From the IMG/VR virus record IMGVR_UViG_3300005096_000522, positions 1 through 34,324 of that record: a DNA stretch of 34,324 bases. One strand, given 5' to 3'. Origin of the DNA: a virus. Shown piece after piece: positions 1-34,324 of this stretch (position 1 is its first letter; each line of letters begins with the position of its first letter). Under the pieces are notes generated by a model, which made no database searches, was not told the DNA's origin, and was given only the letters and a program-made list of their open reading frames with translations. Both the position numbers and the translations under genes were made by a program.

Positions 1-1413
1 AAATCTCTCTTTAAAGTCAAACTCATCATCTACTTCTTCTAAGCCTACATATCGCCCTGGAGTTAGTACATAGTTTAGCTCTTTTACTTCGTCTAAACTC
101 GCACTTTTACAAAATCCCTTTATATCTTTATACTCTTTTTTGTTTTTCCAGTTATGATAAGTTTTTGCTATGTAGTCTGTGTCATCATGAGAGAACTTCT
201 TTGTTCGTCTGTTGATGAGCTCACCCCTATTTCTCGCATCTATAAATAGTATATTTTTGTCTGCTCTTCCTCTTTTCATAAACCATATAGAAGCTGGTAT
301 CTGTGTGTTTAAAAAGAGTTTTGAGGGTAGATTGACGATGCAGTCCACTAGGTTTGCCTCTATGAGTGCTTTTCTAATTTTTCCCTCGTTTGAAGTGTTG
401 GAAGTCAAGCTCCCTTTTGCCAGTACAAATCCTGCCGTTCCTGTTGGTGCTAAGTGGTAAAGAAAGTGTTGTATCCAAGCATAGTTTGCATTTCCCTCTG
501 GCGGAGTTCCATATTTCCATCTTCCATCATTTCTCAGCAAATCACCGCTCCAGTCTGAGACATTAAAAGGCGGATTTGCTATGATGAAGTCTGCTTTTAA
601 ATCTTTGTGGGCATCATTTAAAAATGAACCTTCATTGTTCCATTTTACCTGAGAAGAGTCAATGCCTCGAATAGCAAGATTCATCTTAGCTATCCGCCAT
701 GTTGTTTGGTTTGACTCTTGACCGTAGATAGATATATCGTTTATACGACCTTGATGTTCACGCACAAACTTTTCAGACTGGACAAACATACCGCCACTAC
801 CACAACACGGGTCAAAGACTCTGCCTTTGTAAGGCTCCAACATCTTTACAAGAAGCTCAACAACACTTTTTGGAGTATAAAACTGTCCACCCTGCTTACC
901 CTCAGCGAGTGCAAACTCTCCTAAAAAGTATTCAAATACATGACCTAACACATCGGCACTTCTAGCTTTGGCATCTCCAAAAGCGATATTGCCTATAAGG
1001 TCTATGAGTCCGCCAAGAGACTTGCTGTCTAGATTATCTCTTGCATAAACTTTAGGGAGCACCCCTTTTAGAGAATTGTTTTCTTTTTCTATGGCGTCCA
1101 TAGCCTCATCAACAATCTTTCCGATGTTTGGCAGTTTGGCATTTGCTAAAAGATGTGACCACCTTGCGATGGATGGAACAAAAAAGACATTTTCAGCTTT
1201 ATACTCATCTCTATCTTCAGGGTCTGCTCCCATCTCTTTTTCAGCCTTTAGTGTGCTATAAAGTTCTTCAAAACTATCTGAGATATATTTTAAAAACACA
1301 AGCCCCATCACCACATGTTTATACTCTGCGGCATCTATATTTTTTCTTAGTTTATCTGCGGCTTTCCATAGCTGTTTTTCTATCAGTTCTTCTCGTTTTT
1401 TTTCTTTTGCCAT
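1..1413 (-). CDS. hsdM: Type I restriction-modification DNA methyltransferase HsdM (C-terminus off the window)
   Basis: The first 471 residues are present and the reading frame is still open at the window edge; family members run about 490-520 residues, so only the extreme C-terminus is missing. The N-terminal helical domain (about 1-150) precedes the N6-adenine methyltransferase fold. SAM-binding motif I is DPCCGSGG at residues 201-208 and catalytic motif IV is NPPF at 280-283. The linker with GGQFYTP, typical of HsdM, is also visible. HsdM methylates adenine within the target of a type I R-M complex with HsdS and HsdR, whose genes would lie further left. The ATG at 1413 is the first start in frame. 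The gene lies outside the tRNA-derived attachment remnant at 1554-1577, so I read it as host sequence flanking the prophage rather than phage cargo. Confidence 0.95.
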
Positions 1414-1553
1414 TATTAACTACCAAACCTAATATAAATTATTTTGCTTTATTATAGCTTATATTATCAAATTGCGAGATTAAACAGATAACTATCATTT
1501 AAGACAATCTGTTTCTAATTATTTTAATTGAAGATTTTTTAAGAAGCTTTACA

Positions 1554-1577
1554 TGGTGCGACCAGCGAGAGTTGAAC
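1554..1577 (-). other. tRNA 3'-end remnant: left attachment site of the prophage
   Basis: Read on the minus strand this is GTTCAACTCTCGC followed by TGGTCGCACCA. It fits the T-loop (TTCAACT), the 3' half of the T-stem (CTCGC), the 3' acceptor strand (TGGTCGC), discriminator A and CCA. The preceding bases do not supply the 5' T-stem, so this is not an intact tRNA. A 3' tRNA fragment left at the end distal to the integrase is the usual product of integration by a P4-type integrase. The orientation predicts an intact tRNA on the minus strand just right of the window, beginning with about GCGACCA. The rest of 1414-1714 holds the hsdM upstream region and one promoter; I see no gene there. Confidence 0.75.
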
Positions 1578-1670
1578 ATTTTATTAAAACCCTATTTTTA
1601 GGGAATGGTAGTTATTTTATTACTAAATGCGTTACTAAAATGGTATTTTTATACATCTATTTATTTTGGG

Positions 1671-1676
1671 TATAAT
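1671..1676 (+). promoter_or_regulatory. -10 promoter element for the small membrane-protein gene
   Basis: A perfect TATAAT with upstream T-rich sequence and GGG just before it, 39 bases ahead of the ATG at 1715. There is no clear -35, as is common in Campylobacterota. A ribosome binding site AGAGG (1705-1709) sits 5 bases before that ATG. Confidence 0.6.
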
Positions 1677-1714
1677 AGTGTGTTAGATTTTAAATTATAG
1701 AGAAAGAGGTGCCG

Positions 1715-2130
1715 ATGGAAATATTATCAATAGCGCTAATGGTCTTAATTGTATTTTTAGTATATAAATTATTTAGTGGCTCAAAAGTGCTTGCAAAGGA
1801 AATAGATAAAAATATAAAAAGTGAAAAAAAAGTTAGAATTGAAGAGTATGTTTCTAAAGTGGGGAAAAGTAGAATTTCCTCTTTTGTTTTAACTCTTTTG
1901 TTTTAACTCTTTTGTTTGGTCCATTTGGGTTGTTTTACTCCTCTATTGCTGGAGCGATTATAATGATAGTTGTGTCTGCATATTTTGTTTCCTCTATAAC
2001 GCTTATAGCCACACCAATAATATGGATATTGTCAATAGCACTAGGGGATTATTTTACATATAAATATAATCAAAAAATTGCAATACAGGCTGAATTTATG
2101 AACGATATAAGCAAATCATCAACTCATTAA
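1715..2130 (+). pseudogene. Small membrane-protein gene split by a 14-bp tandem duplication (possibly phase-variable)
   Basis: Two reading frames together look like one protein. The first begins with ATG at 1715, behind AGAGG, and ends at TAA 1904-1906 after an N-terminal membrane segment (about residues 3-18), a charged linker and the start of a second hydrophobic segment. The second frame continues from about 1912 to 2130 with GPFGLFYSS and two more hydrophobic stretches. The break falls inside a 14-bp direct repeat (1881-1917, 2.6 copies). Removing one unit restores a single frame giving ...FVLTLLFGPFGLFYS..., 133 residues in total. I do not recognise a function. It lies just inside the left attachment site, converging on the lysis genes, which is a usual place for lysogenic cargo. 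It may be an inactivated gene or a reversible on/off locus. Confidence 0.6.
1881..1917 (+). repeat. 14-bp tandem repeat, 2.6 copies, inside a coding region
   Basis: Unit CTTTTGTTTTAACT at 1881-1894 and 1895-1908, with a partial third copy CTTTTGTTT at 1909-1917. Because 14 is not a multiple of 3, each gain or loss of a unit changes the frame. The present copy number creates the stop at 1904-1906. Confidence 0.9.
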
Positions 2131-2143
2131 TCTAAAGTCGCCA

Positions 2144-2539
2144 TTAATTATTTCTTTGAAAATGAGGTACATCGTGAAAACTTGTCCAGTTACCACCCCA
2201 CTCGTTTTTATCTGTTAAACTCTCCCAAAAATCACCTAGAGTTTGTATATCCTCTTTCTTGTATGTTAAATTTCCATCTATAAAGAAGTTAAAATCCATC
2301 GCGAGGCGTTCTAGGTGTTGGGATTTCATAGTTTTACTTTTTACAGGTGCATCTATAAGCTCTATCTTGCCGTCTATCTTTGCGATAGTTTTACCATATA
2401 CATAACTAAGCTCTTGACACTCTGTTCTATAAGCTTCGCCTGCCGTCATAACTATATTTAGCTCTATCGCCTTATCTATAAGTAAGGCTATATCTCTTAA
2501 AAATAACCACTGTTGCTCTACCATGCTCACCATGCTCAT
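2144..2539 (-). CDS. Endolysin, M15-family (VanY/L-Ala-D-Glu type) peptidase
   Basis: A 131-residue single-domain enzyme expected to cut the peptide cross-bridge of peptidoglycan during lysis. It shows the M15 zinc-site layout: S73-x-H75 ... D82 in SQHLERLAMDF, and GGNW...HDVPHF with D123 and H126. Zinc ligands would be H75, D82 and H126; E/D123 is near the expected catalytic acid. The length matches compact phage endolysins of the Peptidase_M15_4 type. There is no signal peptide, so release would depend on the upstream holin. The ATG at 2539 overlaps the previous stop by two bases and has AAGGAG 6 bases upstream, supporting this start. It is the last gene of the 23-kb minus-strand block. No clear terminator is visible in the 13 bases before the convergent gene. 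Confidence 0.85.
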   Translation of the reverse strand: MSMVSMVEQQWLFLRDIALLIDKAIELNIVMTAGEAYRTECQELSYVYGKTIAKIDGKIELIDAPVKSKTMKSQHLERLAMDFNFFIDGNLTYKKEDIQTLGDFWESLTDKNEWGGNWTSFHDVPHFQRNN

Positions 2540-2820
2540 CTGATTCTCCTTATAAACTTAACTTTCTCTTCTAGTTTTATAACTCTCCCGTCTATTTGAT
2601 GCTCACTATCTTCTATCTTAATTATTCTATCTGTTACTCTATCAAGCGTAGAGTTAAGTCTATCTACCGCCTTAACAACAGCAACATTTGTACTAGCTAA
2701 GCGAATATTTTGTTTACTATTAGATAGTGTTTGCGTACCAACCCAGCTAAATATTCCTGTTATAAAAAAGATAAATATTGCCATTAGGGCAGACCCTAAT
2801 TGAAATCCTTTTAACATCAT
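2536..2820 (-). CDS. Membrane-anchored coiled-coil protein in the lysis cassette (possible i-spanin)
   Basis: 94 residues: a short N-terminus, one membrane segment (about 10-30) and a long amphipathic helix/coiled coil (about 42-90) ending in basic residues. This is the topology of Rz-like inner-membrane spanins, and the gene lies between a holin-like gene and the endolysin. No embedded or adjacent lipoprotein (Rz1-like) gene was recognised, so the spanin reading is inference from topology and position. It overlaps both neighbours by a few bases, indicating translational coupling. Confidence 0.55.
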   Translation of the reverse strand: MMLKGFQLGSALMAIFIFFITGIFSWVGTQTLSNSKQNIRLASTNVAVVKAVDRLNSTLDRVTDRIIKIEDSEHQIDGRVIKLEEKVKFIRRIR

Positions 2821-3386
2821 TAGTATTTTTCCTCTGTTGCTGGCTTAATTGCTGATTTAGCCCTGCCATACGCAGCCATTATTTTTGTTTTTATACTACT
2901 GCCTTCGCTTGAGCCAAAAAAGTATCTCATTACTGCGCCAAATTCTGCTCCTAATATACCTAGAAGCATATATACAATATTGCTGCTTTCTTGGGGAATT
3001 GGTATAAACATTGTAGTACCAACTACTGTAAAAAAACCCAGCACCACCATCCAAGCTAACACATACAGATTGATATCACTACCTCCTGTAGCTTCTTCGT
3101 GTTTGTTTTGTCTGTTTCTTGCAGAGTCTGTGTCTTTTAAACGCATACTTATCTCATCTAGTTGCATTTGTTGTAGTCTTTCGGTATGTAGCATTTCGTA
3201 CTGTTTAAGCTTTACCAATGCCTGCGGGTCTGCTTTTAAAGCACTGATTACCGCGTCTGGTTTGTTTTCGACTCCCAATATTCCAGAGATTGCTGTGCCA
3301 ATTGTTCCGCCTATAGGTCCTCCTATTAGAGTTCCGAGCAAAGGTGCGGCTGTTCCTATTGCTTTGCTTACATCTTTCCAGTTCAT
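2820..3386 (-). CDS. Holin of the 3-TM (GTA/HK97-like) superfamily
   Basis: 188 residues. The N-terminus is a Gly-rich hydrophobic segment (about 10-38, APLLGTLIGGPIGG) followed by a charged helical middle with an ERLQQMQLDE stretch. Two membrane segments follow at about 108-128 and 136-155, then a short tail after YFFGSSEGS. This arrangement is characteristic of the Holin_3TMs family that permeabilises the inner membrane for endolysin release. Position directly upstream of the coiled-coil membrane protein and the endolysin agrees. Start at ATG 3386. Confidence 0.75.
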   Translation of the reverse strand: MNWKDVSKAIGTAAPLLGTLIGGPIGGTIGTAISGILGVENKPDAVISALKADPQALVKLKQYEMLHTERLQQMQLDEISMRLKDTDSARNRQNKHEEATGGSDINLYVLAWMVVLGFFTVVGTTMFIPIPQESSNIVYMLLGILGAEFGAVMRYFFGSSEGSSIKTKIMAAYGRAKSAIKPATEEKY

Positions 3387-3404
3387 TTCAATTCCTTTTC
3401 AAAA

Positions 3405-3581
3405 TCACGATGGTGTTAAGGTTGATATAAAATAAAAACCTAAGCCTATTAAAACTAAAATATAAAGAGGTAGAAAAACCCAGCCCCAACTTATAATGAG
3501 ATTTACAAATAATTTGAGTGTTAATATTACTATTTGAGTAATTACTAAACCTATAGCTAATAGCACCAGTCCTTTTATCAT
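3405..3581 (-). CDS. Small two-helix membrane protein
   Basis: A 58-residue protein, almost entirely hydrophobic, with two predicted membrane segments (about 4-30 and 33-53) around an SWGW motif. ATG at 3579-3581 overlaps the upstream stop as ATGA, and GGAG lies 6 bases before it, so translation is well supported. It sits between the tail genes and the holin. It could be an accessory holin or antiholin, but nothing in the sequence proves that. Confidence 0.65.
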   Translation of the reverse strand: MIKGLVLLAIGLVITQIVILTLKLFVNLIISWGWVFLPLYILVLIGLGFYFISTLTPS

Positions 3582-3916
3582 TTTAACTCCTTTTCGAATT
3601 CATCTAACTCCAAATTATCGTGCTTAATTTCATCTTTGTAGCTTCTCTCACAATGGTTTTTTTCAAACAAAAAATCTATCAATTCCATAAACATAAAAGT
3701 GTTATTTTTTCTATATAGATAATATGTATAGCTGCTTATTGTAAAGTTCTCTTGACTATAAAGCACGCTCCCACCTGCTTGATCATACCCTAGAGCACAA
3801 GTTTTTGTGTATTTGCTTTTGTCTTTAGCTTTTACAAATTTATAAATAAATACAAATGGAGTAAATACAACTACTACTACATATGCAATTACAAACAATA
3901 TAAAGTTTCTTACCAT
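3578..3916 (-). CDS. Phage conserved protein of unknown function, membrane-anchored
   Basis: 112 residues with one N-terminal membrane segment (about 4-28). A core follows with ALGYDQAGGSVLY...TISSYTY and FLFEKNHCERSYKDE. This resembles a widespread phage family whose members carry an LDxxxNxLLGGxPxET(L/I)SxR core and an HCxxSY tail, usually encoded near lysis genes. Members are often misannotated as pseudouridine synthase or helicase; I see no such catalytic motif. Start and stop overlap both neighbours by a few bases. Confidence 0.6.
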   Translation of the reverse strand: MVRNFILFVIAYVVVVVFTPFVFIYKFVKAKDKSKYTKTCALGYDQAGGSVLYSQENFTISSYTYYLYRKNNTFMFMELIDFLFEKNHCERSYKDEIKHDNLELDEFEKELK

Positions 3917-4599
3917 GCTATCTTTCCTAAAGCTGTTTTAGTCGTTGCACTGTTTGCTTGTGCTTTTAGTGTGTTTACTTTTTGCAGCAAGGATAGTTTA
4001 TATGCTTTTCCATCATTCAATACTTGTTTAAGTTGAGTTATAGTGTGCAACTTGTATTCCCAAGTAGTTGTGTTTCCAGAACCATCGTCAAGACTACATT
4101 TGAAGTAGTCATCTACTCCTCCCGCTACCATGCCAATTAAATTTAATTGGTCAACTTGTTCACTCTGATAGTGATAAACTGAACCTAAAGCATTTGAAGT
4201 AAAACCTGATAATATATCTTTTTTACATAAGTTGTTTAAGTTAGATATTTTATGAACTTTAACTAAACTTAAGTCTGTTACCCACTTAGCACCCTCCCAC
4301 TTGTCATAATTTTTTGGCACTAATTCGGTAAAATCTTGTTCTATATCACCGAGATAGTTTATAATTTTTGACTCTTTATTAAGAATATTATAAACTAAAC
4401 TTCCTCTGCTATCTTTTATATATTTCCATCTTTTAGTTATTTCGTCAAAGATTTGTGAATATCCCTTTTTAGATGCAAGAGGGGCTACCTTTGTAGCATT
4501 TGCAGGTATTAAAAACTTATTTTTTTCAAGAGGATTTATACTTGCTTCTGTTTCTGATGTAAACTCTTTTGTGCCTTTGTCGTAATGGTATAATTTCAT
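3910..4599 (-). CDS. Tail fibre assembly-like protein with DUF4376-type C-terminus
   Basis: 229 residues. The N-terminal half has the PANATKVAPLASKKGYSQIFDE pattern seen at the start of tail-fibre assembly proteins. The C-terminal half (about 125-225) begins KKDILSGFTSNALGSVYHYQSE and runs to LKQVLNDGKAY, as in DUF4376. Position directly after the collar-domain fibre gene fits a chaperone or accessory role in fibre assembly. The gap to the fibre gene is 8 bases. Confidence 0.65.
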   Translation of the reverse strand: MKLYHYDKGTKEFTSETEASINPLEKNKFLIPANATKVAPLASKKGYSQIFDEITKRWKYIKDSRGSLVYNILNKESKIINYLGDIEQDFTELVPKNYDKWEGAKWVTDLSLVKVHKISNLNNLCKKDILSGFTSNALGSVYHYQSEQVDQLNLIGMVAGGVDDYFKCSLDDGSGNTTTWEYKLHTITQLKQVLNDGKAYKLSLLQKVNTLKAQANSATTKTALGKIAW

Positions 4600-4607
4600 T
4601 TTAGCTC

Positions 4608-5723
4608 CTAGTATTTAATGCAATGCATCATTGCAATATTTTTAACTCTAGTTTCTGTTCCGCCAGTTAAACCTATTGTTATCACTGTTCCGGAACCGGG
4701 GCTGTCATATCCTAAAGAAATAGCGGTTCCGCCAGCTGGTGCACCTTGTCCTCCGTATTCTAGACCGTGCGTATGACTTTTAAAATCATCATTTTGGTTG
4801 CTTCCTATTGTTCTGCCTACATCTACTCCAGCACCATTGTCAAACCCACGAATAAACTCTCCTCTGAGGTCAGGAATATTAAAAGTTGTACTTCCATCCC
4901 CAGCACCATAAATAGTTCCTAAAACTATAAACAACCTTGAATATATTGTCCTAGATATAGCTGCTCCATTACACTCTAAAAACCCTGATGGTACAGTAGC
5001 TGTTGCAAAAGGTAGAACATGCCCAGTAAACTGTCCAAAGGGTATGGCTTCTGTCGGATTAATTGCATCAGCAACATTAAATGTTTTGGTATTATCGCCA
5101 CTCGCGTGTGCAAAAGCATCTTTAATAATACTATGCTCTACACTCACAAGAGTAGCATCTAAAATAGCATCTGTGGTAGTTACATTTGTTATGTCGTTTG
5201 TACTATCATAAGTAGCACCTACGACTGTACTTTGTGCAAATGTTGTGGAAAGATTTATTTTTAGATATCTGTTTGCAACATAAATATCTAATTGACTGCC
5301 ATTCACACTAAAATGTGTGCTATCCACATAAGTAAATGTTAAACTCGGTAATATCCACTCGCTTTGGTATGCTGTAATATTTGCCTTCAGTGTTCCATCT
5401 TCGTTAATTGCAACATCAAGTCGTTGATCAAGTGTTGGTTTAGTTCCTCTGCTATTTACAACCTCTTTGCCTATTGTTGCATTTTCCGTATCTTCTATCC
5501 ATCCGCTCTCACCGACTGTTGTATCGCCTGTAAAAATATACTTTAGCCCATTGGTACCTCTATCACTTCGCCAACAGTTTTGACCTGGAGTGGGGCTAGA
5601 TGGAAAAGATGAGCCTGAAAAGTTGCTCCTAAGAGCTTCATCTTTATCCTTAATAACTTGATAAAGCTCCCCGAAAGATGTAACACCGCTTGTCGGTTTT
5701 GTGCTATCATAAATTTGTGCCAT
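4608..5723 (-). CDS. Tail fibre protein with phage tail collar domain
   Basis: 371 residues. The N-terminus (MAQIYDSTKPTSGVTSF) probably attaches to the tail tip, and the middle is a Ser/Thr/Asn-rich beta region. From about 230 comes a clear tail-collar domain: VPSGFLECNGAAISR, YSRLFIVLGTIYGAGDG, FNIPDLRGEFIRGFD and a Gly-rich SHTHGLEYGG tip. Collar proteins form trimeric distal fibres that touch the host surface. It lies immediately downstream of the J-like tip gene. The His-x-His near the end (SHTH) may bind metal, as in other short fibres. Confidence 0.85.
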   Translation of the reverse strand: MAQIYDSTKPTSGVTSFGELYQVIKDKDEALRSNFSGSSFPSSPTPGQNCWRSDRGTNGLKYIFTGDTTVGESGWIEDTENATIGKEVVNSRGTKPTLDQRLDVAINEDGTLKANITAYQSEWILPSLTFTYVDSTHFSVNGSQLDIYVANRYLKINLSTTFAQSTVVGATYDSTNDITNVTTTDAILDATLVSVEHSIIKDAFAHASGDNTKTFNVADAINPTEAIPFGQFTGHVLPFATATVPSGFLECNGAAISRTIYSRLFIVLGTIYGAGDGSTTFNIPDLRGEFIRGFDNGAGVDVGRTIGSNQNDDFKSHTHGLEYGGQGAPAGGTAISLGYDSPGSGTVITIGLTGGTETRVKNIAMMHCIKY

Positions 5724-8700
5724 TTAAAATCCTTGTATCATAATATCAACTACCCCCGACACTTTTGCATTTGAAGTGTTGTAAAGGTCTATATGAAAAC
5801 TGTTTAAAGTTTTATTTGTTATATCTGGAGCTATATTTGCCCCACCGTTTATCACTGTAGCTCTCACTGTTGCCTCCTTGTAAAACTGTTTGCCGTAATC
5901 TGCAAAAACTATATCGCTTCCTGTCGTGCCAATTGAAAAATTTGTAATATTCAATTTTGTGTCAAGCACATCCAAGATATAATGTAACTCGTTTAGAGTT
6001 AATTTTGTGTGTATGTCAAAATTAAATGAAACTTTTATCTTTAGATATCTAAAAGTTTCATTTACGACTTGCATATACTCTGTATAATTTGTATAGGTTA
6101 TATTGTCCTCGCTATAGCTTATATAGATTTTAGGAGTAATTACAGCTGTTATATCTATATCCGTATCAAGAGGGTATGATGTATCTACTCTGTTTTTTAT
6201 CTGCAAATCAGTAATATTTTGCAAAATAGCATCATATATAGTGTTTATTCTTATACCTGTATCTCCGACTAAAAGAGTATCTATCGCATTTGTCTCATAC
6301 TCACAAAAAAGCGGATTATCGCCTGTGTAGTTTGATATATATACATCTGTTTTTGTCGGTAGGTCTGTGTCAGCAAGCCCTGCTGTGTTTATAAGAGTGT
6401 TGCCTACGGGGGTAAAGTTTACAAAAGTCCCGTCAAAAATATCTACTATATCAAGTACGGCATTCAAATGTTCATTAACACCTGTTATTGAAATGATTGC
6501 TTTTGTTGCATTTTTACTATAGACATTTGATGTATCTATCGCTTTTATCATATACTCATATGTCCCGTTCATTGCAGCTGGGGTGTCAAAAGAGTTGTTA
6601 GATATATCTGTAGCTATAATTTTCCCACTATCCCAGGCTATACCTCTTCGTATCTCATAGCCTTTTTTATCAACATCTAATATATTGTCCCAGCTAAAAT
6701 GCAGTTTATCGCTTTGCTGGAGGACTTTAAAATTTTGCACATCTTGTGGAGGATATTTTTTACCGAGAAAAGTGTATAAAAAAGCTTTTGCAGTGCTTAT
6801 ACTTCCATAGCTTCCAAAATTTGTTTTGCAAATAGCTTTAAATACATATTGTTTGTTTTCTAAAAGTCCTAGCGATAGATATGAATATTTATCTGTAGCT
6901 AAATCTTTTACTATTTCAACATAACTGTTTCCATCATCTTTAGATACATAAATTGCATATTTCGTAGATATAGTTTTTGAATCTGATATCAATTTAAAAT
7001 CCAAAAATGGAATTATAGTTCCATCAACTCTTTTTTCAAGATGTTCATCAAAAATTATATTTGTAACTTTTGGATTAACTACTAGTTCGCTTTTTGATGG
7101 CGATGGATAAACATCGGGTACATCGGATACTACTTTTTCAGAGTATTCCACCGCTTTTATGCTTCTTGTGAAGTCATTTTTTCGAGTTATAGAGGTTATT
7201 CTGAAAAGATTTATGCCAAAAGGTTTTTCTATTAAAGAGTAAATATCATATTTTGCTGGGGGAGTTGTAAAAATTCCATTTATTACTATATTTGTAGTCG
7301 TTTGAGTGCCTGTAAAAGTTATGTCAAAAGTTTCAAAACTGTTATCATTAAGCCGTACAGTCAGCTCATACGAGCTTGTAGCATACAGAGTTACTTCTTT
7401 ATCAAGAATTACCGTGTTTGTTGTTGCACTTACAAGTCGTCCACTCTCTCCCCAAGCAGGCACATCGTGGCTTATGCCTATAACATCACCAACTTCACTG
7501 TCAAGTGCGTCTAAACCTACATCAAATTCAGCTGTTCGCCTTGTGTTTCTGTTGTTATTTAAAAAGTACCTGCCCACCCTATATGCCTGTGTTGCACTTG
7601 TTATACCCATTTGGTTTATCGTAGATTTTTTGACCTGTAAATCTGTGTTAAACCACTCTGGCACTACTACAGACAAGGTATCGTTTGTATAATCTTTATC
7701 TTTATTTGTAAATTGTATCTCTACTTCATTTGCCAAATCTTCTTGAGATATGTAAGAGATTTTTAAAGAACTTTTGACAATATTTCCCATGTTAAATATT
7801 TGTGTCATTGTAGTTAGTTTGTCAACTACAACAGAGTATTTTGTACCTCTTATGATGGGGCTTGCTCTTCCTACAGTTGCCACTTTTACAAGAGCGTCCC
7901 AAATGTTTCCTTCAAAATCAAAAACGCCATTAAATTTATATCTAGTCTCACTACTATTTATAATTTGTGCAGGAACTAGCTCATCACACCAATTTGCCCA
8001 ATCTTGCACAGCATTAAAATCAACCCTGTCATATGCCAAGCCATAGCCATACAAAGGATTTGTGAGTATATCCCAGAATACCCAAGCAGGGTTATCAAGG
8101 CTCTTAAATCCTTGAGAGATTCCACTCTCATCAAAAACTTCTATGTCTTTTCGCTCAACATCAGTTAAAACAGTAACCTCGCCACTCAATTGTCCTGTTG
8201 CTTTTATCCTCAATCCCAAAAGTGCCACAGTAGGATATGCCAGGTCATCCAAAATAATCTCACCCATACCAGCCCAATGGCAAGTAGTTTGTTCTCTTGG
8301 GTCTGTAGATACTGCGGTTACTCTTGTTATTTGTATCTCATATTGATTTGGAGATAAATTTGGAATTCTTATCTCTTTGCTAAACGAGGTAGTTTGTGCT
8401 GCCCCATAAGTGTAATCTCCGAAATAAATCCAAGATGTTGCACCTTTAGCTCTGTATTCAACTTTTAACTCCACATTCCTTGTATCAAGACCGCCTTTGT
8501 CGTTTTGATAGTATAATCCGTTTGGAAATTGGAAAAATATTCTTATCGCTTGGTTTGCATTGCCTATTGTTTCTCTCACAACTGGGATACTTTCAAGCGT
8601 TACATTAAAATTATTTGGAGTTTCTATATCCGCGAAATACGGCATAACTTCTTGTGCCATTCCGCCAACTCTATAAAAGTATTCTACATCTTCGTAATCG

Positions 8701-9314
8701 ATTAGAGGAGAGTTGTTTATAAGTATATCTGCTGACGCAATGTCTTTAATCTCTCCCATACACAAAGCTAATTGCAAGTTTAGATATTCATCATCCCCAA
8801 CATAATCTATCTTTCTTTGTATTATGTTTCCTGCTAGTCTGTGTCGTCCATAAAGTACAGGTATAGGACTACCTGTTCTTGGCATAGTCTTTGCAGGAGC
8901 CCAAGAATAAGTAGAACTCTCTTTTATACCCTGGAGCGATGAATTAGGTATTTGAGGAGCTAAAAGAGAACTTAATAAAGAGCTTCCCGCCATAACTACC
9001 GCAGCGGCGGCAACATACGCCAAAGCACTTCCGACAGTCATAGTCGCCAAAGTTGTAGCTATCATACCTCCGCCAAAAAGAGAGAAGATACCTGCTGCAA
9101 TTGCACTTACTTTTTGTTTTGGTGAAAAAATAATTTCAGATTTATCAGGCGGTATATATTCTAAATCCTCGATACGGTTTTGATTTACATAAACAATTAG
9201 GTCATTTAATGGTGCCATATATGCACATAGAGGTTTGCCTTGCCATTCTACCTCTTGTACATCGCGGTCTTTTTTTATGTCAAAAGGATTGTTTATATAT
9301 GTAATTTTAAGCAT
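5724..9314 (-). CDS. Tail tip/host-specificity protein, lambda gpJ (TipJ)-like
   Basis: 1196 residues, matching the 1100-1300 usual for gpJ. Order: a small N-terminal domain, an Ala/Gly-rich hydrophobic segment (about 70-115), then PIPVLYGRHRLAGNIIQRKI, the typical entry to the TipJ hub domains. The central VPEWFNTDLQ...RVGRYF and GDVIGISHDVPAWGESGR are hub motifs. A fibronectin-III-like domain lies at about 855-945 (PQDVQNFKV...YEIRRG), and the beta-rich C-terminus probably holds the receptor-binding part. It builds the central tail spike and opens the DNA channel to the periplasm. It overlaps the NlpC gene by 8 bases. Confidence 0.9.
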   Translation of the reverse strand: MLKITYINNPFDIKKDRDVQEVEWQGKPLCAYMAPLNDLIVYVNQNRIEDLEYIPPDKSEIIFSPKQKVSAIAAGIFSLFGGGMIATTLATMTVGSALAYVAAAAVVMAGSSLLSSLLAPQIPNSSLQGIKESSTYSWAPAKTMPRTGSPIPVLYGRHRLAGNIIQRKIDYVGDDEYLNLQLALCMGEIKDIASADILINNSPLIDYEDVEYFYRVGGMAQEVMPYFADIETPNNFNVTLESIPVVRETIGNANQAIRIFFQFPNGLYYQNDKGGLDTRNVELKVEYRAKGATSWIYFGDYTYGAAQTTSFSKEIRIPNLSPNQYEIQITRVTAVSTDPREQTTCHWAGMGEIILDDLAYPTVALLGLRIKATGQLSGEVTVLTDVERKDIEVFDESGISQGFKSLDNPAWVFWDILTNPLYGYGLAYDRVDFNAVQDWANWCDELVPAQIINSSETRYKFNGVFDFEGNIWDALVKVATVGRASPIIRGTKYSVVVDKLTTMTQIFNMGNIVKSSLKISYISQEDLANEVEIQFTNKDKDYTNDTLSVVVPEWFNTDLQVKKSTINQMGITSATQAYRVGRYFLNNNRNTRRTAEFDVGLDALDSEVGDVIGISHDVPAWGESGRLVSATTNTVILDKEVTLYATSSYELTVRLNDNSFETFDITFTGTQTTTNIVINGIFTTPPAKYDIYSLIEKPFGINLFRITSITRKNDFTRSIKAVEYSEKVVSDVPDVYPSPSKSELVVNPKVTNIIFDEHLEKRVDGTIIPFLDFKLISDSKTISTKYAIYVSKDDGNSYVEIVKDLATDKYSYLSLGLLENKQYVFKAICKTNFGSYGSISTAKAFLYTFLGKKYPPQDVQNFKVLQQSDKLHFSWDNILDVDKKGYEIRRGIAWDSGKIIATDISNNSFDTPAAMNGTYEYMIKAIDTSNVYSKNATKAIISITGVNEHLNAVLDIVDIFDGTFVNFTPVGNTLINTAGLADTDLPTKTDVYISNYTGDNPLFCEYETNAIDTLLVGDTGIRINTIYDAILQNITDLQIKNRVDTSYPLDTDIDITAVITPKIYISYSEDNITYTNYTEYMQVVNETFRYLKIKVSFNFDIHTKLTLNELHYILDVLDTKLNITNFSIGTTGSDIVFADYGKQFYKEATVRATVINGGANIAPDITNKTLNSFHIDLYNTSNAKVSGVVDIMIQGF

Positions 9315-9681
9315 ATTTATAAAATCCTACAACTCTGTTTTTCCACTGCGGATGAGTTATCTTATTAATTCGCACTCCGCTTGATTTCATGATATGTATA
9401 AAATCTGTTTTATTTAGCATAAGCCCGATATGGGAGATATATCCATTTACTCTCAATCCCACGACTGCACCTTTTTGTGGCTCACTTCTCTTCCATCTGC
9501 TGTCTTTTAAATGCTCATAGTAGAGTTTTTCATTTCCAACATCATCAGCTTTTTGGTAGATAAAATCTATCATATCTACACCATTGTGTTTTTTATAAAA
9601 ATATTTCACAAAGCCGTAACAATCAAAATACGGGTATTCTCGTCCGCCATCTTTATATATACAATTAAACATACATTGCAT
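9307..9681 (-). CDS. NlpC/P60 tail-tip peptidase, lambda gpK-like
   Basis: 124 residues forming one NlpC/P60 cysteine peptidase domain: catalytic Cys21 in DCYGFVKYFY and His84 in YISHIGLML. The first half of lambda gpK (the Mov34 part) is absent, as in many siphoviruses outside enterics. The enzyme would trim peptidoglycan during DNA entry or take part in tip assembly. Gene order L-K-J is preserved. The start overlaps the end of the L gene by 17 bases; ATG 9681 and an alternative ATG three codons later are both possible. Confidence 0.85.
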   Translation of the reverse strand: MQCMFNCIYKDGGREYPYFDCYGFVKYFYKKHNGVDMIDFIYQKADDVGNEKLYYEHLKDSRWKRSEPQKGAVVGLRVNGYISHIGLMLNKTDFIHIMKSSGVRINKITHPQWKNRVVGFYKYA

Positions 9682-10288
9682 TTGTAGGTATCCCAGGGAA
9701 AGCTAAAAAAGGTATAGTAGAAGCACCATAAAACTTTTGTCTGCAAGCTTGTATAGTCTTAGTACAGCTTGTATCCGCTCCCTTATAATCACATCCACCG
9801 TGTCTAAATCGATGTTGACAAGAGTTTGGGAGCATTCTAATCCTCGGAAATTGGTATCTAAGTGGATTTTGCATGGAACAAGAAAATACAACACTAGATT
9901 CATTTGCAGTTGCACCCATTGTTATAAAATCATATTGGATTTCAGCTATTGCATTTGCTAACGCTGTATTATGCACTATATCAACATGAACATTCCAGCC
10001 GCTCCCCAAATCAGGGTCCTGTTCTACATAAGCCTGTACAATCCTATCGACATTAGAAAGTGTTATATTTATCTTTGGCAATTCTCCTTTGTTGCTCTCA
10101 GTAATAGTATCAATTTGAAAAGGAAATGCTTTAAAAGTTTCACCTCCAAAGACAACATCTTCAGGGTTGTTTATAACTCGTATCATAACACTTGCATTTT
10201 TATTGGTAAATGTCAGCAAAACAAGCCACTCGCCACTATCAAAAAGTGCATTTTTAAGCTCTTTGTTGCTGATAGATAAAGGAATCAT
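9665..10288 (-). CDS. Minor tail protein L-like, with four-cysteine cluster
   Basis: 207 residues. The N-terminal beta-domain starts IPLSISNKELKNALFDSGEW. The C-terminal part has C157, C166, C175 and C182 in the pattern CQHRFRHGGC...C......C. Lambda gpL-type proteins carry a four-Cys C-terminal domain that binds an iron-sulphur cluster, and the spacing here fits. The protein forms part of the tail tip between the distal tail protein M and J. It overlaps M by 4 bases. Confidence 0.85.
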   Translation of the reverse strand: MIPLSISNKELKNALFDSGEWLVLLTFTNKNASVMIRVINNPEDVVFGGETFKAFPFQIDTITESNKGELPKINITLSNVDRIVQAYVEQDPDLGSGWNVHVDIVHNTALANAIAEIQYDFITMGATANESSVVFSCSMQNPLRYQFPRIRMLPNSCQHRFRHGGCDYKGADTSCTKTIQACRQKFYGASTIPFLAFPGIPTNAMYV

Positions 10289-10623
10289 ACTTCTTCCATT
10301 TTTAGAGTTACAGCATATATGTTTGGCATTTTTGCATCTGCTTTTATAGTAGGCATATCTGCATATCTTACGCTATATGTTATGTTTGTATCCGCATGCA
10401 CCCAAGCAAAAGGAGTACTCCCTCTCACTGCGTCCAGGTGTGCGAGTATCAAATCTTTATCGGCTTTTGGTAAAGTGGGGTAGGAGACTGTAAATTTCTT
10501 TAAATCTCGTGTGTTTCTCTCTCTTGTCTGCTTGTACCCACCATCAAACTCTACAGATATGGTATTGGATGCCTTTTTTTCTGCTATCGTTGTCGGGTTA
10601 AGCGAAAGTATTGGAAAACTCAT
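10285..10623 (-). CDS. Minor tail protein M-like (distal tail)
   Basis: 112 residues, the usual size for lambda gpM. Family landmarks include SVEFDGGYKQTRERNT near the N-terminus and STPFAWVHAD in the middle. It caps the tail tube end and connects to the L/K/J tip complex. It overlaps the tape measure stop by 4 bases, as ATGA. Confidence 0.85.
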   Translation of the reverse strand: MSFPILSLNPTTIAEKKASNTISVEFDGGYKQTRERNTRDLKKFTVSYPTLPKADKDLILAHLDAVRGSTPFAWVHADTNITYSVRYADMPTIKADAKMPNIYAVTLKMEEV

Positions 10624-12926
10624 CTTACCCCCTTAATCGCTTGTCTAAAATCAGGATTTCTCTCAAGTGCGTTCATCACGATACTTATAGTTTTTGTTCC
10701 GTCGTCACTCATCGCTTCTGATATTTGCTTCATGTCAACTGCTGTTCCGCTTTGGTTTTCAATGTTTATGATCACATTTGACGGAGTGGATTTTACTCCC
10801 AAATCATTTCCAACTCTTGTCAAAGGCATAACTGCCTCACTCCCAGCTTCGCCCATAACTCCAAGATTACCACCAAACGACCCGCCATAAGCAAAAGGTG
10901 TCGGCTCTGAAATTATAGAGTTCGTAAATGCTCCACCTGTTGCAAAAGGTGTCGCACCAAATACATCACCGTGTGCATAGCCTTTTAAGCTCAAAGCCAA
11001 ATTTGGTGCTACATTTGTAGGGGTAAATAAACTTGTGATGCCTCCCATAATTCCACCCACGAGTGGGTTTATCACACTAACTCGCATAATCTGCATATAA
11101 ACATCATGAAGTACCGTTGACGCTAAATCCCCAAACTTCATAAAACCTTTTGAACTATAATCAAAAAAGTTGTCAAAAGAATTTGTCAATGATTTATCCA
11201 TAGTGTCAAATATTCTTTCCATATAAGACGCAGTAGTTTTGCTCATATTTTCAAGAGGTTTGAAATAGTCGCTTTTATACTTAGCTACTAAGTTATCTAT
11301 CTCATCGGGACTCAATAACCCTGCATATTTTGTTCTTAAATTGTCCTCTTTTAAAACCCACGCACTCGAATAAGCTCCTATGGATGTATAATAATCAAGA
11401 TATGCCCTTTTCTTTTTGTCATTTTGAGCATTTATAGCTTTAAGATCTCCCAATGGATTACTTAAATATCTACCTATGTTGTATGTGTCAATTTTTTTTG
11501 CTGCTTTATTTTTTAATTTTGTGAGTGGATCAAGAAAGCCATCTTTATAACTCTTTATATACTTATCAAAATCCGCACCTTTCAAACCTAAAAGTATCGC
11601 ATTGTCATATGCTTTGACTCTGTCATCACTCACAAGCCAAGCAGTCTGTATATCGCCTAATCTCTTATAATAATCTTCCCAAACTTTTAAACTAGCACCA
11701 GTGCTCTTTTTTATCACTTTCGCTTTTTTTACTAAAGAGTCACCTATACCGCCACCTATGTTTTTAAGAGTTCTCACTAACTCAGCTGGCATCATACCTA
11801 ACTCATATCTTGTCTTTTTGTAAGAGTTAGTCAGTATCTCACTTTGTTTTTCAAGTATCTTTATCTCTGTTTGATATGCTTTTATATTGTCTTTTGTCTT
11901 TTTGCTTAGCCCAAATGTAACCGCATTTGCTATCTTTGCATTATAAAAAGCCACTTTTGTCGCTGCTAACTCTATATCTACAACATATCCGTCTATTCTT
12001 GTAGCAAGTAAATCAAATGCTCTCTCTACATCTGCGGTAAAAATAACCAAACCGTCTCTATTGTTATTTAGAAATTTTGTCAAACCTTTTATCTCTTGTT
12101 TTGATGTCTCAAATGCTGACTTTGTCATCTCTCCTGTTAGTTGTTGCCATGCATTGCTTAGATTTGAGATAGCAACAGTCATTGTATCCAGTACTTTGAA
12201 GTCTTTTAGCTTAGATAAAATCAAAGCTACAACATTGCTACTATTTTTTAAAACCGTGTTAGATAGACCTAGAGAGGTTATAAATCTCCCTAAATCACTA
12301 TTTGCCAAGACCGTACCAGTTGCAAGACCATCAACGCCTGCTAAAAGTCTGCGAAATTCGATTTGTCCCGCTCCTGCGGCGATAGATAGTTTTTCGGTTA
12401 ACTCTATCATCTGTTTGCTTGACGCACCTACATTTTTCATACTCGCATACATAGTCTTGTATATCATAGCCGTTTGGTTTAGTGTATATGGAGTTTGTGC
12501 GTTGATTTTTACTAAATCTTGCATAGTTTTTTTAGCTTCAACGCTTGCTAAATTATACTTTTGCATTATATTTAGATGTTTGCCTAATGCAGAAGTATTA
12601 GAAGATGTAGCAACTGCTAAAGCTGTGAGTCCTCCTATAGAATCTTCAATATTTTTATTAAATTTAAATCCAGTTCTTATGATGTTTCCCAAAGTCGCTT
12701 CTAATGTTTTAAAAACCAAAAAACCTTTTGCCATAGAGATAATAGAATTTTTTATACCACTTGTACTTCTCTTCATAGAACTTTCGGCTCGGTGCATACT
12801 GTCTTTCATTTTTATCGTATCTCTTTTGACACCATAAAGTGCTTTTTTAACTTTTTGCATATCAGATACTAGATGTGTAACATTTGCTTCCATGTCAATT
12901 ACCGCTGCACCTATTACTCTGCTCAT
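10620..12926 (-). CDS. Tail tape measure protein
   Basis: 768 residues. An N-terminal coiled coil (about 10-75) precedes a tape-measure domain with AQTPYTLNQTA and GAGQIEFRRLLAGVDGLATG (about 140-210). A long helical middle follows. The C-terminus has the lambda-family signature: a Gly/Phe-rich stretch (FATGGAFT, FAYGGSFG) followed by GVMGEAGSEAVMPLTR near residue 695. It sets tail length and is ejected with the DNA. By the usual 1.5 A per residue rule the tail would be about 110 nm (inference). It lies right after the chaperone genes, as expected. Confidence 0.92.
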   Translation of the reverse strand: MSRVIGAAVIDMEANVTHLVSDMQKVKKALYGVKRDTIKMKDSMHRAESSMKRSTSGIKNSIISMAKGFLVFKTLEATLGNIIRTGFKFNKNIEDSIGGLTALAVATSSNTSALGKHLNIMQKYNLASVEAKKTMQDLVKINAQTPYTLNQTAMIYKTMYASMKNVGASSKQMIELTEKLSIAAGAGQIEFRRLLAGVDGLATGTVLANSDLGRFITSLGLSNTVLKNSSNVVALILSKLKDFKVLDTMTVAISNLSNAWQQLTGEMTKSAFETSKQEIKGLTKFLNNNRDGLVIFTADVERAFDLLATRIDGYVVDIELAATKVAFYNAKIANAVTFGLSKKTKDNIKAYQTEIKILEKQSEILTNSYKKTRYELGMMPAELVRTLKNIGGGIGDSLVKKAKVIKKSTGASLKVWEDYYKRLGDIQTAWLVSDDRVKAYDNAILLGLKGADFDKYIKSYKDGFLDPLTKLKNKAAKKIDTYNIGRYLSNPLGDLKAINAQNDKKKRAYLDYYTSIGAYSSAWVLKEDNLRTKYAGLLSPDEIDNLVAKYKSDYFKPLENMSKTTASYMERIFDTMDKSLTNSFDNFFDYSSKGFMKFGDLASTVLHDVYMQIMRVSVINPLVGGIMGGITSLFTPTNVAPNLALSLKGYAHGDVFGATPFATGGAFTNSIISEPTPFAYGGSFGGNLGVMGEAGSEAVMPLTRVGNDLGVKSTPSNVIINIENQSGTAVDMKQISEAMSDDGTKTISIVMNALERNPDFRQAIKGVR

Positions 12927-13710
12927 TTACCATCTCCAAATGCACTTATAAGTGCTGATGCTATATTTTTTGGATCCATTTTGTTTTGCTTTACGGACTC
13001 TTTAGCAAAATCTTTTTCGTCTAAAGCCATAAACCTGCCAATGCCCATGAGAATGTGAATATAATGTTTTATTGATAGATTGTTCCATCTTAGGTTATCT
13101 TTTACACTTGCGTACATATATCCGACTACTCCATTAAATCCATATTCATATTCACATCTACTCGCTACTTTTGATAAAATTACCTCAAAAGATTGCAACT
13201 CTTCGCACTTAGCCCTCTTTCTTAGGCAGCTGGCTACTCTCCATATTGCTTTTTTTCAAACTCTGCTTTTTGCCTATCTAAAACACTTAAAATAGGGCTA
13301 TAACCTTTTATTTCGGCATAGCCTCTTAGCTTTTCTTTATCTTTTCCACCTACTAGAAAATTAAATCTTTTTCTTGCGATATCCTCTTCGAAAGAGTCTC
13401 CGCCTAATGCTTCCATCTCGCATTCCAACTCTTCTGTTTTGCACGCAAGTGCTTCTTTTCTTTCTGTAAACTTAAAAGCTTTTTCAAACTCTTCCAATTT
13501 CTCACAAAGCTCTATTTTTTTATCTAAAATCACTTCTTCTTTAGAGAGTTTGTCTGCTTTTTCAAATAACTTTTTAAATTTAGCAACTATATTTTCTAAA
13601 TCTTTTCTCTCTTTTCTTGTAAAATCTCTATAAAAAACTTCTAAATTCTCTTTTGTTTTTCCTCCCTCTTGAATTTCGAGGGGGATTTTTACATCAAGAG
13701 CTATCTTCAT
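12923..13710 (-). CDS. Tail assembly chaperone GT fusion made by -1 ribosomal frameshift
   Basis: Ribosomes reading the upstream chaperone gene can slip back one base at A AAA AAG (13249-13255) and continue in the frame that ends at 12923. No stop codon lies between the slip site and the downstream frame. The product would be about 262 residues (154 from the G part plus 108), close to lambda gpGT (279). The downstream part alone could begin only with a TTG at 13198 lacking a convincing ribosome site, so the fusion is the likely product. GT proteins bind the tape measure and recruit tail tube subunits. Position between tail tube and tape measure genes is diagnostic. Confidence 0.85.
13234..13710 (-). 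CDS. Tail assembly chaperone, lambda gpG-like
   Basis: 158 residues, highly charged and helical (FYRDFTRKERKDLENIV and long Glu/Lys-rich coils), ending QYGE at TAG. This is the in-frame product made by most ribosomes; a minority would shift to make the GT fusion. Lambda makes G in large excess over GT, and that ratio matters for tail assembly. The gene follows the tail tube gene with a 1-base gap. Confidence 0.8.
   Translation of the reverse strand: MKIALDVKIPLEIQEGGKTKENLEVFYRDFTRKERKDLENIVAKFKKLFEKADKLSKEEVILDKKIELCEKLEEFEKAFKFTERKEALACKTEELECEMEALGGDSFEEDIARKRFNFLVGGKDKEKLRGYAEIKGYSPILSVLDRQKAEFEKKQYGE
13249..13255 (-). promoter_or_regulatory. Programmed -1 frameshift slippery heptamer A AAA AAG
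   Basis: On the minus strand the zero-frame codons are GAA AAA AAG CAA, giving A AAA AAG in the exact phase needed for tandem tRNA slippage. The zero-frame stop TAG is only 9 bases beyond the heptamer. This heptamer is the efficient type known from E. coli dnaX; lambda uses G GGA AAG at the same gene junction. I see no strong downstream stem-loop. Confidence 0.88.
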
Positions 13711-13711
13711 G

Positions 13712-14125
13712 TTACGCCGCCGCTGTTACAGCTGGTTTTCCATTAAGGGCAACGGTAAAAGAGGCAAGAACATCGCCATCTTCTTCCTGATTTAGTTCAA
13801 AATCAGAGATAACCGCACCAGTCCATCCAAAAGTTGTACCATTTACACCTAGTGTATCTGATAATTCAATCTCAAATGGTACTGTGGCACCTGTGTTAAA
13901 AGCAGTTTCTAGCTCTTTAGCCCCAGCTGTATCCGCAGGGGCATACAGCACACTTATCGCAATTGGGTCTGTTTTGATATTTCCAATCGCTTGGACCACG
14001 ACTCCTGTGTTGATTGCTTCGTATTCTTTTACATTTCGTTTTTGCTTAATACTTCCGATTGACTGCAAATCTCCAGCATCTTTAGTATTTACTCTGACGA
14101 TATGTCCTGATGTTTTAATTCCCAT
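13712..14125 (-). CDS. Major tail tube protein
   Basis: 137 residues with the beta-rich composition of siphovirus tube proteins. The N-terminus is MGIKTSGHIVRVN; the end is VTAAA after a DVLASFTVALNGKP strand typical of this fold. Copies stack as hexameric rings around the tape measure. Position between tail terminator and chaperones supports the call more than motifs do. Confidence 0.8.
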   Translation of the reverse strand: MGIKTSGHIVRVNTKDAGDLQSIGSIKQKRNVKEYEAINTGVVVQAIGNIKTDPIAISVLYAPADTAGAKELETAFNTGATVPFEIELSDTLGVNGTTFGWTGAVISDFELNQEEDGDVLASFTVALNGKPAVTAAA

Positions 14126-14126
14126 T

Positions 14127-14459
14127 TTATGTCCTTTTTATTTTAAAATCTATTAACTCTCTAAAGAGTTCTAGTTGGTCTTCATAAAGGTCTTGAGCGG
14201 AAATGCTCCCTCCCTTTAATCCAATCACCTCATTTACAATCGCATCCTTAAGTGTTTTGGCTTCGCTATAACTACTAGCCCAAACATCTACTTGAAATCT
14301 CACACTTCTACTCATCAGATTCCCATTTGTGGCCTGGTCTTGCCCATCATAGATGACCATATATGTGATAGTCGGATAAATTGCGTCCTCGGGCATCTTG
14401 ATTGGATAAACTCTATCGCATACTGTCTTTAGTGCGATGTATAAGTCTTTTTCAATCAT
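14127..14459 (-). CDS. Tail terminator/completion protein (DUF3168, SPP1 gp17-like)
   Basis: 110 residues. The pattern VYPIKMPEDAIYPTITYMV, then SRSVRFQVDVWASSYSEAKTL is characteristic of DUF3168. These proteins cap the head-proximal end of the tail tube and join it to the head. It overlaps the previous gene by 4 bases. Confidence 0.8.
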   Translation of the reverse strand: MIEKDLYIALKTVCDRVYPIKMPEDAIYPTITYMVIYDGQDQATNGNLMSRSVRFQVDVWASSYSEAKTLKDAIVNEVIGLKGGSISAQDLYEDQLELFRELIDFKIKRT

Positions 14460-14932
14460 AACTTTGCCAACTCCCTATCTATCCTTTTTCGCATATACTC
14501 TCTCGCATAGTCAATAGTTTCGTGTGCTTTTTTCTCAAAGGCAGGTCTCATAAAAGGGTGATGAGTAATGCCAAATCCTTTGGCTACTATTTCTTCTCTT
14601 CTTTTGCCACGCTTGCCTTTGCTTTTTCTAACAAGGGAATGATCTAGCTTGGCATAAGTGCCAAACTCTATAAATCCTCCGTAAAAACCGCCTTTTTTAT
14701 TTAGTGGGGCTATCGAATAGTGGATGATATTTGGATTTTCGCTCTTTCTCTTAACCACATCTATACTCATTTTCAGAATGCCTAGGTTTTCAGGTGCCAA
14801 AGCTCTTGCTTCCTTGATGATTGGCTTAGCCGCCGCCCTTACTGCTCCGCTTAAAACACTCTTTTTTATTTTTTGCGGTAATTTGTCTAATTTTCTTAGT
14901 ATTTCATCCATACCAGTAATTACTTCACTCAT
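14456..14932 (-). CDS. HK97 gp10-family head-tail joining protein
   Basis: 158 residues from the ATG at 14930-14932, chosen because GGAGGT lies 6 bases upstream and the ATG overlaps the previous stop as TGATG. An earlier in-frame ATG at 14950 would include that ribosome site inside the coding region. Sequence landmarks are KIKKSVLSGAVRAAAKPIIKEAR, then FIEFGTYAKLDHSLVRKSKGK and HHPFMRPAFE, as in HK97 gp10. It works at the head-tail interface. Confidence 0.85.
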   Translation of the reverse strand: MSEVITGMDEILRKLDKLPQKIKKSVLSGAVRAAAKPIIKEARALAPENLGILKMSIDVVKRKSENPNIIHYSIAPLNKKGGFYGGFIEFGTYAKLDHSLVRKSKGKRGKRREEIVAKGFGITHHPFMRPAFEKKAHETIDYAREYMRKRIDRELAKL

Positions 14933-15246
14933 CAGAGCACCTCCGTGCATATCAAGACTAAAGATTTGTTTGCTTCACGAGGATTTAAGGCACTTTGGAT
15001 ATCAAAAACTCTTATACCGTATAGAATTCTCATCTTAGATTTAACGCCAACTACATATCTAATCCCTATCTTGTGTGTGGCTTCTGCCTTGGTCCCTGAT
15101 TTATAAAACTCTTTTGCACTTATGGGGGTTATGGAAGCATAGGCTGTTTTAAAATTAACCCATCCTTTTATAACTTCACCAAAGCCATTCTGAGTTTCGG
15201 TATAAGTCTGTATAATTATCTTATGTTTTAGGCTACCTGCTCTCAT
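14932..15246 (-). CDS. Head-tail adaptor/stopper (SPP1 gp16/HK97 gp9-like)
   Basis: 104 residues beginning MRAGSLKHKIIIQ, with WVNFKTAYASITPISAKEFY and a beta-barrel C-terminal half, the usual layout of the Phage_H_T_join family. The stopper closes the portal channel after packaging and accepts the tail. It abuts the connector gene by one base. Confidence 0.85.
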   Translation of the reverse strand: MRAGSLKHKIIIQTYTETQNGFGEVIKGWVNFKTAYASITPISAKEFYKSGTKAEATHKIGIRYVVGVKSKMRILYGIRVFDIQSALNPREANKSLVLICTEVL

Positions 15247-15794
15247 CAGAACTCTTTTATCTTGTATGGATTTAAAAGATTTTCAATAAACTTATCGCTA
15301 GGTGTAGCGATAGTGCCAATCAAGAACTCTTCTCTAAATTCATAGAAAGTTGCGATTTTTACTCTTATATATGCTAAGATGGGTTCTGGAATAGTTGCAT
15401 ATCCGCATGTAAAAGTAATTTTTACAGCTTTTTTGTGTGTTGTCGGCAGTATTGGCAATGTCACATACTCAATCTTTCCAATCTCTAAATCCTCATACAA
15501 ATAATAAAGAGAGTTGTCTAAAACTATGTAGTTTTGATTTGCATCCATATACTCAATCTTCTGTATCGATTGGATTGGGTTTTTTGGCATTTTTTGCTCA
15601 AAACTATCACTATATAGTTCATAAGTAGCACTGACCAACTGCCTATTTGTAAGATTTTCGACATGCTTGGTTGCTTGGACTATCATAGAGGCAATCAGAA
15701 CATCATCATCGGTGCTTAGCACTCTTAGAAACCCCTTTGCATCGTCTAAAGTTATAGCCATAGTCGCTGGCGCTACTGTTTGAACTAATTGCAT
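15246..15794 (-). CDS. Head-tail connector (phiE125 gp8/HK97 gp6-like)
   Basis: 182 residues. The N-terminal helical domain contains ITLDDAKGFLRVLSTDDDVLIASMI and ATKHVENLTNRQL, the hallmark of gp6-like connectors; the beta-rich middle and end (LPILPTT, YAYI-like helix, KFIENLLNPY) match the phiE125 gp8 group in length. It forms a ring beneath the portal. Confidence 0.85.
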   Translation of the reverse strand: MQLVQTVAPATMAITLDDAKGFLRVLSTDDDVLIASMIVQATKHVENLTNRQLVSATYELYSDSFEQKMPKNPIQSIQKIEYMDANQNYIVLDNSLYYLYEDLEIGKIEYVTLPILPTTHKKAVKITFTCGYATIPEPILAYIRVKIATFYEFREEFLIGTIATPSDKFIENLLNPYKIKEF

Positions 15795-16094
15795 CTACTC
15801 TTTGTCCTCACCTAAAGTTTCATCTATTTGAGCTATTCGCTTCAAAAGTTTCTCTTTTTCGGCTTTTAACTCGTTTTCGTACATGATCGATTCTATTTCT
15901 CTTTGCTTTTTTTGCTCTGCCTCTTCTTTCTCTGCTAGTTTTTTCAGAACAGCGTCATATTGCTTTTTATTTACGGGTATAGCAATTTGAGCATCTATGA
16001 GCCTGATGGCCTCTGCATCTTCTATATCTGCCTTGTCTCCAAAGTGGTGAACGAAATCGCCACCACTTAAAGATTGCAAAAATTCAATTTTCAT
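15795..16094 (-). CDS. Small phage head-region protein
   Basis: 99 residues. The N-terminal part has DFVHHFGDKADIEDAEAIRLIDAQIA, like short phage proteins located between capsid and connector genes (DUF7302-like). The second half (about 50-95) is a Lys/Glu-rich coiled coil. The role is unknown; it could decorate or help assemble the head. It sits 10 bases after the capsid gene. Confidence 0.6.
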   Translation of the reverse strand: MKIEFLQSLSGGDFVHHFGDKADIEDAEAIRLIDAQIAIPVNKKQYDAVLKKLAEKEEAEQKKQREIESIMYENELKAEKEKLLKRIAQIDETLGEDKE

Positions 16095-16104
16095 GATTTA
16101 GCCT

Positions 16105-17280
16105 TTACGCATTTTTAATAGTTTTTACTGCTTCAGATAAAGTTAAAATCCCATCATTTCTGGTGTCAACTTGAAAACCTACTTGTCCATTTCCTGCATA
16201 TAGTTCATTTAGTCTCAGCATAGACATTTGCCCTCTATCAGCGATTTCATAGTAACTAAAGTCACCAAATGCACCAAAGATTGAACCTGTTGCCAATGCA
16301 CCTAACTTTGTAAGTGTTTCAACTGGTCTTCCCAATATCATATCTGGTGCTTTTCCAAAGCCATCCGCCCAAATATACTGACCGTTTGCATCTTTGAGTT
16401 TTCTAATCGCCTTACACGCAATGTCTGAAAAGGTGAAGGTCGATTTTGCTCGATATGGTGCTTTTACTGAATAGTAAAGATCTAAAATCTCATCTGATGT
16501 TACTGCTGCTGTACCTGCCGTTGTTACACCAACACCAGCTGTGACTGTGAAGCCTGTTGGTTTCGCTGTTCCATTACCTGTCACAAAACTTCCCTCTTCC
16601 AACTCTGCAAGTCCTGCCGTAGCTAAGCCCCTGATATATGTTTCAACATCTATAAAAGCATCATTTAATAATTCTCTTGATGCCAAAATTGTCCCGCCTG
16701 CTTTATAGGCATCTAAGCTAACTTGTCCAAACTTTACATCTGTTTCAGGATATGCCCCATTTTCAGAAATATATGCAAATGTTGGTTTTGCCCCAGCTAA
16801 TGGAATCTTGGTTGTTGAACTTGTTCTGATAACTGTGCCAAGTCGCCTCATAGCTACTGTGTCATTTAATGCGGATATGACAGTTGTTTGAAATTCTGTC
16901 GGCACTAGATAACCACCATCCGCAGAAACTCCTGTTTGTAAAACTCTTACTTGCTCACTTCCTAATCTATCAAAACCTCTTGCAACTCCTGTAAAAAATG
17001 CATCTCTATATGCTTTTTTTGCTTCATCTTCGTTTGGCTTAGTGGCATCACTTGCACGAGATGGAGTTGATGTAGGAGCTTCTAACTCAACTTGTAGCTT
17101 TGCAAGTTTTTCTTCCCTTTCTATAGTTGCTTTAGTATTGTCAAAGTCTTTCTCCATCGCATCATACTTTGCGACTTCTTCTGTTGTTAGCTCTCTTGCT
17201 TGAGTACCCGCCTCATCTAACAAACCTCTCATCTGTTTTTGCAAACCGCCTAATTTTTCTCTTAGTACTTGAATTCTCAT
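16105..17280 (-). CDS. Major capsid protein, HK97 family
   Basis: 391 residues. The N-terminal about 105 residues form a charged coiled-coil delta domain (LREKLGGLQKQMRGLLDEAG...), the internal scaffold removed by the protease encoded just upstream. GGYLVP (122-127) opens the mature HK97 fold. Later landmarks are FVTGNGTAKPTG, a P-loop-like QYIWADGFG with LGRPV, and GDFSYYEIADRGQMS near the end. The protein builds the icosahedral shell. Whether subunits cross-link as in HK97 cannot be judged. Confidence 0.93.
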   Translation of the reverse strand: MRIQVLREKLGGLQKQMRGLLDEAGTQARELTTEEVAKYDAMEKDFDNTKATIEREEKLAKLQVELEAPTSTPSRASDATKPNEDEAKKAYRDAFFTGVARGFDRLGSEQVRVLQTGVSADGGYLVPTEFQTTVISALNDTVAMRRLGTVIRTSSTTKIPLAGAKPTFAYISENGAYPETDVKFGQVSLDAYKAGGTILASRELLNDAFIDVETYIRGLATAGLAELEEGSFVTGNGTAKPTGFTVTAGVGVTTAGTAAVTSDEILDLYYSVKAPYRAKSTFTFSDIACKAIRKLKDANGQYIWADGFGKAPDMILGRPVETLTKLGALATGSIFGAFGDFSYYEIADRGQMSMLRLNELYAGNGQVGFQVDTRNDGILTLSEAVKTIKNA

Positions 17281-17922
17281 CTATATCTCCTTGATTTTTA
17301 ATTTTAATTTACGCTCTAAAACACTACGAGGTACAACCTCATAAACTTCTTCTACTTTTTCTCTTTCATCAGCTTGTTCTCCTTCGTTTTGTTTTAGTTT
17401 GACTGCTCCTATATCAGCACCTTTCCAAACTGCGCTTAATTCAACTATTGTATAATCCGTAACAAGCACATGGTTTGGCTCGTCTTTTTTAGATGTTTCA
17501 ACAAAATAATTGATCATATAACCGATAGAAACATCAGTCAAGATGCCCTCTTGATACTTTTGCTTGACGACTTGCGAATCAAGGTCTGATGCAAATATAA
17601 CATCAGCTAAAAGTTCTGATTTTTTTACTCTTTTATTTTCAATGCGACCAATTGCTGTATCAACTCTAGGGTTATGGTCTTTAAAAAATGTTTTTAACTG
17701 CGAATAATCAGCACCTTTGATATCTAACTCTTCTATATAAGTTTTATCTTCCCAAAAATCATATCTTTCAACAGCATTGTCCGTTGAAATAAGTATAAAA
17801 GTAGAGGCTTTAGTATCACTACTTGGATTTGCTCTCTCTTCGGTATAAGTTTTGCCTTGGCAGATTGTTGCATTTCTGTAGAAAACTCTTCCAACTATCT
17901 TTTCTCTAAGTTTTTTTTCCAT
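17281..17922 (-). CDS. Prohead maturation protease (HK97 gp4, peptidase S78)
   Basis: 213 residues. Catalytic His83 is in FKDHNPR, in the place of the usual F-N-H-D-x-x-x-IGR motif, and is followed by IGR. Ser132 is in GILTDVSIGY, equivalent to the GxSxGF motif. The charged C-terminal tail probably targets it into the prohead. It clips the delta domain of the capsid protein. It overlaps the portal gene by 17 bases and is 1 base from the capsid gene. Confidence 0.88.
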   Translation of the reverse strand: MEKKLREKIVGRVFYRNATICQGKTYTEERANPSSDTKASTFILISTDNAVERYDFWEDKTYIEELDIKGADYSQLKTFFKDHNPRVDTAIGRIENKRVKKSELLADVIFASDLDSQVVKQKYQEGILTDVSIGYMINYFVETSKKDEPNHVLVTDYTIVELSAVWKGADIGAVKLKQNEGEQADEREKVEEVYEVVPRSVLERKLKLKIKEI

Positions 17923-19109
17923 CTGGTCCCTTTCCTGCTTCTCCCATATTTAATGGCTGTAAGTAAACATCTCCGTTGTCTATCGGATTCATATCCTCTT
18001 TTGCTCTTATATCATTTGCACTCAATACTCCCATATTGCGACCCATGTTGTAAGCTTCATAGCGAGACTTAGTGTCTCCTCTTAGAAGAGCATCTATGTT
18101 AAATTTTACATAATAATTTTTTTGCTCTGCCGATGTTAAAAGTTGGGTATTGATTGATTGTTCAATTCTAATAAGATAAGGTCTTAGGGAGTGGGTCACA
18201 AAATCTATAGATTGCTGTTCTATGTTACTAAAAGTTGCTTTTTCTAAATCTCCTATGAGGTGCGGAGGCACTCTATATATCCCGCATATCTCACTTTTCT
18301 GGAATTTTCTAGTTTCTAAAAACTGACTGTCTTCATTTGACATGCCAACTTGATGCCATTTTGTGCCCCCCCTCTAAAATTGCCGTCTTATGCGCATTAC
18401 TTGCGCCTTGATGTCTCTCTGCCCAACTATCTTTCAATCTCTTGTATGCAGTCTCACTTAATTCGGCTGGTATTTCCAAGACACCTCCAGGGGTTGCATT
18501 ATTGTTAAATAATTTCGCTCCATGTTTTTCAGTAGCTTTACTTAATCCTAATGTTTCCCTTTGTAAAGTAATAGGGGATACTCCTACAAAATTGTTTAGA
18601 GAAAATCCCATCACTTCAAATATCTCTTCTTTGGGAAATATCCATTTTTTACCAACTTCATCTATGTAAAAAAACTTAATAGTTCCATCTATTAGTCTTG
18701 TTTTTTGCATATTGATTGGATTTAATGCGATTAACTCTATGATTTTACCTGCATGATTTCTTATAATCTGAGAGTAATGATTTCCTCTTATCGCTATGTG
18801 TGCCACTATCGTTTCATAATAATTAAAAGCTATCGTTTCAGAATTTGGTTTTGCATGAATTAAATTGTATAGACTATGTGTTTTAGCTTTTATCTTCTTG
18901 TTGTCTTTTGCTTCATATAGATGAATAGGTAAGCCGCCAACCGACTCGCTTAAAACCCTAATACAAGCAAAAACAGTTGAAATCTCAAGGGCATTTGACA
19001 GTGTTATAGTTATTCCACTATCTGTTGTGGGTGCGAATAATTCACCTGTAGTCGCGTTTGATGCCTGAGTAACTTTTGCACGACCAAAATTGATACCAAA
19101 TATTTTCAA
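17906..19109 (-). pseudogene. Portal protein (HK97 family), interrupted by a +1 frameshift at a G7 tract
   Basis: Two frames together encode a whole HK97-type portal (about 400 residues). The first, from a TTG start at 19109, covers residues 1-247 (NALEISTVFACIRVLSESVGG, ALNPINM, TPGGVLEIP) and then runs into TGA. The second continues with QVGMSNEDSQFLETRKFQ, CGIYRVPPHLIGDL and the C-terminal clip/wing. The break lies at seven G on the minus strand (18366-18372). With six G the frame reads E-G-G-T-K-W-H-Q-V-G-M-S-N, exactly the expected portal core. So one G is in excess: a real mutation, a switchable tract, or a sequencing error. Without portal no DNA can be packaged. Confidence 0.85.
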
Positions 19110-19145
19110 CGATAAGCCTTTTTTGAGTTTCTTAGGGTATTGTAC

Positions 19146-19175
19146 AAAAAAGTTTAATCGGTTATCCGATTAAAC
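19146..19175 (-). terminator. Rho-independent-type terminator between terL and portal
   Basis: On the minus strand GTTTAATCGG-ATAA-CCGATTAAAC forms a perfect 10-bp stem with a 4-base loop, followed at once by six T (19146-19151). It begins 6 bases after the terL stop. The stem is AT-rich, so termination may be partial. It is the only clear terminator inside the 23-kb lytic block. I see no strong promoter between it and the portal start. Confidence 0.7.
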
Positions 19176-19180
19176 AGAAA

Positions 19181-20797
19181 TTAAATATATCTTATTCCTC
19201 TCTCTTCATATACACTTGTAATCTCTTCCGTCTTGCTTGATATCAGATATGCTAATACATTTATAAACGCAGCTGGTCCGTCTATCTTTGCATTTGGTCT
19301 TGATTTATTTGGTTTTATGTTACCGCTAGCATCGGTTAGGATTGATAGGTTGCTTATCATCCAGTTGAAAACTGGGTTGTTTGGGTGTATGATTTTTCCA
19401 TCTCTAACCAAATCAAGAAAATACTTTGTAGGGGTTGAAAGTGTCAAAAAACCTTGCCTAATAGGGATACAGCTGTCAAATCCAAACTCTTTTTCTAGTT
19501 TATTTACTATGACACCAGCTTTGTATGGGTCATAACAAAAAGCTTCACATGTAGGCAATTGTTTTTCTATGTCTGCACATATGAAATCATAATCTATGCT
19601 GTCGCCGTGGGTTGCAGTTATATATCCGTCTCGCACCCAGGCAGACAATGGCACTCTTAACTCTCGCTCTCTCTCGTATATCCTATTTTTAGGGATATAA
19701 AACTTTGGATTTAGATATATATACCCATTTTTTTCATATACAAAAACGCTAGAGCTAAAATCATCTGTGATGGACAAATCCTCTCCTATGATATTTGTCT
19801 CAAAAGGCACCATATCACCTGCACAGTCCATCCATTTATCATAAGGCAGATATGATTGTGCTGCATTGGTCCAACGATTTAACCTTTTTACCAAAAAGTT
19901 GTTAAGTTTTTCTGGCCGCTCTTTTGCCTCTTTTGCTGCTTGCGCAAATTCATCTTTACTGATGCTTATGCCATAATTTGGATTTGCATCCTCCCAGGTA
20001 CTCTCATCAAAAGGGTCATCTTTTGCCCTAGCCTCTGCTATAAAAGCAAAAAAGTTATCATCTTCTATAACTCCATCCAAAATCTGCTTTGCATATATAT
20101 ACAGATTGTAAGCTGGTGATTCTATATGAAACCCTGCGGTCGTGATAGACATCATGAGCGGTTGCTTTCTCGCACCCTGGGAACTCTTCACAACATCCCA
20201 AAGCCTGTCATCAGGATGTGCGTGATGTTCATCTGCTACGCCTACAGTTACATTTAAACCGTCTTCCGTTTCGCTATCTCGCCCTAGAGTTGAAAATGTT
20301 GTCTCATTTTTGGTAAAAGTTAGTTTAGAGTATGCTTCTTTTACATACTCTTTTAGTTCCTTATTGGAAGTTAGCATCTTCTCTGTGCCGTCCCAAGCTA
20401 ATTTAGCTTGAGACCTTTTAGTTGCGAAAAATACAACCTCGCCACCCTGTTCTCCTCTGACGATACTATCTGCGATGCTTATACCACTAACGAGAATAGT
20501 TTTGCCATTTTTTCTAGGCAAAAAGAAAAATACAGTATTAAATCTCCTTACCCACTCGCCTTTGGAGTTCAATTTTTCCCAGCCAAAGGCTATCATAACA
20601 ACTTTTTTTTGCCAATCTTCTAGCTTGATATATGTGCCTGCCCACTCTCCCTTGTAGTGTTTAAGCTGCTCGATGATTGCTATGTAAGCAAAGCCTAACT
20701 TTTTATTAAATCTAAGATTTGGCTTTTTACCACTTGCAACATCTGCTAAATCTTTTTTGTGTCTTAAAAATGTTTTTTCGTAGTAAGGTTTAGACAT
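19181..20797 (-). CDS. terL: Terminase large subunit
   Basis: 538 residues, usual for HK97/lambdoid-type TerL. The N-terminal ATPase has the deviant Walker A FLPRKNGKT (92-100) and Walker B VGVADE (185-190, D189/E190), followed by HHAHPDD. The motor coupling motif SITTAG is present. The nuclease domain begins after about residue 330 with EDLSITDDFSS. It pumps and cuts phage DNA at the portal. It overlaps the small terminase by 8 bases. Confidence 0.93.
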   Translation of the reverse strand: MSKPYYEKTFLRHKKDLADVASGKKPNLRFNKKLGFAYIAIIEQLKHYKGEWAGTYIKLEDWQKKVVMIAFGWEKLNSKGEWVRRFNTVFFFLPRKNGKTILVSGISIADSIVRGEQGGEVVFFATKRSQAKLAWDGTEKMLTSNKELKEYVKEAYSKLTFTKNETTFSTLGRDSETEDGLNVTVGVADEHHAHPDDRLWDVVKSSQGARKQPLMMSITTAGFHIESPAYNLYIYAKQILDGVIEDDNFFAFIAEARAKDDPFDESTWEDANPNYGISISKDEFAQAAKEAKERPEKLNNFLVKRLNRWTNAAQSYLPYDKWMDCAGDMVPFETNIIGEDLSITDDFSSSVFVYEKNGYIYLNPKFYIPKNRIYERERELRVPLSAWVRDGYITATHGDSIDYDFICADIEKQLPTCEAFCYDPYKAGVIVNKLEKEFGFDSCIPIRQGFLTLSTPTKYFLDLVRDGKIIHPNNPVFNWMISNLSILTDASGNIKPNKSRPNAKIDGPAAFINVLAYLISSKTEEITSVYEERGIRYI

Positions 20798-21350
20798 CTA
20801 TATCCCCGATTTGCAGATTTATATCTGCAACAAAATCAAAGATACTTGGTTGATCACCTCTCTTTTTACCTAATTTTATATTTAGATTTTTTCTACTTAT
20901 CATAGATAAACCAAGTTGGTTCGCATAAGTAAGCAATGTCTTTTGCGTCATCTGAAGTGCGTTGAATTTAGGATTTAGATAAGTAGCTAAAGTTTTAGGT
21001 GATCTAGATATAACATCTTCACGACTTAGCTCTGTCTCTAACTCTAGATATCTCTCATAAGCTTTTGCATATACAACTATCAAAGGTTCATCAACTGGGC
21101 TATAATGCTCCCCTAATTCCTCTTTTATCTCATCTATTTTTCTAAGAGCAATTTTACCCAAAATTTTTACATGTGCTTTCTTTTCCATGCTATTTGTGGA
21201 AACCCTGACAGCAGGCACATAACGCTTAAATTCTCCACTTTTGATTTTTTTGTTGATGGATGTATGGCTCACCCCAAACTCTTTAGCTATAGAGCGAATA
21301 GATGCAGAACTTCCCCCAACTCTGTCTTTTATAGCATCCCAATCAATCAT
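20790..21350 (-). CDS. terS: Terminase small subunit
   Basis: 186 residues. An N-terminal helix-turn-helix (about 12-40: SIRSIAKEFGVSHTSINKKIKSGEF) would bind the pac/cos site. The C-terminal helical part contains KTLATYLNPKFNALQMTQKTLLTYANQLGLS, as in P27/Terminase_4-type small subunits. Position directly upstream of terL confirms the role. Confidence 0.8.
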   Translation of the reverse strand: MIDWDAIKDRVGGSSASIRSIAKEFGVSHTSINKKIKSGEFKRYVPAVRVSTNSMEKKAHVKILGKIALRKIDEIKEELGEHYSPVDEPLIVVYAKAYERYLELETELSREDVISRSPKTLATYLNPKFNALQMTQKTLLTYANQLGLSMISRKNLNIKLGKKRGDQPSIFDFVADINLQIGDIDV

Positions 21351-21781
21351 CTAACCCTACCCCCTCGTGTAGAACTTTGTAAAAACTTGACACGGAGCTC
21401 GGTGCTAGCGTGTGAGAGCTGTGGAGATTTTACCACCCCTACCCTTGATTGTTTTTGGTTGTTTGTTTTGATATTGTGGCAGGAAGTGCAGAGACTTTGT
21501 AAGTTTTTTAGAGATAACTTTACTCCACCATCTTTTATTTCTTGGATGTGATCTACTATGTTGGCGGGGTGGCCGCACATCTTACAAAGTGGAAATCTTG
21601 AGAGTTGCAAACCTCTTACTCTTCTCCACTCTCTGCTATGATAGAACTTATCGCTCTCTTTGTTTCGGTAGTTCTTGTCATACTCTCTTGTTTTTGTTTG
21701 CTTACACTTTGGACAGCCACTTTTATTATCTTTTGTCTTGGTATATAATCCGTGTATCAGACATATTCGTTTTACAATCAT
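21347..21781 (-). CDS. HNH endonuclease next to terminase (HK97 gp74-type)
   Basis: 144 residues from the ATG at 21779-21781, preferred over an upstream TTG because it overlaps the previous stop as ATGA. HNH core: CKMC (66-69), VDH (76-78), N93 and CTSCHN (98-103), i.e. a zinc-bound beta-beta-alpha metal nuclease. An extra N-terminal CPKC pair (23-26) may bind another zinc. In HK97-like phages an HNH protein encoded beside terminase is needed for specific DNA cutting during packaging; that function is inferred here. The Ser/Arg-rich tail overlaps terS by 4 bases. Confidence 0.88.
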   Translation of the reverse strand: MIVKRICLIHGLYTKTKDNKSGCPKCKQTKTREYDKNYRNKESDKFYHSREWRRVRGLQLSRFPLCKMCGHPANIVDHIQEIKDGGVKLSLKNLQSLCTSCHNIKTNNQKQSRVGVVKSPQLSHASTELRVKFLQSSTRGGRVR

Positions 21782-22053
21782 TTCCAAAATCCTATCGTAC
21801 AATTTTTCGATAATTTATATTTATAATCATATTTTTGAGAATCACCATCTTCTATCTTGTAAGAGATAAACCCTTGTTCAATCAGCTTTCTAACCTCTGA
21901 AATAACTTTTACAAAGATAAATCCATTAACTTCTCTTATCTGTGCATTGAGCTGAGTACCTTGTTTATATGCTATTCTAAAGTATTCTTTATTCAATCCA
22001 AAATATCCTGCAAGATAACTCCCTAAAACTTCTCCATCTAAAAAAGCACTCAT
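21778..22053 (-). CDS. Small phage protein, unknown
   Basis: 91 residues, no recognised domain. It starts MSAFLDGEVLGSYLAGYFGLN and ends in a basic KYKLSKNCTIGFWK. The middle (VNGFIFVKVISEVRKLIEQGFISYKIEDG) could be a winged-helix hairpin. Overlaps of 4 bases with both neighbours show it is part of the replication-to-packaging operon. Confidence 0.6.
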   Translation of the reverse strand: MSAFLDGEVLGSYLAGYFGLNKEYFRIAYKQGTQLNAQIREVNGFIFVKVISEVRKLIEQGFISYKIEDGDSQKYDYKYKLSKNCTIGFWK

Positions 22054-22850
22054 GCTACTCTCATCTTTTTGGTGATTATAATCTCTCCAAGTGCTAACAT
22101 CTTTGTAAACCTCTCTTTGCTTATAGTGTATTTGATATTGTCATCTGTGATTACTGTACTTTTTTCTTGATCGTAATATCCAACTATCAGCTTGCCATCT
22201 TTTTTTATTTTGATTTGGGGATTGAGATAGTTTAGATATGCTTGTTGCTTCATAAAGTTTGTGAGATTGTATGTTTTACCATTTATCCTTGGGTCATTTG
22301 CATGTAGCATGTATGCGTAAGCCATATCGTTATAAGATATATGCAAATGATTTTTTATATATTCCTGATATGCTAACTCTTTATTGCCTGTAAACTTACA
22401 AGAGAATCTACATCTTAGATACATATCTTCAAAATCTTTGTCAAAAAAATTAACTTGGTCTTTATTATTATATATATTAAATACTTTGTTCGGTTGGTGT
22501 TCGGTGCCTTCCTTTAATTCCCCTAAATATTGGGTTTTGTGGGTGTTCGTTTCGTTCGGTTGCTGTTCGGCTTGACTTTGAGCGTAGTTATAGTGTTGTC
22601 TGTTTTTTATACTCCAGTGTGCCAAAAACAAATCTATCTCTTTGTCAAATTCATTTATCCAACTATGTGCTGTAGAAGAACTTATTTCCCACGAGGTTGC
22701 ATAAAATCTAATACTATTGTGGTCACCATGCTCCATATCGTCCCAGTACTCCATAAATGCACGAGCTTTTTTCCTGCCTCTTACACCTCTTTTCATCTTT
22801 AGTTGCTGTATATAATCTGTTGGGTATGTTTTATAATTCAATCTCATCAA
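22050..22850 (-). CDS. Putative replication initiator or helicase loader
   Basis: 266 residues. The N-terminal winged-helix region (about 25-80: RGRKKARAFMEYWDDMEHG...YATSWEISSSTAHSWINEFDKEI) resembles N-terminal DNA-binding domains of phage replication proteins. A Gln/Asn-rich linker follows, then a C-terminal part with the conserved-looking YLRCRFSCKFTGNKELAYQEYIKNHL. It lies directly downstream of dnaB with a 4-base overlap, the usual place for lambda-O/P or DnaD-like partners. Loader activity is inferred from position. Confidence 0.55.
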   Translation of the reverse strand: MMRLNYKTYPTDYIQQLKMKRGVRGRKKARAFMEYWDDMEHGDHNSIRFYATSWEISSSTAHSWINEFDKEIDLFLAHWSIKNRQHYNYAQSQAEQQPNETNTHKTQYLGELKEGTEHQPNKVFNIYNNKDQVNFFDKDFEDMYLRCRFSCKFTGNKELAYQEYIKNHLHISYNDMAYAYMLHANDPRINGKTYNLTNFMKQQAYLNYLNPQIKIKKDGKLIVGYYDQEKSTVITDDNIKYTISKERFTKMLALGEIIITKKMRVA

Positions 22851-24187
22851 ATCACACCGCCCATGTTTAGAACTTTGCCTTCATACTCGTACACTTGGAC
22901 GGGTACATCTGTAAAGCAAGTATGAGGACCATCGAAGAAGCATCTAGCACAACCACTTCTGCCGTCTCTGTTTTTTAAAACGATTATCTCTGCTGGGTTT
23001 ATGGGCTGTTCTGGTATGCTTGGGTCGTTTCTGTTGTAGTAGCTCTCTCTGTGGAGGGCTAAGACTATCTCTGCGTCTTCTTCTACTGCTCCACTCTCTC
23101 TTATATTACTTAGAAGTGGGCGTTTATTTTGTTGAGTTTCATTTGCTCTATTTAGTTGAGAAAGCAAGAAGACAGCTACTCCGTACTCTTTTGCTGTTTT
23201 TTTGATTAGTTTTGTTATCTCACTTACCTCTTGTGGGATATTTTTGCCATCTTTTTTGATGTATCTTAGGTGGTCTATGATCCAGTACTTTACATGTGGG
23301 TTTTTTCTAAAAACTATGCTTGCTTTTGCTACAAGCTGGTGGATGCTGATGTAGCTTTCATCGTGGATGATGATGTTTTTGCTATATCTTAATTCTTTTA
23401 GAGATTTTGCAAATCTTGCAGGATTTTTCATCAATCCTCTTTTTATGTCACTCAAGCTTTCATCTGCTCTTTGGGCGTGCAGTCGGCGGATTATCTGCGT
23501 GTCGCTCATCTCTAGGCTGTCAAAAAGGACACCATCGCCGTTTTTATCGGCATAATTTGTTATAGTGGTAGCAAAGCTAGTCTTTCCCATGCTAGGTCTT
23601 GCCGCTACTACTACCAAATCACCTGGACTAAAAGCACCGACTATGTTGTCAAGTGAGCCAATCCCACTTTTATATCCAACATAATCTTTATATTCGCGTG
23701 CTTCTTTGAATTCTTTTTCAAATTCGTCAACTATCTTTTTTATATTTTTCGACTTTTTAGAGATGGATTTGTCAGCGATTTCATTTATAGTTTTGCTCAT
23801 AAAGCCTAGTATATCGTACACCTCTTCACTTGCACCTAGCTTGTTCTTGACCTCGCTCATCATCTCGACTGTCTCTCGTCTTTGGCTTTTATCTCTCAAT
23901 TCTTCTATATATCCATCTAGGTTTGGGAGTGGATTTGTCGAGGTTATCTCAAGCATAGCATTTTCATCCCAACGGTTTTGCTTTTGCAGCTCCATCGCGA
24001 TGAACTCTTCATCTATGGGTTTTTCTGCTTTTTCGAGTTCAACCATCGTCTCATATATATAGCGGTGAGCTGGCAGATAGAAGTCATCGGCGGAAAGTTT
24101 GTGCAAATTTAGCAAGAAAATATTTGGATTGAAGAAAAAAGAGGACAAAACTGCTCTTTCTATGTTTATATTGTGCAAATTATTCAT
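22847..24187 (-). CDS. dnaB: Replicative DNA helicase, DnaB family
   Basis: 446 residues, the normal DnaB length. The N-terminal helical domain starts NINIERAVLSSFFFNP (DnaB_N). The RecA-like motor has Walker A ARPSMGKTS (196-204), SLEMSD (224-229), Walker B YWIIDHL (301-307), LLSQLNR and the C-terminal LSNIRESGAVEEDAEIVLALHR motif. It unwinds phage DNA at the replication fork and supports autonomous theta-type replication. Encoded in the early part of the leftward operon. Confidence 0.95.
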   Translation of the reverse strand: MNNLHNINIERAVLSSFFFNPNIFLLNLHKLSADDFYLPAHRYIYETMVELEKAEKPIDEEFIAMELQKQNRWDENAMLEITSTNPLPNLDGYIEELRDKSQRRETVEMMSEVKNKLGASEEVYDILGFMSKTINEIADKSISKKSKNIKKIVDEFEKEFKEAREYKDYVGYKSGIGSLDNIVGAFSPGDLVVVAARPSMGKTSFATTITNYADKNGDGVLFDSLEMSDTQIIRRLHAQRADESLSDIKRGLMKNPARFAKSLKELRYSKNIIIHDESYISIHQLVAKASIVFRKNPHVKYWIIDHLRYIKKDGKNIPQEVSEITKLIKKTAKEYGVAVFLLSQLNRANETQQNKRPLLSNIRESGAVEEDAEIVLALHRESYYNRNDPSIPEQPINPAEIIVLKNRDGRSGCARCFFDGPHTCFTDVPVQVYEYEGKVLNMGGVI

Positions 24188-24429
24188 CTAACACTTCTAG
24201 AGAAATGGATTCTGTTTTTTTCTAACTTATCGGGCGGTATGAGGTACTTGCAATACTGTTTGCCCTCAACTGGCACGGATTCGACATCAAAACCCTGCTC
24301 TAAGAGTTCAGGTACTCGGCTTCGTAGATTGTTGGATATAAATCTCTGGCACGCTTCGGCTGCACTTAGTGGTCCTTGATTTAAAAGGTGTTGTACTATC
24401 CTATATGCTTCACTATCTCTTTTTATCAT
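24184..24429 (-). CDS. Small winged-helix DNA-binding protein (HTH_39-like)
   Basis: 81 residues. IVQHLLNQGPLSAAEACQRFISNNLRSRVPELLEQGFDVES is the compact HTH found in many phage early genes; the remainder forms the wing. RBS AAAGGAGG lies before ATG 24429. It could be a local regulator or replication accessory; no target site was identified. Confidence 0.7.
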   Translation of the reverse strand: MIKRDSEAYRIVQHLLNQGPLSAAEACQRFISNNLRSRVPELLEQGFDVESVPVEGKQYCKYLIPPDKLEKNRIHFSRSVR

Positions 24430-24551
24430 CTTACTGCCTCCTTTAGCCTTTTTCGTAGGTAGGTAATCAAAATTATCTTATCACTTGTGTTTTTTGCTGA
24501 ATTTTTCACAGCTTGAATTTGTGATAAAATCTTTTCAACCGATAAATTCAT
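24426..24551 (-). CDS. Small helical peptide gene (41 aa)
   Basis: ATG at 24549-24551 lies inside the end of the CII-like gene and the stop TGA (24426-24428) overlaps the next ATG, so it exactly fills the apparent gap. The product MNLSVEKILSQ...TYLRKRLKEAVR is amphipathic and basic at the end. Its coding sequence carries the ribosome site of the next gene, so translation would couple the two. No strong ribosome site of its own is visible. Confidence 0.5.
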   Translation of the reverse strand: MNLSVEKILSQIQAVKNSAKNTSDKIILITYLRKRLKEAVR

Positions 24552-25041
24552 CTAGTTTATTTTCTATCGCTCTTAGTTGTTTTCGCATATCCATGGCAAT
24601 TCTCTTTATCCTTTTTGCCTCTTTTTCGTCTATCACCCCGTCTTCTAGGTCAGCTACTACTTCATCAGCTAGAAGTCCTAACATTCCTTGTATCTCAAGT
24701 ACTCCTATCTGCATAGATACTTCTACGGCTTGGATAGTTTCATCTGCTTTTGGCGTTGGCTTGATAAAAAAGCCAAATTTGCTGACAAGAGCGTCTAGGA
24801 TGCTCTTTTGCTCCTCTTTGTCCATCTCGCCTAGCATGATGAGCAGTTCGTCAAGTTTTATGAATTTTGTAGTTTCGTTTGAGGAGAGTCTTTTGTAAAG
24901 CTGTATGTTTTTGGTTTTTCCGCATAGTCCTAGGACTTCCGCCATGTAGCTCACGCCATTGATATCGTTCTTTTTTCCAAATGCCGTTATATTCTCTTTG
25001 ATGATATCGTAGAGAAACGGATCCTTGTAAATGTTGTGCAT
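24535..25041 (-). CDS. Putative phage CII-family regulator, first gene of the leftward operon
   Basis: 168 residues from the ATG at 25039-25041, which has AAGGG upstream; an in-frame TTG 36 bases earlier is less likely. MHNIYKDPFLYDIIKENITAFGKKN..VSYMAEVLGLCGKTKNIQLYKRLS followed by IKLDELLIMLGEMDKEEQKSILDALVSKFGF resembles P2-type CII proteins, which combine a lambda-repressor-like HTH with a helical C-terminus. The C-terminal 60 residues are Asp/Glu/Arg-rich helix. It would be expressed from the repressible promoter at 25148-25176. Function is inferred from weak family resemblance and position. Confidence 0.5.
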   Translation of the reverse strand: MHNIYKDPFLYDIIKENITAFGKKNDINGVSYMAEVLGLCGKTKNIQLYKRLSSNETTKFIKLDELLIMLGEMDKEEQKSILDALVSKFGFFIKPTPKADETIQAVEVSMQIGVLEIQGMLGLLADEVVADLEDGVIDEKEAKRIKRIAMDMRKQLRAIENKLDEFIG

Positions 25042-25147
25042 ATCCAACCCTTTGTGATACTTCAAGACAACCTGCAAAAGGGTTGAAAAATTTGCAGGCT
25101 GACTTGAAGTATCAAAAATTTACAAATGTTTCCACTTGCATTTTGGA

Positions 25148-25176
25148 ATTATAGACAGTTTTGTCTTTTTTGTCAA
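25148..25176 (-). promoter_or_regulatory. Leftward early promoter (pL-like), consensus sigma-70
   Basis: Reading on the minus strand: TTGACA (25171-25176), a 17-bp spacer, and TATAAT (25148-25153). Both boxes match the consensus perfectly. It lies about 107 bases upstream of the CII-like ATG and can drive the whole minus-strand lytic block. Operators cover the -35 edge and the spacer, so repressor binding should block RNA polymerase. Confidence 0.9.
25153..25166. promoter_or_regulatory. Second, degenerate operator in the leftward promoter spacer
   Basis: AGACA-GTTT-TGTCT, an inverted repeat with the same half-site but a spacer one base longer. It lies in the same place, between -35 and -10, as the operator at 28209-28221 in the rightward promoter. 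Probably a weaker site. Confidence 0.55.
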
Positions 25177-25188
25177 GACATAATGTCT
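25176..25188. promoter_or_regulatory. Repressor operator at the leftward promoter
   Basis: AGACATAATGTCT, a perfect 6-1-6 palindrome touching the -35 box. It matches the operators in front of the repressor gene (28187-28199, 28209-28221, 28230-28242). This shared motif 3 kb apart is the main evidence that the CI-like repressor controls this promoter. Confidence 0.85.
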
Positions 25189-25287
25189 TTTATTCTAATA
25201 CAAAATGTTATTTTTTTGAGAAAAAAGCCTGTTTATTGTTTGTTTAATGATTATTGAAGTAAAATAAAAAGAAAAGGGGTTGCAGAT

Positions 25288-25344
25288 ATGGAGTTTGAAA
25301 ATCAGATTAAAAAGTTATCGGACAGAATAGAAATAAGTAAGTAA
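25288..25344 (+). CDS. 18-residue ORF, possibly the N-terminal remnant of a restriction-endonuclease-like gene
   Basis: MEFENQIKKLSDRIEISK, preceded by AAAAGGGG and a TAAAAT -10-like box (25260-25265), stops 1 base before the DUF4760 gene. The sequence resembles the first residues of HSDR_N_2-type proteins (typically ...QIxxLAxRIxKxK... before TEEATKNA). It may be a leftover start from an earlier cargo gene, or a leader that couples translation of the next gene. Too short to be sure. Confidence 0.35.
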   Translation: MEFENQIKKLSDRIEISK

Positions 25345-25345
25345 A

Positions 25346-25966
25346 ATGAATGATAAAATTGAATGCTCTAAGCACGTTATTAAATATATTACTAATCATA
25401 TACATCTTCAAAGTATATTTTATATGGCAGCAATGATTTCGGTTGTCATTGTTGCATCACAGTTTAGATATACTACCAAATGGAATAAAAAACAATTGAC
25501 TATAAAAATGTTATATGAACTAAAAGATAGTTTAAAACTTCATTTTGACTTCTTGCATAAAACTTTTAAATATAGAGATTTAACAGAACCTATTAGTTGT
25601 AAAACTATACATAAAGCAATGGGTGAATTTTTAGAAGATGAGGCAAGAACTGAAGAAGATTGTAAAGCAAGTGAAATAGTAAATATTTCTGGTAGAAAAT
25701 TTGTTTATCATAGCGAGGATAACGAAGATGGAAAAAATATAAAGCTTAAGCTAGGACATTTTTTAAATGATCTTGAAGCATTTGCAACAGCTGTAAATGA
25801 TGGAACTTTTGACGAGAAACAGTCTAAAAGATTGATGAGAGGCATAATCGTAAGAGCTTATAAATATTTTAAACCATATGTCATACATCTAAGAGGTGAC
25901 CACAAAGAGGTCAGCCAACTTGCGTATAAAGAGTTGTTTATGTTGGGTGAAAAATGGAGTGAATAG
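25346..25966 (+). CDS. Membrane protein with DUF4760-like cytoplasmic region (lysogenic cargo candidate)
   Basis: 206 residues: one membrane segment (about 22-40, SIFYMAAMISVVIVASQFRY), then a soluble helical domain with KWNKKQLTIKMLYEL, a CKTIHKAMGEFLEDEA stretch, LGHFLNDLEAFATAVNDGTFDEKQSKRLMRG and YKYFKPYVIHLR. This arrangement resembles DUF4760 proteins, whose function is unknown. It is transcribed away from the leftward promoter, in the middle of the immunity region, AT-rich, and ends before a strong bidirectional terminator. Such placement suggests a gene expressed in the lysogen, for example superinfection exclusion (inference). Confidence 0.6.
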   Translation: MNDKIECSKHVIKYITNHIHLQSIFYMAAMISVVIVASQFRYTTKWNKKQLTIKMLYELKDSLKLHFDFLHKTFKYRDLTEPISCKTIHKAMGEFLEDEARTEEDCKASEIVNISGRKFVYHSEDNEDGKNIKLKLGHFLNDLEAFATAVNDGTFDEKQSKRLMRGIIVRAYKYFKPYVIHLRGDHKEVSQLAYKELFMLGEKWSE

Positions 25967-26040
25967 ATTATACTTAAGCTTTAATTTAGTTAAATTAGCT
26001 TAAAATATGGAAGATGGATACATAAAAAAGGAGTTGAATG

Positions 26041-26103
26041 ATGTACTTATACACAGACAGTAAAAACTTAGGCAGGATAATTGAAGAGTGGCCATCGTGC
26101 TAA
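26041..26103 (+). CDS. Short ORF (20 aa) with strong ribosome site, just before a terminator
   Basis: MYLYTDSKNLGRIIEEWPSC, with AAGGAG 7 bases before the ATG at 26041 (an adjacent ATG lies at 26038). It begins about 70 bases after the DUF4760 stop, behind an imperfect AT-rich hairpin (about 25988-26013), and is followed at 26118 by a terminator. It could be a real micropeptide or the start of an eroded gene. The rest of 25967-26397 holds the terminator, a gene remnant and one inverted repeat. Confidence 0.35.
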   Translation: MYLYTDSKNLGRIIEEWPSC

Positions 26104-26117
26104 TCCACTAAACTATA

Positions 26118-26157
26118 AAAAACCTCAGACTGGTTAAAATCGGTCTGAGGTTTTTTT
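26118..26157. terminator. Bidirectional intrinsic terminator between DUF4760 and Abi genes
   Basis: AACCTCAGACTG and CGGTCTGAGGTT pair over 12 bp with one G-U and a short loop. A T7 run follows on the plus strand and the mirror A-run precedes it, giving a T-run on the minus strand. It can end both the rightward DUF4760 transcript and the leftward cI-Abi transcript. Confidence 0.88.
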
Positions 26158-26164
26158 GTTTTAA

Positions 26165-26257
26165 AACTCCGAAAATACAAAAGATATATACAACTACAGA
26201 GAAAAAATCATAAAAAGTTTAGAGATATTTGAAGTGGAAAAAGGATTGATAAATTAA
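26165..26257 (+). pseudogene. C-terminal remnant of a lost gene
   Basis: After an in-frame stop there are 30 codons without any start, reading NSENTKDIYNYREKIIKSLE then IFEVEKGLIN and TAA. The composition is protein-like (helical, charged, no low-complexity) although no start or ribosome site exists. This suggests the tail end of a gene whose front was replaced by the terminator-bearing segment. Chance cannot be excluded for a stretch this short. Confidence 0.35.
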
Positions 26258-26277
26258 AGTGTAAAATATAAAATGTG

Positions 26278-26305
26278 TTTTGACCAGCTTCTCAGCTGGT
26301 CAAAA
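26278..26305. repeat. Perfect 11-bp inverted repeat
   Basis: TTTTGACCAGC-TTCTCA-GCTGGTCAAAA. The hairpin is strong but neither side is followed by a T-run, so it is not a standard terminator. It is downstream of the Abi stop on the minus strand and could protect or process that transcript, or bind protein. Confidence 0.6.
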
Positions 26306-26397
26306 CTGGTAATATCAGAAATGCTAAAAAACAAATGTTCAATTACCGTACTTAGACTGTGAGTATACCATAAAATTTATAAAATAGATATAATACT

Positions 26398-27525
26398 TTA
26401 CTTACTTATTTTATAAAAGTGTATCACTGTTTTTATAATCATCATAAATGTAAGATTTATAGTTTTATTTTCTACATAATAGCTTTTGTTCCTTTGCACT
26501 CTTTTGCTTAAAAGAAGTAAATCTTTATACCTATGGTATTTTATTTTTCTACTATTGCTTATGTAAGTCAAGGCGAGCAAGGAGCCAATAAAATTGTGGA
26601 TAAATCTGTTTGTCAACAGGTCTTGAATATGAATTTTTTTGATTTTTTTATCAAAACAGTTCAAATATAAATAATCAACAACTTCTCTTGTAGGCCGCTT
26701 TAGTTGTCCTACATTAAGATTATTAATTAAACAACTATTATGAGATACTGAATTGCGAAGTTTTATAATACACGATGACAAAGATCTAATTTTTCTGTAA
26801 TTAGTGCTCCTTCTTGTATGCTTTTTGTAAAAAAAATCACATAATTTAAATAATTCTCCCAGAGTGATATCTTCAGCAATTTGCCAAATTGATTTATTTT
26901 GTAACTGTTCAGCTCTTTCAGGCTGCATAGGGTATTGTTCAAGTCCTGTATCGTGTAATGTAAATTCATTGATAATTTTGTATCCATCTTCTGGTGACAA
27001 ATCAAAATCTCTTAACAGTTGTGTTTTTAATGCATGTTCTATGCATGAACATATCTTGAGAGCTTCATTTGATATATGCATATCAATAACTGATAAATCC
27101 ACTAAATATGCAAAATCTAAATCTTTATACTTTTCATCTTTTTTTTCAAAGTTTTTTCTATATGCAGTAAGCTTATAGTAAAATGTATTGTTTGTTAAAA
27201 AATCTTTTGCCGATGTTTCATCCATTTCTATAAATCTAACACCTTTTCTCTTTAGTTTTTCCACTTGTTCCGATATACTCAACTTGGGTTTTAATATAGG
27301 GTTAAAGAGGATAAGGTATTTTCGCTCAAACACTTTCGTACTTAAACGAAAATCAAGAGCCAGCACTTCTAATGTTTTTTCTATTTCTCTTATGATATCA
27401 TTTGGATATTTACGATCCAATGCTTTTTTTTGTATTCTACTTATCTGTTCACTGCTTATTTTCTCAAAAACTTTAGAAAGATTTGGAGTATTGCTTTCTG
27501 AGATGTCTAAAAAAAGATGCTGCAC
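26398..27525 (-). CDS. Abortive infection protein, Abi_2 (AbiD/AbiF) family with HEPN RNase motif
   Basis: 375 residues. An N-terminal extension of about 80 residues precedes the Abi_2 domain: SEQVEKLKRKGVRFIEMDE, FLTNNTFYYKLTAYRKNF, FAYLVDLSVIDMHISNEAL and ICSCIEHALKTQLL. Near residue 257 it has RNSVSH (R257-x4-H262), the RX4-6H active-site motif of HEPN RNases. Family members block phage growth by killing or arresting the infected cell. The GTG start has AAAGGA 5 bases upstream. It follows the cI repressor by 65 bases on the same strand without a visible terminator, so it is probably expressed with cI in the lysogen, as rexAB is in lambda. Confidence 0.82.
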   Translation of the reverse strand: MQHLFLDISESNTPNLSKVFEKISSEQISRIQKKALDRKYPNDIIREIEKTLEVLALDFRLSTKVFERKYLILFNPILKPKLSISEQVEKLKRKGVRFIEMDETSAKDFLTNNTFYYKLTAYRKNFEKKDEKYKDLDFAYLVDLSVIDMHISNEALKICSCIEHALKTQLLRDFDLSPEDGYKIINEFTLHDTGLEQYPMQPERAEQLQNKSIWQIAEDITLGELFKLCDFFYKKHTRRSTNYRKIRSLSSCIIKLRNSVSHNSCLINNLNVGQLKRPTREVVDYLYLNCFDKKIKKIHIQDLLTNRFIHNFIGSLLALTYISNSRKIKYHRYKDLLLLSKRVQRNKSYYVENKTINLTFMMIIKTVIHFYKISK

Positions 27526-27590
27526 AAAAGTCCTTTTATTATTTTAATCTTCTTGTATTATATAACAATTTAAAATTTTAGAAAAGTCGC

Positions 27591-28169
27591 CTATACTATA
27601 CTCCTTAACACTTTACCAAATATCCTAAAAGTGCTTTGGTCGTCTAGGGATGTGGTGTAGCTTTCGTAGTCTTTGTTTGTGCTTATGATGCGAAGATGGC
27701 CCTCTTCGTTTATCTGTAGGAGTTTTACCATGAGGGTGTTTCTGAAGTTTAGCACATACAACCCCTCTCCTGCATAGTCTTTGATGGTGCTATCGAAAAC
27801 GACCCAGCTGTCAGAGAAGAGCAGAGGAATCATACTGTAACCATCCACCTGCATAGCAAAGAGAGACTTTGGCGGAGTAGTTTTAAATATAGCCAAATCC
27901 AAAATCAACTCACCTATCTTTTCCACACTATCTATCGACTCTACATTTACACCACCGCCTGCTCCAACTTTTGGAGATAGTTTTGTAACTTTAACAATAT
28001 TTTGTGCGTTTTGTCTTAAATCTTTCCATATTCTAGCTGGCACACCTCTTTGCTTCCACTTTGCAACAGTATTTTCATTTTCTCCTAGCTTTGATGCAAC
28101 CTCTCTGGGAGTCTCTACTTTTAGGACTTGGCAAAGGGCTTCTAAACTATCTTCTTTATTTATTTTCAT
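27591..28169 (-). CDS. CI-like repressor with LexA/S24 autocleavage domain
   Basis: 192 residues. The N-terminal HTH (about 8-45: LEALCQVLKVETPREVASKLGENENTVAKWKQRG) is of the Phage_CI_repr type. The peptidase S24 domain has Ser112 in DGYSMIP and Lys149 in LMVKLL; the expected RecA-stimulated cleavage bond is A70-G71 in VGAGGG. It keeps the prophage silent and is destroyed in the SOS response. ATG 28169 has GAGGGA upstream. Three copies of a 13-bp operator lie just upstream and one to two more lie at the leftward promoter 3 kb away. Confidence 0.9.
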   Translation of the reverse strand: MKINKEDSLEALCQVLKVETPREVASKLGENENTVAKWKQRGVPARIWKDLRQNAQNIVKVTKLSPKVGAGGGVNVESIDSVEKIGELILDLAIFKTTPPKSLFAMQVDGYSMIPLLFSDSWVVFDSTIKDYAGEGLYVLNFRNTLMVKLLQINEEGHLRIISTNKDYESYTTSLDDQSTFRIFGKVLRSIV

Positions 28170-28186
28170 AGTTATCCCTCAAAAAA

Positions 28187-28242
28187 AGACATTAGGTCTT
28201 GACATAAAAGACATAATGTGCTAGAATTTCGACATTAGGTCA
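28187..28242. promoter_or_regulatory. Three repressor operators between cI and the rightward genes
   Basis: Sites AGACATTAGGTCT (28187-28199), AGACATAATGTGC (28209-28221) and CGACATTAGGTCA (28230-28242), consensus AGACATWAKGTCT. Their centres are 22 and 21 bases apart, two helical turns, so neighbouring dimers could contact each other. They cover the -35 edge, spacer and start region of the rightward promoter; the nearest lies 18 bases from the cI start codon. Confidence 0.88.
28199..28227 (+). promoter_or_regulatory. Rightward early promoter (pR-like)
   Basis: TTGACA (28199-28204), 17-bp spacer, TAGAAT (28222-28227). It has the same design as the leftward promoter at 25148-25176: the two share AGACATTA(T/G)GTCTTGACA and then AGACA in the spacer. 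It would drive the gene at 28315 and beyond. Confidence 0.88.
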
Positions 28243-28268
28243 TATTTGCATTATCATAATGCAAATAT
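28242..28268. repeat. 12-bp perfect inverted repeat, possible Cro-type operator over the cI promoter
   Basis: ATATTTGCATTA-TCA-TAATGCAAATAT. It differs from the CI operator motif. On the minus strand it contains TATGAT/GATAAT, a plausible -10 for cI transcription, so a protein bound here could switch cI off. No other copy was noticed in the window. Confidence 0.65.
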
Positions 28269-28314
28269 AGTAAAAGTATATTACAAAAAGCCTTAAATAT
28301 GAAAGGAATATGTC

Positions 28315-28557
28315 TTGAAATTTAGCCAAAATGTCTCATTTTTGAAAAACATCGAGTTTGGATTGTGGGAGAGTAACAAATCTTTAGAAGATTTGTGCAG
28401 CAATTGTGACGCCAAACTCTCCAGCGTAAAGACCAGACTATACATGATAAACCTATACAAAAAACTACCAACTCCACTAGATAAAAAATTAGACAGCTAT
28501 CTAAAAGAGAACTGCACAGGATACAAAGAATGGGCAAAAGAGATGATATGTGGATGA
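28315..28557 (+). CDS. First rightward early protein (possible Cro/antirepressor analogue)
   Basis: 80 residues starting at TTG 28315 with AAGGA 7 bases upstream. The segment FGLWESNKSLEDLCSNCDAKLSSVKTRL could be a short helix-turn-helix, and the C-terminal half is basic and helical. No family is recognised with certainty. Being the first gene after the rightward promoter and divergent from cI, it occupies the place of cro. Confidence 0.5.
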   Translation: MKFSQNVSFLKNIEFGLWESNKSLEDLCSNCDAKLSSVKTRLYMINLYKKLPTPLDKKLDSYLKENCTGYKEWAKEMICG

Positions 28558-28616
28558 TATATGTATTTATCGCGGGACTTTTCATAGGGTTTATCTTACC
28601 CATAATGCTTGGGTGA
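28554..28616 (+). CDS. Tiny single-span membrane peptide (20 aa)
   Basis: MIYVFIAGLFIGFILPIMLG: almost entirely a membrane helix. ATG overlaps the previous stop as ATGA; an in-frame ATG at 28548 adds two residues. The ribosome site is weak, so expression would depend on coupling. It resembles phage micro-membrane peptides, but nothing specific can be assigned. Confidence 0.4.
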   Translation: MIYVFIAGLFIGFILPIMLG

Positions 28617-28655
28617 AAGTGATGAGTTTAATAAAGCTTTACATGTAGAGTTTTA

Positions 28656-28808
28656 TTAAGCGTATCGAGCTTAAAAGTTTTTTAATTTACCCCTCGCTTT
28701 CCACGACCAAAGCGAGGCACTTTTGAAGTGATGTCACGATGAACACATAACCCAAGCTTGGGGATGGAAGCTTGAGGAACTTTTTATACCTGCTTATAGA
28801 GTAGGCAG
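28656..28808 (+). ncRNA. Structured leader region with five consecutive hairpins
   Basis: In 153 bases: TTAAGC-N7-GCTTAA (28656-28674, followed after a few bases by T6), CCTCGCTTT-N8-AAAGCGAGG (28692-28717), CACTT-TTG-AAGTG (28718-28730), the palindrome CCCAAGCTTGGG (28751-28762), and CTGCTTA-N5-TAGGCAG (28790-28808). No gene is visible here. The region ends just before the ribosome site of the next small ORF. It might be a regulatory leader, an antitermination site or an RNA; no known family was recognised. Confidence 0.45.
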
Positions 28809-28824
28809 ATGTAAGGAGTTGATG

Positions 28825-28884
28825 ATGGATTACTGGTTTATCATATTTTTAGTGGTTATGACACTATGGTTATTTGACGACTAG
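28825..28884 (+). CDS. Tiny membrane peptide (19 aa)
   Basis: MDYWFIIFLVVMTLWLFDD, a membrane helix with acidic end. AAGGAG lies 6 bases before the ATG at 28825 (another ATG directly precedes it), a much better ribosome site than chance would give. It lies downstream of the hairpin-rich stretch and ends in the hairpin at 28885-28902. Confidence 0.5.
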   Translation: MDYWFIIFLVVMTLWLFDD

Positions 28885-28902
28885 AGGGGGTGTGTGCCCC
28901 CT
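28885..28902. terminator. GC-rich hairpin between convergent genes
   Basis: AGGGGG-TGTGTG-CCCCCT, a perfect 6-bp stem. It sits exactly between the stop of the plus-strand 19-aa ORF and the stop of the minus-strand 46-aa gene. Neither side has a T-run, so it may slow or stabilise transcripts rather than end them. Confidence 0.45.
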
Positions 28903-28906
28903 TGAC

Positions 28907-29047
28907 CTACTTTTTGGTAGCAGGTTTTTTGTTTGGCTTGCTGGGAGCTGGCTTCTTGACCTTTTGTTTAGGGCGAGTATCTTCGTTGTAGATACCTCGG
29001 GTACTATTCCCACCTGTATTGACAGTATCGATAGGCTTGTCACTCAT
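28907..29047 (-). CDS. Small basic Lys/Pro-rich protein (46 aa), second gene of a minus-strand cassette
   Basis: MSDKPIDTVNTGGNSTRG... ending KPNKKPATKK. The first half is polar and the second half strongly basic, without hydrophobic core, so probably disordered and possibly nucleic-acid- or membrane-binding. The ribosome site AAAGGAGGTGA before ATG 29045-29047 is near perfect. It follows the 168-residue membrane protein gene by 18 bases on the same strand and is opposite in direction to the surrounding early genes. Confidence 0.65.
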   Translation of the reverse strand: MSDKPIDTVNTGGNSTRGIYNEDTRPKQKVKKPAPSKPNKKPATKK

Positions 29048-29065
29048 CTAGCATCACCTCCTTTG

Positions 29066-29572
29066 TTAGTTAGATAGTATGAAAGCTAGATATATGACAT
29101 TTATGATGCTAAATATCGTAGCTATATTTGTTAAATCACTTCTTCTGTTTTGGTTTTTTGTATTGCTATCTATGGCCACTCTAGTGGAACTTAAAAAATC
29201 AAATAGAGCTTGTGATTTAGTCCATTTATTGTCTTTGTATTTTGACATTGCTTGTAAATCATTTAAACCACCTAACTGAATATCTCTAAAAAATGCCATA
29301 GCAACCAAGCAGATGATGATAGAAGATACAGCCAATACAACAAAACCCGTAAGAGATTGACTCCAAGACGAGCGGTATAGCTGGGCTATTATGCCAAGCA
29401 TCAAGAAGTTTATCCATAAGATAGTCTTTATGATTGATATTTGATTTGGCATCACCGTTCTTGTAAGGGCATCTAACACTCTGTTTTCAGATGCAAGATG
29501 AAGTTTAAGATTGTGTTCATAATCTAAAACTTCTCTGTTTTGTTTGATTTTTTTTGACTCTCTAGTATTCAT
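29066..29572 (-). CDS. Multi-span membrane protein of unknown function (cassette with own promoter)
   Basis: 168 residues: a charged N-terminal helix (1-44), membrane segments at about 46-64 and 76-95, a polar helix with FFRDIQLGGLNDLQAMSKYK and KSQALFDFLSS, and a third membrane segment at about 149-166. The layout of cytosolic helix plus paired membrane spans is reminiscent of SLATT or PycTM-type defence effectors, but no diagnostic motif is present. Ribosome site AAGGAG precedes ATG 29572. A promoter lies at 29622-29630. Being the reverse of the early operon suggests a moron expressed in the lysogen. Confidence 0.65.
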   Translation of the reverse strand: MNTRESKKIKQNREVLDYEHNLKLHLASENRVLDALTRTVMPNQISIIKTILWINFLMLGIIAQLYRSSWSQSLTGFVVLAVSSIIICLVAMAFFRDIQLGGLNDLQAMSKYKDNKWTKSQALFDFLSSTRVAIDSNTKNQNRRSDLTNIATIFSIINVIYLAFILSN

Positions 29573-29621
29573 GTTAACTCCTTAAATTTAGTTTGGAGTT
29601 GTTGTTTGTTTTAGTTGACAT

Positions 29622-29630
29622 ATTATACCA
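29622..29630 (-). promoter_or_regulatory. Extended -10 promoter of the minus-strand cassette
   Basis: On the minus strand TGGTATAAT, the extended -10 consensus, 50 bases before the ATG of the membrane protein. An 8-bp inverted repeat, GGAGTTGT (29595-29602) and ACAACTCC (29630-29637), brackets the -10 and transcription start and could be an operator. The same gap also has a plus-strand TTGACA (29615-29620), so a divergent promoter for the rightward genes is possible. Confidence 0.65.
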
Positions 29631-29683
29631 CAACTCCACAGTAAACTTTAAAGAGTAGATAAAATCAACAAAAAGGGGAACAG

Positions 29684-29773
29684 ATGAAAAACATAGTCAA
29701 GTTCTTGCTACTTCTAATAGGAGCAGTTACATACAGCAAAAAAGAGTTGGACCAAGCAGGAGTGGAGTTATGA
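29684..29773 (+). CDS. Small membrane peptide (29 aa)
   Basis: MKNIVKFLLLLIGAVTYSKK then ELDQAGVEL: one short hydrophobic helix with a polar tail. AAAAGGGG precedes the ATG. It is the first rightward gene after the minus-strand cassette. Confidence 0.5.
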   Translation: MKNIVKFLLLLIGAVTYSKKELDQAGVEL

Positions 29774-29807
29774 GAGTAGATAGTTTAAATTTTAAAAGGA
29801 GGACAAT

Positions 29808-30137
29808 ATGTCTGAAGATACAGTAGTTTTACCACCCCAAGTGGAGGCATTTGTAAATGCTTTTCAAGCACTAGGTGGAGGTGATTTATCTATACAAGCG
29901 GGAGATAATCTCTCAAAAGCCATCAAGGCGACTATGATAGAGGGTAAAAAATCAACAGTTACCATCACTCTTGGCATAAGTAGAACAAATGACGAGATGA
30001 TAACGATAGATGGAGCAGTGAAAGCAACACTTCCAACTCCAAAAATCACAGGTGCTTTCTTTGTGGATTGCCAAAACTACTTACCAAGTAGAAACAGACC
30101 AAACCAGCAGGTTTTAGATTTAAAAACAAGGAGATAA
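29808..30137 (+). CDS. Phage early protein found beside YfdQ/DUF2303 genes
   Basis: 109 residues, excellent ribosome site AAAGGAGGA. The KSTVTITLGISR...MITIDGAVKATLPTPKITGAFFVD stretch followed by a FVDCQNYLPSRNRPNQQ end recalls the small partner usually encoded upstream of DUF2303 proteins, with a beta-rich core and a dPxQ-like end. The function of the family is unknown. Only 1 base separates it from the next gene. Confidence 0.6.
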   Translation: MSEDTVVLPPQVEAFVNAFQALGGGDLSIQAGDNLSKAIKATMIEGKKSTVTITLGISRTNDEMITIDGAVKATLPTPKITGAFFVDCQNYLPSRNRPNQQVLDLKTRR

Positions 30138-30138
30138 A

Positions 30139-30897
30139 ATGTTTGAAAAATTGATAAAATTGGTACAGAGACCATCAGAGCAGCTAAATGGTAGAGTTCT
30201 AGTTCATAAGGACTATGAAATTAAAGCGGATACTAACTATAGACCACCTCTAGCTAGAAATGTGATTGCACAAAGCATACTAGATAAGTATGATTTTATA
30301 GAGTTCGTAAATGAGTACAAAGAAGAACAAACCAAACTCTTTTATAATGAAAACCAAATCAAAGCGGTATTTAACTATCCACTTGTGGATGAAGCGGACT
30401 ATGGTGACTCTTTTTGTGTTATGGGGCTTAGATATACAAATGATTTTAGTAGGTTTTCGTCAATGTTAGAGAAAAAAATGAGCCAAAAAGAGTTCATAAT
30501 GATGTTAAAAACTTTGGAGCCTTACATAGTAGGTTTTGACGGTAAAGAAATAGAAAATATGGACATAATAGAGATTGCCGAAAATCTACAGGCTACTAAA
30601 AACATAAACAGCATACAGAGAAACACGCAACAAAAGTTCACACTAGATGTGGAGATTAGCACAGGGCATAGTGAGATGACTATACCTAGATACATATCGT
30701 TTGAGTTCCCTATCTTTAAAAATGATTTGCAACTTAAGACCAGATTTGAAGTTGAGTTGTTTCTGGGTGGAAGTGATGATGGGTTTGAAGCTGTGCTTAT
30801 GTGCTACAAGCTAGAGCAACAAAAAGAGGAGGCACTAAAGGAACTAACCAAAGAGGTGCAAAACGGGCTAGATGGAGTAGATAGTTTTATGAGTTAA
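30139..30897 (+). CDS. DUF2303 (YfdQ-like) phage protein
   Basis: 252 residues. Landmarks include YRPPLARNVIAQSILDKYDFIEFVNEYK, IKAVFNYPLVDEADYGDSF and the C-terminal ISFEFPIFKNDLQLKTRFEVELFL. This matches the DUF2303 layout (E. coli prophage YfdQ, about 270 residues). The role is not established; these genes sit in early regions near recombination or anti-host functions. Translationally linked to the preceding gene. Confidence 0.75.
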   Translation: MFEKLIKLVQRPSEQLNGRVLVHKDYEIKADTNYRPPLARNVIAQSILDKYDFIEFVNEYKEEQTKLFYNENQIKAVFNYPLVDEADYGDSFCVMGLRYTNDFSRFSSMLEKKMSQKEFIMMLKTLEPYIVGFDGKEIENMDIIEIAENLQATKNINSIQRNTQQKFTLDVEISTGHSEMTIPRYISFEFPIFKNDLQLKTRFEVELFLGGSDDGFEAVLMCYKLEQQKEEALKELTKEVQNGLDGVDSFMS

Positions 30898-30906
30898 AGC
30901 ACATTT

Positions 30907-30939
30907 AACAGACCTCTAAAGCGTAGAGGTCGATTGAGT
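30907..30939 (+). repeat. Hairpin repeat, copy 1
   Basis: AACAGACCTCTA-aagcg-TAGAGGTC-GATTGAGT: an 8-bp stem with a conserved tail, 10 bases after the DUF2303 stop. The same flanks and arms recur at 31229-31260, where only the loop differs. Confidence 0.85.
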
Positions 30940-30963
30940 AGAAAACCAACAAAAAGGAAAAAT

Positions 30964-31221
30964 ATGAAAAAAGAAATTAGATTAGGTGACAAAGTAGAAG
31001 ATACAGTAACAGGTTTACGCGGTATTGTTACTGCTAGAGTGGAGTATCTGAATGGATGTGTTCAGTTCTGCGTGATTCCTAAAATAAAAGACAAAAGTGG
31101 GAAGTCTTCCGAATACATAGATGTTCAACAATTAAGAAAATTAAAAGGTGGTTTACAAATAAAAGCTCGTGCGGTGGGAGGACACAAGGCAAATACTCCA
31201 AATCCCAGCTATAAAATATAA
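30964..31221 (+). CDS. Small SH3/KOW-like phage protein
   Basis: 85 residues from ATG 30964, which has AAAAAGGA upstream; an in-frame TTG 30 bases earlier lies inside the repeat hairpin and is rejected. MKKEIRLGDKVEDTVTGLRG, then IVTARVEYLNGCVQFCVIPK, is a beta-barrel pattern common in phage early genes. The C-terminal ARAVGGHKANTPNPSY tail is also typical. Function unknown. It is bracketed by the two copies of the hairpin repeat. Confidence 0.7.
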   Translation: MKKEIRLGDKVEDTVTGLRGIVTARVEYLNGCVQFCVIPKIKDKSGKSSEYIDVQQLRKLKGGLQIKARAVGGHKANTPNPSYKI

Positions 31222-31228
31222 CCCACTG

Positions 31229-31260
31229 AACAGACCTCTACATGTAGAGGTCGATTGAGT
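31229..31260 (+). repeat. Hairpin repeat, copy 2
   Basis: AACAGACCTCTA-catg-TAGAGGTC-GATTGAGT. Here the arms extend to a perfect 20-bp palindrome. It starts 8 bases after the stop of the SH3-like gene, the same relation as copy 1 to its upstream gene. Confidence 0.85.
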
Positions 31261-31288
31261 GTGTTTACTCATGATTTTAAGTTTATCC

Positions 31289-31390
31289 TTTTTGGAAGGT
31301 GTGCATGTAGCAAAATAGATATGCAACTCTCCTTTAAACTTTTTGCAACGCAGCGCCCACCAAAGATGCCGCATGCACATCGTCCAAAGA
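31289..31390 (+). ncRNA. Structured RNA element closed by a 19-bp long-range stem
   Basis: The arm 31289-31307 (TTTTTGGAAGGTGTGCATG) pairs with 31372-31390 (CATGCACATCGTCCAAAGA) over 19 positions: 16 Watson-Crick pairs, two G-U and one mismatch. The 64-base inside holds TGCAA/TTGCA (about 31322-31346). No convincing gene lies in 31222-31408. The stem ends about 10 bases before the ribosome site of the next gene, as a leader or a small RNA would. Confidence 0.5.
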
Positions 31391-31408
31391 GGATATAAAA
31401 GGAAAAAA

Positions 31409-31633
31409 ATGCAGACAAAAAAGATGAGTTGGATAGAGACTGTGACGAGTACGGCAATAGGGTTTATCGTGTCGCTTGTGTTGGTAAACATAGTGTTGCC
31501 AGCATTTGCTTTTAATGTGAGGTTTGCACAAAGTTTAACGATAACAGCAATCTTCACGGTGGCAAGTATCATTAGAGGATATGGAGTACGCCGACTGTTT
31601 AACTATATATACCAAAAAAGGAGTGAGGGATGA
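31409..31633 (+). CDS. DUF7220-like two-span phage membrane protein
   Basis: 74 residues from ATG 31409 (AAAGGA upstream). MQTKKMSWIETVTSTAIGFIV, two membrane spans (about 11-30 and 40-57), and IFTVASIIRGYGVRRLFNYI at the end match a widespread phage protein of unknown role. The frame is open further upstream through the structured element, but that part looks unlike protein and has no ribosome site. Confidence 0.75.
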   Translation: MQTKKMSWIETVTSTAIGFIVSLVLVNIVLPAFAFNVRFAQSLTITAIFTVASIIRGYGVRRLFNYIYQKRSEG

Positions 31634-31839
31634 GAGAAGAGAGAGTTTATAGTCAGCAGAGAGTCGCGCGGATGAGTGAAGATGAGAGGAAGTGGGCTAT
31701 TGATATGGTGAAAACTTCAAATTCTCTCACTCCACAGGAGAAAGAGGAGAATTTGCGAGTATTGCAAAGAGACATAAAAGCCGAAATCCAAGCAAGGATA
31801 GTAGCAGAGTCCGCGGATATAGATAATATAGGAGCTTGA
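31630..31839 (+). CDS. Small helical early protein, unknown
   Basis: 69 residues, highly charged: MREERVYSQQRVARMSEDER..., one or two helices. ATG overlaps the previous stop as ATGA, with GGAGTGAGGG just ahead. No family recognised. Confidence 0.6.
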   Translation: MREERVYSQQRVARMSEDERKWAIDMVKTSNSLTPQEKEENLRVLQRDIKAEIQARIVAESADIDNIGA

Positions 31840-31840
31840 G

Positions 31841-32074
31841 ATGATAAGTAAAATAGAGTTACTAAGCATAATAGGTGATGAGATGAAACCATCTGTGCTT
31901 GCACTGGTGTCCAAGCTTCCTATCATACCATCAAAATTTGAGATTATAAAAGGCAGAAAGATACCCTTTTATAACAAAACAGAGATGATCCACGCTCTAA
32001 AGATGAGAAAATCAAGAGCAGGAAGCACCGCACACATAACAAAACTAGAGATGATAGAGAGGTTGGAGGGATGA
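31841..32074 (+). CDS. Small early protein, unknown
   Basis: 77 residues, basic: MISKIELLSIIGDEMKPSVL ... NKTEMIHALKMRKSRAGSTAHITKLEMIERLEG. Helical, without an evident motif; the KMRKSRAGS part could touch nucleic acid. GGAG lies 6 bases before the ATG. One base separates it from the preceding stop. Confidence 0.55.
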   Translation: MISKIELLSIIGDEMKPSVLALVSKLPIIPSKFEIIKGRKIPFYNKTEMIHALKMRKSRAGSTAHITKLEMIERLEG

Positions 32075-32277
32075 ATATAAATTTAAGAGGTGCATATAAA
32101 AATCAAAACAGAGAGTTAATCACCATAAAAAACAAAATAGCAAACACCAACGAAGTAAGTGAGATATTGGAGGATATGGAAAATATAATTGGAGATGCAC
32201 AATGGCTCAACGAACAGCTTTTGGATTTTTTAATAGAGATAAGAGATAGAAAAAAAGAGGGTGAAAAAGGTGATTGA
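32071..32277 (+). CDS. Small coiled-coil early protein, unknown
   Basis: 68 residues, mostly one acidic/basic helix: ELITIKNKIANTNEVSEILEDMENIIGDAQWLNEQLLDFL. Overlaps the preceding stop as ATGA with GGAGGG upstream. No family recognised. Confidence 0.55.
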   Translation: MNINLRGAYKNQNRELITIKNKIANTNEVSEILEDMENIIGDAQWLNEQLLDFLIEIRDRKKEGEKGD

Positions 32278-32332
32278 TGAGCTTATAGATGTTTTATGTT
32301 TGGGAGAAACAGATGAAATACCTACTAAATAA
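32270..32332 (+). CDS. Possible 20-residue peptide
   Basis: GTG start overlapping the previous gene, product (M)IDELIDVLCLGETDEIPTK. It carries the ribosome site of the following small membrane ORF, so it may serve mainly for coupling. Weakly supported. Confidence 0.3.
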   Translation: MIDELIDVLCLGETDEIPTK

Positions 32333-32402
32333 CATAGATATAGCTATAACACTACTTTTAGGATTTATCGCTGTATATATCGTACATGGGGTTATGGGAT
32401 AA
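32313..32402 (+). CDS. Small membrane peptide (29 aa)
   Basis: MKYLLNNIDIAITLLLGFIA then VYIVHGVMG: one membrane helix. GGGAG lies 6-7 bases upstream of the ATG. Similar in size and character to the peptides at 28554, 28825 and 29684. Confidence 0.5.
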   Translation: MKYLLNNIDIAITLLLGFIAVYIVHGVMG

Positions 32403-32458
32403 CAAATAAACAACTGTCTTAAAGCGATAGACTTTTGGACTGAAAGATTGGAGGAAAA

Positions 32459-32725
32459 ATGAATAAGCAAGATGTGATTGAAAAAGGCGATATCGTTTAT
32501 ATTGGAAACAGATATTTAGTTAGACAAGTTGAAAAACTGGAAGTAGTAGATGTTTTACTAGAGCCTAATAGAAAAATGTTGCTACTAAAAACAGAAAATG
32601 GAGAGCATGTTTTAACAGCATATAGTAATGTAACCAAGGATAGTAGGGCATATAGAATATATATACACAAACAAAATTTAAAAGAGCAGATAGAAAAGTT
32701 AGAAGAAGAATTGAAAAAAATATAA
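32459..32725 (+). CDS. Small beta-barrel plus coiled-coil early protein, unknown
   Basis: 88 residues. A first part VIEKGDIVYIGNRYLVRQVEKLEVVDVLLEP looks like an SH3/KOW barrel; the last 25 residues form a Lys/Glu coil. GGAGG precedes the ATG. About 57 bases of non-coding sequence separate it from the membrane peptide before. Confidence 0.55.
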   Translation: MNKQDVIEKGDIVYIGNRYLVRQVEKLEVVDVLLEPNRKMLLLKTENGEHVLTAYSNVTKDSRAYRIYIHKQNLKEQIEKLEEELKKI

Positions 32726-32786
32726 GAAGAGGAATATAATGAAAATTAAGTTATATAAAGTTTATGAAAAGGTTGGGAGTTAAAAG

Positions 32787-32963
32787 ATGAAAAAGAGCAA
32801 TATCCTCAAAAACCTTAAAGAAGTAAGTTTGAGGCTGGATGATATTATAGATTTTCTAAAGGAATATCAAGCAAAAAAACAAGAGCAGTTAAAAACAGAT
32901 GAGGACATAAAAGAGTACAGGACACTAAAAGAAGTGATACATCTGCTTGAAGAAGTAGCATGA
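32787..32963 (+). CDS. Small helical early protein (58 aa)
   Basis: MKKSNILKNLKEVSLRLDDI ... YRTLKEVIHLLEEVA: two amphipathic helices, charged. GGGAG lies 8 bases before the ATG. A 14-codon ORF (32739-32783, AGAGGA upstream) ends 3 bases before it and may be a leader peptide. No family recognised. Confidence 0.5.
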   Translation: MKKSNILKNLKEVSLRLDDIIDFLKEYQAKKQEQLKTDEDIKEYRTLKEVIHLLEEVA

Positions 32964-32994
32964 TGTTTTGATATATATAAGGGGATAAACTTAA

Positions 32995-33189
32995 ATGAAA
33001 ATGGAAGATGGATGGATAAGTAAGAAAAATCTAGCAAAGTGGTTGGGCGTGTCGGGTTCTACTGTATTGCGTATGGAAAAGAGCGGGATATTGCCTAAGG
33101 CTTGGAGACCTACCGTAGGGACAACTCTGTTTGACTTTAGTAAGTGCAAAGAGTATATAAAAAGGCACTCCACCAGTGCATCAGCTTGA
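32995..33189 (+). CDS. Putative excisionase (MerR/AlpA-type HTH)
   Basis: 64 residues: WISKKNLAKWLGVSGSTVLR then MEKSGILPKAWRPTVGTTLFD is the winged-HTH pattern of small excisionases and AlpA-like factors. AGGGG precedes the ATG. It is convergent with the integrase gene and their 3' ends overlap by 53 bases. A recombination directionality factor is expected at this position. Confidence 0.7.
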   Translation: MKMEDGWISKKNLAKWLGVSGSTVLRMEKSGILPKAWRPTVGTTLFDFSKCKEYIKRHSTSASA

Positions 33190-34324
33190 TTCGTTCGGTG
33201 ATGTACTCTGCTTTGTTATATACTCCAGCTGTTCCACCCTCTACATGTGCTAACTGTCTCTCTATGGCATCAGATATGACACCGTGGATGTAGATATTTT
33301 CATGCAAGATGGTAGAGGCTGTATGTCTAAAGCCGTGGGCAGTCTGTCTGCCTTTGTAACCAAGTCGCTCCAAGGCTCTGTTCATCGTGGCATCACTCAT
33401 GTTTTTACCTCTGTTTGTCTCAAATACATACTCTTTATCGCCATTTAACACTTTTGCTTTTTTAAGTATCTCTAAAACCTCTTTGGATAGCGGAACTAGA
33501 TGTGCTCTTCTGGTTTTCATCTTCCCAAACTCTATGGTTATCATATTTTTGGTGAAATTTATCTCGTCCCAGCGTAAAAATCTGACATTGTAGGGGCGTA
33601 AAAAAGTGTGAGCAATAAAAAACAAAGAGAGTTTTACCACAGGGGTGATGTTAGCACCTACTATATCACACAATAGTCGCTTGAGCTCTTTTGGACTTGT
33701 CGTATGTGCAAGATTTTTTACTGCTATGCGAGGAATGATGGCTTCTCTATCAACATCATTTGGGATATTATGATCCACATACCCTAGAGCCATACTGTAA
33801 CGCCAAATTCTTTTACAGAGATTGTGTGCTAATTTAACAGTATAGTTCACGCCACGACTATTTACATCCATCAAAAATTGCGCCATCTCAAAACGGGTTA
33901 TATCTCGGATGTCACTCTCTCCAAAATACCGCAGTATATCTCTATCTATAACGCCGCAATTTCTCTTATAAGTTGTAGGTGCCAAATCGCCTTTCATAAA
34001 TGTTTTAAACTCAAGAACTATATCTTTTATTTTTTTTATGTTATCATCTTTTTTAAATTTAGGATCAATACCCTCAAAGAGTTGCTTTTGTAAGTCAAAT
34101 CTTTTATCTCTCGCTTCCACTAGAGATAAAATAGGATATTTTCCTAGTGTAATCTTTTGGTATTTCCCTGTTGCAGGAGATTTGTATCTAAACTCAAAAA
34201 CTTTTGAGCCTGATTTTTTAACAGTAAGCTGAAGACCGCCCCCGTCATAGAGACAAAACTCTTTAGCAGTAGGCTTCAAACTCTTAATCTGGGCATTGCT
34301 TATAGACTTAGTATTTCTAGCCAC
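33137..34324 (-). CDS. int: P4-type tyrosine site-specific integrase (start at the window edge)
   Basis: 395 residues. The arm-binding N-terminus (NAQIKSLKPTAKEFCLYDGGGLQLTVKKSG, DUF4102 type) precedes a core-binding domain (about 100-190) and the catalytic domain: R243 in FLRPYNVRFLRW, K268 or K270 after the beta-hairpin, H330-GF-R333, H360 and nucleophile Y369 in GVYNKAEY. It integrates the phage at a tRNA 3' end, in agreement with the remnant at 1554-1577. The first visible codon is GTG at the very edge; it may be the true start, since the length is usual. Confidence 0.92.
   Translation of the reverse strand: MARNTKSISNAQIKSLKPTAKEFCLYDGGGLQLTVKKSGSKVFEFRYKSPATGKYQKITLGKYPILSLVEARDKRFDLQKQLFEGIDPKFKKDDNIKKIKDIVLEFKTFMKGDLAPTTYKRNCGVIDRDILRYFGESDIRDITRFEMAQFLMDVNSRGVNYTVKLAHNLCKRIWRYSMALGYVDHNIPNDVDREAIIPRIAVKNLAHTTSPKELKRLLCDIVGANITPVVKLSLFFIAHTFLRPYNVRFLRWDEINFTKNMITIEFGKMKTRRAHLVPLSKEVLEILKKAKVLNGDKEYVFETNRGKNMSDATMNRALERLGYKGRQTAHGFRHTASTILHENIYIHGVISDAIERQLAHVEGGTAGVYNKAEYITERIKLMHWWSAFLYTLCTY

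Follow-up and report, generated by a model that had tools for sequence, protein, structure and literature searches.

The locus raises the question whether two outward-facing promoters, lying 3 kb apart and enclosing a repressor gene together with two accessory genes, answer to one and the same repressor, and what the enclosed genes contribute. It was addressed within IMGVR_UViG_3300005096_000522, positions 1-34,324 (the window, i.e., the whole 34,324-nt stretch of DNA analyzed), which holds a prophage in tRNA-Leu. We consider it very probable that a temperate tailed-phage prophage has its immunity (lysogeny control) region here, which would act in the steps set out below. Twin outward promoters with a common operator had been proposed in an earlier note on this DNA, and both were found, composed of the following elements:

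25148..25188, minus strand: leftward module P_L/O_L, facing the CII/DnaB/terminase/structural arm
25176-25188, minus strand: O_L1, AGACATTATGTCT, overlapping the start of TTGACA
25176-25171, minus strand: P_L -35 TTGACA, 17-nt spacer to the -10
25166-25153, minus strand: O_L2, AGACAAAACTGTCT, mostly inside the 17-nt spacer of P_L
25153-25148, minus strand: P_L -10 TATAAT
28187..28242, plus strand: rightward module P_R/O_R, facing the xis/int arm
28187-28199, plus strand: O_R1, AGACATTAGGTCT, overlapping the start of TTGACA
28199-28204, plus strand: P_R -35 TTGACA, 17-nt spacer to the -10
28209-28221, plus strand: O_R2, AGACATAATGT, inside the 17-nt spacer of P_R
28222-28227, plus strand: P_R -10 TAGAAT, with extended -10 TG
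28230-28242, plus strand: O_R3, CGACATTAGGTCA, third site of the rightward module

The succession of TTGACA and a second site within the 17-nt spacer is thus shared by both modules, with a third site on the right, as had been described. P_L matches the promoter consensus at 12/12 positions and is the sole 12/12 match in a promoter scan of 24400-34324, while P_R is one of two 11/12 matches therein, the other (32711, plus strand) being without operator. Local alignment of the left with the right module scored 31, whereas none of 300 base shuffles exceeded 18, and the operator sites are spaced by ~21-22.5 bp from centre to centre, equal to two helical turns. The earlier note had also called for a search of the host genome, which would count against the proposal if the motif proved common; in the host draft genome (2,126,391 bp, 209 contigs, 93% complete) exact AGACATWAKGTCT occurs at two places, both inside the P_L/P_R modules. 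Allowing one mismatch yielded 8 forward and 8 reverse matches, the reversed control pattern giving 4 + 4. A dispersed operator regulon was rejected, the exact motif being absent elsewhere in the 2.13-Mb draft.

An operator matrix, partly circular because it was built from the sites of the window and of the distant phage L013, ranked O_L1, O_R1, and O_R3 as 1-3 within the window. O_R2 reached rank 5 with 14.5 bits (shuffled windows got up to 14.7), and O_L2, one base longer than the other sites, fell outside the top 25; the weaker sites are accordingly less certain than the strong ones. Candidates at 29801 (rank 4) and 28324 (rank 6) were discarded as probably not operators because they lie in coding sequence that L010, the closest relative, keeps despite its different repressor. 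A scan of the named genomes with the operator-promoter pattern returned no match.

The repressor and its right-hand surroundings comprise:

27591..28169, minus strand: 192-aa repressor of CI type, with HTH at the N-terminus and Peptidase_S24 at the C-terminus
28242..28268: 27-bp palindrome ATATTTGCATTAT-C-ATAATGCAAATAT in the right leader
28275..28303, minus strand: candidate repressor promoter TTCATA-17-TATACT (9/12)
28315..28557, plus strand: 80-aa gene heading the rightward operon, modelled with five helices, candidate small regulator (Cro-like)

The C-terminal domain of the repressor matches Peptidase_S24 PF00717 (E 6.4e-15) and phrog_4 (E 3.8e-22), and the N-terminal HTH was read from the sequence, with no separate Pfam HTH among the matches listed. 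By LexA/CI motifs, we take the serine of GYSM and the lysine of LMVK to be the Ser/Lys dyad and GAGGG to be an Ala-Gly candidate cleavage site; HTH and Peptidase_S24 with dyad together place the protein among the CI/LexA S24 repressors. No sequence relatives were found in the PDB at E 0.001. The gene adjoins the xis/int-arm promoter and reads towards the replication/structural arm. Transcription from its candidate promoter, of which both hexamers are kept in L010, would cross the palindrome and O_R before entering the repressor gene. The palindrome is kept in L010 with one base change, and a similar TTTACATTCCCATAATGTAAA is located at the equivalent place of L038. For the 80-aa protein the best model reached pLDDT 79.6 (the other four 55-60), Foldseek gave no match at E 0.001, and the VIA-align Z was about 4 against 434 repressor/Cro and as high as 5.7 against unrelated enzymes; with fold matches this weak, Cro is no more than a candidate assignment.

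On the opposite side, the leftward arm and the prophage limits are defined by:

1550..1577: left att repeat, 28 bp
equivalent of 34472-34499, just outside the window: partner att repeat, overlapping the 3' end of tRNA-Leu(gag)
24535..25041, minus strand: CII-like regulator (PF06892, Phage_CP76), heading the leftward operon
25055..25114, minus strand: stem-loop in the leader, 23 pairs, located after P_L and ahead of the ribosome site of CII

The CII-like start was set at ATG 25041, where homologues start (the listed ORF begins at 25077), and a CII profile scan of the named genomes confirmed none of 84 stretches matching a pattern. The left leader folds far better than its shuffles (z -7.6), and the stem-loop compared with L013 shows five pairs changed on both sides and four pairs not formed in L013. 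This hairpin may act as a processing site, in translation control, or like HK022 put, an antitermination signal. Between 25041 and 2144 every gene accepted as real points the same way; apart from the left module, just one minus-strand promoter match reaches 11/12 or more there, and it sits inside the 5724-9314 gene. A good terminator-like hairpin follows TerL (19175-19152), the relative having other sequence there. Dependence of the whole lytic arm on one promoter, as suggested in the earlier note, is unproven.

Extension of the analysis toward 25 loci with a CII-like gene revealed a clear matched outward promoter pair in nine of them, the window included, with outward scores of 23-38 versus at most 22 in 40 shuffles per locus (two hexamers kept). 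No clear pair was seen in the other 16: L040 (score 15, equalled by 1/40 shuffles), L079 (outward 18 against a null maximum of 17, inward also 17), and L080 (16, reached by 2/40 shuffles) are borderline, the remaining ones are chance-like, two of the loci are without promoter match, and some are truncated by contig ends. Outside the 25, no left partner was found in L083, and L084 was not counted as a pair, its plausible partner ranking second (18 vs 19). When partners were permuted 200,000 times among ten loci, the own-pair sum was 259, while the permuted sums averaged 145 and never exceeded 244, a result that was not blind because the loci were chosen after the first pair results and several repressor starts were set by eye. 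In the corresponding matrix the own partner was strictly best for six loci, tied for two, and second for two (L036, L039). The loci are partly non-independent: the window and L010 are related phages, the window and L013 share one HTH type, and L039 and L074 have near-identical repressors.

Comparison with the metagenomic contigs L010, L013, and L086 bears directly on the ownership of the operators. L010 keeps most of both leaders, the left being nearly identical 3' of the -10 and the right 3' of the place of O_R3, and yet both of its operator/promoter segments carry one other common motif (TATTAAAAACTATTGACAAT). Its repressor agrees with that of the window in 118/129 residues (91%) of the C-terminal part (64-192) and in only 8/34 of the HTH (residues 22-55), so that HTH and both modules differ in step. 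L013 presents the converse, with 25/34 identical HTH residues, 29/123 (24%) in the C-terminal part, and AGACAT operators at both ends as in the window, set in different spacers. A recent duplication of a promoter segment could make the modules alike without one repressor acting at both ends, and the alignment of the two modules, of high identity over about 45-55 bp with no further extension, would suit this; as the whole explanation it was nevertheless rejected, and we regard it as very improbable, since both segments differ together in L010 while the flanks stay, locus-specific pairs recur elsewhere, and the L013 operators sit among other spacers. Similarly little credence is given to genuine operators that serve the CII-like protein or the small first rightward protein instead of the S24 repressor: both are encoded beside a module and may bind DNA, but they are 88% and 81% identical, respectively, in L010, although the modules differ there together with the repressor HTH. 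Because of this joint difference and the recurrence of the bracket in 9/25 CII loci, the most plausible view of the two modules is that the bracketed repressor would recognize them as its operators.

Repressor and cargo were claimed to lie between the modules, and both do; the cargo is organized as follows:

25346..25966, plus strand: 206-aa DUF4760 protein (PF15956); by eye, a single N-terminal hydrophobic segment
26117..26156, plus strand: terminator-like hairpin behind DUF4760
26277..26306, minus strand: terminator-like hairpin behind Abi_2
26398..27525, minus strand: Abi_2 (PF07751) protein, 375 aa, RNSVSH HEPN-type motif

An Abi_2/HEPN gene in the place of rex, as had been suggested, is supported by its position, its Pfam match (64.1 bits against a curated cut-off of 25.6), and the RNSVSH motif of RxxxxH type, which assign it to the Abi_2/AbiD-AbiF family. 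It follows the repressor by 65 bp on the same strand and may belong to the repressor's operon. The DUF4760 gene stands outside that operon because it is oriented toward the repressor and is followed by a terminator-like hairpin of its own, which corrects the earlier reading. Searches of Pfam and PHROGs gave Abi_2 and DUF4760 as cargo and no RexA/RexB homologues; for Abi_2 no sequence relatives were found in the PDB at E 0.01. No Rfam abiF RNA reached the gathering score in the window, and RF03085 gave nothing at E up to 10 in 25100-28350; because no such RNA adjoins the gene, this Abi_2 may work differently from characterized AbiF. DUF4760 is also cargo in L010 and L078, and none was found in the phage collection. 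Cargo genes vary from bracket to bracket.

The bracket might be no functional unit at all but an insertion-tolerant stretch in which Abi_2 and DUF4760 play no exclusion role, a reading we consider unlikely. It would account for the many bracket cargo proteins without a confident family, the absence of a PADLOC model match for either protein, and the separate strand and terminator of the DUF4760 gene. Against it, cargo genes with Pfam matches lean to conflict genes (Abi_2, HsdR-N, Beta_protein, and in the weak locus L040 a BsaWI-type R-M pair), although Sel1, SHOCT, and IrrE-type proteins also occur. Furthermore, the later found L086 holds a 57%-identical Abi_2 bracketed by another repressor and another operator, a 21-mer in three exact copies, of which two flank Abi_2 on one side of the bracket or lie next to it and the third is at the lytic promoter, so the same Abi_2 type is present in two differently regulated brackets; in a Streptococcus phage an Abi_2 homologue is encoded directly behind the repressor.

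In the preferred reading of an immunity region, the LexA/CI-type repressor would bind AGACATnAnGTCT sites in the two outward promoters. Leftward repression would silence the CII-like, DnaB, terminase, and probably virion genes, rightward repression the small early genes and, in the int arm, its xis side, with O_R3 separating the right promoter from the candidate promoter that would serve the repressor gene itself. The inter-operator DNA would be expressed in the lysogen and hold exchangeable accessory genes, of which the Abi_2 HEPN protein and the DUF4760 membrane protein would most likely exclude other phages. RecA-stimulated self-cleavage of the repressor would finally open both arms together.

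A more tentative idea, possible though doubtful in our view, is an antagonist uncoupled from the repressor operators: AGACAT-type sites would be exchanged with the HTH, and the small first rightward protein or CII would instead use a separate conserved site in the leader, the 27-bp palindrome close to where the candidate repressor promoter starts. If true, the immunity type would be changeable by swapping three short pieces, one from the HTH and two from the operators, with no change of antagonist or leaders, and L010 versus the window would show the look of one such exchange, in which the intervening DUF4760 stayed put. The pairs window/L010 and window/L013, together with L086, offer natural material on how two distant operator sets change together. 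Moreover, the brackets can serve as a practical hunting ground for unknown exclusion genes because many of their cargo proteins have no confident family.

With these findings, the immunity bracket in lambda style, loaded with cargo of the defence type, is extended to the host's bacterial order, for whose prophages no account of operators was found in the literature searched. The lambda immunity region is arranged as oL/PL-rexBA-cI-oR/PR, with cI adjoining the replication-arm promoter and with CI and Cro using common operators, so that they must change together. Lambda operators, PRM, and Cro are described in PMC11077077. The likeness lies in two outward promoters that carry the same operators, several sites each, and that enclose a CI-type repressor together with an exclusion-type gene. 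The lambda plan put forward in the earlier note stood in respect to the bracket, whereas the window repressor abuts the xis/int-arm promoter, reads towards the replication arm, and has a CII-like gene instead of cro first in the leftward operon; a lambda-type repressor beside the replication-arm promoter with an operator-sharing cro first was not found. L086, L045, and L084 do have the repressor adjoining the CII- or replication-side promoter. Further differences are the unrelated cargo, the extra gene of opposite direction, and that no cro sharing the window operators was found, the sole small-regulator candidate seen being on the xis/int arm and not changing with the operators in L010.

Over 15,001 bases, locus L036 is identical to Nitratiruptor phage NrS-1 (AB746912), the sole phage record matched by the CII-like protein (31%). 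NrS-1 has CI-like, two hypothetical genes, CII-like, and primase in the same relative order but no clear matched pair in the L036 scans, and it differs in its cargo and replication genes. A Clostridioides difficile prophage encodes AbiF, according to PMC12373285 likewise an Abi_2/AbiF family protein with HEPN-type motif, but associated with an antitoxin RNA with abiF motifs (Rfam RF03085), none of which was found in the window. In Gordonia CarolAnn and Pseudomonas putida prophage P1, RexAB-type systems, not Abi_2, are co-transcribed with or located beside the repressor in other hosts. BstA of BTP1 and other prophages is an abortive-infection gene directly behind cI, as Abi_2 is behind the repressor in the window; in the sections of PMC8585504 consulted, which also describe the lambdoid cI-n region as a hotspot of mosaic diversity, the protein is another one, and matched operators at both ends or operator/HTH co-replacement are not the subject. 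In the way it works, the region would be like the lambda immunity region with the repressor gene reversed, defence cargo beside repressors being already known.

The window corresponds to C178:2-34325 of a 2,126,391-bp draft genome and harbors a prophage of ~32.9 kb, whose end lies just beyond the window. The features needed here are:

1-1413, hsdM-like ORF at the left edge of the window (label read from the sequence)
1550-1577, 28-bp att repeat; its second copy, equivalent in position to 34472-34499, falls just beyond the right edge of the window, at the 3' end of tRNA-Leu(gag)
24535-25041, minus strand, CII-like regulator (Phage_CP76, PF06892)
25148-25188, minus strand, left module with operators O_L1 and O_L2
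27591-28169, minus strand, CI-type S24 repressor
28187-28242, plus strand, right module with operators O_R1 to O_R3
33137-34324, minus strand, integrase, the last gene of the window

All genes taken as real from 25041 to 2144 read leftward (CII-like, HTH_39, DnaB, terminase, and virion genes); the virion genes carry putative names read from the sequence, and the terminase large subunit gene (TerL) was additionally identified by a separate search. The rightward arm (28315-33189) consists of small genes mostly reading rightwards, and between the arms lie DUF4760 (plus strand), Abi_2 (minus strand), and the repressor. On the opposite strand within the rightward early arm, 29066-29572 (minus strand) encodes a protein with several hydrophobic segments (phrog_19900), 90% identical in the near relative L010 (IMGVR_UViG_3300026512_000040), and is possibly another lysogen-expressed gene. 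At 25288-25348 (plus strand), an 18-codon reading frame follows a G-rich ribosome-site-like stretch and has its stop one base ahead of the DUF4760 ATG, and the comparable stretch of L010 runs directly into DUF4760.

Both outward modules were found where the earlier note had placed them. In a scan of 24400-34324, the left module is the sole 12/12 sigma-70-type match and the right module one of two 11/12 matches; aligned in the same orientation, they score 31 against a shuffle maximum of 18 (n=300). The expectation that the operator motif would be uncommon elsewhere was borne out, as it matches exactly at two places in the draft genome, both within these modules. O_L1, O_R1, and O_R3 rank top in a matrix scan, the matrix having been built partly from these same sites; shuffled windows reach up to 14.7 and so cover the score of O_R2 (14.5), and O_L2, longer by one base, is absent from the scan listing. 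Other high-scoring sites at 29801 and 28324 were rejected; they lie in coding sequence and are kept in L010 despite its different repressor, thus serving as negative controls.

Comparison with L010 and with a distant phage, L013 (IMGVR_UViG_3300006892_000006, found via a search with the operator-promoter string), relates the operators to the repressor. Aligned stretches of L010 are mostly 81-87% identical to the window (88% for CII, 83% for DUF4760, and 81% for the small gene that opens the rightward arm), and another gene occupies the place of Abi_2, which is missing there. Its repressor shares 118/129 residues of the C-terminal domain but only 8/34 in the HTH (residues 22-55). The leaders are nearly identical downstream of the left -10 and of the O_R3 place, whereas the operator/promoter segments differ from those of the window, yet agree with each other (TATTAAAAACTATTGACAATATATATA on the left, TATTAAAAACTATTGACAATCTATATA on the right). 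Conversely, the L013 repressor is 33% identical overall, with 25/34 identical residues in the HTH and 29/123 in the C-terminal domain; AGACAT operators precede both CII and the repressor, one set at each end, the cargo between differs from that of the window, and the contig end falls within the right module. Judged from these alignments, the operators therefore track the HTH and not the phage. At the level of sequence, this establishes two outward operator-bearing promoters, unique in the genome and differing in step with the HTH.

To follow this arrangement further, 25 CII loci including the window were gathered by searching with the CII-like protein as well as its profile (16 of 398 genomes, own included, 7 further loci, plus L010 and L013), and each CII promoter's own module was used as query up to 9 kb beyond that promoter. 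A clear outward partner, being the top match well above the next place, was detected in 9/25 loci (window, L010, L013, L038, L039, L042, L045, L074, and L078). As a control in all 25, the two hexamers were kept and the remainder of the module was shuffled 40 times; the outward scores of the nine (23-38) exceed every shuffle of the own locus (maximum 22 across the nine). In L042, the second match is the same palindrome read backwards, the L045 module reaches only 9/12 to the promoter consensus, and L078 carries its CII-side module twice in tandem (3508 and 3655, CII-leftward orientation, ~147 bases apart, perfect 56-base copy). Three loci are borderline: the outward score was reached by 1/40 shuffles in L040, by 2/40 in L080, and by 0/40 in L079, where inward scored 17 versus 18 outward. 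No promoter match was obtained for L047 and L075 in the CII promoter scan, and the partner-scan scores of the remaining 11/25 are chance-like; for L041, one of these, the scan could cover only 786 bases. Similar promoters in L050 (TATAATTCTCCTATACC, at 3359 and 4427 in CII-leftward orientation, ~1 kb apart near the CII-like gene) were ruled out as an outward pair, both facing the same way.

Partners were also permuted among 10 loci with the repressor oriented as in the window, chosen after the partner scan (8/9 clear ones plus L036 and L040), with the right region taken from the repressor's start. Own pairs sum to 259 versus a permuted mean of 145 and maximum of 244 (200,000 permutations), which is support rather than a blind test, since some repressor starts were picked by eye with the modules already known. 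The own partner is strictly best in 6/10, tied in 2/10 (L013, L040), and not best in 2/10 (L036, L039), the rival of L039 being L074 with a nearly identical repressor. Outside the 25 loci, L086 (IMGVR_UViG_3300000502_000004, found by DnaB, 65%) has a different repressor, oriented the other way. It carries TAAGTGAGTATATCTTACAAT in three identical copies, one at the lytic promoter and two beside its Abi_2 gene, on the side facing int. L083 and L084 were found via the 30139-30897 protein of the window; the partner scan gave no pair in L083 and only a second-ranking candidate in L084. By sequence comparison, a minority of CII loci thus repeat the bracket, with different operators and different cargo.

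The following cargo was assigned in a family search covering ORFs of 85 aa or more:

L013, BRCT protein and HSDR_N protein
L038, IrrE-type peptidase and SHOCT protein
L045, Beta_protein
L074, Sel1 repeats
L078, another DUF4760
L040 (weak locus), BsaWI-type endonuclease and N6/N4 methylase

The rest is without confident family. L086 Abi_2 is 57% identical to that of the window, and in Streptococcus phage Javan427 the start of an Abi_2 homologue overlaps the end of the annotated repressor gene. PADLOC matched 0/5 window proteins (DUF4760, Abi_2, repressor, 29066-29572 protein, CII). Cargo of similar length in brackets with different repressors, L010:6631-7089 (minus strand) and L042:4853-5314 (plus strand), shares the pattern EKEQ.MR.KE.PY.R followed by hydrophobic segments, with no Pfam match.

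We propose that the repressor would bind both modules and hold both arms off, and that it would be cleaved after DNA damage, a Ser/Lys dyad and Ala-Gly being present. Its own promoter is perhaps TTCATA-17-TATACT (28303-28275), with hexamers kept in L010; lying beyond O_R, it would let the repressor transcript cross O_R. Abi_2, 65 bp behind the repressor, is probably part of this transcript, and DUF4760 is separate from it. The first rightward gene encodes a small protein related across the window, L010, L042, and L083, and possibly in L038, L036, and L040 (17-19% identical); structure comparison settled no fold. A 27-bp palindrome (28242-28268) follows immediately after the rightward promoter, close to where the repressor transcript is expected to begin. 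Both gene and palindrome are kept in L010 despite different operators, and in the distant L038, whose operators are different too, a similar palindrome occupies the corresponding place, which suggests that the small protein may be a lysis-promoting regulator not using the CI operators.

On the leftward arm, a terminator-like hairpin with six T lies directly behind TerL (19152-19175, minus strand) and is absent from L010, where other sequence follows; transcription from a single promoter may therefore extend to the tail genes or stop short of them. Between P_L and CII, the leader holds a 23-pair stem-loop (25055-25114, minus strand). It was ruled out as an intrinsic terminator because it has no U-run, and is a candidate processing, antitermination, or translation-control element. 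In L013, both partners are replaced in 5 of these pairs (reached by 1/500 shuffles) and 4 pairs do not form, in a comparison of three sequences with the structure derived from the window. Among 15 folded leaders, folding is strong in the window, L010, L036, and L078 (z -6.6 to -7.9), weaker in L013, L037-L042, and L077 (z -2.0 to -3.8), and z is -1.8 in L050, -0.9 in L046, and 0.0 in L049. A long stem-loop in this leader is also seen in L010, L013, L036, and L078, with varying sequence and much pairing kept.

That defence genes can follow a prophage repressor is already established, lambda rex being one case. The same is described for BstA (PMC8585504) and for RexAB-type systems, and according to the BstA paper the cI-n stretch was earlier identified as a mosaic-diversity hotspot. 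In the main text of the 2022 Nitratiruptor paper, a text search found "repressor" twice and neither "operator" nor "promoter". Among phage records, CII matched only NrS-1, which shares with the window the gene order around CI-like and CII-like and is identical to L036, a locus without a clear matched pair.
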